This document shows, piece after piece, positions 1-57,197 of a stretch of 57,197 nucleotides of DNA. The stretch spans positions 1-57,197 of the forward strand of contig JAFZOW010000078.1 in the NCBI GenBank assembly GCA_017552715.1, read 5' to 3'. A program made the translations under genes and the position numbers. Source of the DNA: Lachnospiraceae bacterium (GTDB taxonomy: Bacteria; Bacillota; Clostridia; Lachnospirales; Lachnospiraceae). Under the pieces are notes generated by a model. The model saw only the letters and a list, made by a program, of their open reading frames with translations. It was not told where the DNA came from and searched no databases. Numbering within the stretch: the stretch's first letter is position 1; each line of letters opens with the position of its first letter.

Positions 1-2
1 GA

Positions 3-1706
3 AACAGTATGTACCGTTCCGCTTGCTCCGACGTGCGGAGAGGGACGGAACGGATGCAGAAAGAGCTTCCTGCCACCGTCAGCCGTAACAGTTCGGCAAC
101 CGGTACGGAGACGCTCTTCTTTTTGTATACGAATGAAGAGGCCGATGCCGCTACGGAGCTCATGGAGGGCCTTCAGGAAAAGGAGGCGGCGCTTACGGAG
201 CTGTCCGGCTACAGCGACAGTGTGCTGCGGCCCATGAGCGATACGGAGATCTCCGGGCGTCTTTCCGAAAACGGCCTGGATATCGCGCCGGAGTTCATAC
301 ATCTTTTGTTCTTTATGCATTATGAAGATGCGTCTGTGGAGGGCCTGCCGGGGGCAGAGGAGCTGCTTGAGTTTTGTCGCAGTGATATGAAAGCCTTCAC
401 GGAAGGCGGGGTTAAGCTGGATTCGGATCCCGAACGGGCTATGCTCTTTATGGATACTGCGGGGCTTTCGGAGGAGAAGTCGGGGGCTGAACTGGCGGTC
501 CTCCTGGACCTGCCTGAGAGTTTGACGGAAAAGCTGCTTCTGGTCTATCTGGAAAAACACGGTTCCGAGGATTGCTCGGGAAGTTTTACGCTTTCGGATT
601 TTGCCGCTTCGGTGAAAGAAGCGGAGGGAGACGATCCCTTCTTAAGCTTTTCACAGGATAAGAAAATGAAAGACCGGCTGGATCTTATCGAAAAGTTTTC
701 GGATCCGGAACGGATCAGTGCCCAGCACAGCGCATCGGAGCTGGCGGGAATGCTTGCCCTTTCCCAGAGTCTTGTGGATCAGGCCTTCGGTAAGGCCAGG
801 AACGAGGGTATGCGGGGCAATACCATGAGCTGTGATGAACTGGTGAACATGATGATCAATAACATGTCTCCTTTTCTGAATACGGCCACCAAAGACCGGC
901 TGCAGGTGATACACCGTATCATGGACGGAGCTTCCAATGATACGGAATATACCGCTGACGAGCTGTCGGCTTTTCTGGATCTGGATCCTTCCGGGATCAG
1001 GAAGGTCTTTCTTCTGAAGCAATATAAAAACTCTGAGATCGGGGAGTGGAAAGCTGCTCCGGAGGCTTTTGTCAGCTTTATACGGGAGGAGCTTCTTACA
1101 GACGAAGGATACGCGGCGGCCATCGGGGAAACAGAACGTGAGAGCATCGAAAGAAGCGGAGAACAGATGGCAGCGGTCCTGGGAAAAGATACGATGGACA
1201 GGGAGGATCTTGTCCTTCTCTTCGGCAAAGATGCGGAACTGATATCCCTTATGTATGCAGCTTCTTCGGCTTATGATCCGGAGCTTAAGCTGTCACTCTG
1301 GGAGCTTTTGGCCGATGCGGAAGCACTGGCTGCTGACACGGAGCGCTTTGGCGGAGGCCTGTGTGATGCGGCGCAGGAGCTTTCGGAAGGACTGGGAGAG
1401 CTGATCAGCGGTACCGCGGAACAGTATGTGGGAGGGCATTATTCACGCATGATGATCTCCCTAAGCCTTCCTTCAGAAGGGAAGGAAAGGACGGAGCTGA
1501 TCGCCGCACTGCTGAAAGAAACAGACCGTACGCTGGCCGGAGAACACTATCTTCTGGGGGCGGCCGTGTCGGAATACCGAAGACGCGGCACCCTGGCCTA
1601 TGCCCTGATATTGCTTACGATCCTGTCCTCGGCCGGGGCTTTGGTGTTTTTCTTCCTGGGACGGAAAAAAGCAAAGGCCTCGATGATCCTGGAAAGAGCC
1701 TGGTGA
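3..1706 (+). CDS. MMPL/RND-type transporter, 3' part, apparently C-terminally truncated (partial at window edge)
   Basis: The reading frame is open to the first base, so the gene starts upstream and the Met at position 9 is probably internal. About 530 residues look like the large extracytoplasmic loop of MMPL-family exporters: acidic, with repeated helical motifs of the type LSxxELAxxLxL and, near the end, a segment around GGHYSRMMISLSLP that in this family precedes TM8. In a full MMPL protein about five membrane helices should follow. Here only one hydrophobic segment (about residues 536-556) and a short basic tail follow before the TGA stop. The protein therefore either has lost its last transmembrane block or belongs to a divergent subfamily. 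The family call rests on overall resemblance, without a single decisive motif. GH95 starts 15 bases downstream and is probably co-transcribed. Confidence 0.55.
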   Translation, partial: NSMYRSACSDVRRGTERMQKELPATVSRNSSATGTETLFFLYTNEEADAATELMEGLQEKEAALTELSGYSDSVLRPMSDTEISGRLSENGLDIAPEFIHLLFFMHYEDASVEGLPGAEELLEFCRSDMKAFTEGGVKLDSDPERAMLFMDTAGLSEEKSGAELAVLLDLPESLTEKLLLVYLEKHGSEDCSGSFTLSDFAASVKEAEGDDPFLSFSQDKKMKDRLDLIEKFSDPERISAQHSASELAGMLALSQSLVDQAFGKARNEGMRGNTMSCDELVNMMINNMSPFLNTATKDRLQVIHRIMDGASNDTEYTADELSAFLDLDPSGIRKVFLLKQYKNSEIGEWKAAPEAFVSFIREELLTDEGYAAAIGETERESIERSGEQMAAVLGKDTMDREDLVLLFGKDAELISLMYAASSAYDPELKLSLWELLADAEALAADTERFGGGLCDAAQELSEGLGELISGTAEQYVGGHYSRMMISLSLPSEGKERTELIAALLKETDRTLAGEHYLLGAAVSEYRRRGTLAYALILLTILSSAGALVFFFLGRKKAKASMILERAW

Positions 1707-1721
1707 GGGAAAGGAGAGCTT

Positions 1722-4049
1722 ATGCGGGAAGATACTGTATTGCGCTATACCAAAGCTGCGGAGGATTTTAACGAAGCCTTGCCCATAGGAAACGGCCGTA
1801 TCGGCGGCATGGTCTATGGGGATCCCGGGCAGGAGCTGATCGGGCTTAATGAAGATTCCGTATGGTCCGGCGGCCTGCGGCAGCGTATCAATCCGGATGC
1901 AAGGGAAGGCCTGAAAGAAGTAAGGGAACTCTTACAGAAAGGGGATATACCCGCGGCGGAGAAGCTGGCCTTTGAGAAGATGCAGGGGATCAACCCCAAC
2001 AGCAGGCACTACATGCCTCTTGGGGAGCTGCGGATCGCTTTTGATACGAAAGGGCAGGAGGAGAACCCTTATACGGATTACTGCCGAAGCCTGGATATAA
2101 AAGAAGCTATTGCAGCTGTTACATACCGTGCCGGCGACTGTGTCTATGAGAGGGAGTATTTTGTATCCGCACCGGATAATGCCCTGATCGTCCATATAAA
2201 GGCTTCCGAAGCCGGCAGCATAAGCTTTGATGCTTCACTGGACGGACGGGACGATTATTACGATGATAACCGCCCCTGTGCACCGGACTGCATACTCTAC
2301 AGCGGCGGGACCGGTTCAAGGGACGGGATCTTTTTTGCCGCCGTGCTGGGGGGCAGCGTAAAAGGCGGAAGCTTACGCACGGTAGGAAATGTGATAAGGG
2401 TTGCGGATGCGGATGAGGCTACGCTGGTGCTCACAGCCCGCACGAGCTTTTATGAAAACAGCCTGAGTGAAAGCGGAGACCATCTGCGCAGTAAGGAGGA
2501 TCCGGCCCTTGCAGACAGCGGGCGCTGCATACGGAGGGCCATGGAAGATGCAAAGGCCGTACTGCAAAAGGAATACGAGCTGGTAAAAGAAGCACATATC
2601 AGGGATTATAAGAGTCTCTATGAACGTGTGGAGTTTAAGCTTTCGGATAACAGTGAAGGCGCTTCGGAGCTTCCCACGGATGAAAGGCTTAAGAGACTTA
2701 AGGAAGAGGGGGCAGCGGATAATGCCCTGATGAGCCTGTATTTCAATTTCGGACGCTACCTGATGATCAGCGGCAGCCGGCCGGGAAGCCAGCCCCTGAA
2801 CCTGCAGGGGATATGGAATAAGGACATGTGGCCTGCCTGGGGGAGCAAGTTCACCGTCAATATCAATACGGAGATGAACTACTGGCCGGCGGAGAGCTGC
2901 AATCTCTCCGAATGTCATCTGCCCCTCTTTGATCTGCTGGAGCGGATCTGCGATAATGGGCGGATCACGGCAAAAGAGATGTACGGCATCCACAAAGGCT
3001 TTGTATGCCATCATAATACGGATATCTGGGGGGATACCGCCCCGCAGGATAAATGGATACCGGCGACCATCTGGCCCATGAGCGGAGCCTGGCTGGCCAT
3101 ACACGTATTTACCCATTACGAATACACGGGGGATAAGGAGTTCCTTAAAAAGCATTATCACCTGTTAAAGGAAGCGGCGGAATTCTTTACGGACTTTCTG
3201 ATCGAGGACAGTGAAGGAAGGCTTCTCACATCCCCTTCCGTTTCTCCGGAAAATACCTACCGTACGGAGAAGGGGACAGAGGGCTGCATGTGCATCGGGC
3301 CTTCCATGGATTCCCAGATCCTTACGGTGCTCTTTACGGATGTGATACGTTCGAGTGAGATACTGGACTGTGATCCCGGATTTGCCGAAGAGCTCAAGGG
3401 CATGCTTAAAAAGCTTCCGCAGCCGGAGATAGGGAAATACGGCCAGATCAAGGAATGGGCAGTGGATTATGATGAGGTGGAGATCGGCCACAGGCACATC
3501 TCCCAGCTTTTTGCCCTGCATCCGGCAGATCTGATCACACCGGATAAGACGCCGGAACTGGCGAAAGCAGCCCGGGCCACCCTGGAAAGACGCCTTTCCC
3601 ACGGTGGAGGACATACCGGCTGGAGCAGGGCGTGGATCGCCAATATGTGGGCACGGCTTTATGACAGCGAAAAGCTGTATGAGAACCTCTTAAAGCTCCT
3701 GGCCCTTTCCACCAATCCAAATATGTTTGACAACCATCCGCCTTTTCAGATCGACGGGAATTTCGGTGGTACGGCCGCCATGGCGGAGGCACTCCTGCAG
3801 TGCTGCGACGGGGAGCTTATCCTGCTCCCGGCACTCCCGACACAGTGGGGGGATGGAAGCATTAAGGGGCTCCGGGCCAAAGGGGGCTATGCGGTGGATA
3901 TGGAATGGAAGGACGGAAGTTTAAGCCGGGCCGTCATCACGGCGGATCATGACGGGGAATGCCGGGTGCGGATCGGGAAAGAGAGCAGGAGTCTGCTGAT
4001 GAGGGCCGGAGACAGAGCGGAACTGCTCCCGGAGTCAGAGAAGGGATAA
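1722..4049 (+). CDS. GH95 family alpha-L-fucosidase / alpha-L-galactosidase
   Basis: A 775-residue glycoside hydrolase of family 95, which removes terminal alpha-1,2-L-fucose or alpha-L-galactose from plant or host glycans by inversion. Visible family blocks are the N-terminal [14 protein letters not shown] and NEDSVWSGG, then [19 protein letters not shown] (Asn380 and Asn382 correspond to the two Asn that activate water in the Bifidobacterium enzyme), SVSPENTY (Glu510, likely the general acid) and FQIDGNFGG (Asp678). Length is normal for the family. There is no signal peptide, so it acts in the cytoplasm on imported oligosaccharides. The ATG follows a GGAAAGGAG ribosome site. The specificity between fucose and galactose cannot be read from sequence alone. 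Confidence 0.93.
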
Positions 4050-4059
4050 GGGCTGTCAC

Positions 4060-4509
4060 TTGAAGATCGATATCAGACAGATAGATTCGGGAGAAGAGTC
4101 GATCGTTATCCGATATAAGGAGCTGCGCCCGGAGATAAAGAAGATCCTGGATGTGCTGAACGGCGGGAATACGAAGATCACGGGGCGGAAGGATGATCAG
4201 CGGGTCGTTATCGATCCGGAGGATATCCTATACATCGAATCCGTGGATGACAAGACCTTTGCCTGCACCAGGGAGGATGTGTTCCGGATGGACTATTCCC
4301 TTCAGGGGATGCTGCTGCAGCTTAACGACATACGTTTTTTCCGTTGCAGCAAAGCCATGATCATCAATGTGGATAAGGTAAAGTCACTGAAGAGTCTTTC
4401 CTCGAACCGTATCGATGCAACCCTGGATAACGGGGAGCATATCATCATCTCCAGAGCCTATGCTTCCGAATTCCGGAAGTATCTGAAGGGAGGAGTGTCA
4501 AATGGATAA
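4060..4509 (+). CDS. LytTR-domain DNA-binding transcriptional regulator
   Basis: A 149-residue regulator with a short N-terminal segment (about residues 1-45) and a LytTR DNA-binding domain (about 50-145), recognisable by DPEDILYIESVDDKTFA, FFRCSKAMIINVDKV and a DNGEHIIISRAYASEFRKYL ending. It has no receiver domain, so it is not a classical response regulator. The start is TTG, chosen because the MKIDIRQI opening is typical and no ATG is near; its ribosome site AAGGG overlaps the stop of the GH95 gene. The 3' end overlaps the next gene by 8 bases. Such stand-alone LytTR proteins are typically paired with a DUF3021 membrane protein and control a neighbouring ABC exporter. Confidence 0.9.
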   Translation: MKIDIRQIDSGEESIVIRYKELRPEIKKILDVLNGGNTKITGRKDDQRVVIDPEDILYIESVDDKTFACTREDVFRMDYSLQGMLLQLNDIRFFRCSKAMIINVDKVKSLKSLSSNRIDATLDNGEHIIISRAYASEFRKYLKGGVSNG

Positions 4510-4984
4510 GAAGAATAAACTGAGCCTCTGGGAAAGGTATCTGACCCGGGAGATCGGGATCGAGTTCAAATCCTGCCTCTATTTCTTTGCGGTGCTTTTC
4601 TTCTACTGCGTATATAAGCTGGTCTGCGGCGTTTACGAGGCAGGCATACTGCATATGAGCGAGATGATACTGGCCTGTTATCTCATCGGTTACCTGCAGG
4701 TTTACGGCTTCAACAATTTTGATGAGGCGGACAGCTTAAGAGGCCGGGAATGGCTGGGGGTCGGCGTATGCACAGTCCTGTACACCCTCTTATCATACTT
4801 CCTGGGCTGGTTTGATAAGAAGCTGTGGCTTTCCGGTGTGTTTACGGCATACATACTCCTGGTTTATTTCTGTGTATTCCTGATCTACCGCGCAAAACGG
4901 AGGATAGACGATAAGATACTGAACGAAGACCTGAGGCTTTTCCAGGCGGAACATCCCGGAAAAGTGCAGGATAAAGACGAATAA
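4502..4984 (+). CDS. DUF3021 family membrane protein
   Basis: A 160-residue protein with four predicted membrane helices (about 23-44, 50-68, 84-104, 108-128) and a charged C-terminal tail facing the cytoplasm. This is the DUF3021 layout. In Firmicutes these proteins are encoded directly after a LytTR regulator, as here with an 8-base overlap, and are thought to sequester or control that regulator at the membrane. The biochemical function is not established. A strong terminator hairpin follows immediately, then the ABC exporter genes that are the probable regulatory target. Confidence 0.87.
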   Translation: MDKKNKLSLWERYLTREIGIEFKSCLYFFAVLFFYCVYKLVCGVYEAGILHMSEMILACYLIGYLQVYGFNNFDEADSLRGREWLGVGVCTVLYTLLSYFLGWFDKKLWLSGVFTAYILLVYFCVFLIYRAKRRIDDKILNEDLRLFQAEHPGKVQDKDE

Positions 4985-4991
4985 GTGCAGC

Positions 4992-5025
4992 ATACGGGAG
5001 CAGATATTGCTCCCGTATTTTTTTT
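4992..5025 (+). terminator. Intrinsic terminator between DUF3021 and ABC genes
   Basis: A perfect 11-bp stem (ATACGGGAGCA / TGCTCCCGTAT) with a 5-base loop is followed by a run of T. The next gene's ribosome site starts only about 15 bases further on, leaving no room for a downstream promoter, so the hairpin may be leaky or act as an attenuator. Confidence 0.9.
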
Positions 5026-5055
5026 GTGTTATTGGTATTTCAGGAGGACAAAAAT

Positions 5056-5892
5056 ATGAGTGATGTGATAAAGATCGAAGGACTTACAAAGACTTACGGA
5101 AAGAAACGCGGCGTGACGGATCTTACTCTTAAAGTGAAGGAAGGAGAGATCTACGGATTTATCGGCCCCAACGGAGCGGGCAAATCCACCACCATACGCT
5201 CCATGCTGGGCTTTCTGAATTTTGACAGCGGAAAGATCGAGATCTTCGGACGTGACAGCCGCTCGGAGCATACGGCCATTCTTAAGGATGTGGGCTATAT
5301 GCCTTCGGAAGCCCTGTTCTATCCCGCCATGAAGGTGTCGGAGGTGATAAGCTTTGCGGCGCAGGTACGGGGGCTGGATTGCAGGAAGGAAGCCGCAATG
5401 CTCTGTGAGAGGCTTCAGCTGGATACGAACAAAAGGATCAAGGAACTCTCCCTCGGGAACAGGAAGAAGGTGAGCATCGTCTGTGCCATGCAGCATAAGC
5501 CGAAGCTCTTCATCTTTGACGAACCTTCCTCGGGACTGGATCCGCTGATGCAGAACACTTTCTTTACACTCATAAAGGAATATGTCCGGGAGGGAGCTAC
5601 CTGTTTTCTTTCCACCCATGTACTTTCGGAGGTGAGCCGCTACTGTGAGCGTGCCGCAGTGATGCGGGAGGGGCGCCTGATAAGGGAAGACAGCGTCGAA
5701 AACCTTACCGAGAGCAGCGCAAAGACCGTAAAGCTGAGCGTGGACGGAGTACAGGAAGAGTACATCTTTAACGGGGATATCAATGAACTGGTCAGTGAGC
5801 TGGCTAAGAAAAAGCTGGATAATCTCTACATAGAGGAACCGTCACTGGAAGAGATGTTCATGCATTTCTATGAGGGAAAGGAGGGAAAGTAA
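5056..5892 (+). CDS. ABC transporter ATP-binding protein (ABC-2 exporter)
   Basis: A 278-residue ATPase of the drug/lantibiotic-exporter type. Walker A GPNGAGKST (37-45), signature LSLGNRKK (131-138), Walker B LFIFDEPSSGLDP (from 151) and the switch His188 are intact. An open frame extends upstream to 5026, but the start at 5056 is preferred because AGGAGG lies 8 bases before it and the extension MLLVFQEDKN is unlike the family. The permease gene begins directly after the stop codon. With the LytTR-DUF3021 pair upstream this forms a familiar self-contained regulator plus exporter locus. The substrate is unknown. Confidence 0.93.
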   Translation: MSDVIKIEGLTKTYGKKRGVTDLTLKVKEGEIYGFIGPNGAGKSTTIRSMLGFLNFDSGKIEIFGRDSRSEHTAILKDVGYMPSEALFYPAMKVSEVISFAAQVRGLDCRKEAAMLCERLQLDTNKRIKELSLGNRKKVSIVCAMQHKPKLFIFDEPSSGLDPLMQNTFFTLIKEYVREGATCFLSTHVLSEVSRYCERAAVMREGRLIREDSVENLTESSAKTVKLSVDGVQEEYIFNGDINELVSELAKKKLDNLYIEEPSLEEMFMHFYEGKEGK

Positions 5893-6684
5893 ATGTTATC
5901 GATATGCAGACATGAATGGAAACTGGGCCTTAAGAGTCTTCTGATCTGGAGTCTGAGCGTGGGTGGCATGGGCTTCCTTTGCATACTGATGTATACCAGC
6001 ATGGAAGGGGATATGGCCGCTATGGCGGATACCTTTTCCAACATGGGAGCCTTTTCTGATGCCTTCGGTATGAGTACCTTAAGTATAGCCACGCTGGGGG
6101 GCTTCTTTGCCACGGAAGTGGGAACGGTACACGGACTGGGCAGTGCCATGTTCGCAGCAATCATGGCAACGGTGCTCCTTTCCAAGGAGGAAGATGCCCA
6201 TACCGGCGAATTCCTTTATTCACTGCCCGTATCCAGAGGGCGTATCGTATGTGCAAAGTGCCTGGCCCTTCTGGCAGAGCTGGTAAGCTTTACCCTGATC
6301 TGCGGAGTACTGTATATAGGCGGTTTTATTGCGCTGGGGGAAGAGATCCCCATGAAGGAACTGCTGATCTTCCTTGGCTGCATGCTGCTCATGAACGTGG
6401 AGGTATCCTCCGTGGCCCTGATCATATCGGCCTGCTCTGCAAGGAACCGTATAGGCGTGGGACTGGGGATCGCCCTTCTGTTTTATGCCTACGACCTGAT
6501 CGGAAGGGTGGTGCCGGATATGAAGGACTATCTTTTTGCCGGACCTTTTTCCTACACCAACGCATCAGAGATCTTTTCCGGAAAGGAAATGTCTGCGGCT
6601 GCACTGATCACGGGCATAAGCGTGATCCTGCTGTCCCTGGCCGCATCCTTTACGGTATATCTGAAAAAGGACCTGGCTTCATAA
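5893..6684 (+). CDS. ABC-2 type transporter permease
   Basis: A 263-residue integral membrane protein with about six hydrophobic segments (near 17-36, 83-97, 122-147, 157-180, 187-204, 235-255). The cytoplasmic motif GEFLYSLPVSR after the second helix is typical of ABC-2 permeases and contacts the ATPase. It starts on the base after the stop of the ATPase gene, so translation is coupled. It is the membrane half of the exporter regulated, by inference, by the LytTR protein. Confidence 0.9.
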   Translation: MLSICRHEWKLGLKSLLIWSLSVGGMGFLCILMYTSMEGDMAAMADTFSNMGAFSDAFGMSTLSIATLGGFFATEVGTVHGLGSAMFAAIMATVLLSKEEDAHTGEFLYSLPVSRGRIVCAKCLALLAELVSFTLICGVLYIGGFIALGEEIPMKELLIFLGCMLLMNVEVSSVALIISACSARNRIGVGLGIALLFYAYDLIGRVVPDMKDYLFAGPFSYTNASEIFSGKEMSAAALITGISVILLSLAASFTVYLKKDLAS

Positions 6685-6688
6685 GGAG

Positions 6689-6717
6689 TTGACATATCCG
6701 CTTTCGTTCTGTATCGT
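6689..6717 (+). promoter_or_regulatory. Predicted sigma-A promoter of the CDF exporter gene
   Basis: The consensus -35 TTGACA (6689-6694) is followed after 17 bases by TATCGT (6712-6717). The start site would fall about 6723-6725, inside the left arm of the following inverted repeat. It lies just after the permease stop codon. Confidence 0.6.
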
Positions 6718-6718
6718 A

Positions 6719-6755
6719 ACTGTTCGGAGAGTTATTTCTCTCCGGACAGTTTTTT
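6719..6755 (+). terminator. Hairpin with T-run after ABC operon, overlapping the CDF start site
   Basis: A 13-bp inverted repeat (ACTGTTCGGAGAG / CTCTCCGGACAGT, one G-T pair) with a TTATTT loop is followed by six T. It ends the ABC operon. Because a promoter lies directly upstream, the same repeat could also be an operator for the CDF gene. Confidence 0.8.
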
Positions 6756-6776
6756 GAATGGAGTGCGGAAAAAGAG

Positions 6777-7913
6777 ATGAGTAAAGAAGAGAAGAAGACA
6801 ACGGACAATAAGGTGCGTGAAAAGGCCATCACAAGGACAAGCATCATCGGTATAGCAGCCAATGTGTTTCTGGCGGCTTTCAAAGCCGGGGCCGGTATAG
6901 TTGCGGGTTCCATCGCAGTGGTGCTGGATGCCCTGAACAATCTGACGGATGCTTTCAGCTCTGTTATCACCATACTGGGTATCAAGCTGGCCAAAAAGAA
7001 GCCGGATCAGGATCATCCCTACGGCTACGGGCGTATCGAATACTTCAGCACCATACTCATCGCCCTCATCGTTTTTTCAGCCGGGGCGGCATCTTTGGTG
7101 GAATCCGTAAAGAAGATCATCACCCCTTCCCAGCCGGAATACTCCCTGGTGACCGTTATCATCATCCTTGTTTCGGTGGTGACCAAGCTGATCCTTGGGC
7201 GTTATGTGAAAGGGCAGGGCGAGAGATATGCCTCCGATGCCCTGGTGGCTTCCGGTTCGGATGCCAGCTTTGATGCCATCCTTTCGGCATCCACCCTGAT
7301 CGCTGCGGCGGTGATGTATTTCGGACACTTTTCCGTGGACGGTATCATAGGCGCGATCATTTCCCTCTTTATCGTAAAGGCCGGTCTGGAGATGCTGCTG
7401 GAGGCCCTGGGACATGTGATCGGAAAGCGGCCGGAGAGTGCCATCACCTCCGAGATCAAAGAGACCGTCAATGCCATTGACGGAGTGATGGGCTGCTACG
7501 ACCTGATCCTGCATAATTACGGGCCGGATTCCGCCATCGGCAGCCTGCATATAGAGGTGGACGGGAGTATGAGCGCCAACAGTCTCCATGCCCTTACCCA
7601 GAAGGTGCAGAATGCGGTGCTGGAAAAGTTCCATATCTTCATGACCGTCGGGATCTATGCCGTGGATAATGAAGATGAGGAAAAAGTCAGAATGCGGGAA
7701 AAGATAGGGGAGCTCTCACGTTCTCATGAAGGCGTGGTGAACTGTCACGGAGTGTTCATCGAGAATACGGAAAAGAAGATATCTTTTGATGTGACCATGG
7801 ATTTCAGTATCCCGGATAAGCAGAAGATGAGCGAGATGATACGGAAGGAAGTAGAGGAAGCGTATCCCGGATATTCGGTGAACATCAATTGCGATACGAA
7901 TTACAGTGATTAG
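6777..7913 (+). CDS. Cation diffusion facilitator (CDF) metal exporter, probably Mn-type
   Basis: A 378-residue metal/proton antiporter of the CDF family, exporting a divalent cation across the cell membrane. It has six predicted helices. The intramembrane metal site reads NNLTD in TM2 (Asn-x3-Asp) and DASFD in TM5 (Asp-x3-Asp), with the loop motif DHPYGYGRIE. The N-D/D-D arrangement resembles Firmicute manganese exporters such as MneS rather than zinc exporters, so Mn2+ is favoured but not proven. The C-terminal third is a cytoplasmic ferredoxin-like dimerisation domain, longer than in FieF, with a second similar segment. It appears to be transcribed from its own promoter. Confidence 0.93.
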   Translation: MSKEEKKTTDNKVREKAITRTSIIGIAANVFLAAFKAGAGIVAGSIAVVLDALNNLTDAFSSVITILGIKLAKKKPDQDHPYGYGRIEYFSTILIALIVFSAGAASLVESVKKIITPSQPEYSLVTVIIILVSVVTKLILGRYVKGQGERYASDALVASGSDASFDAILSASTLIAAAVMYFGHFSVDGIIGAIISLFIVKAGLEMLLEALGHVIGKRPESAITSEIKETVNAIDGVMGCYDLILHNYGPDSAIGSLHIEVDGSMSANSLHALTQKVQNAVLEKFHIFMTVGIYAVDNEDEEKVRMREKIGELSRSHEGVVNCHGVFIENTEKKISFDVTMDFSIPDKQKMSEMIRKEVEEAYPGYSVNINCDTNYSD

Positions 7914-7922
7914 GGGGAAAAC

Positions 7923-8372
7923 ATGTTTCAGTTTAAGAGTATCGGGGTAAAGGAAAAAGAAGCGGTAAAGGAGCTGTTTACTTCGGTTTTTTCGAATGAG
8001 CCCTGGAATGATGACTGGTCGGATGAAGTACAGCTGGACCGCTACATCAACGATCTGACGGGACAGGCTTATTCCCTGACTTACGGCCTCTATGACGGAG
8101 ATGAACTTATCGCGGTTTCCATGGGATATATAAAGCATTGGTTTACGGGTACGGAATACTGTATCGACGAACTGTGTGTTAGGAGGGACAGGCAGGGGAA
8201 AGGCGCAGGGACTTATTTTATGCAGGAGATAGAGAAGGCCATAAAGGCAATGGGACTTAAAAATATCTTCCTGCAGACCGATGCCAATGCTCCGGCATAC
8301 CATTTCTATAAAAAACTCGGATTTTCGGAACTGGAAAGTCATGTTTCCTTTAACAAAAAGCTGGATCCGTAA
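7923..8372 (+). CDS. GNAT family N-acetyltransferase
   Basis: A 149-residue single-domain acetyltransferase. Motif A, CVRRDRQGKGAGTYFM, with the R/Q-x-x-G-x-G/A signature binds acetyl-CoA; the C-terminal segment DANAPAYHFYKKLGF is also typical. The acceptor substrate cannot be predicted. It begins 9 bases after the CDF gene with AGGGGG as ribosome site and is followed 13 bases later by the AlkD-like gene, so the three are likely one operon. Confidence 0.9.
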   Translation: MFQFKSIGVKEKEAVKELFTSVFSNEPWNDDWSDEVQLDRYINDLTGQAYSLTYGLYDGDELIAVSMGYIKHWFTGTEYCIDELCVRRDRQGKGAGTYFMQEIEKAIKAMGLKNIFLQTDANAPAYHFYKKLGFSELESHVSFNKKLDP

Positions 8373-8385
8373 GGGAGGATGGGGA

Positions 8386-9081
8386 ATGCTTACAAAAGAG
8401 ATACAAAAAAGCCTTTTTGAGCTGCAGGACGAGAAATACCGGGATTTTCAGAGCAAACTGATCCCGACTGTCGACAGCAAAAAGATGATCGGGGTGAGAA
8501 CGCCGGAGCTTCGAAAATATGCCAAAGAACTGCTTAAGAAGGAAGAGCTTCAGAGCTTTCTTAACGAGCTGCCCCATTCGTATTTTGATGAAGATCAGCT
8601 CCATGCTTTTATCATTTCCGGAATGAAGGATTATGAAAAATGCATGGAAGAGCTGGAACGTTTCCTTCCTTACGTGAATAACTGGGCCACCTGCGATCAG
8701 ATGTCTCCCAAGGTCTTTAAAAAGCATAAAAAAGAATTGGCGGAAAAAATAAAGATATGGATACATTCCGATGAGACATACACCATACGCTTCGGGATCG
8801 GCATGCTGATGGAGCATTTCCTGGATGAGGATTTTGATCCCGCATATCCGGAAATGGTGACGCTTCTCCGTTCGGATGAGTATTACGTCAATATGATGAT
8901 CGCCTGGTATTTTGCCACGGCCCTGGCAAAACAATACGATAAAGCCCTGCCTTATATGGAAAAGCACAGGCTGGATGACTGGACACATAACAAGGCGATA
9001 CAGAAAGCGGTGGAAAGCTATCGTATCACAGAGGAACAGAAGAAATACTTAAAGAGCCTTAAGATACCCCGTTCCTCATGA
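8386..9081 (+). CDS. DNA alkylation repair protein (AlkD-like HEAT-repeat family)
   Basis: A 231-residue helical protein of the DNA_alkylation family, related to AlkD DNA glycosylases that remove N3- and N7-alkylated purines. Family signs are the opening LTKEIQKSLFELQDEKYRDF, the VRTPELRKYAKEL segment, NNWATCDQMSPKVFKK and IRFGIGMLMEHFL. The frame is open upstream into the GNAT gene, but the ATG at 8386 follows AGGGAGGATGGGG and matches the family start. Its stop codon overlaps the stop of the convergent diguanylate cyclase gene in a shared TCATGA. Repair activity is inferred from the family; some members have other roles. Confidence 0.88.
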   Translation: MLTKEIQKSLFELQDEKYRDFQSKLIPTVDSKKMIGVRTPELRKYAKELLKKEELQSFLNELPHSYFDEDQLHAFIISGMKDYEKCMEELERFLPYVNNWATCDQMSPKVFKKHKKELAEKIKIWIHSDETYTIRFGIGMLMEHFLDEDFDPAYPEMVTLLRSDEYYVNMMIAWYFATALAKQYDKALPYMEKHRLDDWTHNKAIQKAVESYRITEEQKKYLKSLKIPRSS

Positions 9082-10980
9082 AGCGGACTGTTTCATAAGA
9101 GCTTTGACCCGGTACATTTCTTCATCGGCCCGTTTGACCACATCCTGCACGGACATATCTTTTCCGGGAACATAAACGGAAATGCCGCATGCGATGGAAA
9201 CATAATCGGAGGGGAGAGGTAAACGGTTGGAATAAGGGCTCATGTGATGATCCAGATCTTCCTTAAGATGCTCCCGGTCTTCAAAATCGTTCCCGGAAAG
9301 GATGGCGATGAACTCGTCTCCGCCGACGCGGTATACCGGACTGTGCTTGAAGATATTGCAGATCAGGTGGCAGGCGCGGATCAGGTATTCGTCGCCGGCA
9401 TCATGTCCGAAGGAATCATTGACCAGCTTCAGATTATTCACATCAAACATCGCGATGGCGAAATCCGACGCCGTTTCCGAATTGATCTTTGACTGTATGT
9501 ACTTTTCCTTATCCTCATAGGCCATACGGTTGTTCACGTTGGTCAGCGGATCGCGCCGCATCAGATCCAGGAGTCGTTTGTTTATCAGATCGAGGCTTAA
9601 GGCATGACGGAACTTGTCAAAGACAAGCCCCATGCGGCTCTGATAGGTGTGAAGGAAATGGTTCTCCACTTTTTCCATGCAGTCCCTGAATATGATATAT
9701 CCGTATGCTTCATCGGCTTCGTGAAGCGGAAGGAAGACATAGAGATGATTGGGACCCTCCGGATCGTAGCCCGGGATCAGCTCGGATGAGGAGAAGCGGT
9801 CTTCTTTGAAGCTGACGCCGTCTTCCGTGGAGTAAAGCACTTCCAGTTGTTTGCTGTAACCTTTGGTGTTAAGGCGGATATTAGGATCGTATATGGAAAG
9901 TCCGAAATTCGGCTCCAGCAGGATATGGAAGGAATCGCCCTCATAATCATGATTTTCTGCCAGCAGTCGATGCAGGTTCCGCTTGAAATCCTGATAGGTA
10001 AGACAGGAGAGTATCGTGGAATCGATCAGGTTGAGCTTGCGGTTGAAGTAGGTAGTCATGGCACGTTTAGAGAAAGCTTCACGCCCTTTGCGCCTGCGCA
10101 TCTTGTCACTGTTGCGGGTCTCATAGCAGCCGCAGCTGTCTCCCGGGATGAACTGACAGGGGATGATGTGTGTTTTTCCGGGTTCAGCGCCTGCCATAAG
10201 TTCCAGCCAGAGCTTTCCGGCGGCAGCGCCCATCTCCGTAAAGCACTGATCTACAGAGGAGATGGAAGGATCGAAGACCTGGCTGTCATCGATATGATCA
10301 TATCCGCAGACCAGGACATCCTTAGGGACTTCGTAGCTGTTATTTGACAGCGTTACACAGCATTCCATGGCAAGACCGTCATTCGCGCAGATGAAGACAT
10401 CGGGGAGCTCTGCACCTTCAGCGCAGATCTCGTTCACATGTCTTGTAACAGCGGCGTTTTCCCATTTGGTATAGAAAACTTCCGTAAGGTCCTCCGAACG
10501 ATCGTTTTCTTCAAGGTAATCCCGTACGGCTTTAAGCCGCAGCTCCGAATCCAGGGAATCCGTAGTGCCGGCAAAGAAGCTGATACGTTTAACACCATGT
10601 TCTCTGGTGAGATGCTCGCACATGTTCTTGGTGGCCTGATAATTGTCGGAGCCGACAAAGCTGATTCCCTCACGCCGGGATCCCTGCATGATCACGGGGA
10701 TACCGGCTTTTTTGCTGCGGGCGATGATATCATCGACACGGTCTTTGAAATCCAGCCCGCTGCCGAAGATCACTGCTCCGTCAAAATCATGAAGATCAGG
10801 GAGAGTGAAGATATTCATCTCCCCGCGTTTCATGGCCAGAGTGTCGATATAAGTAGGGTAGCAGAGGAAAAGGAAAAGATCGGCCTGCTCCGATCGAAGA
10901 GCATCCTGCATCCCTGTAAGGAACTGGGACAGTATCTCGCTGCCCCAACCTGTCGTAAAGATCGCTATCTTTTTTTTCAT
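9076..10980 (-). CDS. Diguanylate cyclase with LacI-type periplasmic-binding-like sensor domain
   Basis: A 634-residue cytoplasmic protein that should make cyclic di-GMP. Residues about 1-300 form a type I periplasmic-binding fold as in LacI-family sensors (opening KKKIAIFTTGWGSEILSQF; DVFICANDGLAMECC; VLVCGYDHIDDS), but there is no helix-turn-helix in front and no signal peptide. A central region (about 310-470) links to a GGDEF domain (about 480-634) with intact GGDEF at 553-557 and DPLTNVNNRMAYE. The RxxD inhibitory site upstream of GGDEF is missing, so product inhibition is probably weak. The start at 10980 is preferred over the upstream in-frame start because AAAGGAG precedes it. It likely couples a small ligand, perhaps a sugar, to c-di-GMP synthesis. 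Confidence 0.9.
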   Translation of the reverse strand: MKKKIAIFTTGWGSEILSQFLTGMQDALRSEQADLFLFLCYPTYIDTLAMKRGEMNIFTLPDLHDFDGAVIFGSGLDFKDRVDDIIARSKKAGIPVIMQGSRREGISFVGSDNYQATKNMCEHLTREHGVKRISFFAGTTDSLDSELRLKAVRDYLEENDRSEDLTEVFYTKWENAAVTRHVNEICAEGAELPDVFICANDGLAMECCVTLSNNSYEVPKDVLVCGYDHIDDSQVFDPSISSVDQCFTEMGAAAGKLWLELMAGAEPGKTHIIPCQFIPGDSCGCYETRNSDKMRRRKGREAFSKRAMTTYFNRKLNLIDSTILSCLTYQDFKRNLHRLLAENHDYEGDSFHILLEPNFGLSIYDPNIRLNTKGYSKQLEVLYSTEDGVSFKEDRFSSSELIPGYDPEGPNHLYVFLPLHEADEAYGYIIFRDCMEKVENHFLHTYQSRMGLVFDKFRHALSLDLINKRLLDLMRRDPLTNVNNRMAYEDKEKYIQSKINSETASDFAIAMFDVNNLKLVNDSFGHDAGDEYLIRACHLICNIFKHSPVYRVGGDEFIAILSGNDFEDREHLKEDLDHHMSPYSNRLPLPSDYVSIACGISVYVPGKDMSVQDVVKRADEEMYRVKALMKQSAS

Positions 10981-10998
10981 AGGCTTCTCCTTTATGAT

Positions 10999-11007
10999 AT
11001 TATAGCA
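10999..11007 (-). promoter_or_regulatory. Extended -10 promoter for the diguanylate cyclase
   Basis: On the minus strand TGCTATAAT gives a consensus -10 with the TGn extension. It lies 19 bases before the start codon and no good -35 is visible, as expected for an extended -10 element. The leader is very short. Confidence 0.6.
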
Positions 11008-11086
11008 TGCAGAGGGGATTCCTTCCATTGTTTTTTTGATGCAGCAGAAAATACGTGAGTTTTTGGTGGATTTAGGCTTCCGGACA

Positions 11087-11095
11087 TGCTAAAAT
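11087..11095 (+). promoter_or_regulatory. Extended -10 promoter for the FtsX-type ABC operon
   Basis: TGCTAAAAT carries the TGn extension in front of TAAAAT, about 30 bases before the ATG of the permease gene. No clear -35 is visible. With the minus-strand promoter at 10999-11007 it makes this 144-base gap a divergent promoter region. Confidence 0.55.
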
Positions 11096-11124
11096 TTTTC
11101 TGATCGGTAAGGGAGTGTTGAAAC

Positions 11125-13539
11125 ATGTTTTTTAAAATGCTGTTCAATGACCTGAAAGAACACAAGGGTCTGAATATCATACTCTTTCTCTTTATCATTG
11201 CCGCATCGGTCATCTCGGTGGCCGCAGCGGGGCTTATGTATATGGAGATCGTGGGCAGGCCCCGCACGGACAGGCTCTGCAACATTGCCAATATCGCCGT
11301 GAACGTTAATGTGGGGGCCGGGAATTTTGAAGAGAAGAAGCAGCTCCTCCGGGATTGGATAGGGGAGAGTGCGCTGGTAAACGAGGGAGAGCTTACGGAA
11401 TATGCTTCCGTTATGGATGATGAGTTCAGTGTTAACGGCTTTTGCGCCTCGGATCCGGCTTTTCCCGGCCATAAGGCCTTTCATCTTACCACGCAGCCGG
11501 AACGTATAAGCCTGCTGTATAATGAGCAGGATAAACGCTTTGGCCTGGAATCAGGCACTATGGCCATCAGCCTGAACCTTTCCGATCTGGCGGGTATACA
11601 CATCGGGGATGAGATACGGATCACCACACAGCTGGGAAAGATATATGCCTTTAAGGTTTCCGAGATCTACAAGATCCCAGCAAATATGGGCTATGAAGAG
11701 CTCATCATCTCCCCGGTGGATTATGAAAAGCTTAAAGCGGATGAGCCCTTCCGTATCTGCAGACTGCTCCTCCGTGCGGGCAGCATTAACCTTTCCGGAA
11801 GCATCTGTGATGAGCTTTACGAGAAAGGGTTCGTGAAAGCCTGCAGTTCATATGAGTACAGCCCCGAGATCGATCCGGATTATACGATACTGGTGGTGAT
11901 CTCCTACTTCCTGCTGTTCATGAGTATCGCCATCCTTCTCATCGTGCTGATCACCATACGCTATATGATGATCGCGGCCATAAAGCAGGAGGAGAAGGAG
12001 ATCGGGATGATGCGTGCCATCGGAGTGGACTCCTTCCGTTACCGCTGGATGTTTGCAGCCACATATGTGAGCTTTGCGCTCATTGGCGGCATTGCGGGGA
12101 TCACGGCCGGAGCGGTCCTGTGCCGTTATATCCTTCGTCAGTTCTGCAAGAACATGATAATGCGGGATCCCCTGCTGATACGGAAGACAGCCCTGATCGT
12201 ATCCCTATCCATCGTGATCCTGATCCTTTCCTTTGCGGCCCTTATGATGCGGCGCATCAGCCGTATCCCTGTGGTGGAAGCCCTGCGGGGCACGGATACG
12301 GGGGAGCGTTTCGGACGTTTCCGGCCTGTGGCCCTGCATCGTTTCGGGAGCATCAGAGTCCCTTCCTTTCTTGCCATAGCGGATCTGGTGAACAGCTTCG
12401 GGAAATATTCCTTCCTGATCATCAGCTACATCCTTGCCGCCCTTATCCTGCTCACGGTCTTTAACCTGAAGAGCACCCTCATCAGCCCTCAGTACCAGAG
12501 ATGCTTCCTGCAGCTGGAACGGGATGTGGTGTTCGGGCTTTGGGGTGATCTGGGGAATTATTATTTCCAGAAGGGCGGAGATTACGAAGGGGCCGTCCGG
12601 GCCTTTGTGGAAGATGCAAATAAAGAAGGGATACCCTTAAGCGTGCGTTTCGTGAACTGCTCGGATGCCATGATCCTGCAGGATGGAAAAGAAGATATCT
12701 CCGCCACCCTCTGTTTCGGGGATACGGAGAATGAGGATATCCCCCTCAGGAAAGGCGGGCGGCTCCCCCTGAAGGCGGATGAGGCGATCCTCAGCTACTA
12801 TACCGCCAGGAAGGAAGGCTATAAGATCGGGGACAGTATAAAGCTTGAGTTCGAGGAATACGATGATGACAGGATAGCTGCTCATACGGTGCAGAGGGAG
12901 TTTGTCATCTGCGGTTTCTACGACATCATGGAAGCCGGAGAACCGGGGATCATCGTGGGTAAAGAATATACGGGAGCCTATAAGTCTTTTGTGAGGATCA
13001 CCAATATCCATCTGGAGGGGCCGAAGTCTTCCCATGCCGCCATGATACAGAAGCTTAAGGAGCGCTTCGGGGAGCAGTATTTTGAAACACAGGAGCAGTC
13101 CAACAGGGAGAATTTTTCCTATATCACCGGGACCATCGATGCGCTGAAGATCGTCTTTTCCGTGATGATCGCTTTTATACTGGCACTGAACACCACCCTC
13201 TATACCACGGTGGATCTTGCGGCCGAGACTCCCGGCATAGCCATTTTGAAATGCATGGGCTTTTCGGAAAAGGATGCAAAAAAATGGCAGATGCTGCGGA
13301 GCTTTCTTATGCTGGTGATCGCCATGCTCATTGCGTATCTGCTGGAGCTGACCGTGGTAGACGCTTTTGCCGGGAAGGTGTTCGAGAGTTTTCAGAATAC
13401 GGGGATACATCTGGTGCCGGATCCCCTGGAAAATCTTGTGATCATTCCGGCGATCATCTTTGTGATCGGGATGGTATCCATGCGGATATGCCTGATCCGG
13501 ATGAGGAAGATCAATCTGTGGAGTATCAGGGAGGACTGA
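11125..13539 (+). CDS. FtsX/MacB-type ABC transporter permease, two-module
   Basis: An 804-residue membrane protein with two FtsX modules. After TM1 (about 18-40) comes a large extracytoplasmic domain (about 40-245), three helices (about 252-372) with the cytoplasmic motif KEIGMMRAIGVDSFRYRWMF, then a second half starting near 425 with another extracytoplasmic domain (about 445-675) and three final helices, including GIAILKCMGFSEKDAKKWQM. This is the layout of permeases that move lipids, peptides or lipoproteins, or transmit mechanical force. The ATPase gene starts directly after the stop codon, and two extracytoplasmic or serine-type hydrolases follow in the operon. Confidence 0.9.
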   Translation: MFFKMLFNDLKEHKGLNIILFLFIIAASVISVAAAGLMYMEIVGRPRTDRLCNIANIAVNVNVGAGNFEEKKQLLRDWIGESALVNEGELTEYASVMDDEFSVNGFCASDPAFPGHKAFHLTTQPERISLLYNEQDKRFGLESGTMAISLNLSDLAGIHIGDEIRITTQLGKIYAFKVSEIYKIPANMGYEELIISPVDYEKLKADEPFRICRLLLRAGSINLSGSICDELYEKGFVKACSSYEYSPEIDPDYTILVVISYFLLFMSIAILLIVLITIRYMMIAAIKQEEKEIGMMRAIGVDSFRYRWMFAATYVSFALIGGIAGITAGAVLCRYILRQFCKNMIMRDPLLIRKTALIVSLSIVILILSFAALMMRRISRIPVVEALRGTDTGERFGRFRPVALHRFGSIRVPSFLAIADLVNSFGKYSFLIISYILAALILLTVFNLKSTLISPQYQRCFLQLERDVVFGLWGDLGNYYFQKGGDYEGAVRAFVEDANKEGIPLSVRFVNCSDAMILQDGKEDISATLCFGDTENEDIPLRKGGRLPLKADEAILSYYTARKEGYKIGDSIKLEFEEYDDDRIAAHTVQREFVICGFYDIMEAGEPGIIVGKEYTGAYKSFVRITNIHLEGPKSSHAAMIQKLKERFGEQYFETQEQSNRENFSYITGTIDALKIVFSVMIAFILALNTTLYTTVDLAAETPGIAILKCMGFSEKDAKKWQMLRSFLMLVIAMLIAYLLELTVVDAFAGKVFESFQNTGIHLVPDPLENLVIIPAIIFVIGMVSMRICLIRMRKINLWSIRED

Positions 13540-14301
13540 ATGGAAACACTGATCGAGGCCAAAGGCCTGTGCAAAAGCTATATCGTAAACCGGTTCAGTA
13601 ATGAAGTGCTTAAGGATATCGACTTTTCTCTGCGGGAAGGGGAATTCGTTACGGTCATGGGCCCTTCGGGAAGCGGCAAATCCACCCTGCTCTATACCGT
13701 GAGCGGAATGGACAGGGCTACTGCCGGCGAGATCTGCTTTATGGGGAAGAGCTATACGGGGATGAGCGAAAAGGAGATGGCTAAGCTCAGGCTGCTTTCC
13801 ATGGGTTTTATCTTTCAGCAGATGTATATGATGAAGAAGCTGTGCATACTGGATAACATTCTGCTCCCGGCTTATCATGCGGGCAGGGAGGACAGGAAGA
13901 AGGTAAAGGAAGAAGCGGAAGAGCTGATGCAGCGCCTGGGCATCACGGAGATCGCGGAGAATCGGATCAACGAAGTGTCCGGAGGACAGCTGCAGAGAGC
14001 CTGCCTGTGCAGGGCTCTCATCAATCATCCGAAGGTGCTTTTTGCGGACGAACCTACGGGAGCACTGAATTCCAAAGCCGCCGGAGAGGTGATGCGTGAG
14101 CTTTCGGATATCAACAGGGAAGGGACGGCTGTCATGATGGTCACCCACAATGCCAGAGTAGCGGCAGTCAGTGAGAAGGTGATCTACCTCATCGACGGAC
14201 ATATCGAAGGTCAGATGGAACTGGGAAAGCTTAAGGACGATGCGGAGCTTACGGAGAGGGAACGGAAGATAAACCAATGGCTGATGGAGCAGGGATGGTA
14301 A
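13540..14301 (+). CDS. ABC transporter ATP-binding protein (MacB/LolD type)
   Basis: A 253-residue ATPase partner of the upstream FtsX-type permease. Walker A GPSGSGKST (41-49), signature VSGGQLQRA (from 146), Walker B VLFADEPTGALNS (from 166) and switch His203 are present. The D-loop reads GALNS rather than GALDS, a variant seen in some Firmicute members. It starts directly behind the permease stop. The C-terminus continues about 30 residues past the ATPase fold in a charged helix. Confidence 0.92.
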   Translation: METLIEAKGLCKSYIVNRFSNEVLKDIDFSLREGEFVTVMGPSGSGKSTLLYTVSGMDRATAGEICFMGKSYTGMSEKEMAKLRLLSMGFIFQQMYMMKKLCILDNILLPAYHAGREDRKKVKEEAEELMQRLGITEIAENRINEVSGGQLQRACLCRALINHPKVLFADEPTGALNSKAAGEVMRELSDINREGTAVMMVTHNARVAAVSEKVIYLIDGHIEGQMELGKLKDDAELTERERKINQWLMEQGW

Positions 14302-14303
14302 AA

Positions 14304-15698
14304 ATGAGAGAAGCACTGAAAAGGCTCCCGGCTTTAGTGAGCGTCTTGGCCCTGCTGGCCGGCTGCGGCCTGGATGTACCTGATACGGAGATGCCGCCTT
14401 CGTCTGTAGTGAGCACCCTGGAGCCTGTGGGGGAGCGGCTGAACCGGGAAAGCTATGAAGGGGAAGAGGCGCAGAAGGAAGAGGCCCTGGAGAGCTACAG
14501 CTCCGCCGACGGCAGATGCGTCATCGAGAAGAAGCCCTCGTACTATGAAGTGTATCTGGATTACAGTGACGGGGACTATCAGGCGACGGGAAAGGCATAC
14601 GCGGAGACCATCCTTAGCCTGGGCCTGGATTTCAGTGCGGTTCTGGAACCCTATCTTTTTGAGAACATCGACGGGGCTTTCCCGAATCTGGACGGGGATT
14701 ATACTCCCGTGGTAGAGCGGATCAACGAGCTTAAGAAGAATATACCCGACGAGTATGTGAAGGAGATGGAAGGCTTTGCCGAAACCATAAGCGGCGGAAA
14801 GAGGGGGATGGAGAGCGACGGGATCATCAGCTATGAGGAGGCGCTGCTCATGCATATGGTGCCGGACTGCTTACGGGACACCAACTGCAATGCCCTTTCC
14901 GTATGGGGAGAAAAGAGCGTCACGGGAGAGCGTATCGTAAGCCGCACCATGGAGTGGCCCATGGGCAGTGAATACCAGATGTGTACTGCCCATGCGGTGA
15001 CGCATTTTAACATGGGCGGGGACAAAAACAGTTACAGCTCCTTTGCGGTGCTGGGGATGCTGGACATGCTCACGGGCCTGAACGATAAGGGAGTATTTGC
15101 CGGGATACTGGACGCCGGGACCCTTCTGGATTACAGCTGTGACGGGAAGAAGTGCTACAGCTATGAATTGCGCTATGCCCTGGAGAATCTGCCGGATGCC
15201 CGCAGCGTGGGTGAATACATGGTGGCGGAGAGCAAGAACTTTACCTTTTCCCATAACATCATCATCACGGATAAAAAGGACTGTTTTGTGGCGGAAGACT
15301 GCGTGGATGATTCGGGAGAGATCAGCAGCAAGTCCACACTGCGGGACAAGGATACGCCGCTGATGGAGGATATCGTCTGGGACAATCCGGACAGCCTGTG
15401 CGTGGTCAATGCCTTTGTGACGGAAGGAAGCGATGACCATTTCAGCGGAGTGGGGAGCAATTACCTGCGCTTCTGCAAGTACAACGCCTGGGTGGGGGAG
15501 AAGGAGAAGATGTCCCCGGCGGATATAAAGGGCATAGTCACCCGGGAAAATACCGAATGGGATACAAATTTTCAGAAGATCTATTCGGAGAATGTCTATC
15601 ATGTGATAATATATGATTATGCTACTGGGGAACTGGATATCTGCTTTACGGGAACGGAAGGCATCGTGGATCATCCGAAGTTTGTGAGGATCCTGTGA
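14304..15698 (+). CDS. Lipoprotein linear-amide hydrolase, peptidase C45-like
   Basis: A 464-residue predicted lipoprotein. The N-terminus (MREALKR, hydrophobic stretch, LLAGC with Cys21) is a lipobox signal, so it is anchored on the outer face of the membrane. The catalytic part resembles C45 / carcinine-hydrolase proteins: the expected N-terminal nucleophile is Cys195 in DTNCNALSVWG, followed by SRTMEWPM, the block GLNDKGVFAGILDAG and SHNIIITDK. C45 enzymes self-cleave before the Cys and hydrolyse amide bonds, for example in acylated amino acids, beta-lactams or bile-salt-like conjugates. ATG 14304 is chosen; 14295 and 14277 are in-frame alternatives overlapping the ATPase gene. The substrate is unknown. 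The family call is from motif layout only. Confidence 0.72.
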   Translation: MREALKRLPALVSVLALLAGCGLDVPDTEMPPSSVVSTLEPVGERLNRESYEGEEAQKEEALESYSSADGRCVIEKKPSYYEVYLDYSDGDYQATGKAYAETILSLGLDFSAVLEPYLFENIDGAFPNLDGDYTPVVERINELKKNIPDEYVKEMEGFAETISGGKRGMESDGIISYEEALLMHMVPDCLRDTNCNALSVWGEKSVTGERIVSRTMEWPMGSEYQMCTAHAVTHFNMGGDKNSYSSFAVLGMLDMLTGLNDKGVFAGILDAGTLLDYSCDGKKCYSYELRYALENLPDARSVGEYMVAESKNFTFSHNIIITDKKDCFVAEDCVDDSGEISSKSTLRDKDTPLMEDIVWDNPDSLCVVNAFVTEGSDDHFSGVGSNYLRFCKYNAWVGEKEKMSPADIKGIVTRENTEWDTNFQKIYSENVYHVIIYDYATGELDICFTGTEGIVDHPKFVRIL

Positions 15699-15725
15699 TC
15701 AAAATACAGAAAAGGAGATGGAAAA

Positions 15726-16859
15726 ATGAGCGGATTTGATGCGGAGAAAATGACGGCTTATCTGGATTCACTGACGGAGAAAGGGATACCGTCGGTGGAC
15801 TGTATCGTGTATCAGGACCACAAACAGATCTACCGGCATATGAACGGAACGTCGGATGCGGCCAAAACAAAGAAGGTGCAGGCCGATCAGCGCTATCTGA
15901 TGTTTTCCATGACCAAGGTACAGACCATGACGGCTGTCATGCAGCTGATAGAGCAGGGAAAGCTTGCCCCGGATGATGAGGTGGGGAAATATCTGCCGGC
16001 ATACCGGGAGCTTATGGTTGAGACGGAAGCCGGGGTGGTGCCGGCAAAGGAGAGCCTGCGGATATGGCAGCTGCTTTCCATGCAGTCCGGATTGGATTAT
16101 GACCTGGAGCGGCCCGGGATACTGCGTGTGCTGAAGGAAAAGGGCAGTGCGGCCACCACCCGGGAGCTGGTGGATGCGTTTGCGGAATCTCCTCTTAAAT
16201 TTGAGCCGGGCACCCATTTCCTTTACAGCCTGAGCCATGATGTGGCAGCAGCCGTGATCGAGAGTGTTACGGGGATGCGCTTCGGGGAATACTTAAAGAA
16301 GAATCTCTGGGAGCCCCTGGGCTTTACGGATACCTTTTTTGCAAAGCCTTTTAATGACGGGCTGGAACGTCTGGCGCAGCAGTTTATCGTAAATGAGGAA
16401 GGTATCGTTCCCATGGAACAGAGCTGCAATTACCAGCTTTCGGAGAATTACGAAAGCGGCGGAGCGGGTCTGGTGAGCTGCACGGAGGATTACGCGAAGC
16501 TGGCGGATACCCTGGCCTGCGGCGGAGAGTCGGCGGAAGGTGTGCGTATACTGAAGCCGGAGAGCGTTGAAAAGATCAAGGAAAACCTGTTGTGTGAGGC
16601 GGGGCTTAAGGATATAGAAAGCACCATGGGAAGAAAGGGCTACGGCTACGGCTGCGGCATGCAGGTGCTCCTGCATCCCGAGCTTCTGGGTTCCCCTGCG
16701 CCGGCAGGTATCTTCGGCTGGGACGGAGCCGCCGGTAGCTGCATCCAGATGGATACCGCCAGCCGCAGGAGCTTTGTGTATGTGCAGCATGTGCGGAACT
16801 GCGGCATGTCCTACGATACGATACACCCGAAGCTGCGGGATATGGTTTTCGGGGGATAA
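15726..16859 (+). CDS. Serine hydrolase, beta-lactamase / class C family
   Basis: A 377-residue serine hydrolase of the beta-lactamase-fold family that includes esterases and DD-peptidases. The nucleophile motif SMTK is at 61-64, with FLYSLSHDVAAAVIE supplying the second-motif Tyr, and a C-terminal GIFGWDGAAGS in place of the KTG-like strand. There is no signal peptide, so despite the name it probably is a cytoplasmic esterase or peptidase. AAAAGGAG precedes the ATG. It is the last gene of the FtsX-ATPase-C45 operon and is followed by a strong terminator. Confidence 0.87.
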   Translation: MSGFDAEKMTAYLDSLTEKGIPSVDCIVYQDHKQIYRHMNGTSDAAKTKKVQADQRYLMFSMTKVQTMTAVMQLIEQGKLAPDDEVGKYLPAYRELMVETEAGVVPAKESLRIWQLLSMQSGLDYDLERPGILRVLKEKGSAATTRELVDAFAESPLKFEPGTHFLYSLSHDVAAAVIESVTGMRFGEYLKKNLWEPLGFTDTFFAKPFNDGLERLAQQFIVNEEGIVPMEQSCNYQLSENYESGGAGLVSCTEDYAKLADTLACGGESAEGVRILKPESVEKIKENLLCEAGLKDIESTMGRKGYGYGCGMQVLLHPELLGSPAPAGIFGWDGAAGSCIQMDTASRRSFVYVQHVRNCGMSYDTIHPKLRDMVFGG

Positions 16860-16860
16860 C

Positions 16861-16894
16861 AAAAAAGGCCGGGGATTGGTCCCCGGCCTTTTTT
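16861..16894. terminator. Bidirectional intrinsic terminator
   Basis: A 13-bp perfect stem (AAAAGGCCGGGGA / TCCCCGGCCTTTT) with loop TTGG is flanked by A and T runs. It ends both the serine hydrolase gene on the + strand and the anti-sigma gene on the - strand. Confidence 0.93.
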
Positions 16895-16906
16895 AATGGT
16901 GCTTTG

Positions 16907-17623
16907 TCAGTCGCTGGTCGTATAGGTCCCAACGGCCTCGTTATCGGAGCGCTCGGGAGCGGGGCCCGCTTCATCCGTAAGACCGGAGGCATCCAGTTCG
17001 ATGTAGGAGGCGCCGCCTTCGGGTGTATCCGAGGAAGAGCAGCCGTAAGTTCCATCAGAGGTAATGTCGCTGAAGCTGAAGTAGGTATAGGGATTCTTCG
17101 GATCGGAAATGTGCACGTTCAGTGTCCCTTCGGCACTTACCATGTCCGTTACATCCGTACTGAGATTCTTGTAGAAAAGCATCAGCCTTCCGTCCTGTGC
17201 CTTCAGCGTGCATTCGGAATTCATGTATGCGGCAAGTTCTTCCGCAGAGATCGGGCTTTCGTTTCCGTCCTCGTCCAGTGCAATGCCGCCGAATCCGTAA
17301 GTCTCCCCGTCAGCATCGGTCCAGCTGTAGCCCATGCCGTCTTCTTCGACTTCCACTTCACTCTTTTCTCCGTTCATCCAGATCTCGATCCGGGTGCGGA
17401 TACCGCCCAGGTCGGCGGCATAGCAGGCGCCGAAGCTTCCGAAAGCGATGACGCCGGCGATAGCGGCAGCTGCGAAACGACTGATCCCATGTATAGAAGT
17501 ATTCATTTTGCTCTCCTTTCCGTTCTCTTTCAGGCGCTCCTCAAGGCGCTTCCCGAAATCGTCGGAGAGATGCAGACGATCGAAACTTCTCCGGTACCAT
17601 TCTTCATTGCTTCTTTTACTCAT
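16907..17623 (-). CDS. Putative membrane anti-sigma factor
   Basis: A 238-residue protein with a short charged cytoplasmic N-terminus (about 1-45, with a LSDDFGKRLEERLKE helix), one membrane helix (about 47-67) and an acidic extracytoplasmic domain of about 170 residues rich in Asp, Glu, Gly and Ser. It shares an 8-base overlap with the ECF sigma gene upstream, the usual genetic setup for an anti-sigma factor that holds its sigma at the membrane. The extracytoplasmic domain is not one I recognise and may sense the inducing signal. The function is inferred from context and topology. Confidence 0.72.
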   Translation of the reverse strand: MSKRSNEEWYRRSFDRLHLSDDFGKRLEERLKENGKESKMNTSIHGISRFAAAAIAGVIAFGSFGACYAADLGGIRTRIEIWMNGEKSEVEVEEDGMGYSWTDADGETYGFGGIALDEDGNESPISAEELAAYMNSECTLKAQDGRLMLFYKNLSTDVTDMVSAEGTLNVHISDPKNPYTYFSFSDITSDGTYGCSSSDTPEGGASYIELDASGLTDEAGPAPERSDNEAVGTYTTSD

Positions 17624-18092
17624 CTTCCCATCCCTCCAGATTACTCCTCAGTATCCTGCGGCTTTTTGTAAGCCGCGTTTTTACGGTGTTCTCGGATAGC
17701 GAAAGGATCTCGGCGATCTCACGGGTTTTGTACCCTTCAAAATAGTACAGGTGTATGATGATCCTGTATTTCTCCGGCAGGAGCAGCACGGCATCCATAA
17801 GGCTTCTGTCAGACGGCTCCTCAAATCCGAGGCTGTCCATGTAATCTTCATAGGATGTCCGATTGCGGTTCCAGAAGGAGCGGCGGGTACTCTTTGCCGC
17901 GTTTACGGTGACCTTGAGCAGCCAGGCCTTAATGTGTTCTTCCGACTCAAACTCCGTATCGGAGCGGTAGAAGCGTATCAGGGCTTCCTGTACGGCATCT
18001 TCCGCATCCTGGGGCTGCCGGCATACATTAAAGGCGGCTGCGTACAATCGGTCTCCGTATCTGGCGCATATTTCCGTGATGTCTGTTTCCAT
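17616..18092 (-). CDS. ECF-type RNA polymerase sigma factor
   Basis: A 158-residue sigma-70 factor with region 2 (about 8-72; AFNVCRQPQDAEDAVQEALIRFYR and IKAWLLKVTVNAAKS) and region 4 (about 100-152; LPEKYRIIIHLYYFEGYKTREIAEIL and a helix-turn-helix ending RLTKSRRIL). It lacks regions 1 and 3, which defines ECF factors of the SigV/SigW kind. It overlaps the anti-sigma gene. A promoter resembling its own class lies upstream, suggesting autoregulation. Confidence 0.94.
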   Translation of the reverse strand: METDITEICARYGDRLYAAAFNVCRQPQDAEDAVQEALIRFYRSDTEFESEEHIKAWLLKVTVNAAKSTRRSFWNRNRTSYEDYMDSLGFEEPSDRSLMDAVLLLPEKYRIIIHLYYFEGYKTREIAEILSLSENTVKTRLTKSRRILRSNLEGWEDE

Positions 18093-18127
18093 TCTTTTGC
18101 TCTCCGTAAAGACGTCTTCACCAGTAA

Positions 18128-18154
18128 TACGCGTGAGAGGGGGAAATGGTTTTC
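18128..18154 (-). promoter_or_regulatory. Predicted ECF-type autoregulatory promoter
   Basis: Reading the minus strand, GAAAAC (18149-18154) and CGTA (18128-18131) are separated by 17 bases, close to the SigW-type pattern TGAAAC-N16/17-CGTA. It sits about 35 bases before the sigma-factor start codon, with GGAGAG as ribosome site in between. Confidence 0.5.
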
Positions 18155-18158
18155 ATTT

Positions 18159-18860
18159 TCAAAACTTTTTTTCTTTATTTCTCACCGAGAGGAATGCACC
18201 GGCGATGATGAGGACCAGGGAGAGGAAGAGCAGTACCGGCTTTAAAGGACCGGGAATACTATCCAGGAAGATCAGCGTAAGGGAGTCGATCAGGAAGCCG
18301 GCAGGGATCAGGGGGGAGTAGGGACGGGCCTTATATTCCGGAACGGCCTCGCCTTTCCTTTCCCGAAGCTCCCAGATGATACGTTTGATATTTTTGACCA
18401 TATTGAGGAAAGCGACTATGATCGCTGCGATAAGTAAGGCAAAGCCCCAGGCAGCGGTAACGCCTTTGCAGGCTCCGTACAGTTCGGCGATGAGGATAAG
18501 GAACTCTATGAGCGTAACGATCTTGAACATAAGCAGGATCTTTTTATATTGCGCGATCTGGCTGTCCACATCGGAATAGAGGGCGAATTCGCCTTCCCGG
18601 GCTTTTCTCCGCAGGACCACCCAGGGGCCCCAGTTCTGTACGATATCCACGCCCATCTCTTTCATAAACTCCTTGTAGGCGGGATTCGTGAAGAAGAAGC
18701 CGTGGCCTATGTCTATCTGATACTGCCATTCGCCCTTTTCGCAGGGAATGAAGCTGTAGAAGCCGCAGAAAAAGCTATCCATGGCGTATCCCTCATCGGA
18801 CATGCGGTTCAGCCATTCCACCTCTTTATCTTTGTCTAAATATAAACGGAAACGTGTCAT
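18159..18860 (-). CDS. DUF2812 domain membrane protein
   Basis: A 233-residue protein with an N-terminal DUF2812 domain (about 1-95; FRLYLDKDKEVEWLNRMSDEGYAM and WQYQIDIG) and about four membrane helices in the second half (near 108-128, 135-155, 183-198, 203-222). DUF2812 proteins are typically encoded next to PadR regulators, as here with a 4-base overlap. The function is unknown; a role as sensor or partner of the regulator is inferred from conserved linkage. Confidence 0.85.
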   Translation of the reverse strand: MTRFRLYLDKDKEVEWLNRMSDEGYAMDSFFCGFYSFIPCEKGEWQYQIDIGHGFFFTNPAYKEFMKEMGVDIVQNWGPWVVLRRKAREGEFALYSDVDSQIAQYKKILLMFKIVTLIEFLILIAELYGACKGVTAAWGFALLIAAIIVAFLNMVKNIKRIIWELRERKGEAVPEYKARPYSPLIPAGFLIDSLTLIFLDSIPGPLKPVLLFLSLVLIIAGAFLSVRNKEKKF

Positions 18861-19186
18861 TTCTCTTCCTCCATTTTGCGGGCATTTTCCAACAGTTCCG
18901 ACAGGCGGCTTCTTTCCGCTTCGAAGACCTCCCGTCCCAGCTCCGTGATCAGGTATTCCTTCTTTTTTCGGGAACTCTGGTCAGCGCTGAGCACGCTGAT
19001 CCATTTTTTCTTTTCCAGGGTCTGTACGGCGCCGTAGAGGGTGCCGGCCCCAAGGACCACGCGGCTGCCGGTCATGTTTTCCACCTCCTGCATGATGCCG
19101 TAGCCGTGATTGGGGTGCCGCAGGGCCAGCAGGATATAGAAGACGGCTTCGGTCAGAGGCAGGTCTTTCTCGCTTATCATACTCAT
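18857..19186 (-). CDS. PadR family transcriptional regulator
   Basis: A 109-residue winged-helix repressor of the short PadR-s2 type. The block LTEAVFYILLALRHPNHGYG, then GTLYGAVQTLEKKKWI and SRKKKEYLITELGREVFEAE, are diagnostic, with a C-terminal dimerisation helix. It overlaps both neighbours by 4 bases, between a small membrane protein and the DUF2812 gene. Inverted repeats over the operon promoter fit autorepression, as is common in the family. Confidence 0.94.
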   Translation of the reverse strand: MSMISEKDLPLTEAVFYILLALRHPNHGYGIMQEVENMTGSRVVLGAGTLYGAVQTLEKKKWISVLSADQSSRKKKEYLITELGREVFEAERSRLSELLENARKMEEEK

Positions 19187-19413
19187 CCGGCCATCCTCTC
19201 CTTCTTCATGATATGGATCCTGACGGATGCAAATACGCCGACGGGAAGAGCGATCAGATCGATGATGCCCAGAAAGCGCCTGGCCATATCCGGGAGTTCG
19301 ACGCCGCTGATGGCGGAAAAGGCGATGATGCCGAAATAGATCCCCAGAAGGATCAGGGCAGCGGCTCTTGCGATGACAAGTCCTTTGCTGTTGCAGATCT
19401 CAGTTCTTTTCAT
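19183..19413 (-). CDS. Small membrane protein of the PadR operon
   Basis: A 76-residue protein with two hydrophobic segments (about 11-33 and 47-66), the first gene of the PadR-DUF2812 operon. AGGAGG lies about 9 bases before the ATG and the stop overlaps the PadR start. It has no recognisable domain. Small two-helix proteins in such operons may act together with the DUF2812 protein, but that is speculation. Confidence 0.75.
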   Translation of the reverse strand: MKRTEICNSKGLVIARAAALILLGIYFGIIAFSAISGVELPDMARRFLGIIDLIALPVGVFASVRIHIMKKERMAG

Positions 19414-19461
19414 TTTTATTTCCTCCTTGTTTTTGAATCATCTCACGTTACATCATTAGCT

Positions 19462-19521
19462 GATATAACGACATCCGATATATTATGGTTTCAATATATC
19501 AGCACCCGATATATTTGTCAA
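19462..19521 (-). promoter_or_regulatory. PadR-operon promoter with overlapping operator repeats
   Basis: On the minus strand TTGACA (19516-19521), 17 bases and TATATT (19493-19498) form a near-consensus sigma-A promoter. The octamer GATATATT occurs at 19477-19484 and 19508-19515, its complement AATATATC at 19493-19500, and a variant GATATAAC at 19462-19469, spaced 15-16 bases apart. 19477-19484 and 19493-19500 form a perfect inverted repeat with an 8-base spacer covering the -10. This fits a PadR operator and autoregulation. Confidence 0.72.
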
Positions 19522-19570
19522 GAACTTTTTTTAAAAAATTTCTTTTTTTATTTTTTTCATGAAATATGTG

Positions 19571-19579
19571 TGTTATGAT
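19571..19579 (+). promoter_or_regulatory. Extended -10 promoter of the aldo/keto reductase gene
   Basis: TGTTATGAT has the TGn extension before TATGAT, about 50 bases before the ATG. The upstream stretch is rich in T and A tracts. No clear -35 is visible. Confidence 0.5.
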
Positions 19580-19628
19580 GGTTTTGTTTCTGTATATCTG
19601 ATACAGCTGTAAAGCAGAGGAACAGCCT

Positions 19629-20666
19629 ATGAAAAACATCACATTGGGACGGAGTGGGATCGTTGTCCCACAGAACGGATTCGGAGCATTACCGATACAG
19701 AGGATATCGCAGGAGGATGCCGTAGTATTGCTGCGTAAGGCTTATGCCGGAGGAATGCGTTTTTTTGATACCGCCAGGGCGTACAGTGACAGCGAGGTAA
19801 AGCTGGGAGCGGCTTTCGGGGACGGATTTATCGATCGCGATGATATCATCATTGCCACAAAGACGGCGGCCAAGACAAAAACGGCCTTCTGGAAGGATCT
19901 GGAGACTTCCCTCAGCAATCTGAAGACGGATCATATCGATATCTATCAGTTCCATATGATGGGAGAACTGTGGAAGCCCGGGGATGAGAACGGCATGTAT
20001 GACTGCATGCTGGAGGCTCAGAGACAGGGGAAGATACGCTTTATCGGCGGCACGGCCCACAAGCTGGGGGTTGCCCGGGAGATCGTTACATCCGGCCTCT
20101 ATGATACGCTGCAGTATCCCATAAGCTATCTGGCGGATGAAAAAGAACTGGAACTGATGCAGCTGTGCCTGAAGGAAAACGTGGGGCTGATCTGCATGAA
20201 GGGACTGGCCGGCGGGCTGATAAGCAATTCAAAGGCGGCAATGGCCTTTATCTCACAGTTTGACGGGGCGGTACCCATCTGGGGCATACAGCGGGAGAGC
20301 GAACTGGAGGAATGGCTTTCCTATATGGAAGATACGCCCCGGATGGATGAGGAGACGAAAGCCTTTATACGTAAGGAACAGGAAGAACTGAAGGGTGAGT
20401 TCTGCAGGGGCTGCGGTTATTGTATGCCCTGCAGCGTGGGGATACAGATCAACCAGTGTAACCGCATGAGCCTGATGCTCAGGCGTTCCCCCAGCCATAG
20501 CTGGCTCGGAGAGTTCTGGCAGCAGAAGATGGCAATGATCGATGACTGTATAGGCTGCGGGGCCTGCCTGCCCAAGTGCCCCTATGGCCTGGATATACCG
20601 TCACTTCTTAAAAAGAATCTGGAGGATTACAGGGAAGTACTGGCAGGGAACAGAAGCGTTTCATAA
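19629..20666 (+). CDS. Aldo/keto reductase with C-terminal double 4Fe-4S ferredoxin domain
   Basis: A 345-residue oxidoreductase. The N-terminal AKR barrel (about 1-260) keeps the catalytic tetrad: Asp47, Tyr52, Lys78 and His109 in FFDTARAYSDSE, IIATKT and IYQFH. The C-terminus adds two cysteine clusters, CRGCGYCMPCSVG (with another Cys in NQCNR) and CIGCGACLPKCP, suited to two 4Fe-4S clusters. Such AKR-ferredoxin fusions are common in anaerobes and may exchange electrons with ferredoxin as well as NADPH. The substrate is unknown. The gene has its own promoter and is followed 51 bases later by the GH43 gene. Confidence 0.92.
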   Translation: MKNITLGRSGIVVPQNGFGALPIQRISQEDAVVLLRKAYAGGMRFFDTARAYSDSEVKLGAAFGDGFIDRDDIIIATKTAAKTKTAFWKDLETSLSNLKTDHIDIYQFHMMGELWKPGDENGMYDCMLEAQRQGKIRFIGGTAHKLGVAREIVTSGLYDTLQYPISYLADEKELELMQLCLKENVGLICMKGLAGGLISNSKAAMAFISQFDGAVPIWGIQRESELEEWLSYMEDTPRMDEETKAFIRKEQEELKGEFCRGCGYCMPCSVGIQINQCNRMSLMLRRSPSHSWLGEFWQQKMAMIDDCIGCGACLPKCPYGLDIPSLLKKNLEDYREVLAGNRSVS

Positions 20667-20717
20667 AGGCAGGGTGGTGCCTTGAGCGAAGCAGCAGGAA
20701 ATGAAGGAGGGATCGTG

Positions 20718-22151
20718 ATGAAGAAATACATTAAGGGAGCAAATCCGTATATGCCGCTGTGGGAGCATGTGCCGGACGGAGAGCCCCGGGTATTTGAGCA
20801 TGAAGGGGAAAAGCGAGTATATGTATACGGCTCCCATGATACGGAAAAGACCCAGTACTGCGGAAGGGACTACGTGGTATGGTCGGCACCGGTGGACGAC
20901 CTGACGGACTGGAAGTGCCACGGCACGGCCTATGAGACCCATTACGATTCCATACTCTATGCTCCGGATGTGGTGAAAAAAGGGGACTACTACTATATGT
21001 ACGCAGCGGAGCGCAAGGGGAGCCTTGTGGTGGTGGCAAAGTCAAAGACACCCTGGGGACCCTTTGAGGATCCGGTAGAGACCAAGCTGGGCTTTGACCC
21101 GGGGGTGCTGGTGGATGATGACGGAAAGGTCTATGCCTACTGGGGAGGCTGTGCAGCCCCCTGCTATATCGCCGAACTGGAAGAGGATATGGCTGCCATA
21201 AAGGAAGGAACGCTGGTGGAGAATCCCCTGGGACATTCCACCTGCCCCTGGAACCCGGTGGATGACGGGCATATCTCCCTGATCGATGCCTTCTTTGAAG
21301 CATCCAGTCCCCGGAAGGTGATGGGCAAGTATGTCTATCTTTACTCCAAACGTTATGAAAAGCCTGTTCCGGAGCTGGGGGTGTATACGGCCAACAACGG
21401 CTTTCTTTCCTACCGTTTCAGCGACAGTCCCTTCGGGCCTTTCCATGACGGTGGTGACATCAGCTTTAACGGCGGCGAGATCCTGAAGGATGCGGATGGG
21501 AAGGGCACCATGACCTATCAGTGGGGGAACAATCACGGTTCCATCATGGAAGTGAACGGAAAGTGGTATATCTTTTATCACCGTCAGACCGGTCTTAACG
21601 AGTATTCCCGGCAGGCCATGCTGGAGCCGGTGGATGTGGCCATGGGCGGTGACGGAAAGCTCTATATCGGTGCGGTGAAGTATATCGACGGGGAGCCCGT
21701 TAGCTCCGCTCCGGTAGAGATGACCTCCCAGGGAGCGCATATCAACGGCCTGGATGCATATTCCTGGATCTCGGCGGGCTATGCCTGCCATATCTACGGC
21801 AGCCGGAAGAGGGCCTATATCCGTCCCGGCTATGAAAAAACAGATGAGATCTCCACCCCCATATGCGACATCACTACCGGGACCACCGTGGGCTTCCGTT
21901 ACCTCCAGTTCGGAAACAATACGCCGAAGAGCGTTACGGTGATACTGGAAGAAGCAGCTGCGCTTTCTGTAAGGCTTCGGCTGGATTCCTACCGCGGGCC
22001 CGTGCTGGCGGAGCTTAAGGGGGACGGCAGCAGCGGCGAACTGAAAGCGGAGCTTAAGGGCGGCATCATCGGCCGGCATGCCGTGTACTTCGAATTCCTT
22101 TCGGAGGAGGAAGAGGGGACTTATATTTTCGACAGATTTACCTTCGACTGA
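20718..22151 (+). CDS. GH43 family glycosidase (arabinofuranosidase / xylosidase type)
   Basis: A 477-residue enzyme with a five-bladed propeller of family 43 (about 1-330). Typical blocks are NPYMPLWEHVPDGEPRVF near the N-terminus, SILYAPDVVKKGDYYYMYAA, FDPGVLVDDDGKVYAYWGG, IDAFFEASSPRKVMGKYVYLY (Glu likely the acid) and NNHGSIMEVNGKWYIFYHR. A C-terminal beta-sandwich (about 345-477) looks like a CBM6-type module. ATG 20718 is chosen after GGAGGG; a TTG at 20682 is in frame. There is no signal peptide, so it is cytoplasmic and works on imported oligosaccharides, as does the GH95 enzyme. Exact specificity cannot be told. Confidence 0.9.
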   Translation: MKKYIKGANPYMPLWEHVPDGEPRVFEHEGEKRVYVYGSHDTEKTQYCGRDYVVWSAPVDDLTDWKCHGTAYETHYDSILYAPDVVKKGDYYYMYAAERKGSLVVVAKSKTPWGPFEDPVETKLGFDPGVLVDDDGKVYAYWGGCAAPCYIAELEEDMAAIKEGTLVENPLGHSTCPWNPVDDGHISLIDAFFEASSPRKVMGKYVYLYSKRYEKPVPELGVYTANNGFLSYRFSDSPFGPFHDGGDISFNGGEILKDADGKGTMTYQWGNNHGSIMEVNGKWYIFYHRQTGLNEYSRQAMLEPVDVAMGGDGKLYIGAVKYIDGEPVSSAPVEMTSQGAHINGLDAYSWISAGYACHIYGSRKRAYIRPGYEKTDEISTPICDITTGTTVGFRYLQFGNNTPKSVTVILEEAAALSVRLRLDSYRGPVLAELKGDGSSGELKAELKGGIIGRHAVYFEFLSEEEEGTYIFDRFTFD

Positions 22152-22169
22152 GTAAGTGGATTTTTCCTC

Positions 22170-22198
22170 TTGTAAATATTCCGAAACTGTATTACAAT
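22170..22198 (+). promoter_or_regulatory. Predicted promoter of the peptide-type ABC importer operon
   Basis: TTGTAA (22170-22175) and TACAAT (22193-22198) are separated by 17 bases. Transcription would start near 22205, inside the palindrome that follows. Confidence 0.6.
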
Positions 22199-22200
22199 GC

Positions 22201-22220
22201 TCCCGGGTGAAAACCCGGGA
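22201..22220 (+). promoter_or_regulatory. Perfect palindromic hairpin over the predicted transcription start
   Basis: TCCCGGGT and ACCCGGGA form a perfect 8-bp GC-rich stem closed by a GAAA tetraloop. It is not followed by a T run, so it is not a standard terminator. It may be an operator for the importer operon, or a 5' structure on its mRNA. Confidence 0.6.
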
Positions 22221-22262
22221 ACATTTCAATTTTATACATCCGATCAAAAGGAGGGAGCAGAA

Positions 22263-23774
22263 ATGAAGAAAGCAGCAGTAATGCTTGCCGGACTGCTCGC
22301 GACAATGGCTGTTGCACTGTGCGGCTGCGCAGGTGACAAGGCAGAGGAGACTTCCTTAGGTCAGATCACCATCGGTATTCCTCAGGATCTGGAGGATGGA
22401 CTTGACCCGCACAAGGTAAGCGCGGCAGGTACCAAGGAGATCCTGTTCAATATCTATGAGGGGCTCGTGAAATACGATGCCAAAGGTGATCTGCAGCCGG
22501 CCCTTGCAAGCGAGTTTCAGGTGAGTGAAGACGGAAAGGAATACAGCTTTACTTTACGTGAAGGTGTTAAATTCCACAACGGCAAGGAGATGACGGCGGA
22601 GGATGTGATCTGGTCCATCAATCGCTGCGGCGGAGCCGAGGGTGAAGCTCTGGTTCCCGCATTCTCCAATATCAATTCCATCACCAATCAGGATAACAAG
22701 GTGGTAAAGATCGGCTTAAAGACGCCGGATTCCGAATTCCTTGCATCCATGACCACGGCCATACTGCCGGCAGACAGCATCGATCCGGCAAAAGAAGTGG
22801 TCGGTACCGGACCGTACCGTTTTGTGTCGCGTACGCCTCAGGAATCCATCATCCTTCAGGCCTTTGACGATTACTGGGGGGAGAAGGCCCATATCAAGGA
22901 TGTGACCCTTAAGGTGGTGGCCAATCCCGATACCATCGTGATGGAGCTGAAAGGCGGTTCCATCGATATGTTCTGCCGTATCACCGATACCCAGGCAGCA
23001 GAACTGGCCGGCACGGATTTTAATGTGCTGGAAGGCACCATGAACCTGGTGCAGGCCCTGTACCTTAACAATTCCGTGGAGCCCTTTACGGACAAGCGTG
23101 TCCGTCAGGCCCTCTGCTACGCCATCGATCCCCAGGAGATCATGGATTTTGTCTCCGGCGGGAAAGGAACGGAAGTGGGAAGCAGCATGTTCCCCGCTTT
23201 CAAGAAGTACTATGACGAGAGTCTGAACCACACCTATGACAGGGATATCGAAAAGGCCAAGTCACTGCTTGCCGAGGCGGGCTATCCCGACGGTTTTACC
23301 TTTACCATGACGGTACCTTCCAATTACCAGCAGCATATCTCCACGGCGGAGGTCTTAAAGGAGCAGTTTGCGGCCATCGGCGTGAATGCGGAGATCTCCC
23401 TGATCGAATGGGACAGCTGGGTTTCGGATGTGTATGTGGGGCGTGATTTCACCTCTACGGTGGTAGGTGTGGATGCATCCCCGCTGACCGCCAGAGCTCT
23501 GCTGGAGCGCTTTACCTCCGATTACGGCAAGAACTTCATCAACTTCAATTCCGCTGAGTATGATGCGGCCTTTGCGGCGGCCATCGGTACCACGGATGAT
23601 GCGGAGCAGACAGCGCATTATGAGGACTGCCTGCGTATCCTTTCCGAGGATGCGGCCAATGTGTATATCCAGGATCTGCCTACTTTTGTGGCACTCCGGA
23701 ATAATATCACGGGCTATGAGTTTTATCCTCTTTATGTTCAGGACATTGCCGCTCTGCGTTTTGTGACGGAATAA
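22263..23774 (+). CDS. ABC transporter substrate-binding lipoprotein (SBP family 5, peptide/nickel type)
   Basis: A 503-residue extracellular binding protein of the family used for oligopeptides, dipeptides, nickel and some sugars. The N-terminus is a lipoprotein signal with Cys22 in LCGC. Family blocks include GLDPHKVSAAGTKEILFNIYEGL, KEYSFTLREGVKFHNGKEMTAEDVIWSI and VVGTGPYRF. ATG 22263 follows AAAAGGAGGG; an earlier in-frame start at 22197 lies inside the promoter-palindrome region and is rejected. It opens the five-gene importer operon. Confidence 0.93.
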   Translation: MKKAAVMLAGLLATMAVALCGCAGDKAEETSLGQITIGIPQDLEDGLDPHKVSAAGTKEILFNIYEGLVKYDAKGDLQPALASEFQVSEDGKEYSFTLREGVKFHNGKEMTAEDVIWSINRCGGAEGEALVPAFSNINSITNQDNKVVKIGLKTPDSEFLASMTTAILPADSIDPAKEVVGTGPYRFVSRTPQESIILQAFDDYWGEKAHIKDVTLKVVANPDTIVMELKGGSIDMFCRITDTQAAELAGTDFNVLEGTMNLVQALYLNNSVEPFTDKRVRQALCYAIDPQEIMDFVSGGKGTEVGSSMFPAFKKYYDESLNHTYDRDIEKAKSLLAEAGYPDGFTFTMTVPSNYQQHISTAEVLKEQFAAIGVNAEISLIEWDSWVSDVYVGRDFTSTVVGVDASPLTARALLERFTSDYGKNFINFNSAEYDAAFAAAIGTTDDAEQTAHYEDCLRILSEDAANVYIQDLPTFVALRNNITGYEFYPLYVQDIAALRFVTE

Positions 23775-23784
23775 AAAAGACTGA

Positions 23785-24732
23785 ATGAAGCATTTTTTAA
23801 AGAAACTTGTCTCGATGCTGCTGACACTGCTGGCCGTAGGCTTTGTGGTGTTCGCGGCATTCGAGATCATTCCCGGGGACGCGGCGGTGTCGCGCCTCGG
23901 GAGTAATGCCACGGCGGAATCCGTGGCAGCTCTGCGCACCGAAATGGGGCTGGACAGACCCTTTTTCGTGCGCTTTTTTTCATGGCTTTTCGGCTGCCTG
24001 CACGGGGATTTCGGAACTTCCTACAGTTACGGGATGCCGGTGGCGGGGATGATCGTGGAAAAACTGCCCATAACCCTCTGCATGAGCCTGATCTCCATGC
24101 TCTTATGCATCGGGGTATCGGTGCCTGTGGCCCTCTTTGCCGCAAAGCATGCGGGCAGCCGTACCGACCGGGGCCTGCGTTCGGCCAATCAGCTGGTGAT
24201 GGCGGTGCCGGCCTTCTTCCTGGGGATCCTTCTTTCCTGGCTTTTCGGCATGGTGCTCAAGTGGTTCACCCCCGGCGGCTATGTTTCCTATAAAAAGGAT
24301 TTCGGGGCCTTCCTGGCTTATCTCATCCTGCCTTCCGTGGCGGTGGCGCTGCCCAAGTGTGCCATGAGCGTAAAGCTCCTTCGCAGCGCTATCCTGGCGG
24401 AAGCGGATAAGGAATATGTGCGTACCGCATACAGCCGTGGGCTTTCCACCATGGAGGTGCTCTACCGGCATGTGCTGAAGAATGCCATGATCCCCCTGGT
24501 CACCTTCTGGGGCATGGCGGTAGCGGATATGATCGCCGGTTCCATCGTGGTGGAGCAGGTCTTCAATATCCCGGGGCTGGGACGCATCCTTCTGAATTCC
24601 ATAGCCAAGCGGGATTATCCCGTGGTGGAAGCGGTGATCCTTCTGATCGCTTTGGTGGTGCTGCTCATGAACCTGCTGGTGGATACGCTTTACCGCCTGC
24701 TGGATCCGCGTCTTAAGGAGGAGCAGGGATGA
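23785..24732 (+). CDS. ABC importer permease, DppB/OppB type
   Basis: A 315-residue membrane permease with about six helices. The N-terminal IIPGDAAVSRLGSNATAESVAAL and the EAA loop EYVRTAYSRGLSTMEVLYRH, which docks on the ATPases, mark the DppB type. It starts 10 bases after the binding-protein gene and overlaps the next permease by 4 bases (ATGA). It works with the DppC-type protein to form the membrane channel. Confidence 0.93.
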   Translation: MKHFLKKLVSMLLTLLAVGFVVFAAFEIIPGDAAVSRLGSNATAESVAALRTEMGLDRPFFVRFFSWLFGCLHGDFGTSYSYGMPVAGMIVEKLPITLCMSLISMLLCIGVSVPVALFAAKHAGSRTDRGLRSANQLVMAVPAFFLGILLSWLFGMVLKWFTPGGYVSYKKDFGAFLAYLILPSVAVALPKCAMSVKLLRSAILAEADKEYVRTAYSRGLSTMEVLYRHVLKNAMIPLVTFWGMAVADMIAGSIVVEQVFNIPGLGRILLNSIAKRDYPVVEAVILLIALVVLLMNLLVDTLYRLLDPRLKEEQG

Positions 24733-25544
24733 TAAAGAAGCTCAGACAGAATCCGGATCTGCTCTTTGGGACGATCTTTACGGGGATACTCCTTCTGATC
24801 GTGCTGGTGGGGCTGATCCATACACCCTATCCCACAACCCAGATGAGTGCTGCGGATAAGTTTGCCGCACCGGGTTTAATGCATATCTTCGGCTGCGACC
24901 AGTACGGCCGGGATATCTTCAGCCGCGTGATGGAAGGACTGGGAAGCACCTTTGTGATCGCCCTCTTTACCGTGCTGATCGGAAGCGTTTCCGGCGTGCT
25001 CATCGGAAGCCTCTGCGGTTATTTCGGCGGGCTTCTGGACGATGCCCTCATGCGCGTCAACGATGTGCTCTTTTCCTTCCCCAGCATACTGCTGGCCCTG
25101 GTGATCGTAAGTCTTCTGGGGACCGGGAGCGTTAATGTGACTCTGGCGCTGGGTATCGCCTTTGTTCCCAGCTTTGCGCGTATTGTCCGCTCCGAGGTGA
25201 AGAAGCAGGCTGCTCTGGATTATGTACAGAGCGCCCGGCTTATGGGAGCCTCGCATTTCAGGATCATTTTTGTGCACATACTGCCCAATATACTGCCGGT
25301 GCTGGCCAGCTCCGTCATGATCGGTTTTAACAATGCGGTGCTGGCGGAGGCGGGTTTAAGCTACCTGGGGATAGGAGTACAGCCCCCCAGGGCTTCTCTG
25401 GGACGGATGCTTTCCGAGGCTCAGTCCTTCCTCTTTACGGCCCCCTGGTATGCTATCTTCCCGGGACTGACCATAGTCCTTCTGGTGCTGGGCTTTGCCC
25501 TGCTGGCGGAGGGAATGACGGAAGGAGGCCGGGATGCTTCTTGA
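24729..25544 (+). CDS. ABC importer permease, DppC/OppC type
   Basis: A 271-residue permease with about six helices. The motif HIFGCDQYGRDIFSRVM after TM1 and the EAA loop DYVQSARLMGASHFRIIFVH are typical of DppC/OppC. It overlaps the upstream permease gene by 4 bases and the downstream ATPase gene by 11 bases, so the whole operon is translationally coupled. Confidence 0.93.
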   Translation: MIKKLRQNPDLLFGTIFTGILLLIVLVGLIHTPYPTTQMSAADKFAAPGLMHIFGCDQYGRDIFSRVMEGLGSTFVIALFTVLIGSVSGVLIGSLCGYFGGLLDDALMRVNDVLFSFPSILLALVIVSLLGTGSVNVTLALGIAFVPSFARIVRSEVKKQAALDYVQSARLMGASHFRIIFVHILPNILPVLASSVMIGFNNAVLAEAGLSYLGIGVQPPRASLGRMLSEAQSFLFTAPWYAIFPGLTIVLLVLGFALLAEGMTEGGRDAS

Positions 25545-26328
25545 GGTAAAGGATTTCGGTATAGAATTCCACGACCACGACCGGCCGGAGCGGGTGGTGG
25601 AAGACCTGGATTTTTCCCTGGATACGGGAGAGATCCTGGGGATCGTGGGAGAGTCGGGTTCGGGAAAATCACTGACCGGCCTGGCCATTGCGGGGCTGCT
25701 GCCCAGAAAGAAGCTAAAAAAAGAAGGGGCTATCCTTTTTGAAGGCCAGGATGTGCTGCGCATGGAGCGTTCCGCTCTTCGTGAGCTGCAGGGGGATGAG
25801 ATATGCATGATATTTCAGGAGCCCATGACGGCCCTGAATCCCACCATGCGTATCGGCAGGCAGGTAGAGGAAGCCCTGCGCATCCATCATAAGGAAATGG
25901 ATGCCGCGGCCCGTAAGGAAAGGGCTCTTTTATGGCTCAGGAATGTGGAACTGGAGGATGCGGAGAGGGTTTATGATTCCTATCCCCATGAACTGTCCGG
26001 CGGCATGCGGCAGCGTGTGTGCATCGCTGCGGCCATGGTGGGGGGGCCCAAGCTGCTGATCGCCGATGAGCCTACCACGGCGCTGGATGTGACGGTGCAG
26101 GCCCAGATCATACGGCTCCTGCAGAGGATCAATGAAGAGGAAAAGGTGGCCATTCTTTTTGTTTCCCATGACCTGTCCCTGATACGGCAGATCTCGGATA
26201 ATGTGCTGGTGATGCAGAAGGGGCGGCTTGTGGAAAAGGGACCGGTGGAAAAGATCTTTTCGGAACCCCGCGAGGAATATACGAAGAAGCTGATAGCGGC
26301 CATACCCAGGGTGAATCTCGATGAGTGA
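25534..26328 (+). CDS. ABC importer ATP-binding protein, DppD/OppD type
   Basis: A 264-residue ATPase with Walker A GESGSGKS (39-46), signature LSGGM (154-158) and Walker B LLIADE (174-179), plus the DppD-type segment ICMIFQEPMTALNP. It is shorter than many OppD proteins, ending soon after EYTKKLIAAIP without the Cys-rich extension. It overlaps both neighbours and forms a heterodimer with the next gene product. Confidence 0.93.
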   Translation: MLLEVKDFGIEFHDHDRPERVVEDLDFSLDTGEILGIVGESGSGKSLTGLAIAGLLPRKKLKKEGAILFEGQDVLRMERSALRELQGDEICMIFQEPMTALNPTMRIGRQVEEALRIHHKEMDAAARKERALLWLRNVELEDAERVYDSYPHELSGGMRQRVCIAAAMVGGPKLLIADEPTTALDVTVQAQIIRLLQRINEEEKVAILFVSHDLSLIRQISDNVLVMQKGRLVEKGPVEKIFSEPREEYTKKLIAAIPRVNLDE

Positions 26329-27058
26329 AGAATTGCTGCGCCTGACCGACCTTCATGTGAGCTTTCGCAGCGGGGGCGGATGGAAGAAAAAAGAAGAGAA
26401 GCATGTTCTGAAGGGAGTGAGCTTTTCCGTTGCTCCCGGTGAGATCGTGGGCCTTGCGGGAGAGAGCGGCAGCGGAAAGTCTACCATCGCCAAGGCCATA
26501 CTGGGAATGGTGCCTTACCAGAGCGGCAGCATCGAAAAGAACTGTGCCTCTCCCCAGATGATCTTTCAGGATCCCTACAGTTCCCTGAACTCGGCCTACA
26601 GCATTTCCTGGATACTGCAGGAGCCTTTGCGCCTGGCCGGCGGCTATACACGCGAGCAGCTTAAAGAGAAGGCAGCTGCGATGATGCGGGAGGTGGGCCT
26701 GGATGAAGAGCTGCTGATCCGTAAGCCCCGGGAGCTTTCCGGCGGACAGAGGCAGCGTGTGTGCATAGGGATGGCCCTGATGCGTTCCCCGGAGCTGCTC
26801 ATCGCCGATGAACCTGTATCGGCCCTGGATGTAACGGTGGCGGCCCAGGTGCTGGCGCTTCTGAAGAAGCTCCACGAAGAAAAAGGCCTGGCCATGCTCT
26901 TTATCTCCCATGATCTGCGGACCATGTATCATTTCTGTGACCGTATCCTCATCCTGCATGACGGCCGTATCGTAGAAGAGGGGATACCCTCGCAGCTCTA
27001 CCGTGATCCCAAAGAGGACTATACCCGGCTTCTTCTTAAAAGCGCCGGCATATCTTGA
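26321..27058 (+). CDS. ABC importer ATP-binding protein, DppF/OppF type
   Basis: A 245-residue ATPase, the last gene of the importer operon. Walker A GESGSGKST (from 47), MIFQDPYSSLNSAYS, signature LSGGQRQRV and Walker B LLIADEPVSALD are intact. The region before Walker A (GGGWKKKEEKHVLKGV) is typical of OppF. The stop codon lies inside the -35 element of the next promoter, so the operon ends here without a visible terminator. Confidence 0.93.
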   Translation: MSEELLRLTDLHVSFRSGGGWKKKEEKHVLKGVSFSVAPGEIVGLAGESGSGKSTIAKAILGMVPYQSGSIEKNCASPQMIFQDPYSSLNSAYSISWILQEPLRLAGGYTREQLKEKAAAMMREVGLDEELLIRKPRELSGGQRQRVCIGMALMRSPELLIADEPVSALDVTVAAQVLALLKKLHEEKGLAMLFISHDLRTMYHFCDRILILHDGRIVEEGIPSQLYRDPKEDYTRLLLKSAGIS

Positions 27059-27083
27059 CTCTTTTTTCTCTGCATGTTAACAT
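27055..27083 (+). promoter_or_regulatory. Predicted promoter of the NAGPA-domain gene
   Basis: TTGACT (27055-27060) and TAACAT (27078-27083) are separated by 17 bases; the -35 overlaps the stop codon of the upstream ATPase gene. Confidence 0.6.
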
Positions 27084-27100
27084 AGATTAATTATGTTAAC
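27076..27100 (+). promoter_or_regulatory. Inverted repeat covering the -10, likely operator
   Basis: GTTAACATA and TATGTTAAC form a perfect 9-bp inverted repeat with a 7-base spacer. It spans the -10 hexamer and the predicted start, the position of a repressor site. Being AT-rich and lacking a T run, it does not look like a terminator. Confidence 0.6.
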
Positions 27101-27120
27101 TTGACGAATAAAGGTATCTG

Positions 27121-28725
27121 ATGCAGAGCAGTTCGGAATGGAAAAAGATAAGAAGGAAGCAGCTCAGACAGCGTGTGATGCTGGGCTTTGTTTTGATCGT
27201 TGTGGCAGGTACCCTGTTCTTTTTCGGTGCGCTGCTCAAGCATGATGCCAGCGCAGAGGATGCGGCTACGGTGCTGGAACCCGCAGCCCAGCAGGCGGAG
27301 GTGCTTAAACCCCTGACACCAGCTGCAGCAGAGGCGGCGGCCCGGGAGATCACCGAGATCTCGGAAGAGGACGAAGGGACCCCGGAAGAGGAAAGCGGGG
27401 AGAACGAGCCGGTACCGACCCAGGCCCCCAAGCGGGAATACAGAGACTGGCTGGTGGATGTGCGGGATGAGTACGACAGCGTGCTTGGAAACTATGAGGT
27501 GATCAATGTCTCCGGCTTTCACCCCTACGTGTTTGCCCCCGACGGAGCCGGCAGCGAAAGCCCCGCCAATGTGCTGGGAGTGACTAAGCTGGTGGAGAAG
27601 TACGGTAAATCGGAGCATATCGTACTGGCTCTGAACGCCGGGATATTCTATGATAATCTTTCTCCCAAAGTATACTGCTTTGCCGGAAAGCAGCCCGACG
27701 GCATACTGATCGCCGGGGGCACGGTGCTGAAGAGTGTGGAGACCGTGGATCACACGGAATGTGAGCCCCTGGTAATCGATGAAGACGGAAACGTGGGCTG
27801 GACGGATTATTATGCCGATGCGGATGCCCTGGCCCGGGGAGACGGCTATTATTATGATATCCACGGGAATAAGGTGACGGGGAAGAAGATCATCTCGGCT
27901 GTCTGCGGCTTTGTACCCATCCTTGTGGACGGAAAGAATCTTTACGACGCAGAGGATCCTCTGGGGGGCTACCACAATTACGTGAATCATTATTTCGGCC
28001 GATGGGAGCGCCAGGTGCTGGGGGTAAAGGAGGACGGCAGCTTTGTGATCCTCACCGTCACCACCCGCAGCTGGAGCCTGAAGATGGCTGCGGATGCGGC
28101 TCTTGCGGAGGGCTGCGTGTTTGCCTATAACCTGGACGGTGGTTTTTCCATCGAGACGGTGGTCTCCGACTTTAAGGGAGAGGTGGACCGGATCGAGACC
28201 TTAAACCTGGTGCATGGCGGGAATCAGATCCCGGCCTGCCTGGTATTTACCGATGACGGCATCGCACCCGTGAGCGCCGTTCCGGAGAGCCTTACGGTGG
28301 AAGCTCCCGAAACGTCCTTACCTGTGGGAGTGAGCCTTGCGGGGATCGCCGCTTCCATTAAAGTGAAGGAAGTGCTCAGTAACGCCAACGGCCACAGCTC
28401 CGTACGGGATGTGTATTCCTATCTGACATTCCCGGAGGGGCTTACGGAACACAGTGTTAAGACGGCTATGGGGGATAAGAAAAAGATCAGCGCCAGTCCC
28501 GGAGGCAATTATGTTTATACCAAGACCGGCAATGAGAGCTGGGCCTCCCTTTCCATGAACGACAACACCCGTTCCGACGGGAAATATTATGATTACGGAT
28601 CGGGTTACACTTTAAGCACCCGGGACGATCTGAACAGTCCCGGAGAAAAAAGGATCACCGTCAGTTACGATCCCGGCGGCGGCTGGAATGAACTGACGGC
28701 GGAATTTACGATCACGGTGGAATAG
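27121..28725 (+). CDS. Membrane-anchored NAGPA-domain (phosphodiester glycosidase family) protein
   Basis: A 534-residue protein with a basic N-terminus, one membrane anchor (about 20-39), an E/P/A-rich linker (about 45-105) and a NAGPA domain (about 115-385). The domain is recognisable from the segments VLALNAGIFYDN, QPDGILIAGG, AVCGFVPILVDG and NLDGGFS; most family members have NLDGGGS at the last motif. NAGPA proteins cleave sugar-phosphodiester links, for example uncovering N-acetylglucosamine, and bacterial members are often cell-wall associated. A C-terminal domain (about 395-534) appears beta-rich and is not recognised. The catalytic domain should lie outside the membrane. Confidence 0.82.
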   Translation: MQSSSEWKKIRRKQLRQRVMLGFVLIVVAGTLFFFGALLKHDASAEDAATVLEPAAQQAEVLKPLTPAAAEAAAREITEISEEDEGTPEEESGENEPVPTQAPKREYRDWLVDVRDEYDSVLGNYEVINVSGFHPYVFAPDGAGSESPANVLGVTKLVEKYGKSEHIVLALNAGIFYDNLSPKVYCFAGKQPDGILIAGGTVLKSVETVDHTECEPLVIDEDGNVGWTDYYADADALARGDGYYYDIHGNKVTGKKIISAVCGFVPILVDGKNLYDAEDPLGGYHNYVNHYFGRWERQVLGVKEDGSFVILTVTTRSWSLKMAADAALAEGCVFAYNLDGGFSIETVVSDFKGEVDRIETLNLVHGGNQIPACLVFTDDGIAPVSAVPESLTVEAPETSLPVGVSLAGIAASIKVKEVLSNANGHSSVRDVYSYLTFPEGLTEHSVKTAMGDKKKISASPGGNYVYTKTGNESWASLSMNDNTRSDGKYYDYGSGYTLSTRDDLNSPGEKRITVSYDPGGGWNELTAEFTITVE

Positions 28726-28726
28726 C

Positions 28727-29251
28727 ATGTTTTCGATGTTTTATCCTTCAACATATGAAAGAAGCGCATACAGTATCGATTACGGGGATCTGTATGCCCG
28801 GGGCTACCGGGGACTGATCTTTGATATCGATAATACCCTTGTGCCCCACGATGCCCCGGCCACAGCGTCGGCGGCGCTGCTGGTGCGGAGGCTTAAGCGC
28901 AAGGGCTTTAAGGTGGAGATCGTATCCAACAATAAGGAACCCCGGGTAAAGAGCTTTGCCCTGGGGGTGGGAGCCGGCTATGTATACAAGGCCGGCAAGC
29001 CCGGATCCCGGGGCTATCTGAAAGCCGCAGAGAAGATGGGGCTTAAGCGCGAAGCGGTGATGGTGATCGGGGACCAGCTCTTTACGGATATCTGGGGCGC
29101 TAATATAAGCCGTATGCACAGCATACTGGTGGGACGCATCTCCTGGAAGGAACCGCCCCATATCCATTTGAAGCGGATACTGGAGCTGCCCCTGCTGATC
29201 GGATATTTCGCTACGCACAAAGCGGAAAGGAAGAAGCTGTGGCGCAGATGA
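28727..29251 (+). CDS. YqeG family HAD-type phosphatase
   Basis: A 174-residue HAD superfamily phosphatase of the YqeG type. HAD motif I is FDIDNTLVPHD, motif II VSNNKEP with Asn, and motif III GDQLFTDIWGAN. In Firmicutes yqeG usually lies with aroE or ribosome-related genes, as here next to aroE. The physiological substrate is not established. It starts 1 base after the NAGPA gene stop and ends in an ATGA overlap with aroE. Confidence 0.93.
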   Translation: MFSMFYPSTYERSAYSIDYGDLYARGYRGLIFDIDNTLVPHDAPATASAALLVRRLKRKGFKVEIVSNNKEPRVKSFALGVGAGYVYKAGKPGSRGYLKAAEKMGLKREAVMVIGDQLFTDIWGANISRMHSILVGRISWKEPPHIHLKRILELPLLIGYFATHKAERKKLWRR

Positions 29252-30138
29252 TCGATACAAAGACTAAACTGGCCGGGCTTCTGGGGCATCCGGTGGGACA
29301 TTCCCTGTCGCCCCTGCTGCAGAATTCCCTGGCAGAGCATTATGGCATAAAAATGGCTTACCTTGCCTTTGATGTGGAGGAAGGAAAGCTTAAAGAAGCC
29401 GTGGAGGGTGCCTATGCCCTCGGAGCTGTTGGGCTTAACGTGACGGTACCCTATAAGCAGGAGGTGCGGGCCTTTCTGGCTGCGGAAGATGAGGCGGCGG
29501 AGAGGATCGGCGCCGTGAATACCCTTAAGAGGGAAGCAGACGGCTGGCACGGCTACAATACGGATATGCCGGGCTTTCTGCGGGCTCTGGATTATGACGG
29601 TGTAGAGGTCGCCGGGAAGGATGTGGTGCTTCTGGGGGCCGGCGGAGCGGCCAATGCCGTGCTCTGTGCATTGCTTTCCCGTTCTCCCCGCAGACTGCTT
29701 CTATACAACCGCACCCCGGAAAAAGCACATAAGCTTATGGAACGTATACTGCCCGCCTATCCGGGGGCGGAGGCAAAAGTGGCGGAGACACAGGAGGAAC
29801 TGCTTTCCGCCATGAAGGACGGGGAAGAGTGGATCGCGGTTAATACCACGAGCCTGGGCATGGCGCCGGATACGGAAAGAAAACTCATAGAGGCCGGGAC
29901 TTTCTACGGGAAAGTACGTACCGGTATAGATATCATCTTCAACCCGGCGGAGACGGCCTTCCTTAAGGCCGTGAGGGAGACGGATCCCGAAAACCGCGTA
30001 TATAACGGGCTGCGCATGCTGATCTTTCAGGGGATACGTTCCTTTGAGATATGGAACGATCTTACGGTGGATGATAAAACGGCGGAGAGCATACTGCATA
30101 AGGCAGAGGAGCAGCTGAAGACAGGAGGACGGCAATGA
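29248..30138 (+). CDS. aroE: Shikimate dehydrogenase
   Basis: A 296-residue enzyme that reduces 3-dehydroshikimate to shikimate with NADPH in aromatic amino acid synthesis. The N-terminal block GLLGHPVGHSLSPLLQN binds shikimate, VTVPYKQ holds the catalytic Lys and YNTDMPGF the catalytic Asp; LLGAGGAANAV is the NADP-binding loop. ATG 29248 forms an ATGA overlap with yqeG; a GTG at 29239 would add three residues and is possible, being better spaced from AAGGAAG. It overlaps aroQ by 4 bases. Confidence 0.94.
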   Translation: MIDTKTKLAGLLGHPVGHSLSPLLQNSLAEHYGIKMAYLAFDVEEGKLKEAVEGAYALGAVGLNVTVPYKQEVRAFLAAEDEAAERIGAVNTLKREADGWHGYNTDMPGFLRALDYDGVEVAGKDVVLLGAGGAANAVLCALLSRSPRRLLLYNRTPEKAHKLMERILPAYPGAEAKVAETQEELLSAMKDGEEWIAVNTTSLGMAPDTERKLIEAGTFYGKVRTGIDIIFNPAETAFLKAVRETDPENRVYNGLRMLIFQGIRSFEIWNDLTVDDKTAESILHKAEEQLKTGGRQ

Positions 30139-30581
30139 AACTGCTGATCATCAACGGACCCAACATCAATTTTCTGGGTATACGGGAAAAAGCCGTATAC
30201 GGAAAGCAGACTTATGATGACCTGCTGGAGCTGATCGAAGAGAAGGCCAAGGAAGCGGACTGCAATGTGGAGGTTTTCCAGTCCAATCACGAAGGGGCCA
30301 TCATCGACCGCATCCAGGATGCATACAGCGACGGGACGGAAGGCATTATCATCAATCCCGGAGCCTATACCCATTACAGTTATGCCATAAGGGATGCACT
30401 GGCCAGTGTGGAGCTTCCCAAGATCGAACTGCATATCTCGGACATATCCGCAAGGGAGGATTTCCGGAGGCTGTCGGTAACGGCGGAGGTCTGTGACGAA
30501 CAGATCAAAGGCCTGGGCTTAAAGGGGTACTGTGTGGCCATCGACCATATCTGCGCCCTGATCGAGGAAAGGGAGCTGTGA
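30135..30581 (+). CDS. aroQ: 3-dehydroquinate dehydratase, type II
   Basis: A 148-residue type II enzyme that converts 3-dehydroquinate to 3-dehydroshikimate, the step before aroE. The opening LLIINGPNINFLGIRE (with the lid Arg and a following catalytic Tyr in KAVYG), QSNHEGAIIDRI, IINPGAYTHYS and ELHISDISAREDFR match the family; the last motif has SD where SN is usual. It overlaps aroE and aroK by 4 bases each, giving a compact three-gene shikimate operon. Confidence 0.94.
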   Translation: MKLLIINGPNINFLGIREKAVYGKQTYDDLLELIEEKAKEADCNVEVFQSNHEGAIIDRIQDAYSDGTEGIIINPGAYTHYSYAIRDALASVELPKIELHISDISAREDFRRLSVTAEVCDEQIKGLGLKGYCVAIDHICALIEEREL

Positions 30582-31114
30582 AGACTTCCGCAGTGCTCAT
30601 CGGTTATATGGGAGCGGGGAAGAGTACCGTGGCCCGTGCCCTGGCAACGAAGAGCGGGGCGAAGCTTCTGGATACGGACGAGCTCCTTACGGAGCGCTTC
30701 GGCATGAGCATCTCCCGCTTTTTTGAACTGCAGGGAGAGGAAGCCTTCCGGGAGCGGGAGACAGCACTGCTTAAAGAGCTTTCGGAGCAGGGCTTTTCCG
30801 GTATTTTATCCACCGGCGGCGGTATGCCCCTGCGGGAGGCGAACCGGGCTTTGCTTAAAAAGCTGGGGCATGTCTTTTACCTGAAAGCTACCCCGCAGGT
30901 GATCGCCGGGCGGCTCTGGGGCCATAAGGGACGGCCGCTCCTGGAGGGGGTAAAAGATAAGGAAGAGCTTACGGAGCGCATCGGCTCCATGCTGAAAGTC
31001 CGCGAGGAGGCTTATCTTGCCGCCGCGGACACGGTTCTTGACACGGATGATAATGATCTGGCACGTGTTCTGGAACAGATATCTCACATTGTTTCGCTTG
31101 CAGAATTCTCATAA
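30578..31114 (+). CDS. aroK: Shikimate kinase
   Basis: A 178-residue kinase that phosphorylates shikimate at the 3-hydroxyl using ATP. The P-loop GYMGAGKST is at 9-17, then DTDELLTERFGMSISRFFE, FRERE (substrate-binding Arg), the STGGGMPLR loop and RPLLEG in the lid. The start is GTG in a GTGA overlap with aroQ. Length is normal. Confidence 0.94.
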   Translation: MKTSAVLIGYMGAGKSTVARALATKSGAKLLDTDELLTERFGMSISRFFELQGEEAFRERETALLKELSEQGFSGILSTGGGMPLREANRALLKKLGHVFYLKATPQVIAGRLWGHKGRPLLEGVKDKEELTERIGSMLKVREEAYLAAADTVLDTDDNDLARVLEQISHIVSLAEFS

Positions 31115-31126
31115 ATAAGATATACT
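31098..31126 (+). promoter_or_regulatory. Predicted promoter before the NUDIX gene
   Basis: TTGCAG (31098-31103) and TATACT (31121-31126) are separated by 17 bases; the -35 lies in the 3' end of aroK. It would drive the NUDIX to J-domain gene group. Confidence 0.6.
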
Positions 31127-31162
31127 TTTTGCAATTGTACACAACCACAGGGGGACTATGTT

Positions 31163-31603
31163 ATGATCGAGGCAGTCAGCTGCGGTGGTGTGGTTATCTT
31201 TCGGGGCAAGATCCTCTTGCTGTATAAGAATTACCGGAACCGTTACGAGGGCTGGGTATTGCCCAAGGGAACGGTGGAGCAGGGGGAGGAGTATCCGCAG
31301 ACGGCACTGCGGGAGGTGCATGAGGAAACCGGAGTCAGGGCGAAGATCGTAAAGTATATAGGAAAGAGCGATTACAGCTTTAACGTGCCGGAGGATGTGG
31401 TGGAAAAGGAAGTCCACTGGTATCTGATGCGCGCCGCAAGTTACTACTCCAGACCGCAAAGGGAGGAATACTTTCAGGATTCGGGATATTACAAATACCA
31501 TGAGGCATATCATCTGCTGAAGTTTGCAAACGAAAAGCAGATCCTGGATGCAGCTTATGAGGATTATCAGAGCCTGTACCGGGCCAGACTCTGGAACGGG
31601 TGA
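31163..31603 (+). CDS. NUDIX hydrolase
   Basis: A 146-residue hydrolase of nucleoside diphosphates linked to another moiety. The Nudix box is complete: Gly, five residues, Glu, seven residues, then REVHEETGV. The segment ILLLYKNYRNRYEGWVLPKG is typical of the diadenosine-polyphosphate / MutT-like group. The start follows AGGGGG. An ATG five bases earlier is out of frame. Confidence 0.92.
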   Translation: MIEAVSCGGVVIFRGKILLLYKNYRNRYEGWVLPKGTVEQGEEYPQTALREVHEETGVRAKIVKYIGKSDYSFNVPEDVVEKEVHWYLMRAASYYSRPQREEYFQDSGYYKYHEAYHLLKFANEKQILDAAYEDYQSLYRARLWNG

Positions 31604-31606
31604 GAT

Positions 31607-31897
31607 ATGTTTCGATTTGATCCTGCGCTCTATGTGAGTCCAAAGTTGAAAAAGAAAAAGACCGGGCTGGTGGAAGGATTTATGCGCGGAGAGATCCCGC
31701 TTACGCTTTTTGTGATCTATCGCAATGAGGAGAGCGGGAAGCCGGAATTTACCCGGAGCATGTATCTTAAACAGAGCTGGTACGCCGATAAGGATATGCT
31801 CATCCTGGGGATCTGCGAGGATTACGACACGGCGATGGCTTATATGGCTGTGGCTGCGGAAGAGGCACTGTATACCGACGGGATGGCAGGAGCGTAG
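31607..31897 (+). CDS. Conserved hypothetical protein, 96 aa
   Basis: A 96-residue soluble protein with a basic N-terminal stretch (SPKLKKKKTG) and a mixed alpha/beta pattern (IPLTLFVIYRNEESGKPEF, then MYLKQSWYADKDMLILGI). No family is recognised. It sits 3 bases after the NUDIX gene and 1 base before the DUF2953 gene, so it is certainly translated within this operon. A role with the neighbours is only positional. Confidence 0.75.
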   Translation: MFRFDPALYVSPKLKKKKTGLVEGFMRGEIPLTLFVIYRNEESGKPEFTRSMYLKQSWYADKDMLILGICEDYDTAMAYMAVAAEEALYTDGMAGA

Positions 31898-31898
31898 T

Positions 31899-32906
31899 AT
31901 GGAGATATTTCTTACGATATTGCGCGTTACCGGGATCGTTCTTTTATGTATCCTCGCCTTTGTGATACTGCTTCTTTTACTCCTTGTTTTCTGGCCCTAC
32001 CCTTACCGGGCTGATGTGAAGAAGGATGAAAGCCTTAAGGGACGGGTGAGACTGCGCTGGCTGGTATTCTTCCTGATCGCCGATCTTTTGTACGAAGGTG
32101 ATATGAACCTGCGGATCCGTATCCTTGGGATCCCGGTCTACGATAAGAAACGCAAGGCCGAGAAAGCCGCCCAAAAGGAAGAAAAGCGGCGAAAGAAGGA
32201 AGAGGCAGAGGCGGCGAAGAAGAAAAAGCCGAAGAAGGACGAAGAAAAGCCTTCCGGAGAGGATAAGCCCGAAGAGCTGAAGGAAAAAGCTTCTTCCGCG
32301 GATACGGAAAAGCCTTCCGGGGATAAGCCTTCCGAAGATAAGCCCCGGAAAGAAAAAGCTCCCGGGGAAAAGAAAGAAGAGCCTGAACGCAAAGAAAGCC
32401 TGTTTGAACGGGCCGAAAAGGCTTTCGAGAAGATACTGGACTTTCTGGAGGAGCTGCCGGATAAGCTGGACGAAGGCACGGATAAGCTGGTCGAAAAGCT
32501 GGAAGGGGCTTTTGAAAAGCTGGAATTCTATATCCATCTGCTGGAAAGCTCCGGCACCGCCTGGGTCATCGAATATGTTAAGAAGCGCGTGATCGGCATA
32601 CTGAAGTCCATACGTCCCACAAGGCTGGATGCTGCCATAAGCGTTAAGAACGAAGATCCCGCCACGGTGGCAAAGGTATATGAATATTATGCACTGTCGC
32701 TGCCTCTGTGGCTTGCCCTGAAGGGCAATGTGACGGTGGAGGCAGAGCAGGATCAAAGCGAGCTGCGGGGAGAAGTGCACCTGAAGGGCCGCATTCTTCT
32801 GTTTCAGCTGCTCTGGCATGCAGGCTTGCTCCTGCTGAATAAAAAAGTAAAAACATTCTTAAAACTGCTGAAGAACGGTAAGCAGGAGGAGGAAAAAGAT
32901 GGCTGA
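31899..32906 (+). CDS. DUF2953 domain membrane protein (YtfI-like)
   Basis: A 335-residue protein with an N-terminal membrane helix (about 5-31), a short region VRLRWLVFFLIADLLYEGD, a long Lys/Glu/Pro-rich linker (about 90-170), a coiled-coil-like segment and the DUF2953 C-terminal domain (about 235-325; RPTRLDAAISVKNEDPATVAKVY and IRGxVHLKGRI-like end). In Bacillus the homologue ytfI precedes ytfJ/gerW, and here it overlaps gerW by 8 bases. The frame is open upstream to 31725, but ATG 31899, one base after the previous stop, starts the membrane helix. Its function is unknown. Confidence 0.85.
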   Translation: MEIFLTILRVTGIVLLCILAFVILLLLLLVFWPYPYRADVKKDESLKGRVRLRWLVFFLIADLLYEGDMNLRIRILGIPVYDKKRKAEKAAQKEEKRRKKEEAEAAKKKKPKKDEEKPSGEDKPEELKEKASSADTEKPSGDKPSEDKPRKEKAPGEKKEEPERKESLFERAEKAFEKILDFLEELPDKLDEGTDKLVEKLEGAFEKLEFYIHLLESSGTAWVIEYVKKRVIGILKSIRPTRLDAAISVKNEDPATVAKVYEYYALSLPLWLALKGNVTVEAEQDQSELRGEVHLKGRILLFQLLWHAGLLLLNKKVKTFLKLLKNGKQEEEKDG

Positions 32907-33345
32907 TAACAAAGTCACGGAACGAAAGAATTCGGAGAACAACATCACCAATGTCATGGATGCCATGATGAGCAACATGCAGCATCTGGTGGGTTCGAAG
33001 ACGGTGATCGGTGATCCCGTTACGGTGGGGGATGCCACCATCATCCCGCTGGTGGATGTGTCCTTCGGTCTGGCGGCCGGCGCCGGCTCCAAAGCAAACG
33101 GAGCCAGTAAATCCACGGGAGTGGGAGGCATGAATGCCAAGATGTCACCCTCGGCGATCCTGATCCTTCAGGGAGGCCATGCAAGACTCATCAGTGTTAA
33201 GGATACCGGGAGCATCAGCAAGATCGCGGATCTGGTACCGGAGCTGATCGATAAGTTCAAAGCCCGCAAAAACGTGAATGTGGATGTGGATGAAGCAAAG
33301 GAGGCGGCTTTCCCCGAGGGAGAGAGCACACCCACCAACGCCTGA
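32899..33345 (+). CDS. gerW: GerW family sporulation protein (YtfJ)
   Basis: A 148-residue protein of the YtfJ/GerW family. The blocks NMQHLVGSKTVIGDPVTVGD, IIPLVDVSFGLAAGAG and GGMNAKMSPSAILI are characteristic. In Bacillus it is a forespore-made protein needed for normal germination, but it is kept in many clostridia that do not obviously sporulate. Overlap with the DUF2953 gene mirrors the Bacillus ytfI-ytfJ order. Confidence 0.92.
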   Translation: MADNKVTERKNSENNITNVMDAMMSNMQHLVGSKTVIGDPVTVGDATIIPLVDVSFGLAAGAGSKANGASKSTGVGGMNAKMSPSAILILQGGHARLISVKDTGSISKIADLVPELIDKFKARKNVNVDVDEAKEAAFPEGESTPTNA

Positions 33346-33354
33346 GCTTAAGAC

Positions 33355-33960
33355 ATGACGGATCACTTCAGGAATGAACTGGAAAATGCATATACACCCG
33401 AGGAGCTGGCGGAATTAAGGCACCAGCTCTTCCGTGAGAATGTTCGTCTTCAGGCCGAGCAGGCAAGGCTTGCCGCCGATGCGGACGAGCTGCACCGGGA
33501 ACGCAAGGCCCTGCTCAATGAAAAGAAGCAGCTGCAGCGGGAAAAGCGCCAGCTCTCCATAGAGATGAACCAGCTGCGGGAGGCGGTGGAATACGAGAGA
33601 AAGCGCCTTAAGGATGATGAGCGCATGCTGGATAAGAAGCAGAAGATCATCCAGAATTCCTACGCCATGTTCGATGAGGACCGGGTCAAGCTTAAGGAAG
33701 AGTACCAGCGGATCGAGCAGGAAAAGGCGGCACTGAGGCGGGCCAATATGGCGGCGCGCAAAGAGGTATACGCCACGGGGCTCTTCTTCAGGGGAGTGGA
33801 TAATCTGATCGCCCTTAAGAAACGCTACAAGGAGCTGATGAAGATCTACCATCCCGACAATATCTGCGGCGACCAGGAGATACTGATCAAGATCAATTCG
33901 GAATACGAGGAATTGCGGGCGCGCTTTGACCGGGCCCGGAGTGCAAGAGCCGGGGGCTGA
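33355..33960 (+). CDS. Coiled-coil protein with C-terminal J-domain-like segment
   Basis: A 201-residue protein. Residues about 20-135 are a long, highly charged coiled coil. The C-terminal part (about 148-190), LIALKKRYKELMKIYHPDN followed by KINSEYEELRARF, resembles helices II and III of a J-domain, with the HPD tripeptide at 166-168 that stimulates Hsp70. The layout is reversed relative to DnaJ, where the J-domain is first. It probably recruits DnaK to whatever the coil binds; this is inference. It lies 9 bases after gerW and before the rpmB promoter. Confidence 0.75.
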   Translation: MTDHFRNELENAYTPEELAELRHQLFRENVRLQAEQARLAADADELHRERKALLNEKKQLQREKRQLSIEMNQLREAVEYERKRLKDDERMLDKKQKIIQNSYAMFDEDRVKLKEEYQRIEQEKAALRRANMAARKEVYATGLFFRGVDNLIALKKRYKELMKIYHPDNICGDQEILIKINSEYEELRARFDRARSARAGG

Positions 33961-33969
33961 AAAAAAGGC

Positions 33970-33998
33970 TTGCAATTTGAGCGGCTTTCTGCTAATAT
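33970..33998 (+). promoter_or_regulatory. Predicted rpmB promoter
   Basis: TTGCAA (33970-33975) and TAATAT (33993-33998) are separated by 17 bases. Transcription would start near 34005, giving a leader of about 48 bases with a consensus AAAGGAGGTG ribosome site. Confidence 0.65.
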
Positions 33999-34052
33999 AT
34001 GAGCGTTGCGGGCTTTGGCCCTGCAGTATTATGGGTAAAGGAGGTGTTTACG

Positions 34053-34238
34053 ATGGCAAGATGTGATATCTGCGGCAAGGGAGCACATTTCGGGAACAAT
34101 GTCAGCCACTCCCACAGACGTTCCAATCATGTGTGGAATGCGAATATAAAGAATGTCAAGTGCAAGGTGGGCGGCACCCCGAAGAGACTGCATGTGTGCA
34201 CTACCTGCCTTAAGTCCGGCGCTGTTGAGCGTGCGTAA
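34053..34238 (+). CDS. rpmB: 50S ribosomal protein L28, Zn-binding form
   Basis: A 61-residue ribosomal protein. MARCDICGKGAHFGNNVSHS and KRLHVCTTCLKSGAV are diagnostic, and the two CxxC pairs identify the zinc-binding (C+) paralogue. ATG 34053 follows AAAGGAGGTG; the open frame extends upstream to 33999 but MARCDICGK is the family start. It has its own promoter and terminator. In Firmicutes rpmB is typically divergent from or next to the asp23-dhaL genes, as here. Confidence 0.97.
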   Translation: MARCDICGKGAHFGNNVSHSHRRSNHVWNANIKNVKCKVGGTPKRLHVCTTCLKSGAVERA

Positions 34239-34261
34239 GGTGAAGACTGTATTTTGAGATT

Positions 34262-34291
34262 AAAACCACCTTTTCTTTAAGGGTGGTTTTT
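34262..34291 (+). terminator. Intrinsic terminator of rpmB
   Basis: AAAACCACC pairs with GGTGGTTTT, extended by weaker pairs, around a short loop and followed by T. The T run is only five bases, so some read-through into the asp23-like gene is plausible. Confidence 0.85.
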
Positions 34292-34319
34292 CTGTAGTAG
34301 AAGCTAAGGAGGTCCGGGG

Positions 34320-34685
34320 ATGAATCGTTCTGAAAATTCGGTGGATACCCATTTGGGCAGTATACAGATCGATAAGGCGGTGGTTGCCCAGTATGCCGGA
34401 ACGGTTGCCAACGAATGCGTGGGCATCGTGGGTATGGCCAGTGTTAATCCCAAACAGGGATTGGTCAGGATACTGAAAAAGGAAAGTGTGAACCATGGGA
34501 TATCGGTAAAGAGTGCGAACGGAAAGCTGATCCTGGATTTCCATGTGATCATCGCTTACGGCGTGAGCATCCTGGCGGTGAGTGAGAATCTCATCAGTAA
34601 CGTTAAATACAAGCTGGAAAGCTATACCGGCCTGGAAGTGGAAAAGATCAACATCTTCGTGGAAGGTGTTAGGGTGATCGATTAA
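34320..34685 (+). CDS. Asp23/Gls24 family protein
   Basis: A 121-residue Asp23 family protein, the small-domain family linked to envelope stress and to fatty-acid kinase in Firmicutes. Family blocks are LGSIQIDKAVVAQYAGTVA, CVGIVGMAS, LDFHVIIAYGVSILAVSENL and VEKINIFVEGVRVID. AAGGAGG precedes the ATG. It is followed 15 bases later by the DhaL-domain gene, the usual pairing (yloU-yloV in Bacillus). Confidence 0.93.
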   Translation: MNRSENSVDTHLGSIQIDKAVVAQYAGTVANECVGIVGMASVNPKQGLVRILKKESVNHGISVKSANGKLILDFHVIIAYGVSILAVSENLISNVKYKLESYTGLEVEKINIFVEGVRVID

Positions 34686-34700
34686 GGAGGACGGGTAAAA

Positions 34701-36359
34701 GTGTCTGTCAAGAGTTTGGATGCCGCTCTTGTGGCTAAGATGTTCCTTGCGGGAGCAAAAAAGCTGGAAGCGGGTAAAGAACATATCAATGAGCTGAACG
34801 TATTTCCCGTGCCGGATGGTGATACCGGGACCAACATGACGCTTACCATCATGAGTGCGGCGAAGGAAGTATATGCACTTAAGGATCCGGATATGGCGAC
34901 CCTGTGCAAGAGTATCTCCTCCGGGTCGCTCAGGGGGGCCAGAGGTAATTCCGGCGTTATCCTTTCCCAGCTTTTCCGTGGCTTTGCAAAGGTCATCAAG
35001 ACCAGCGAGACGGTGGATATCGCCCAGATCAGTGCCGGCTGCGATAAGGCTGTGGAATCGGCTTATAAGGCCGTGATGCAGCCCAAGGAAGGAACCATCC
35101 TTACGGTAGCCAAGGGCATTGCCGAAAAGGCCAACGAGATATTTGAACGGGGTGAGGAGGATCTGGAGGTTCTCTTTCCCGAGCTTATCGCCCATGCGAG
35201 AGAAGTGCTGGACCGTACACCGGAAATGCTGCCCGTACTGAAAGAAGCCGGGGTGGTGGATTCCGGCGGAGCGGGACTTGTTGCGGTGCTGGAAGGAATG
35301 TACGACGGCTTCCGCGGGCAGGGCATCGATTTTACCATGGATGCGGAGACCTCCCAGGCGGCAGGCGAGATAAGGCACCTGAGCGGAGAGGATACGGCTG
35401 CTCCGAAATACCGTTATCTTTATCATACCGCCATTTCCCTGGTGCTGGATAAGATCTTCCACCTGCAGAGCGAGCAGGAAGTGCGTAAATATCTGGAGAG
35501 TGTCGGTGATGAAGTGGCACTGGCCGTGGATGAGAATATCGTAAACGTAAGCGTGAACACCAACGATCCGGGTATGGTGCTCCAGAAAGCGCTGAAATAC
35601 GGTGAGCTTGTGGATGTGCAGATCACGAACCGCGGGCTTGCTTCCGGCGGAAGCAGCGCAAAGCCGGCTGCGGCGGCTCCGGCCCCTGCGGCGGAGAAGA
35701 AGCCTGTGGGCTTTGTGGCGGTATCTGCCGGTGACGGTATCGGAGATATCTTCAAGAACCTGGGGACCGACTACCTGATCGAGGGCGGCCAGACCATGAA
35801 CCCCAGCACCGAGGATATGCTGAATGCCATAGCTGCGGTGAATGCCGACACCATCTTCATCTTCCCGAACAATAAGAACATCATCCTTGCAGCCAATCAG
35901 GCCAGGGATATGACAAAGGATAAAAAGATCATCGTCATCCCCACCAAGACTGTGCCTCAGGGCATCGGCGCCCTGCTGGCCTATGTGCCGGATATGAGCG
36001 TGGAGGATAACGAGACGGCCATGACGGAAGCCATGGGCATGGTTCAGACCGGACAGGTGACCTATGCGGTCCGGGATACCCAGATCGACGGGGTGGAGAT
36101 CCATCAGGACGATTACATGGGCATAGGGGATGCCGGTATACTTTCCAACGGGAAGGACATCACCGGGGTGACCACGGCCATGCTGGAACGTATGGTGAAG
36201 GAAGATTCCGAGCTGATCAGTGTTTATTACGGTCAGGATGTGGACGAGGCGGCTGCAGAGCAGCTTAAGAATGCGCTGAGCGACCGTTTTTCCTCCTGCG
36301 AGGTGGAGATCACCCGCGGAGGCCAGCCTGTATATTACTACATCGTTTCCGTTGAGTAG
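34701..36359 (+). CDS. fakA: DAK2/DhaL-domain protein, fatty acid kinase FakA-like (YloV)
   Basis: A 552-residue kinase subunit that phosphorylates fatty acids bound by FakB proteins so they can enter phospholipid synthesis. The N-terminal DhaL domain (about 1-200) has ELNVFPVPDGDTGTNMTLT with the Mg-ATP Asp residues and SLRGARGNSGVILSQLFRG; the C-terminal region (about 330-552) is the EDD-like part with LIEGGQTMNPSTEDML and IFPNNKNIILAA. An Ala/Pro-rich linker lies near 315-335. The start is GTG after AAGGAGG. No fakB is in the window, which is normal. Confidence 0.9.
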   Translation: MSVKSLDAALVAKMFLAGAKKLEAGKEHINELNVFPVPDGDTGTNMTLTIMSAAKEVYALKDPDMATLCKSISSGSLRGARGNSGVILSQLFRGFAKVIKTSETVDIAQISAGCDKAVESAYKAVMQPKEGTILTVAKGIAEKANEIFERGEEDLEVLFPELIAHAREVLDRTPEMLPVLKEAGVVDSGGAGLVAVLEGMYDGFRGQGIDFTMDAETSQAAGEIRHLSGEDTAAPKYRYLYHTAISLVLDKIFHLQSEQEVRKYLESVGDEVALAVDENIVNVSVNTNDPGMVLQKALKYGELVDVQITNRGLASGGSSAKPAAAAPAPAAEKKPVGFVAVSAGDGIGDIFKNLGTDYLIEGGQTMNPSTEDMLNAIAAVNADTIFIFPNNKNIILAANQARDMTKDKKIIVIPTKTVPQGIGALLAYVPDMSVEDNETAMTEAMGMVQTGQVTYAVRDTQIDGVEIHQDDYMGIGDAGILSNGKDITGVTTAMLERMVKEDSELISVYYGQDVDEAAAEQLKNALSDRFSSCEVEITRGGQPVYYYIVSVE

Positions 36360-38428
36360 TGCTGATCACCGATGGCATTGAAAAACTGAAGGGGATAGGG
36401 GAAAAGACAGCCCCTGCCTTTCATGCGGCAGGGATCTTTTCTATAGCCGATCTGCTCTATCATTATCCCAGAAGCTACGAAAAGCTTGGGGAGATCTGCC
36501 CGATGGGCAGCATAAAAAAAGACGGACGTTATACGCTTGCGGGGAAAGTATTGAGCCCCGCAAGCGTTTTTTACAAAAACGGGAAGAGCATACTGCAGTT
36601 TTCCTTCGGGGACGACAGCGGGAAAGGGAGGGTTTCCCTCTTCGGTATGCCTTACCTTAAGAAGAATTTCGAGCCGGGGCGCAGGCTGATCCTGCAGGTC
36701 TATGCGAAGCGCAAGGGCGAACAGCTCTTCCTTTCCCAGCCCCGTATCCTTAAAGAAGCAGAGTATGAAGAGGGGATAAGGCAGCTGAAGGCGGTCTATC
36801 CTCTTAGCGGAAAGCTGAGCCAGACCCTTTTGCGAAAAGCAGTGGCCCAGGCCCTGCCCCTGGCGGAGGAGCTGACGGACTGCCTGAATGAGGAGCGGCG
36901 GCGCAAGCTGGAGCTTCCCTCCATTGCGGAGGCGATGCATCTCCTTCATGCGCCTGCGGATACGGAACAGGCGGAGCGGGGAAGAAGAAGGCTGGCTTTT
37001 GATGAATTCTTCCTTTTCCTGGCGGCCATGGAACTGCTGAAGGACGGGCCGGACAGGCTGCCCAGCCCTTATGTGATATCGGAGGGGCAGGAGGCGGTAC
37101 GTCCCTTTATTGAGGGTCTGGCCTATGAGCTTACCCCGGCCCAGAAGCGATCCCTGAATGAAGTGCTTTCCGATATGGCGGGAGGCTATGTGATGAACCG
37201 GCTTTTGCAGGGAGATGTGGGCAGCGGTAAGACGGTCATTGCTTTTGCGGCGGCCCTGGCGGCTATACGGGCCGGGCATCAGGCAGCCATCATGGCTCCC
37301 ACGGAGGTGCTGGCCAGACAGCATCATGCGGCGGCACTCCGCTATTCCGAAAGTCTGGGAAAGGATTTTGTCCCGGAGCTTTTAGTAGGTTCCATGACAG
37401 CAAAGGAAAAGAGGGAAGCCAGAGCCAGGATCGCAGCGGGAGAGGCGAAGCTGGTGATCGGTACCCATGCCCTGATCCAGGACGGGGTGGAGATCCCCGA
37501 TGCGGCCCTGATCGTGACGGACGAGCAGCACCGCTTCGGTGTCCGTCAGCGCCGGCGCCTGGCCGGTATGGGGGCGGGCCCCCATGTGCTGGTGATGAGC
37601 GCCACACCCATACCCCGTACCCTGGGGCTCATCCTCTACGGGGATATGGACGTTTCCCTTATCGACGAGCTGCCGGCGGAGCGTCTGCCCATAAAGAATG
37701 CCATAGTGGACGAAAGCTGGCGGGAAAAGCTTTTGCAGTTCATCGTAAAGCATGTGAGGGAAGGGCAGCAGTGCTATATCATCTGTCCCCAGGTGGAAGA
37801 AGGAGAGGACGGGGATATACGCAATGTGACAGACTATACGGAAGAGCTCCGGGAGAGCCTGCCGGATGACATACGTATCGGGATGCTCCACGGGCGGATG
37901 AAGCCGGAGGAGAAGAGCAGTGTGATGGAGGAATTCGCTTCAGCCGCGCTGGATATCCTTGTATCCACCACTGTGGTGGAGGTGGGGGTGAACGTGCCCA
38001 ATGCCACCGTGATGGTCATCGAGAATGCGGAACGTTTCGGCCTGTCCCAGCTTCATCAGCTGAGGGGGCGTGTGGGACGCGGTGACAAGCAGTCCTACTG
38101 CGTCTTTGTGGCCGGCGGTGATGACGGCGAGCTGAGCAAAAAAGCAAAGGAACGGCTGGAGATACTCAAAAAAAGCAATAACGGTTTTGAGATAGCGGAG
38201 GAAGACCTGAAGCAGAGAGGTCCCGGAGAATTCTTCGGCTCCAGGCAGTCCGGTGTTCCGTATTTTGAACTGGCGGATATTTACGGGGATTCCGCCCTGC
38301 TCACCGCAGCGAAGCAGACCCTGATGCAGCTGATCAAAGAAGATCCCGGAAAGCTTGAGCCCCTGCGGCAGGTCCTTAAGGAACGAAATAAGGAAAACAG
38401 TACAGAATTTCGTGGAATTTGTCTGTGA
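36359..38428 (+). CDS. recG: ATP-dependent DNA helicase RecG
   Basis: A 689-residue helicase that remodels stalled forks and branched DNA. The N-terminal wedge/OB domain (about 1-240) is followed by superfamily 2 motor domains: Walker A GDVGSGKT (285-292), DEQH box (388-391), SATPIPRTL, VSTTVVEVGVNVPNA and the QLRGRVGRG motif, then the RecG C-terminal segment FFGSRQSG. The start is GTG with a 1-base overlap of the fakA-like stop codon. Confidence 0.96.
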   Translation: MLITDGIEKLKGIGEKTAPAFHAAGIFSIADLLYHYPRSYEKLGEICPMGSIKKDGRYTLAGKVLSPASVFYKNGKSILQFSFGDDSGKGRVSLFGMPYLKKNFEPGRRLILQVYAKRKGEQLFLSQPRILKEAEYEEGIRQLKAVYPLSGKLSQTLLRKAVAQALPLAEELTDCLNEERRRKLELPSIAEAMHLLHAPADTEQAERGRRRLAFDEFFLFLAAMELLKDGPDRLPSPYVISEGQEAVRPFIEGLAYELTPAQKRSLNEVLSDMAGGYVMNRLLQGDVGSGKTVIAFAAALAAIRAGHQAAIMAPTEVLARQHHAAALRYSESLGKDFVPELLVGSMTAKEKREARARIAAGEAKLVIGTHALIQDGVEIPDAALIVTDEQHRFGVRQRRRLAGMGAGPHVLVMSATPIPRTLGLILYGDMDVSLIDELPAERLPIKNAIVDESWREKLLQFIVKHVREGQQCYIICPQVEEGEDGDIRNVTDYTEELRESLPDDIRIGMLHGRMKPEEKSSVMEEFASAALDILVSTTVVEVGVNVPNATVMVIENAERFGLSQLHQLRGRVGRGDKQSYCVFVAGGDDGELSKKAKERLEILKKSNNGFEIAEEDLKQRGPGEFFGSRQSGVPYFELADIYGDSALLTAAKQTLMQLIKEDPGKLEPLRQVLKERNKENSTEFRGICL

Positions 38429-38432
38429 TCTG

Positions 38433-38441
38433 TGGTAAAAT
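38433..38441 (+). promoter_or_regulatory. Extended -10 promoter before the EAL-kinase gene cluster
   Basis: TGGTAAAAT has the TGn extension and lies 33 bases before the ATG of the first EAL-kinase gene. No strong -35 is visible. Confidence 0.45.
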
Positions 38442-38474
38442 CATAAGTGATTTGTTGTATGTACGGGAGAGCAG

Positions 38475-41400
38475 ATGATCGGTGAGCAGCAGTTTATAGA
38501 ATCTTCTTTTTATTTCACGGGCTTTTTTATCTGCCTGTCCTGTCTTGTGTTCTCTTTGGTGCAAAGGCGGACGAAAAGGCCGCAGAACCGTATCTTTTTC
38601 ATCCTTCTCTTAAACATCATGTTCGGAGCTGCATCCGATGCGGTGAGTGTGTTTTCGGATGTTTACTGTTCCGTTTCAGCCACGGCCGGATTCATTTCGA
38701 AGCTTTCCCGGATCAGTTATTTTGTCATACATGCTTCCCTGGCTCCTTCCTTTTATGCTTATCTGGTCTATGTAAGCGGTTCCATTCATGTTCACCGCCG
38801 GCATAAAAGGCGTTTTACCCTGATCATGCTTCCCTTCCTCGTTACGGAGATCCTGGTGGTGGTCAATCTCTTTACCGGGGTGCTGTATTACCTGGATGAG
38901 GATTATGTCTATCATCGCGGGCCACTGATGAGTATCTTTTATCTTTCGGCCGCATTTTACCTGTTACTGGCTTTACTGGATATCGTTCTTTTCTGGCATG
39001 CCATTACACCCCGCAGCCGGAAGGGCATCATCTACCTTTTCAGCCTTACCCTGCTGGGGGTGGTGATTCAGATGATCAATATCCATATCCAGTCCGAGGT
39101 GTTTGCCGAGTCCATGGCACTGGTGCTGGTGATGCTCTTTATCGAAAACGATGAAGACCGTTTTGATGTATCCAGCGGTTTCTTTAACCGTTCGGCCCTG
39201 TCGCTGGATCTGAACAGCTATATCCGTATGAAGATCCCCTTCACGGCTACGGTGGTCTATGTATCCAATGCGGATGTGCTGAGTAAGCTGACGGGGAGTG
39301 CGGCTACCGAGGGCCTGACCGAGATGGTATCGGATTATCTGTGTTCCGTACATCCCGTCTATCAGATCTATAAGACGGAACCGGGATGTTTTGTACTTCT
39401 GGGGATCGATACGAAAGCGGAAGAGGATGAGGCTCTCTCCGAAAAGATAAGGACCCGCTTCAGGGATCCCTGGAACAGGGAGGGGGTGGAGATCTCCCTG
39501 AATTCGCTGGTGATGCAGGCTGCATATCCCGGAAGTATTTCCACCGTGGAGGAAGTTTTCCTCATGTCGGATTTCCCCAAGGGGGCGGATGAAGCCGGTC
39601 ACATCCTCAGGGAAGTGGACCTGGATCAGATCAAACGCAGCATCCAGGTGGAGCAGGCTATGCGCCGGGGCTTTGCGGAGCATAACTTTGAAGTTTACTA
39701 TCAGCCGGTCTATTTCCTGGACAATCTGGCGATCCATTCCGCCGAGGCGCTGACCCGGCTGCATGACCGGGAGCTGGGGGAGATCTCTCCGTCGGAATTC
39801 ATACCGGTAGCGGAACGGGACGGCATCATCGACCGTATCGGGAACTTTGTGCTGGAGGAAGCCTGTCTCTTTCTTTCCAGCGGTCTTCCCGTGGAGATGG
39901 GCATAGAATATATCTGCGTGAACCTTTCCATACTGCAGTGCCTGCGTCCGGGCTTTGCGGACTATGCCAGGAATATGGTTCTGCGCTATGATGTTTCGCC
40001 TTCCCTGATCTGCTTTGAGATAAAGGAGTCGGCAGCGACCAGGGATCTGGAGGTCCTGCGGAAGATGATCGCCGAACTGAAGCAGTATGGTTTTCGTTTT
40101 TCCATGGACAGCTACGGTACAGGGCTTTCCGATCTGCAGTCCTTATACAGTCTGGATCTGGATGTGATCAAGATCGACAAGAGCATCTTAAACGGTGCGG
40201 ATGAGGGAAGCGTAGGACGGGTTGTGCTGGAAAGCTGTGTACGCATGATACGTCAGATGCACCGGCGCATCCTGGTGGAAGGGGTAGAGACCAAAGAGCA
40301 GATCGAACTGCTGAAAAAGCTGAATGTGGATTATCTGCAAGGCTATTATTCCTCACGCCCCATCACAAAGAACGAGCTTTTGGGTATCCTGCGGGTGACG
40401 GAGCTGGCACGCATGGAGGAGCGGCGTGCCATAGCGGCCAGCGAGGCAAAATCAAGCTTCCTGGCCAACATGTCCCACGAGATCCGTACTCCCATTAATG
40501 CGGTGCTGGGCATGAACGAGATGATACTCCGGGAATGCGATGAATCCGCCGTGATGCGTTACGCCAGAGAGATCGAGACCGCAGGCCGGAATCTTCTGTC
40601 CCTTATCAACAATATCCTGGATTATTCCAAGATCGAGGCCGGGGAGATGGAGATCGTGGAGGCCGAATACGATCTTAAGACGGCTTTAAGTGATGTGATA
40701 AGAGATGTTTATCGTAAGACCGACCAGAAGCATCTCACTTTCCGTGTCTATGTCTCGGAGGAGCTGCCGGCGCGGCTTTATGGCGATGAGTTCCGCTTAA
40801 AACAGGTGATGATGAACATCCTGAACAATGCCGTAAAATATACTGATGAAGGCAGCATACACCTGACCATCGAAGGAGAGTACTATTCTGAGGAGGAGGT
40901 ACTCTTAAAGATCATCGTGGAAGATACGGGCTGCGGCATACGGGAGGAGGATCAGAGCCGGCTTTACGAGATGTTCCAGCGGCTTGATATGGAGCGTAAC
41001 CGTACCGTGGAAGGAACGGGACTGGGCCTGGCCATCAGTTACCACCTGCTGCAGATGATGCAGGGTGAGATCGATGTGCAGAGCGAATACGGCGTAGGAA
41101 GCACCTTTACGATACAGCTTCTGCAGAAAGCCGTTTCCAAAGAGCGTATACGGCCTTATACGGCGGAGGAGCTTAAGGATATATTTGCCAGCCGCAAAGG
41201 CCGAAGGGAGTTCTCGGCACCGGATGCAAGGATATTGGTGGTAGATGATACGCCTCTGAATCATACCGTGATCCGGGAACTGCTGAAATCGACGGGAATA
41301 CAGATCGAAACGGCCCTGAGCGGTGAAGAGGGATTGGAACTGGCCCGGAAGAAGTATTTTGACCTGATCTTTATGGATCAGCGCATGCCGGGAATGGGCG

Positions 41401-41612
41401 GTAGCGAGACCCTGACGGCGCTTCGGGCGGCGGAAGATGCCGTAAGCCGCAGGGTACCCGTTATATCCATGACAGCCAATGCCTATCCCGGAATACGGGA
41501 TGCGGAGCGGAGGCAGGGCTTTGATGACTATCTGGAAAAACCGGTGGACAGCGGAAAGCTTTTGGAGCTTATCCTGCAGTATCTGCCGGAGAGCAAGGTA
41601 TTTTACAGCTGA
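38475..41612 (+). CDS. EAL-domain hybrid histidine kinase (7TM-GGDEF*-EAL-HisKA-HATPase-REC)
   Basis: A 1045-residue membrane sensor. Residues about 1-220 hold about seven helices. About 230-385 is a GGDEF-fold domain in which the signature has decayed to EPGCF, so it cannot make c-di-GMP. About 395-640 is an EAL domain with the EAL triad at 424-426 and VEGVET intact, but the metal motif DDFG reads DSYG (Ser546), so hydrolysis is doubtful and c-di-GMP sensing is likely. Then come HisKA (His668 in NMSHEIRTP), HATPase (NILNNAVKY, DTGCGI, GTGLGLAI) and REC (Asp968). It should pass phosphate to the neighbouring response regulator or HPt. EAL and kinase in one chain in this order is unusual. Confidence 0.9.
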   Translation: MIGEQQFIESSFYFTGFFICLSCLVFSLVQRRTKRPQNRIFFILLLNIMFGAASDAVSVFSDVYCSVSATAGFISKLSRISYFVIHASLAPSFYAYLVYVSGSIHVHRRHKRRFTLIMLPFLVTEILVVVNLFTGVLYYLDEDYVYHRGPLMSIFYLSAAFYLLLALLDIVLFWHAITPRSRKGIIYLFSLTLLGVVIQMINIHIQSEVFAESMALVLVMLFIENDEDRFDVSSGFFNRSALSLDLNSYIRMKIPFTATVVYVSNADVLSKLTGSAATEGLTEMVSDYLCSVHPVYQIYKTEPGCFVLLGIDTKAEEDEALSEKIRTRFRDPWNREGVEISLNSLVMQAAYPGSISTVEEVFLMSDFPKGADEAGHILREVDLDQIKRSIQVEQAMRRGFAEHNFEVYYQPVYFLDNLAIHSAEALTRLHDRELGEISPSEFIPVAERDGIIDRIGNFVLEEACLFLSSGLPVEMGIEYICVNLSILQCLRPGFADYARNMVLRYDVSPSLICFEIKESAATRDLEVLRKMIAELKQYGFRFSMDSYGTGLSDLQSLYSLDLDVIKIDKSILNGADEGSVGRVVLESCVRMIRQMHRRILVEGVETKEQIELLKKLNVDYLQGYYSSRPITKNELLGILRVTELARMEERRAIAASEAKSSFLANMSHEIRTPINAVLGMNEMILRECDESAVMRYAREIETAGRNLLSLINNILDYSKIEAGEMEIVEAEYDLKTALSDVIRDVYRKTDQKHLTFRVYVSEELPARLYGDEFRLKQVMMNILNNAVKYTDEGSIHLTIEGEYYSEEEVLLKIIVEDTGCGIREEDQSRLYEMFQRLDMERNRTVEGTGLGLAISYHLLQMMQGEIDVQSEYGVGSTFTIQLLQKAVSKERIRPYTAEELKDIFASRKGRREFSAPDARILVVDDTPLNHTVIRELLKSTGIQIETALSGEEGLELARKKYFDLIFMDQRMPGMGGSETLTALRAAEDAVSRRVPVISMTANAYPGIRDAERRQGFDDYLEKPVDSGKLLELILQYLPESKVFYS

Positions 41613-41621
41613 GGCCAAAGG

Positions 41622-43544
41622 ATGATCTATGAACTGATCAATACAAGTGCATTCCTGATCGCGGCTTTCCTGCTGTGCCTGACGGCACTTCTGTTTACTA
41701 TTGCCATTAAGCGGACGGACCGCATGCGGAACAAGATCTATATCCACCAGCTGGTATTTGTGATGATCTGTTCCCTGGCGGAGATCGGAAAGAAGCTGAT
41801 CCGTCTGTACGTGGTAAATCAGACCGCCGCGCTGGTACTGCTGGACGGAGTGGAATTTTTGCATTCCTTCTTCCATATCCTGCTGCCGGGCATGTTCTGT
41901 TATTACATCGTACTGATGAACGGTTCCCATCATCATCTTTCGACGAAGAAGCGTATCATTGTCTCCCTTCCCATGGTCGTCGCGGAACTGCTGGTACTGA
42001 CCAATCCCTTCCATCAGCTGGTGTTTGAGCATGGCAGGGACCTGGTATTTCACGGCGGTATCGGAAGTATGTTTGCATACGGGGTAGCCGGCCTGTATAT
42101 GCTCCTGGGCCTGATCAATCTTATAAAACACCGTAAGGCCCTTCCCCGCCGCCGGCTCATGTCGATGATCTTCTTATTTCCTCTTGTTGCGGCGGGCATA
42201 GTGATACAGCAGATCATTCCGGGAGTCAAATGCGAGCTCTTTGCCATCTCCCTGATGCTCCTGGGTGTGATGCTCACCCTGGAAAACGAAGATGACCGCA
42301 TGGATACTGTGACCAGGGTTTATAACCGCAGTTACATGAAAGAGTATCTCTCCAATCTTTTCCGCCTGGACCAGCCTTTTGGCATCATAGCCATACGGCT
42401 TACGAATTATGATACTCTTATGCGGCTTTCCGGAAAGAGCGGAGTGGATCCTGTGATGTGCCGTGTTGCCGATTACCTTAAAGCGGAGCATCCCTGGTTT
42501 AAGATCTTCCGTGCATCCCCTACGGGATTTCTGATAATCACCGGATCGGGTGAGGATTATACCGTACGGCTTTCGGAACGTATCTATGTGCGTTTCATGG
42601 AAGGGCTCTTTGTTGAGGGGATTGAAACACCCATTACAGCCGCCGTCCTCCGGGCCATGGTGCCCGGGGAACTGCCCGGCATCGAAGATGTGCTGCTTAC
42701 GGTGGATGGAGCGCTTCCGGAAGATAACGGCAGGGGGATCATCAGCGGGAATCGTCTGGCTTACCTGACCCGTACCACGGATCTGGAGGAGGCCATGGGG
42801 CGCTGCCTGCGAAACAGGGATTTCAGTATATGGTATCAGCCGGTTCATTCGGCGGAAGGACTGAAGCCATTTGGAGTAAAGGCACTTCTGCGTATGCATG
42901 ATGTGAGGCTCGGGGATGTGATGCCCGCAGAGTTCATACCCCAGGCGGAACGGACGGGACTTATCAACGTCCTGGGAGATCTGGTCCTGGAGGAAGTGTG
43001 CAGTTTTATCAAGAGCGGGGTGCCCGATAAGCTGGGGTATCGGATGGTCTGCGTGAATCTCTCTTTTGTGCAGTTTATGCAGAGGGGCTTCCCGGAGCAT
43101 GTGATCGAGATCGTGAAACGTTATGGGGTGGATCCGGGAAGCATCAACTTTGAGATCACCAAGCCCGTGACCCAGGAAGATTTTGATCTGCTGAAGGGCG
43201 CCATGGAAACGCTGAAAAAAGCCGGCTTTTTGTTCTCCATGGAGGATTTCGGCGCAGGCTATGTCAATGTGGAAGCCATATTTGCATTGAAATTCGATGT
43301 GGTTAAGATCGACAGGCGCGTTCTTTGGGAGGCCATGAAGAACGAACTGGGACGTATCGTTCTGACCAATTCCATTCAGATGATACGGCAGCTGGATCGT
43401 AAGATCCTGGTGGAAGGTGTTGAGGAGCGGGAGCAGATCGACCTTCTTTCCGATATGGAAGTGGACTATCTGCAGGGATATTATTTCTCGAAACCCGTAT
43501 CCCGTGAACAGATGGAAAAGATGGCTATGCTGGAGGATATGTGA
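41622..43544 (+). CDS. Membrane protein with degenerate GGDEF and EAL domains (7TM-GGDEF*-EAL*)
   Basis: A 640-residue paralogue of its two neighbours, without the kinase part. About 1-215 contains some seven helices; a GGDEF-like domain (about 230-385, signature SPTGF) and an EAL domain (about 395-640) follow. The EAL triad is KAL (Lys420), DDFG is EDFG (Glu541) and the EITE motif is EITK, so three catalytic positions are changed and phosphodiesterase activity is very unlikely. It may bind c-di-GMP, or pair with the kinases through the shared sensor and EAL parts. It lies 9 bases after the first kinase gene and overlaps the second (GTGA). Confidence 0.88.
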   Translation: MIYELINTSAFLIAAFLLCLTALLFTIAIKRTDRMRNKIYIHQLVFVMICSLAEIGKKLIRLYVVNQTAALVLLDGVEFLHSFFHILLPGMFCYYIVLMNGSHHHLSTKKRIIVSLPMVVAELLVLTNPFHQLVFEHGRDLVFHGGIGSMFAYGVAGLYMLLGLINLIKHRKALPRRRLMSMIFLFPLVAAGIVIQQIIPGVKCELFAISLMLLGVMLTLENEDDRMDTVTRVYNRSYMKEYLSNLFRLDQPFGIIAIRLTNYDTLMRLSGKSGVDPVMCRVADYLKAEHPWFKIFRASPTGFLIITGSGEDYTVRLSERIYVRFMEGLFVEGIETPITAAVLRAMVPGELPGIEDVLLTVDGALPEDNGRGIISGNRLAYLTRTTDLEEAMGRCLRNRDFSIWYQPVHSAEGLKPFGVKALLRMHDVRLGDVMPAEFIPQAERTGLINVLGDLVLEEVCSFIKSGVPDKLGYRMVCVNLSFVQFMQRGFPEHVIEIVKRYGVDPGSINFEITKPVTQEDFDLLKGAMETLKKAGFLFSMEDFGAGYVNVEAIFALKFDVVKIDRRVLWEAMKNELGRIVLTNSIQMIRQLDRKILVEGVEEREQIDLLSDMEVDYLQGYYFSKPVSREQMEKMAMLEDM

Positions 43545-46500
43545 TCAAACGGGGCTGGATAACACAACTGCATGAATCGGGGATGCTGATCGCCACGATC
43601 CTTATGGGTGTGGCAATGCTCATCTATACCCTGGTGCAGCGCCGGATCGAAAAGAAGCAGAATAAAGCTTTTGTGGCCCTGGTGGCCATCGTAGCCTTTG
43701 ATGCCCTTACGGATGTGGTGAAGATCTTTGCGCTCACTTACTATGCCGAGCTGGAGATCTGCCGGGCACTGGTCCATTTGATGCGCTACCTGTATTTCGC
43801 CACCCACAGCATCTTAAGCGCTATCTTCTTCTATTACGTTCTCCTGGCCAGCGGAATGGCGGAGCGTATGACGAAAAAAGAAAGCCGTATCAAGGGCATG
43901 CTTTATATGATCCCCATGGGGATAAGCCTGCTGCTGGCCCTGACCAATCCCTTCACTCACCTGGTTTACGTTCTTGGTTCGGAGGGGCACAGCTTCCGCG
44001 GACCCGGAGAAGGCGTGATCTACCTGGTGTCGATACTGTATTTTGCCCTGGCGGCCTTTACGCTGATCGTGAACTGGCATTCCATCAGCCGTATGAAGAA
44101 GACCACCACCATCATCTTCTTTATGTTCAGCCTGACGGGCATACTGATACAGCTTCTGGATTCCCGTATCCGCTGTGAGCTTTTTGCCGAGATGCTGGCG
44201 CTGGGAGGCATCATGCTCATGGTGGAAAATGAAGATGAACGGCTGGATATGTCTACCCGGGTATATAACCGTTCGGCGCTGATCTCGGATCTGATGACCA
44301 CACTAAAGCTGCTGCCCGGTTTTGAAGTAGTATGCGTACGCATCACGAACGCGGATACCCTGCAGCGTCTCCTGGGCACCGCCGATACGGAGATACTGAT
44401 CCGTCTGGCTGCGGATTACCTGTGCACGGTCCATCCCAGGCAGTATATCTACCACACCACGCCGGATTCCTTTATCCTGATCTGCCCCGGAGGGGATGAT
44501 CAGGCGTATGGACTTGCGGAAAAGATCAGGGGACGTTTTTCCGAAAGCTTTGAATTCCTGGAGACACAGTTTGATCTGCAGGCAGTTGTGATGTGCTGCG
44601 ATGTGAAGAATATCTTTGAAAGGAATGAGGATATCCTGCTCCTCTGTGACGGTCCGCTGCCAAGCCTTGATAAGGATCATGTGCTTGAGGATTCGGAGCT
44701 GGATTATCTGGTACGGCAGGCGGAGGTAGAGAGTGCTCTGCATCGCGGCATCTCGGAACGGCGTTTTGAGGTTTACTATCAGCCGGTCTACCGCATGAAG
44801 GGCATGTCCATATATTCGGCGGAAGCTTTGCTCCGTCTGAAGGATTCCAAGATCGGAAACATCATGCCGGACGAGTTCATCCCCATCGCGGAGCAGAACG
44901 GCCTGATCGGCCAGCTGGGGGATTATGTTCTGGAGGAGGTATGCCTGTTCCTTTCCAGCGGTATACCTACGGAAATGGGACTGGACTGCATCGAGATCAA
45001 CCTGTCCGTCCTGCAGTGTCTGCGGCCCGGTTTTGTGGATTCGGTGCTGCGCATCGTCCGCAAATACGATGTGGAGCCGCGCTTCATCAATTTTGAAGTA
45101 ACGGAATCTGCGGCTACAAGTGATTATGCCGTGCTGGATGCGGTATTAAACGACCTGAAGGCTGCCGGTTTCCTGCTGTCCCTGGATGATTACGGTATCG
45201 GTTATTCCAATGTGCGCAGCGTATTCTCCCTGGATTTTGATCTGGTAAAGATCGACAAATCCATCCTCTGGGAAGTGGAGGGAGACACGGAGGCCGGGCG
45301 CAAGGGCCGGGTGATCCTGGAGAACAGTGTGCGCATGATAAGGCAGATGAAGCTGAAGATCCTGGTGGAAGGCGTGGAGACCTACGAACAGCTTGAACTG
45401 CTGGAGGATCTGGAAGTAGATTACCTGCAGGGTTATTACTTCTCGAGACCCGTTAGCAAGAACGAGCTGCTGGGCATACTGCGCGTGACGGAGCTGGCCC
45501 GTATGGAGGAGCAGCGTGCCAGGGCGGCCAGTGATGCCAAGAGTAATTTCCTGGCCAATATGTCTCATGAGATCCGCACGCCCATTAATGCCATCCTGGG
45601 CATGAACGAGATGATACTGCGGGAGAGCAAGAACAAGCACATCCTGGAATATGCCCAGAATATCGAAGGCGCGGGCCGTACTCTGGTGAGCCTGATCAAC
45701 GACATCCTGGATTTTTCCAAGATCGAATCCGGCAGCATGGAGATCGTGGAGGCGGAATACGACCTCAGTTCTGTGGTAAATGATGTAGTAAACATGATAC
45801 AGGTGAAGGCCAGGGAGAAGGATCTGGCATTCAATATAAAGGTGAATCCGGATCTGCCGGATACCCTCTTCGGCGACGGCATGCGCCTGCGCCAGATCAT
45901 GACCAATATACTGAACAATGCGGTGAAATATACCCAGAAGGGCAGTGTGACTCTGGATATAAACGGAAATCTCCTGGGAAAGGATCAGCTGCAGCTCATC
46001 ATTTCGGTAACGGATACGGGTATCGGGATAAAGGAAGAGGATATAGGAAAGCTCTTCACCAAGTTCCAGCGTCTGGATGAGGGAGTGAACCGGGCCATCG
46101 AAGGCAGCGGTCTGGGGCTGGCCATTACCTACAGCCTGCTGCAGATCATGAACGGCGAGATCGATGCGCGTTCGGTTTACGGCGAAGGTTCCACCTTTAC
46201 CATACTGCTGCCCCAGAAGATCGTCAGGAACGAGGCCATAGGAGACTTCCGTACGAAGTATATCAGCACGGTGCAGGATCGTGTGGTCTACCATGAGAGC
46301 TTCCGGGCACCGGATGCCAAGATCCTCGTTGTGGATGACACGGCGGTCAACCATATGGTGATCAAGGAGCTGTTAAAGCTTACGAAGATACAGATCGACA
46401 CGGCCATGAGCGGAAAGGAATGCCTGGAAATGGTGCAGACCACGCCCTATGACCTGGTGCTCCTGGACTTCCGCATGCCGGAGATGGACGGTATAGAGAC

Positions 46501-47338
46501 CCTACATATCATGCGGGCGCTGGAAAACAATCCCAATGAGAAGACGCCGGTGATCGCCCTTACAGCCAATGCGGTGACAGGTGCGAGAGAACGTTTCCTG
46601 AGTGAGGGCTTTGATGAATACATGATCAAACCCGTGGAAGGACCGAGGCTGGAAGAGATGCTCCTCCACTTCCTGCCCAAATCCAAGATACTGGCAGCCA
46701 GCCCGCATACGGAGGCGGAAGAAGAAGCGGCGGTGGAGAAAGTGGCGGAAGAGAGCTGGACAGACGCCCTGGTGGGCATCGATACGGCGACAGGTATACG
46801 GAACTGCGGCTCCGAGTCGGGTTACCGCAGCGTGCTGAAGATCTATTACGACGGCTGCAGCCAGAAGGCGGATGAGATCGCCCGGTATTATAAGGAAGAG
46901 GATTGGGAGAATTATACCATACAGGTGCATGCGCTGAAGAGTTCCAGCCGCGTTATAGGGGCCATGGAGCTTTCCCGGCTGGCGGCGGAGCTGGAAAAGG
47001 CCGGGAATGAGCTGAATCTTGACCGGATCCGTTCCGATACGGATGAGCTGCTTTCCATGTACCGCGAGCTTGGCGGAAGACTGGGATTATTGCTCGAGCC
47101 GGCCGAAGAGGAGAAAAAAGAGGCGGATGAGCTTCCACCCATCAGTGAATCCGCCCTCCGGGATGCTATCGAGACAATGAAGGACTTTGCAAAAATGTAT
47201 GATTATGATAATATGATATTCGTTTTGGATTCGCTGAAGGAATATCGCCTCAGTGATGAGGAAGCGGATCGCATGAGAAAGATACGTGATTTTACTGAAG
47301 CCTTCCAGTGGGAAGAGATCATGAAGATATTGGGATAA
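43541..47338 (+). CDS. EAL-domain hybrid histidine kinase with HPt (7TM-GGDEF*-EAL-HisKA-HATPase-REC-HPt)
   Basis: A 1265-residue membrane sensor, the most complete of the three. About seven helices (1-220) precede a degenerate GGDEF domain (signature TPDSF) and an EAL domain with EAL at 428-430, FEVTES and LDDYG (Asp549, Asp550) intact, so it may cleave c-di-GMP. HisKA (His676), HATPase (NILNNAVKY, DTGIGI, GSGLGLAI), REC (Asp976 in LLDFRMPEMDG) and a C-terminal HPt domain (His1130 in VHALKSSSRVIGA) provide a whole phosphorelay. The start is GTG, overlapping the previous stop. About 100 further residues follow the HPt, ending in a short helical domain. Confidence 0.92.
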   Translation: MIKRGWITQLHESGMLIATILMGVAMLIYTLVQRRIEKKQNKAFVALVAIVAFDALTDVVKIFALTYYAELEICRALVHLMRYLYFATHSILSAIFFYYVLLASGMAERMTKKESRIKGMLYMIPMGISLLLALTNPFTHLVYVLGSEGHSFRGPGEGVIYLVSILYFALAAFTLIVNWHSISRMKKTTTIIFFMFSLTGILIQLLDSRIRCELFAEMLALGGIMLMVENEDERLDMSTRVYNRSALISDLMTTLKLLPGFEVVCVRITNADTLQRLLGTADTEILIRLAADYLCTVHPRQYIYHTTPDSFILICPGGDDQAYGLAEKIRGRFSESFEFLETQFDLQAVVMCCDVKNIFERNEDILLLCDGPLPSLDKDHVLEDSELDYLVRQAEVESALHRGISERRFEVYYQPVYRMKGMSIYSAEALLRLKDSKIGNIMPDEFIPIAEQNGLIGQLGDYVLEEVCLFLSSGIPTEMGLDCIEINLSVLQCLRPGFVDSVLRIVRKYDVEPRFINFEVTESAATSDYAVLDAVLNDLKAAGFLLSLDDYGIGYSNVRSVFSLDFDLVKIDKSILWEVEGDTEAGRKGRVILENSVRMIRQMKLKILVEGVETYEQLELLEDLEVDYLQGYYFSRPVSKNELLGILRVTELARMEEQRARAASDAKSNFLANMSHEIRTPINAILGMNEMILRESKNKHILEYAQNIEGAGRTLVSLINDILDFSKIESGSMEIVEAEYDLSSVVNDVVNMIQVKAREKDLAFNIKVNPDLPDTLFGDGMRLRQIMTNILNNAVKYTQKGSVTLDINGNLLGKDQLQLIISVTDTGIGIKEEDIGKLFTKFQRLDEGVNRAIEGSGLGLAITYSLLQIMNGEIDARSVYGEGSTFTILLPQKIVRNEAIGDFRTKYISTVQDRVVYHESFRAPDAKILVVDDTAVNHMVIKELLKLTKIQIDTAMSGKECLEMVQTTPYDLVLLDFRMPEMDGIETLHIMRALENNPNEKTPVIALTANAVTGARERFLSEGFDEYMIKPVEGPRLEEMLLHFLPKSKILAASPHTEAEEEAAVEKVAEESWTDALVGIDTATGIRNCGSESGYRSVLKIYYDGCSQKADEIARYYKEEDWENYTIQVHALKSSSRVIGAMELSRLAAELEKAGNELNLDRIRSDTDELLSMYRELGGRLGLLLEPAEEEKKEADELPPISESALRDAIETMKDFAKMYDYDNMIFVLDSLKEYRLSDEEADRMRKIRDFTEAFQWEEIMKILG

Positions 47339-47351
47339 GCGAGGGAAAGAC

Positions 47352-48116
47352 ATGGCAAAGCGGGTGTTGCTGATACGAAAAGAGGAGACATTTCTGGTCA
47401 ATACCATACGTTCGCAGCTGGAAAAGAACAACTACGGATATATCGAATGCGGATTGAACCTGAAGGAACTCAGTAAATACAAGGATGAAGTCAAGCTCAT
47501 GGTGCTCTATGTGGATGATACCACAGGGGAAGCAAGGGAAGCTCTGGTCTACATCAAGGATCTTCTGCTGGAGGAGGAGAAGAATCTGATCCTCTGCGGT
47601 GTGCGGGGGGATCTGGATGAAGTGGAAAAGATCATCTCGCCGGATCTGGTGGAAGCGGAATATGAACGGCCCTTTGATATGAGCCGCATCATGGAGAATA
47701 TCGGGGAATTCCTGGATGAGACGCTGATACAGCAGCGTAAGAAGATGATACTGGTGGTGGATGACGATCCCACTTATCTTAAGCTCATCAAGGAATGGCT
47801 GAAGGAGGATTACCGGGTGGGAATGGCCAATTCCGGGATGCAGGCCATTACCTGGCTTGCCAATAATTCGGCGGACCTGGTCCTGCTGGATTACGAGATG
47901 CCTACCATCAAGGGCTCAAAGGTGCTGGAGATGCTTAAATCCGAAGCGAATTCCTCCACGATCCCCGTGATGTTCCTTACGGGAAAGAGCGACAAGGACA
48001 GCATCGTGGAAGTGCTGGCGCTAAAGCCTGCCGGATATCTTTTGAAGACCATAGACCGGAATACCCTCCTGGATACGCTGGAGAAGTTCTTTGTGGAGCA
48101 GAAGTATAAGAAATAA
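47352..48116 (+). CDS. Stand-alone response regulator (pseudo-REC plus REC)
   Basis: A 254-residue protein with two receiver-like folds and no output domain. The first (about 1-120) lacks the acidic pocket and phosphoacceptor. The second (about 131-250) is intact: VVDDDPTYL, Asp180 in LVLLDYEMP, Thr in FLTGKSD and Lys in YLLKT. It starts 13 bases after the HPt-kinase gene, so it is the likely phosphate acceptor of the EAL kinases and should act by protein contact. Confidence 0.88.
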   Translation: MAKRVLLIRKEETFLVNTIRSQLEKNNYGYIECGLNLKELSKYKDEVKLMVLYVDDTTGEAREALVYIKDLLLEEEKNLILCGVRGDLDEVEKIISPDLVEAEYERPFDMSRIMENIGEFLDETLIQQRKKMILVVDDDPTYLKLIKEWLKEDYRVGMANSGMQAITWLANNSADLVLLDYEMPTIKGSKVLEMLKSEANSSTIPVMFLTGKSDKDSIVEVLALKPAGYLLKTIDRNTLLDTLEKFFVEQKYKK

Positions 48117-48180
48117 GCGGCGGCGTTTCGATCTTTGCGCCGGAAAGTATATTTGATAAGAAAGAGAAATAAGGTTTCCC

Positions 48181-49137
48181 ATGAATAATCTGTTGAACAA
48201 GATGGAAAAAAAGCTGGGGAGATACGCAATACCGCGGCTTCCCATGGTCATGCTCATCACTTATGCCATAGGCTATGTGATGCAGACCATCAATCCCGGG
48301 ATCATCGATGTTATCTCCCTGAATCCCTATGCGATCCTTCACGGCCAGCTGTGGCGCGTGATTTCCTGGATACTGATCCCGCCGGAGGTCACCAATCTCT
48401 TTTTTGTGCTCATCATGCTGTATTTCTATTATTCCATCGGGAATACACTGGAGCGCACCTGGGGGACCTTCTATTTTAATCTGTACTTTTTTTCCGGCCT
48501 GCTCTTTACCCTGATCGGAGCCTTCTGCATGTATGCCTATGCCAGTCTGTTCCAGGGGGATGAGATCGCACTGGCCGAGCAGTATTATATACTGCAGACC
48601 GGGACGGAATGCCCGGCTCTTTACGGCGGGAACTATTATTTTTGCATGGTAGCGGAGCTTTTCTCCACCTATTATATCAACATGTCCATTTTCCTGGCAT
48701 TTGCGGCCACCTATCCGGACATGCAGGTACTGCTCATGTTCTTCATTCCCATCAAGGTAAAGATCCTGGGAGTGATCTACGGGGTCATCCTGGTGGTGGA
48801 AGCCTACGATATGTGCCGTTCTTCCGGATCGCCCCTGGGGCTTTTCGTGATCGGTGCGTCCCTGCTTAACTTCCTTGTATTCTTCCTTATCACCCGCAAG
48901 GGGCTGAGACTTCGTTCTCCCCAGGCCAGAGCCAGACAGCGGCAGTTCCGTCAGAATGTCCGCCAGGCCCAGGATGTGCGCCGCACCATAGCCAGACATA
49001 AATGTGCGATCTGCGGCCGTACCAGTGACGAGTATCCGGATCTGGAGTTCCGTTTCTGTTCCAAATGTGAGGGGAATTACGAATACTGTCAGGATCATCT
49101 TTTCACGCATAAGCATTTTACAAGGAGCGGAAGCTGA
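48181..49137 (+). CDS. Rhomboid-like membrane protein without protease residues, with C-terminal zinc ribbon
   Basis: A 318-residue protein with about six helices. The segment HGQLWRVISWIL followed by YYSIGNTLERTWGTFYFNLY matches loop L1 and TM2-3 of rhomboids (the WR motif), but the GxSG serine and the catalytic His do not appear, so it is a pseudo-protease. After an Arg/Gln-rich linker (about 243-278), the C-terminus has Cys pairs CAICG and CSKCEG and later Cys/His (YCQDHLFTHKHF), a zinc ribbon on the cytoplasmic side. It starts about 65 bases after the response regulator and overlaps the next gene by 1 base. Its role is unknown; scaffold or membrane adaptor is a guess. Confidence 0.75.
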   Translation: MNNLLNKMEKKLGRYAIPRLPMVMLITYAIGYVMQTINPGIIDVISLNPYAILHGQLWRVISWILIPPEVTNLFFVLIMLYFYYSIGNTLERTWGTFYFNLYFFSGLLFTLIGAFCMYAYASLFQGDEIALAEQYYILQTGTECPALYGGNYYFCMVAELFSTYYINMSIFLAFAATYPDMQVLLMFFIPIKVKILGVIYGVILVVEAYDMCRSSGSPLGLFVIGASLLNFLVFFLITRKGLRLRSPQARARQRQFRQNVRQAQDVRRTIARHKCAICGRTSDEYPDLEFRFCSKCEGNYEYCQDHLFTHKHFTRSGS

Positions 49138-49862
49138 TGGATGAGAAGAGTTTTATCCGTGATATAACGGCCCTGAAAGAAACGGCCGTGCTTCAGGGCG
49201 GAGTGCTTTCCGAAGAGCAGGTGGAGGAAGTATTTCCCGCTCTTACAAAGGAACAGAAAGATGTGCTCATGAAGTATTTTCATGAGAATCATATAGGCAT
49301 CGGCGAAGCCCTGCCAGATGAGGAGATACTGGATCCGGAGGAAAACGATCATATCCGGATCTATCGTGAGGAACTGGAGAGCCTGGTACAGCCGGACGAG
49401 GACATGAAGCGCGTTCTTGTGATCAACGCGCTGAACGGGGACATAACGGCCCGGGAAAAACTGACCCAGGCCTATCTGGGCAATGTGCTGGACATAGCCA
49501 GACTGTATACCGGGCAGGGAGCGGAGCTGGCAGACCTGATCGGGGAAGGTAACCTGGCCCTGGCCGCAGCCATGAACATGCTGGGCAGCATAGAAGGTCC
49601 AGAGGATTGTGATGCCCTGGTCTCCCGCACGGTGATGAATGCCATGGAGGAGCTGATCGCGGCGGAGAATGCCGAAACCGAAGCCTTCCAGCGCAGCATG
49701 CTGCTGGTGATGAAGGCCGTAAAGGCAGCGAAGGAGCTTTCGGAGGAAATGCGCAGGAAGGTGTCGGTTGCGGAAGTACTTGCCGAAACCGAGATGAGCG
49801 AGGATGAGCTTAAGCATGCCATCTCGCTTTCGCCGGATCTGCTGGAATATATTGCTTTATGA
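49137..49862 (+). CDS. Degenerate RpoD-like sigma-70 homologue
   Basis: A 241-residue protein that looks like a reduced housekeeping sigma factor. Residues about 24-60 resemble region 1.1 (LSEEQVEEVFPALTKEQKD), about 70-112 region 1.2 (HIRIYREELESL, ALNGDITAREKLTQAYL), and about 109-150 regions 2.1-2.2 (GNVLDIARLYTGQGAELADL then IGEGNLALAAAM). A final segment (about 206-240, SVAEVLAETEMSEDELKHAI) is like part of region 3. The promoter-melting and -10-reading regions 2.3-2.4 and the -35-reading region 4 are absent. It could bind core RNA polymerase without directing it, for example as an antagonist. The call rests on patterned similarity and needs a profile search. Confidence 0.62.
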   Translation: MDEKSFIRDITALKETAVLQGGVLSEEQVEEVFPALTKEQKDVLMKYFHENHIGIGEALPDEEILDPEENDHIRIYREELESLVQPDEDMKRVLVINALNGDITAREKLTQAYLGNVLDIARLYTGQGAELADLIGEGNLALAAAMNMLGSIEGPEDCDALVSRTVMNAMEELIAAENAETEAFQRSMLLVMKAVKAAKELSEEMRRKVSVAEVLAETEMSEDELKHAISLSPDLLEYIAL

Positions 49863-50245
49863 ACGATACGGATTATAAATACGTATTACAGGATTTTTCA
49901 AAGACCATGATCGGTGCCCGTTTCAGCTATTCGGAGCTGATGGATGCGGAGCGGGTCCCTTTCAAGTTCAGGACCATCGTGGACCGGCTGATCCTTCCTT
50001 ATGCCGATGGGGATATGACACTGGAGCAGCATCTGCTCAGCCTTACTCCGGAGGATAAGAACTACCGGATCTACGATAGCCTGAAAACAAAGATAAAGTT
50101 TTTTGAGCCCAAAGCGGGAGGAGGCTTCCGCGAGCGGGTCGTGGACCTTAAGAGATTTACAGAGGCCAGGGCGGCGTGGAGCGATGCTCACATGATACAG
50201 GAGATCATCATCTCGAACCTGGCGTTGAGCGGGTTCAGATTGTAG
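49859..50245 (+). CDS. Hypothetical protein, 128 aa
   Basis: A 128-residue soluble protein, coupled to the sigma-like gene by an ATGA overlap. It has aromatic and basic patches (YKYVLQDFSKTMIGARFSYSE; KTKIKFFEPKAGGGFRERVV) and no recognised domain. Since it is the last gene before the palindromic element, it likely belongs to the same transcript as the sigma-like protein. Confidence 0.72.
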   Translation: MNDTDYKYVLQDFSKTMIGARFSYSELMDAERVPFKFRTIVDRLILPYADGDMTLEQHLLSLTPEDKNYRIYDSLKTKIKFFEPKAGGGFRERVVDLKRFTEARAAWSDAHMIQEIIISNLALSGFRL

Positions 50246-50395
50246 TACAGTACGGCCGGTATCTGGTGTTCGCGTTCGGACACAGCTTGCGCACGGATCT
50301 CGCTCGTAGCGGACGCTAAGCTCGCGAAAAAGCTGCTCGCTAAGCGCCGACGGCTCGATACGGTCCTCACGCTGAACACAGAGTACCGGCCTGTA
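50246..50395. repeat. Palindromic intergenic element of about 150 bases
   Basis: The ends are long imperfect inverted repeats: 50246-50275 (TACAGTACGGCCGGTA...) against 50369-50395 (...TACCGGCCTGTA), matching over roughly 24 pairs with small bulges. The interior (50276-50368) is rich in short GC-containing repeats such as GCTAAG and CTCGC, and one inner hairpin around CGAAAAAGC. It contains no plausible gene. It resembles interspersed palindromic elements seen in this bacterial family. It separates the unknown gene from the M16C gene and would form a large RNA hairpin in the leader of the latter. Confidence 0.7.
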
Positions 50396-50410
50396 AAAGG
50401 AGAAAAAACT

Positions 50411-53332
50411 ATGAACATAGATAATCTGACAGCATACAAACTGATCGAGCATCACTATTCGGAAGATCTGAAGAGCGAAGCCTATCTGCTGGAGCATATA
50501 AAGAGCGGTGCGCGTATCTGTGTACTGGAAAACGATGACGAGAACAAGGTGTTCTATATCGCTTTCCGCACACCGCCCAAGGATTCCACCGGCGTGGCTC
50601 ATATCCTGGAGCATTCCGTGCTCTGCGGCTCCGACGCTTTTCCGCTGAAGGATCCCTTTGTGGAGCTGGCGAAGAGTTCGCTGAATACCTTCCTTAATGC
50701 CGTGACTTATCCGGATAAAACGGTCTATCCCATTGCCAGCTGCAATCAGCAGGATTTCAAGAATCTGATGCACGTGTATATGGATGCCGTGCTGCACCCG
50801 AACATCTATAAGGAAAAGAAGATCTTCCTGCAGGAAGGCTGGCATTACGAAACGGATGAGGCCGGGGAGCTGATCATCAACGGTGTGGTCTATAACGAGA
50901 TGAAGGGAGCTTTCTCCGCTCCGGATGATGTGCTCATGCGGGAGACATTTTCTTCCCTCTTTCCTGATACAACCTACGGGGTGGAGAGCGGCGGTGATCC
51001 CCAGGTGATCCCCGAGCTTACATACGAAGATTTTCTGGCTTTCCATTCCGCTTACTATCATCCCGCTAATTCCTATATCTATCTTTACGGTGATGCGGAT
51101 ATGGAGGAGCGCCTGAACTGGCTGGATGAGGCGTATCTGTCCGCTTATGAACGGATCTCCATCGATTCCATGCCGGGGCTGCAGAAGAGTTTCGATAAAG
51201 CGCAGCTGATCCGTAAGGAATATCCCATCACGGAAGCGGAAAAGGAAGAAGATCAGTGTTATCTTTCCTGGAACGCCGTGATAGGCACGTCACTGGATCC
51301 GCAGCTCATGCTGGCCTTTCAGATGATCGATTATGCGCTGGTGGGAGCGGACGGAACGCCCCTGCGCAAAGCCCTGATCAAAGCCGGTATCGGAACGGAA
51401 GTATACTCGGCTTATGAAGTGGATGAGTTACAGCCCTTCTACAGTATCGTTACAAAGAATGCCGGGGAAGACGACAGGGAACGGTTCGAGAGCATCATCC
51501 TGGAAGAGCTTAAGAAAGCTGTGGAAGAGGGGCCGGATGAGGATGCGCTCCTGGCCTGTGTGAATACCATGGAATTCCATTTCCGTGAGGGTGATACGGG
51601 ACGCTATCCCAAGGGACTGCTCTACGGTCTGAAGGCTCTGGACAGCTGGCTCTATGATGCGGATAAGCCTCTGATCCATCTGGAGATCCTGGATCTGTAT
51701 AAAAAACTGCGCGAGCTTATAGGAACGGATTATTACAGCAAACTGATCAAGACCTATCTGCTGGAAAATACCCATCGCAACGTTCTGGTGCTGGCTCCGA
51801 AAAAAGGACTGACCACCGAGCGGGACGAAGCACTGGCGAAGAAGCTTAAGGAATACAAAGAGGGGCTTTCCGAAGCGGAGTACGAAAGGATAAAGACCGA
51901 AGCGAAGGAACTGAAGGAATGGCAGGATGCGGAGGAAAGCGAAGAGCTGCTGGAATGCCTGCCTTCTCTTAAGTTCAGCGATCTGAGGAAAGAGATCATC
52001 CCTCTTTCCAACCGGGAAACCGAATGCTGCGGCATAAAGACCGTTTTCCATGAAACGGAGACCAACGGCATCATTTACTTAAACCTGTTGTTCAATGTGG
52101 ATGGTATGCCCCTTCGGCTCTACCCTTATGCTGGGCTCTTCAGCCGTGTGCTCTGCTCCATGGATACGGAGAATTACGATTATGCCCGGCTGGGTTTCGA
52201 GATCGATAAAAAGACGGGAAATATTAGCGCCGGCGGGATGTATTCGGTTCCCGGCGGTGACAGTTCGAAATACGGTAAATACCTGACCATGAGCTTAAGC
52301 TGTCTGGACAGCCAGCTGGAGGAAGCGCTGGAACTTCTTCGTGAAGTGATGCTTACCACGAAGCTGGATGATACGCAGAGACTGAAGGAGATCATCGCGG
52401 AGCTGCGTTCCCGTATGGCAGGGAGCATGATGAGCAGCGCCAATACCGTGGCTTCCGGCCATGCGCTGGCTTATATCTCGCCTTTTGCAAAAGCCAGGGA
52501 AATGATCGGAGGCTTGGATTTCTTCCGTTTCCTGGAAGATGCGGAGGAGCATTTTGAGGAAAAGAAAGACGAGCTGACGGCAGGACTTAAGGAGATGGCG
52601 CGCTATGCCTTCCGGAAGGACAATCTCCTGCTGGATGTTACGGGGAGCGAGACCGAACTTAAGCTGCTGGAAGGAAAGCTGGAGGGGATCTGCGGCGGAT
52701 TGTCTCCGGAGATACCCGAAGCTTCGGACGAAAAGCCTGTGATCGAAAAGCGGAACGAGGGCTTCTGCTGTTCCGGACAGGTTCAGTATGTTTGCAGGGC
52801 GGGGGATTACAAGGCCCATGGATTGGAGTATACCGGGGCGATACAGGTGATGCGGACCATTCTGGCATACGATTACCTCTGGAGCGAGGTGCGTGTAAAG
52901 GGCGGGGCCTATGGCTGCATGAACCGTTTCTGTACCAACGGGGAGTGCTATTTCGTATCCTACCGTGACCCGAACCTGACCCAGACCATTGATACATTCT
53001 GCGGGGTTGCCGATTATATCAGGAACTTTACGGCGGATGAGAAGCAGATGATACGTTATATCATCGGAACCCTGAGCGATCTGGATATTCCCATGACACC
53101 GAGGGCAAAGGGAGCCCGCTCGCTGCAGGCCTATCTGGACGGGGATACAAACGAAAGCCTGCAGAAGAGAAGGGATCAGCTCCTTGCCACAAGGCAGGAT
53201 GAGATCCGGGCTCTGGCAGCGCATATAGATGCCCTGCTTTCGGATGAGTCACTTTGTGTAGTGGGTAATGAAGAAACCATCAAGGCGGCCGGCGATATCT
53301 TCGGATCGGTAGCACCGCTGTTTACGAGATAA
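50411..53332 (+). CDS. M16C family zinc metallopeptidase (PreP-like, insulinase superfamily)
   Basis: A 973-residue peptidase. The inverted zinc motif HILEH is at 64-68 (His64, His68, catalytic Glu67) with the distal ligand Glu163 in NEMKGAFS. The size and the two-half structure (about 1-480 and 500-973, joined by a helical hinge near 470-530) match M16C presequence-degrading peptidases that destroy short unfolded peptides in a closed chamber. There is no signal peptide, so it is cytoplasmic. AAAAGGAG precedes the ATG, just after the palindromic element. Confidence 0.94.
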   Translation: MNIDNLTAYKLIEHHYSEDLKSEAYLLEHIKSGARICVLENDDENKVFYIAFRTPPKDSTGVAHILEHSVLCGSDAFPLKDPFVELAKSSLNTFLNAVTYPDKTVYPIASCNQQDFKNLMHVYMDAVLHPNIYKEKKIFLQEGWHYETDEAGELIINGVVYNEMKGAFSAPDDVLMRETFSSLFPDTTYGVESGGDPQVIPELTYEDFLAFHSAYYHPANSYIYLYGDADMEERLNWLDEAYLSAYERISIDSMPGLQKSFDKAQLIRKEYPITEAEKEEDQCYLSWNAVIGTSLDPQLMLAFQMIDYALVGADGTPLRKALIKAGIGTEVYSAYEVDELQPFYSIVTKNAGEDDRERFESIILEELKKAVEEGPDEDALLACVNTMEFHFREGDTGRYPKGLLYGLKALDSWLYDADKPLIHLEILDLYKKLRELIGTDYYSKLIKTYLLENTHRNVLVLAPKKGLTTERDEALAKKLKEYKEGLSEAEYERIKTEAKELKEWQDAEESEELLECLPSLKFSDLRKEIIPLSNRETECCGIKTVFHETETNGIIYLNLLFNVDGMPLRLYPYAGLFSRVLCSMDTENYDYARLGFEIDKKTGNISAGGMYSVPGGDSSKYGKYLTMSLSCLDSQLEEALELLREVMLTTKLDDTQRLKEIIAELRSRMAGSMMSSANTVASGHALAYISPFAKAREMIGGLDFFRFLEDAEEHFEEKKDELTAGLKEMARYAFRKDNLLLDVTGSETELKLLEGKLEGICGGLSPEIPEASDEKPVIEKRNEGFCCSGQVQYVCRAGDYKAHGLEYTGAIQVMRTILAYDYLWSEVRVKGGAYGCMNRFCTNGECYFVSYRDPNLTQTIDTFCGVADYIRNFTADEKQMIRYIIGTLSDLDIPMTPRAKGARSLQAYLDGDTNESLQKRRDQLLATRQDEIRALAAHIDALLSDESLCVVGNEETIKAAGDIFGSVAPLFTR

Positions 53333-53335
53333 GCT

Positions 53336-54253
53336 ATGGCAGATGAGATGAAAAAATCCGGATTTTGCGCCCTGATCGGGCGGCCCAATGTGGGGAAGTC
53401 CACGCTGATGAACCGGCTGATCGGAGAGAAGATCGCCATCACTTCCCCCAGACCCCAGACCACCCGTATGCGTATCACCACAGTGCTTACGGAGGAGCGG
53501 GGACAGGCGGTCTTTGTGGACACGCCGGGCATCCACGAGGCAAAGAACCGCCTTGGGGATTACATGCTGGCAGCAGCAAAGAAGAGCCTTAAGGATGCGG
53601 ATCTGGTGCTCTGGCTGGTAGAACCGAAAAAGACGGTGCCGGAAGGGGACAGGTCCATAGCGGAGGAGCTTTCGAAGCTGAAACTGCCGCTGATCCTTGT
53701 CATCAATAAGACCGATACCGTGCACCCGGCGGAACTGCTGCGAGTGATCGACGTGTATAAGGAGCTGGGGGAGTTTTCCGAGATCATTCCCCTTTCGGCT
53801 CTTACGGGCGACAATGTGGAGGATCTGAAGGACAGTATCTTCAAATATCTGCCGGAAGGCCCCTATTATTTCGGGGAAGATGAGCTGACGGACCAGACGG
53901 AACGCAGCATCGTAGCGGAGCTGATCCGGGAGAAGGCCCTGTATGCCCTGGATAAGGAAGTGCCCCACGGCATCGCCGTGATGATCGACGCCATGAGCTA
54001 CCGGGAACGGAAGCAGGGCGGGATCTACGATATCGATGCCACCATCGTCTGTGAGAAAGCATCCCACAAGGGGATCATCATCGGCAAGGGAGGCGCCATG
54101 CTTAAAAAGATCGGAGCCGCTGCCAGACCCGAGATGGAGCGCATGCTGGACTGTGCAGTAAACCTGAAGCTCTGGGTCAAGGTGAAGGAGAACTGGCGGG
54201 ATTCCGACTTCCTGGTGGCCAATTTCGGCTACCGCAGTGAGGAAGAAACTTGA
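53336..54253 (+). CDS. era: GTPase Era
   Basis: A 305-residue GTPase required for 16S rRNA maturation and 30S assembly. G1 GRPNVGKS (15-22), G3 DTPG (62-65) and G4 NKTD (124-127) are intact, with the switch block SPRPQTTRMR; the C-terminal KH domain (about 225-295) contains SHKGIIIGKGGAMLKKIG for binding the 3' end of 16S rRNA. It starts 3 bases after the peptidase stop and overlaps recO by 4 bases. Confidence 0.97.
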   Translation: MADEMKKSGFCALIGRPNVGKSTLMNRLIGEKIAITSPRPQTTRMRITTVLTEERGQAVFVDTPGIHEAKNRLGDYMLAAAKKSLKDADLVLWLVEPKKTVPEGDRSIAEELSKLKLPLILVINKTDTVHPAELLRVIDVYKELGEFSEIIPLSALTGDNVEDLKDSIFKYLPEGPYYFGEDELTDQTERSIVAELIREKALYALDKEVPHGIAVMIDAMSYRERKQGGIYDIDATIVCEKASHKGIIIGKGGAMLKKIGAAARPEMERMLDCAVNLKLWVKVKENWRDSDFLVANFGYRSEEET

Positions 54254-54912
54254 GTGATATCCTCTGGACGCCGGGCATGGTACTGCGGGTAGCCCCGGCC
54301 AATGAATACGATCGCAGGGTTGTGCTGCTGACCAAGGATCACGGGCGCATCACGGCTTTCGCCAAAGGAGCCAGACGTCAGACCAATCATCTGATGGCCG
54401 CTACGGATCTTTTTGTTTTTGCGGATTTTAAACTCTTCCCCGGCCGTTCGGCCTATTCTCTCCTGGATGCCGGCGTGAAGAATTATTTTTCGGAGCTGAG
54501 GCAGGATTTTGAAGCTGCCTGTCTGGGCAGTTTTTTTCTGGAACTGGCAGAGTATAACAGCCGGGAGGATAACGACGAACGGGATCTGCTGGCCCTGCTG
54601 TATCAGTCCTGCCGGGCGCTGATCCATCCGGCTTACGAAAAAAGCCTGCTGCGGGCGGTCTTTGAACTGAAGCTCATGATGCTGCAGGGCAGCTTTCACC
54701 GGCAGGATTACGGAGAGGAGTATTCCTCCACGGCTCTCTATACCCTGGACTTTTTGCTGGCCACAGCCCCGGAAAAGATCTTTTCCTTTTCCGTAAAGCC
54801 CGAGGTGGTGGCCGAACTGTCCCGCATCGCATTGCGGGAGCGAAGGGTATACGGTGACGGCCATGTGTTCAGGAGTGAGGAACTGCTGGAAGGCGCTTTG
54901 GGCGGAACTTGA
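54250..54912 (+). CDS. recO: DNA repair protein RecO
   Basis: A 220-residue recombination mediator that loads RecA on SSB-coated DNA. The N-terminal OB fold (about 1-80) has GMVLRVAPANEYDRRVVLLT and ITAFAKGARRQTNHL. The start is TTG, overlapping the era stop as TTGA. The C-terminal helical part lacks the CxxC zinc site present in many RecO proteins and is somewhat short. The family is recognised from the N-terminus and from the conserved era-recO order. Confidence 0.9.
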   Translation: MSDILWTPGMVLRVAPANEYDRRVVLLTKDHGRITAFAKGARRQTNHLMAATDLFVFADFKLFPGRSAYSLLDAGVKNYFSELRQDFEAACLGSFFLELAEYNSREDNDERDLLALLYQSCRALIHPAYEKSLLRAVFELKLMMLQGSFHRQDYGEEYSSTALYTLDFLLATAPEKIFSFSVKPEVVAELSRIALRERRVYGDGHVFRSEELLEGALGGT

Positions 54913-54936
54913 AAAATCCCGAAAAGATGTTAAAAT
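54909..54936 (+). promoter_or_regulatory. Predicted promoter of the lipoprotein gene
   Basis: TTGAAA (54909-54914) and TAAAAT (54931-54936) are separated by 16 bases, the -35 overlapping the recO stop codon. GGAGG follows before the ATG. Confidence 0.6.
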
Positions 54937-54956
54937 AGGTTTCCGGAGGTTAGCGG

Positions 54957-55544
54957 ATGAGGAAGAGGCTGATCCCTGTGCTGCTTGTGCTCGTGTTTGC
55001 GCTGGCGGCCTGCGGAAGGGAATACGATAAGGGAGACGCGAAGAAGAGCAGCATCACGGTCCATTCGGACGGCAGCGTGGATTGCGTGCTCCTTCGGGAA
55101 TTCGCCCAGACTTATTACAGCGAGGACGAACTGGTGAGTGATACGGAGGAGGCCATCGCCGCCTATAATATCGCCGCCGGGAGTGAAAAGATAAAGCTGA
55201 CGGATCATCAGGCCAGGGACGGGCTGGCAGCACTGGCCCTGTCTTTTGGTTCTGCTGAGGATTACGATGCCTTCATGGGTCCGGAGCTGTATCTGGGAAC
55301 GGTCCAGGGAGCCTACGACAGGGGAGAGAGCTTTGATCAGGCCCTTTCCTATGCGAAGAAGCCGGAACGTGTCATCGGCAAGAATGATCTGATGAACATG
55401 GCAGGGGAGCGTATCCTGGTGGTGGAAGGTGATATGGCGGTGAATCTGCCCATGGCCCCGAAATACTACACCTTCGGTATGCTGCGAACAGGAGAAAACA
55501 GCCTGGAGGCTACGGCCGAGGGCATATACTTTATAATCTATTAG
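54957..55544 (+). CDS. Small hypothetical lipoprotein
   Basis: A 195-residue protein with a lipoprotein signal (MRKRL, hydrophobic run, LAAC with Cys19), so it is attached to the outside of the membrane. The mature part is mixed alpha/beta, without a recognised domain. A segment like [22 protein letters not shown] at its start may be a family mark. It lies between recO and glycyl-tRNA synthetase with its own promoter. The function is unknown. Confidence 0.78.
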
Positions 55545-55555
55545 GGAGGTTTATT

Positions 55556-56956
55556 ATGGAAAAGACACTGGAGACGATCAAAAATCTCTGTAAGGGGCGC
55601 GGCTTTATCTATCCGGGTTCCGAGATCTACGGAGGTCTTGCAAATACCTGGGATTACGGAAATCTGGGTGTGGAGCTGAAGAACAACGTGAAGCGTGCCT
55701 GGTGGAAGAAATTCATCCAGGAGAATCCTTATAACGTGGGCGTGGATTGCGCCATCCTCATGAATCCCCAGACCTGGGTAGCCAGCGGCCATCTGGGCAG
55801 CTTTTCGGATCCTCTGATGGATTGTAAGGAATGCCATGAGCGCTTCCGTGCCGATAAGATCATCGAGGACTGGGCTCATGAGAATAATGTGACCCTGGAT
55901 TCTTCCGTAGACGGATGGAGCGGGGAGAAGATGATGGGATACATCAAGGAAAACAGCATCCCCTGCCCCAACTGCGGTAAGCACAACTTTACGGATATCC
56001 GTCAGTTCAACCTGATGTTCAAGACCTTCCAGGGTGTTACGGAGGATGCATCCGCAACGGTGTATCTGCGTCCCGAAACAGCCCAGGGTATCTTCGTGAA
56101 CTTCAAGAACGTACAGCGTACTTCCCGGAAGAAGATCCCCTTCGGTATCGGGCAGATCGGTAAGAGCTTCCGTAACGAGATCACTCCCGGTAACTTCACC
56201 TTCCGTACCAGAGAGTTCGAGCAGATGGAGCTGGAGTTCTTCTGCGAGCCGGGGACGGATCTGGAATGGTACGAATACTGGAAGAAATTCTGTAAGGAAT
56301 GGCTGCTTTCCCTGGGAATGAAGGAGGAACGCCTGCGTTTCCGCGAGCACGATCCCGAGGAGCTGGCTTTCTATTCCAAGGGGACCCAGGATATCGAGTA
56401 CCTCTTCCCCACCATCGGCTGGGGCGAGCTCTGGGGTATCGCCGACCGTACGGATTACGACCTGACCCAGCATCAGAATGTGTCGAAGCAGGATATGAGC
56501 TACTTCGACGAGACAAAGAACGAAAAGTATATTCCTTATGTTATAGAACCGTCATTGGGTGCGGACCGCATGGTGCTGGCCTTCCTCTGCGAAGCCTACG
56601 ATGAGGAGAACCTGGGGACGGAGGAGGCTCCGGACATCCGCACGGTACTCCGTTTCCATCCGGCCATCGCTCCGGTGAAGATCGGGGTGCTCCCCCTGTC
56701 CAAGAAGCTGAACGAAGGGGCAGAGAAGATCTTCGCACAGCTGTCGAAGACCTATAACTGCGAATTTGATGACCGCGGAGCCATCGGTAAGCGCTACCGC
56801 CGTCAGGACGAGATCGGAACACCTTTCTGCGTGACCTACGACTTCGATTCTGAGGAAGACCACAAGGTGACGGTCCGTTTCCGCGACTCCATGGAGCAGG
56901 AGCGTGTGGCCATCGACGAACTTGAAGCCTTCTTCGCCGACAAGTTCGATTTCTGA
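55556..56956 (+). CDS. glyQS: Glycine--tRNA ligase, single-chain dimeric type
   Basis: A 466-residue class II synthetase that charges tRNA-Gly. The N-terminal [20 protein letters not shown], motif 2 ([20 protein letters not shown]), motif 3 ([10 protein letters not shown]) and the C-terminal anticodon-binding domain (from about 355, [11 protein letters not shown]) are clear. Two Cys pairs, CKEC and CPNC, could bind zinc in the insertion. It is the eukaryote/archaea-like dimeric type, not the alpha2beta2 GlyQ/GlyS. GGGAGG precedes the ATG. Its last codons are duplicated downstream in a repeat. Confidence 0.97.
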
Positions 56957-56985
56957 GCCTGCGGCGGATTCTTGCTGCCGGTCGG

Positions 56986-57070
56986 GAAGACCGTGTGAAG
57001 ACGCGCAGCCCTGGAGAGAGTCCGCAGACTCGCGGACGCATTTGGTAAAGCAGGCACGAGACGGCAAGGA
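56986..57070 (+). repeat. 85-base direct repeat, copy 1
   Basis: This block begins GAAGACCGTGTGAAGACG and ends GACGGCAAGGA. It recurs at 57113-57197 with four mismatches. It contains a perfect hairpin, GTCCGC-AGACTC-GCGGAC. No gene is evident on either strand. The stretch between the glyQS stop and this copy (56957-56985) is not repeated in full. Confidence 0.85.
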
Positions 57071-57112
57071 AGCCTTCTTCGCAGATGAGTTCGTTTTTCT
57101 GTCGCCTGTAAG

Positions 57113-57197
57113 GAAGACCGTGTGAAGATGCGCAGCCCTGGAGAGAGTCCGCAGACTCGCGGACGCATTTGGTAGGGCAGGCACGAGACGGCAGGGA
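57113..57197 (+). repeat. 85-base direct repeat, copy 2 (continues to window edge)
   Basis: It is identical to 56986-57070 except for four bases, with the same GTCCGC/GCGGAC hairpin. It is preceded at 57069-57104 by a second, mutated copy of the glyQS 3' end (coding EAFFADEFVF versus [10 protein letters not shown] in the gene). Further copies may follow outside the window. Confidence 0.85.

Follow-up and report, generated by a model that had tools for sequence, protein, structure and literature searches.

Two adjoining gene units in a Lachnospiraceae genome: an EAL/hybrid-kinase set and a truncated RpoD paralogue predicted to be promoter-blind

Seven consecutive genes in a 57,197-nucleotide stretch of DNA from a Lachnospiraceae bacterium (here denoted the window) form two separate units, K1-E2-K3-RR and RHO-SIG-ORF7. 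The first encodes EAL proteins, hybrid histidine kinases and a response regulator. In the second, SIG is by its sequence an RpoD-derived protein of ~240 residues. The reading that we consider reasonably probable is that the two units are independent neighbours, a K3-based phosphorelay and a promoter-blind SIG that would bind core RNA polymerase. The reduced sigma factor is more interesting than the preliminary description of this DNA supposed.

Gene layout and occurrence of the two units

The coordinates of the seven ORFs were verified, and they agree with the preliminary description, which had reported consecutive co-directional genes with short gaps or overlaps (Table 1). The host is a rumen-type bacterium of the Lachnospiraceae. 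The second unit is followed by a peptidase, which judging from its sequence is of the M16C type, and then by era.

Table 1. Units and genes of the region, with positions in the window
Feature	Position	Strand	Description
Unit 1 (K1-E2-K3-RR)	38475-48116	+	putative membrane EAL/hybrid-kinase phosphorelay
K1	38475..41612	+	1045 aa; 7TM-like N-terminus, EAL, HisKA, HATPase_c, REC
E2	41622..43544	+	640 aa; 7TM-like N-terminus, GGDEF remnant, EAL, no kinase
K3	43541..47338	+	1265 aa; 7TM-like N-terminus, EAL, HisKA, HATPase_c, REC, HPt
RR	47352..48116	+	254 aa; two receiver domains, no output domain
Unit 2 (RHO-SIG-ORF7)	48181-50245	+	widespread Lachnospiraceae gene set
RHO	48181..49137	+	318 aa; multi-pass membrane protein, zinc ribbon at C-terminus
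SIG	49137..49862	+	241 aa; truncated RpoD paralogue, no region 4
ORF7	49859..50245	+	128 aa; small alpha/beta protein
Peptidase (presumed M16C-type)	50411..53332	+	downstream; constant neighbour of SIG/ORF7

All seven genes are under purifying selection, with dN/dS of 0.02-0.25 in every computable pair (two ORF7 pairs were saturated). Since orthologues also stand in order in relatives, the seven genes are not a product of chance. Scanning for promoters gave 9 predictions vs 11.5 expected, and for terminators 17 vs 9.9 expected; on the + strand, the gap between RR and RHO contains none of those listed.

The preliminary description had proposed a single module in which the c-di-GMP level sets kinase output and SIG relays the response to RNA polymerase, to be given up if the last three genes occurred widely without the EAL kinases. 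Among 25 regions from the same genus for which 8 kb or more upstream was read, unit 1 adjoins unit 2 in 9, with fixed order and strand, and RHO-SIG-ORF7 stands without neighbouring EAL kinases in 16. The full set is thus found in the window and in these 9 regions. Likewise, 75 of the 80 named loci carry RHO-SIG-ORF7 without adjoining EAL kinases, some of these loci reaching little upstream, and unit 2 was found across much of the Lachnospiraceae with unit 1 mostly absent beside it. The K3-RR pair occurs with no RHO-SIG-ORF7 alongside in three other genera of the family (loci L201, L202 and L204); one of the three (G401) has RHO-SIG-ORF7 on a different contig, and in another (G063) neither SIG nor ORF7 was detected. 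Because RHO-SIG-ORF7 is widespread without the EAL kinases, the claim of one module fails. In its favour are the order and strand common to the window and its 9 relatives, the short spacing between RR and RHO (just 64 bases in the window and 8 in three relatives) and the possibility that SIG acts on polymerase. Against these stand the occurrence of each unit without the other alongside, the presence of K3-RR in G063 where SIG was not detected, and a third, MscS-like gene located exactly at the border between the units in 5 of the 9 relatives. The suggested response of the reduced sigma to the kinases goes back to adjacency in one clade, and nothing measured supports a link between the two. We therefore regard the single module as exceedingly improbable.

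EAL domains, kinases and regulator of unit 1

Pfam searches agree with the earlier report of two chains in which EAL is in line with a complete hybrid kinase. K1 contains EAL, HisKA, HATPase_c and Response_reg, and K3 has the same domains plus Hpt. E2, described earlier as a kinase-less paralogue, indeed has EAL without kinase domains, and a GGDEF remnant just above the cut-off. HisKA_7TM matches the membrane part of all three proteins, passing the cut-off for E2 and K3 and missing it for K1. The H-box, HATPase and REC are present in K1 and K3 of the window, as is HPt in K3. The H-box SHEIRTP was found in 20/20 K1/K3 sequences; exact patterns for REC and HPt left some sequences of the relatives unmatched, and that for the N-box fitted no sequence.

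The active-site residues of the three EAL domains were compared in ten genomes, using the longer piece for K1 of L046 and K3 of L044, each of which is split into two frames in the assemblies. In K3, the residues E N E E D D K E are intact in 10/10, and the ninth residue, Q, is present in the 8 rows read, the remaining two being gapped. By these residues K3 is apparently an active c-di-GMP phosphodiesterase. In K1 the second Asp of the DDFG motif is replaced, by S in 9/10 genomes and by G in 1/10. E2 carries three changes, each in 10/10: the EAL Glu to Lys, the first Asp to Glu and the second Glu of ExxE to Lys/Arg; judged by these residues it is catalytically dead. The complete residue set of an active EAL phosphodiesterase was absent from K1 and E2 in 10/10 genomes. 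As a control, 4 of 8 EAL loci fetched from the window's own genome were read; 3 are intact and one (L004) has one change. One operon thus holds, in 10/10 genomes, three sister EALs at different stages, one complete, one lacking a single Asp and one without the catalytic Glu, a natural set in which to study phosphodiesterases becoming kinase-wired receptors.

RR had been called a pseudo-REC/REC regulator without output domain. This fits the Pfam result, a single detectable Response_reg in the C-terminal half with the first receiver unrecognised. The RR family has 9 matches in the window's own genome and occurs in 58/299 Lachnospiraceae genomes at E<=1e-30. The K3 homologues of L201, L202 and L204 match at 44-46% over the full length. 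Elsewhere in this genome, no long ORF with a HisKA pattern was found in ten regions covering 11 of the 20 EAL matches outside the window, and no description of the EAL-kinase cassette was recognised in open-licence PMC full text.

Together, unit 1 would be a membrane phosphorelay centred on K3, a 7TM-like receptor in which an intact EAL phosphodiesterase precedes HisKA-HATPase-REC-HPt. K3 would pass phosphate to the output-less RR, a route suggested by the adjacency of the two genes in the window clade and in L201, L202 and L204. K1, which keeps the kinase, and E2, which lacks it, are tandem paralogues of K3 in this genus, in a duplication order that we infer. Their degenerate EALs are best read as putative c-di-GMP-sensing or dimerising partners.

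RHO, ORF7 and the reduced sigma factor

At E<=1e-3, RHO has matches in 148/150 Lachnospiraceae genomes. It had been described as rhomboid-like with a zinc ribbon. The ribbon is upheld, its Cys/His set being invariant in 21/21 sequences, and the pseudo-rhomboid reading gains little: 1/21 family members matches DER1 at 1.4e-7 and 1/21 matches Rhomboid at 0.21. RHO of the window matches no Pfam family, and its comparison with PDB profiles gave no rhomboid match. In the membrane part, the 21 sequences have no invariant Ser or His column and no invariant protease dyad; the near-invariant S46, S85, S227 and H54 are, by our reading, outside the catalytic positions of rhomboid proteases, a Ser in TM4 and a His in TM6. 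A second, divergent RHO-SIG pair was seen in G001 (L067), from either a true second copy or contamination.

ORF7 was detected in 20 of the 150 genomes, all 20 with a strong SIG match, and SIG adjoins RHO in each of the 19 for which the position of RHO was listed. Pfam gave one chance-level match for ORF7 in the window and nothing recurrent in relatives. Foldseek gave four matches at E<=0.001, with TMq of about 0.65 to 4zoh_B and 3hrd.

SIG is matched by Pfam Sigma70_r2, r3 and r1_1 weakly, below the cut-off. Among 60 family members at E<=0.1, r2 was found in 59, r3 in 55 and r1_1 in 31. PDB profiles matched residues 8-234 (7l7b at E 3.5e-26, also 8x6f). The AF2 model has a mean pLDDT of 91.2, and the 50 Foldseek matches listed are without exception sigma chains or models of sigma with RNAP. 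Compared over its whole chain, SIG reaches low TM-scores against sigma structures (0.27-0.41, normalised by query length), the good match being restricted to the 1.2-2 part (5h6x_B, TMt 0.77, 2.2 A). The protein comprises sigma1.1, 1.2, 2.1-2.2, a rebuilt 2.3/2.4 and sigma3.

Residue counts were taken from alignment A4 (59 of the 80 loci plus the window) and from a broader set, SIG2 (17 of 20 loci; L167 and L168 adjoin RHO and were left out, and the L161 gene was unrecovered). The equivalents of the core-binding residues D403, E407 and N409 of region 2.2 are present in 77/77 sequences and make up 3 of the 5 invariant columns in the diverse set A6. The equivalent of Q406, a residue important for core binding as well, is Gly in 60/60 RHO-linked SIG and Gln in 15/17 others. 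The promoter-melting and reading residues are nearly all lost: W433, W434 and R441 are each kept in 0/77, T440 in 1/77, Q437 in 2/77 and Y430 in 5/77. A 31-residue stretch over 2.3-3.0 goes from a charge of +4 in the genome's own RpoD to a median of -4 in SIG. Region 4 is absent, with 0-9 residues beyond sigma3 in SIG and 2-32 in SIG2; Sigma70_r4 matched weakly in 3/60 members (best 0.0047). RpoD-type controls have both tryptophans and region 4 in 21/21; these were selected by the 2.2 motif and so are no control for it. A complete RpoD-type sigma is also present in 12/12 Lachnospiraceae genomes checked. The preliminary description was thus right about an RpoD-like protein without DNA-reading regions and needs correction on the extent of the reduction, as sigma1.1 and sigma3 are retained beside 2.1-2.2.

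SIG relatives are clear in at least 52/150 Lachnospiraceae genomes; none was among the matches listed in other families, and no match was found on plasmids. The broader family has varied neighbours and no fixed partner in the 17 loci read. SIG is not essential everywhere, since G009 (completeness 100) has no detected SIG and two members of the window's genus (L065 and L066) have lost sigma1.1 from it. Its dN/dS is 0.02-0.23 in 8 pairs, and a pseudogene was ruled out by purifying selection and breadth of occurrence. No description of SIG was recognised in open-licence PMC full text; the literature noted includes an excerpt of a C. phytofermentans start-site paper (PMC5171806).

Proposed role of SIG and comparison with known systems

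SIG is most likely, judging from its residues, a promoter-blind binder of core RNA polymerase. As a primary-sigma paralogue it keeps the putative core grip (region 2.2) and sigma1.1, and it has lost the -10 melting and reading surfaces and the entire region 4. It would bind core polymerase without reading promoters and would compete with full sigma factors or hold idle polymerase. A more specific version, which we put forward tentatively, is that a lineage-specific sigma occupies core via region 2.2 and throttles or stores polymerase, with sigma1.1 perhaps plugging the DNA channel. The affinity for core may be low because region 4 and the 3.2 linker are missing, and the region 2.2 residues could be kept solely for folding. 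The Gly at the Q406 position in RHO-linked SIG also speaks against core binding. SIG was also considered as a more acidic DNA mimic overall; its net charge of -24 equals that of RpoD sigma1.1-3 (-25), so there is no global mimic signal, and the reversal is confined to 2.3-3.0.

If the region 2.2 residues are structural, SIG may have left transcription to serve RHO or the M16C peptidase at the membrane. RHO and the peptidase are constant neighbours in one clade, where Gly has replaced Gln406 throughout, but the wider family keeps D/E/N (17/17) beside unrelated genes, and we find this explanation unlikely. SIG could instead act on RpoD as an anti-sigma factor rather than on core, as a sigma-derived fold with sigma1.1 and sigma3 still present could pair with other sigma surfaces; the residues of the core-facing 2.2 motif, however, rank with the best-conserved positions in the family, which makes such a role quite unlikely. 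It is very unlikely that SIG together with a separate region-4 protein initiates at special promoters. In B. subtilis, SigO-RsoA is a sigma factor split between two proteins that initiate together. Factors of this type exist, according to the available part of PMC10141391, and SIG keeps the sigma2 and sigma3 frames. Yet it has lost the -10 opening and reading residues beyond region 4, its operon neighbours have no region-4 or HTH domain above chance level in Pfam, and the broader family lacks a fixed partner in 17 loci. If the preferred reading, core binding without promoters, is true, the polymerase's own specificity factor has been turned into a protein decoy, and many members of a very common gut and rumen family would use it. 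A decoy derived from a cell's own primary sigma would be unexpected to transcription specialists.

Several known systems resemble parts of the two units. According to the portion of PMC3509222 available, the hybrid histidine kinase SgmT of Myxococcus xanthus binds c-di-GMP through a GGDEF receptor at its own C-terminus, and its partner DigR binds DNA. K3 likewise joins a hybrid kinase to a c-di-GMP-related domain; as far as that portion goes, it differs in that an apparently active EAL precedes the kinase and that its partner has no output domain. RHO resembles the Rhomboid/Derlin superfamily in being multi-pass, with the DER1 match in one of 21 members, and differs by having no invariant membrane Ser/His and an added zinc ribbon. 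The fold of ORF7 moderately matches part of the medium subunits of CO dehydrogenase and xanthine dehydrogenase (molybdenum hydroxylases), whereas identity in the four Foldseek matches is 14-21%, and the ~120 columns aligned cover part of a longer chain. Like SigO-RsoA, SIG is sigma-derived without some sigma regions; unlike it, SIG also lacks promoter-reading residues and an adjoining region-4 partner. Compared with SigA/RpoD (7l7b, 8x6f), SIG lacks region 4, the melting tryptophans and the 2.4 base-reading residues, whereas it can be aligned from sigma1.1 through sigma3 and retains D/E/N of region 2.2.

Two gene units in the window

All seven co-directional ORFs announced in the preliminary description are present, separated by at most 64 bases or shortly overlapping, on what is contig C106 of a 3.43 Mb genome (G000). 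Pfam bore out the domain reading as well, returning EAL-HisKA-HATPase-REC for the kinase K1, the same plus Hpt for K3 and EAL alone for E2; the regulator RR gave one clear receiver and SIG, the truncated RpoD paralogue, weak sigma regions. When compared with NCBIfam, SIG reached no above-cut-off family among the matches listed (best PRK09210, 40.5 bits against 572), ORF7 matched no family and RHO only two weak ones. RHO is by sequence a multi-pass membrane protein; of its reading as a pseudo-rhomboid with a zinc ribbon, the ribbon stands, its Cys/His residues being invariant, and the rhomboid part is weakly supported, likeness to Derlin or rhomboid proteins being distant at most. The predicted fold of ORF7 is confident (pLDDT 94.5) and resembles part of molybdenum hydroxylase medium subunits (best E 1.7e-4, TMq 0.64), a likeness that does not imply function.

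Coordinates of the features discussed
Feature	Sequence	Positions	Strand
K1	window	38475-41612	+
E2	window	41622-43544	+
K3	window	43541-47338	+
RR	window	47352-48116	+
RHO	window	48181-49137	+
SIG	window	49137-49862	+
ORF7	window	49859-50245	+
M16C-type peptidase	window	50411-53332	+
RpoD of G000	L150 (G000:C93:1500-8500)	1904-4159	-
Region with the SIG-like gene outside the RHO-linked clade, M16C peptidase and era	L160 (G434)	3993-8800	
SIG without sigma1.1 domain	L065	14273-14845	
SIG without sigma1.1 domain	L066	4880-5392	
EAL-family protein, Cys motif	L196 (G000:C12)	1997-4606	-
EAL-family protein, Cys motif	L197 (C133)	705-3299	-

Gene order was checked in 31 same-genus regions out of 29 genomes, with gene labels assigned by similarity, and unit 1 (K1-E2-K3-RR) was scored in 25 same-genus regions that had 8 kb or more of readable sequence upstream of RHO. 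The proposal of a conserved seven-gene set failed this check, unit 1 lying beside unit 2 (RHO-SIG-ORF7) in 9 of the 25 regions and missing in 16. Its carriers (L039, L040, L041, L042, L044, L045, L046, L065 and L069) all show its genes in one fixed order, bounded by recG and RHO; L043 has RHO-SIG-ORF7 immediately after recG. RHO, SIG, ORF7 and the M16C peptidase gene are all there wherever the contig extends far enough, the genes missing in L063, L064, L067, L068 and L069 reflecting contig or region ends. A gene for a membrane protein that we take to be MscS-like lies exactly between RR and RHO in five of the nine two-unit relatives (L039, L040, L045, L046, L069); the RR-RHO gap in the remaining four is 8 or 43 bases.

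Among 80 named loci, which extend upstream of SIG to varying lengths, SIG is preceded by RHO in 77 (at most 200 bases away in 69) and followed by ORF7 in 79 and by M16C in 78; RHO, ORF7 and M16C occur together in 74. All four unit 1 genes are found in five (L070-L073, L095). An ORF7 match is absent from L102, and the sequences of L079, L112 and L124 start at or near SIG. Most of these loci are labelled Lachnospiraceae; the few MAGs labelled otherwise, such as L123 (Gastranaerophilales) and L127 (Muribaculum), probably bear doubtful labels, because their gene order is identical.

Distribution and ancestry of SIG

SIG was detected at E<=5e-19 in 31 of 35 genus genomes, G000 counted. G001 carries, besides a first RHO-SIG pair, a second, divergent one at L067 (G001:C220), which is either a second copy or contamination. 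Across 150 Lachnospiraceae genomes ORF7 occurs in 20, every one with a strong SIG match, and RHO in 148 at E<=1e-3. A broader profile, comprising SIG and SIG-like proteins located elsewhere, gave a match ranking above the first RpoD-length protein in at least 52 of the 150; two of these 52 frames are near 360 aa and the rest at most 320 aa, and about nine more short frames ranked lower among the matches listed. Across the order (294 genomes), all short SIG matches listed come from Lachnospiraceae; the matches listed outside this family lie in frames of at least 334 aa. With a narrower profile, only two of the matches listed from 289 phylum genomes (285 non-Lachnospiraceae) stood clear of RpoD, both from Lachnospiraceae.

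The SIG-like gene adjoins varied genes in the 17 loci examined; at L160 it lies upstream of an M16C peptidase gene and era, with no adjoining RHO. A 55-protein tree placed RpoD in a single clade (100/100), RHO-adjoining SIG in another (100/99) and the remaining SIG-like proteins in between, a topology with long branches and without a root test that is compatible with a single origin of SIG from RpoD.

Complete RpoD-type proteins were read at 21 loci, from G000, 11 other Lachnospiraceae genomes (two from one) and 8 other-family genomes of the order. L210 (G309) and L213 (G431) encode a different RpoD-like sigma, which has region 4 and a variant 2.4/3.0 sequence; G431 has an ordinary RpoD besides. 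RpoD of G000 (752 aa) bears a Lys/Ala-rich N-terminal extension of ~300 residues, reminiscent of histone H1, and RpoD-type frames in same-genus relatives reach 852 aa.

Anatomy and possible role of SIG

A 60-sequence SIG profile matched solved primary sigma factors along sigma1.1-1.2-2-3, among them C. difficile SigA (7l7b, E 3.5e-26) and S. aureus SigA (8x6f, query 8-234), and nothing of note lies downstream of sigma3. Pfam at E<=0.1 recognised region 2 in 59 of the 60 members and region 3 in 55; it detected region 1.1 in 31 members and region 4 in 3. We aligned 77 sequences (60 SIG and 17 SIG2, the SIG-like genes away from the RHO-linked clade) with G000 RpoD, using E. coli residue numbers. 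The equivalents of D403, E407 and N409 are retained in all 77; W433, W434 and R441 are retained in none, T440 in one and Q437 in two. Over a 31-residue 2.3-3.0 stretch the charge shifts from +4 in G000 RpoD to a median of -4. In the AF2 model (pLDDT 91.2) a single helix (155-205) spans 2.3-2.4 and 3.0; all 50 Foldseek matches listed are sigma chains or sigma-containing models, which score low in TM over the whole chain and match the 1.2-2 part well. Purifying selection maintains SIG, eight pairs giving dN/dS values of 0.02-0.23.

From the retained core-facing motif together with the loss of DNA reading, we infer that SIG would bind core polymerase without promoters. That it acts as a decoy, occupying core RNA polymerase through region 2.2, is our tentative reading, which we hold as possible rather than probable. 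Against core binding count the Gly that the RHO-linked clade has in place of Q406, the missing region 4 and the disappearance of sigma1.1 in L065 and L066; the 2.2 motif might also possibly be retained for folding instead. Other transcription-related roles, taken jointly, seem rather unlikely, and a role outside transcription we consider unlikelier still.

The EAL-kinase genes of unit 1

Active-site residues were compared in the window and nine relatives (10 genomes), at positions whose functional roles follow the EAL literature. K3 retains E, N, E, E, D, D, K and E in 10/10, and Q in all eight readable rows. K1 retains everything except the second Asp (S in nine, G in one). In all ten E2 sequences the EAL Glu is replaced by Lys and the first Asp by Glu, and the second Glu of ExxE has become Lys or Arg. 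Three of four other G000 EAL proteins examined are intact at these positions, and L004 has one change. L196 and L197 encode EAL-family proteins with an N-terminal ferredoxin-like cysteine motif, CVGCNKCINVC, which suggests that c-di-GMP turnover is under iron-sulphur or redox control.

A query across the K3 EAL-HisKA junction (150 genomes, at most 18 candidates scored in each) was matched over its whole length, among the matches listed, only in K3 and K1 of G000 and in two other genera (G401, G063), where a K3 homologue of 44-46% identity over ~1265 residues is followed by RR at 54-56%. RHO, SIG and ORF7 are absent from the region read around both pairs; in G401 RHO-SIG-ORF7 sits on a different contig, and genome searches of G063 found neither SIG nor ORF7. 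The pair also occurs in a third genus (G515). Of the best five RR matches outside the genus, the three in G401, G063 and G515 adjoin a K3; the two in G419 and G404 lack such a neighbour. The RR family is large (58 of 299 Lachnospiraceae genomes at E<=1e-30). G000 holds nine matches to these output-less, two-receiver proteins, on C8, C19, C22, C50, C61, C63, C93 and others, some adjoining hybrid kinases with other sensor types. Among copies of the family, L207 and L208 adjoin other hybrid kinases, L206 an EAL protein, and L203, L205 and L209 neither. The simplest history of unit 1 would be a K3-RR pair that later gained two tandem K3-like copies in the window's genus.

In open-licence full text, which mostly leaves out subscription papers, we recognised no description of the EAL-kinase cassette or of a Lachnospiraceae sigma paralogue like SIG. 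Among systems found in print, the one closest to unit 1 in function is SgmT, a hybrid kinase whose own GGDEF domain is the c-di-GMP receptor (PMC3509222).
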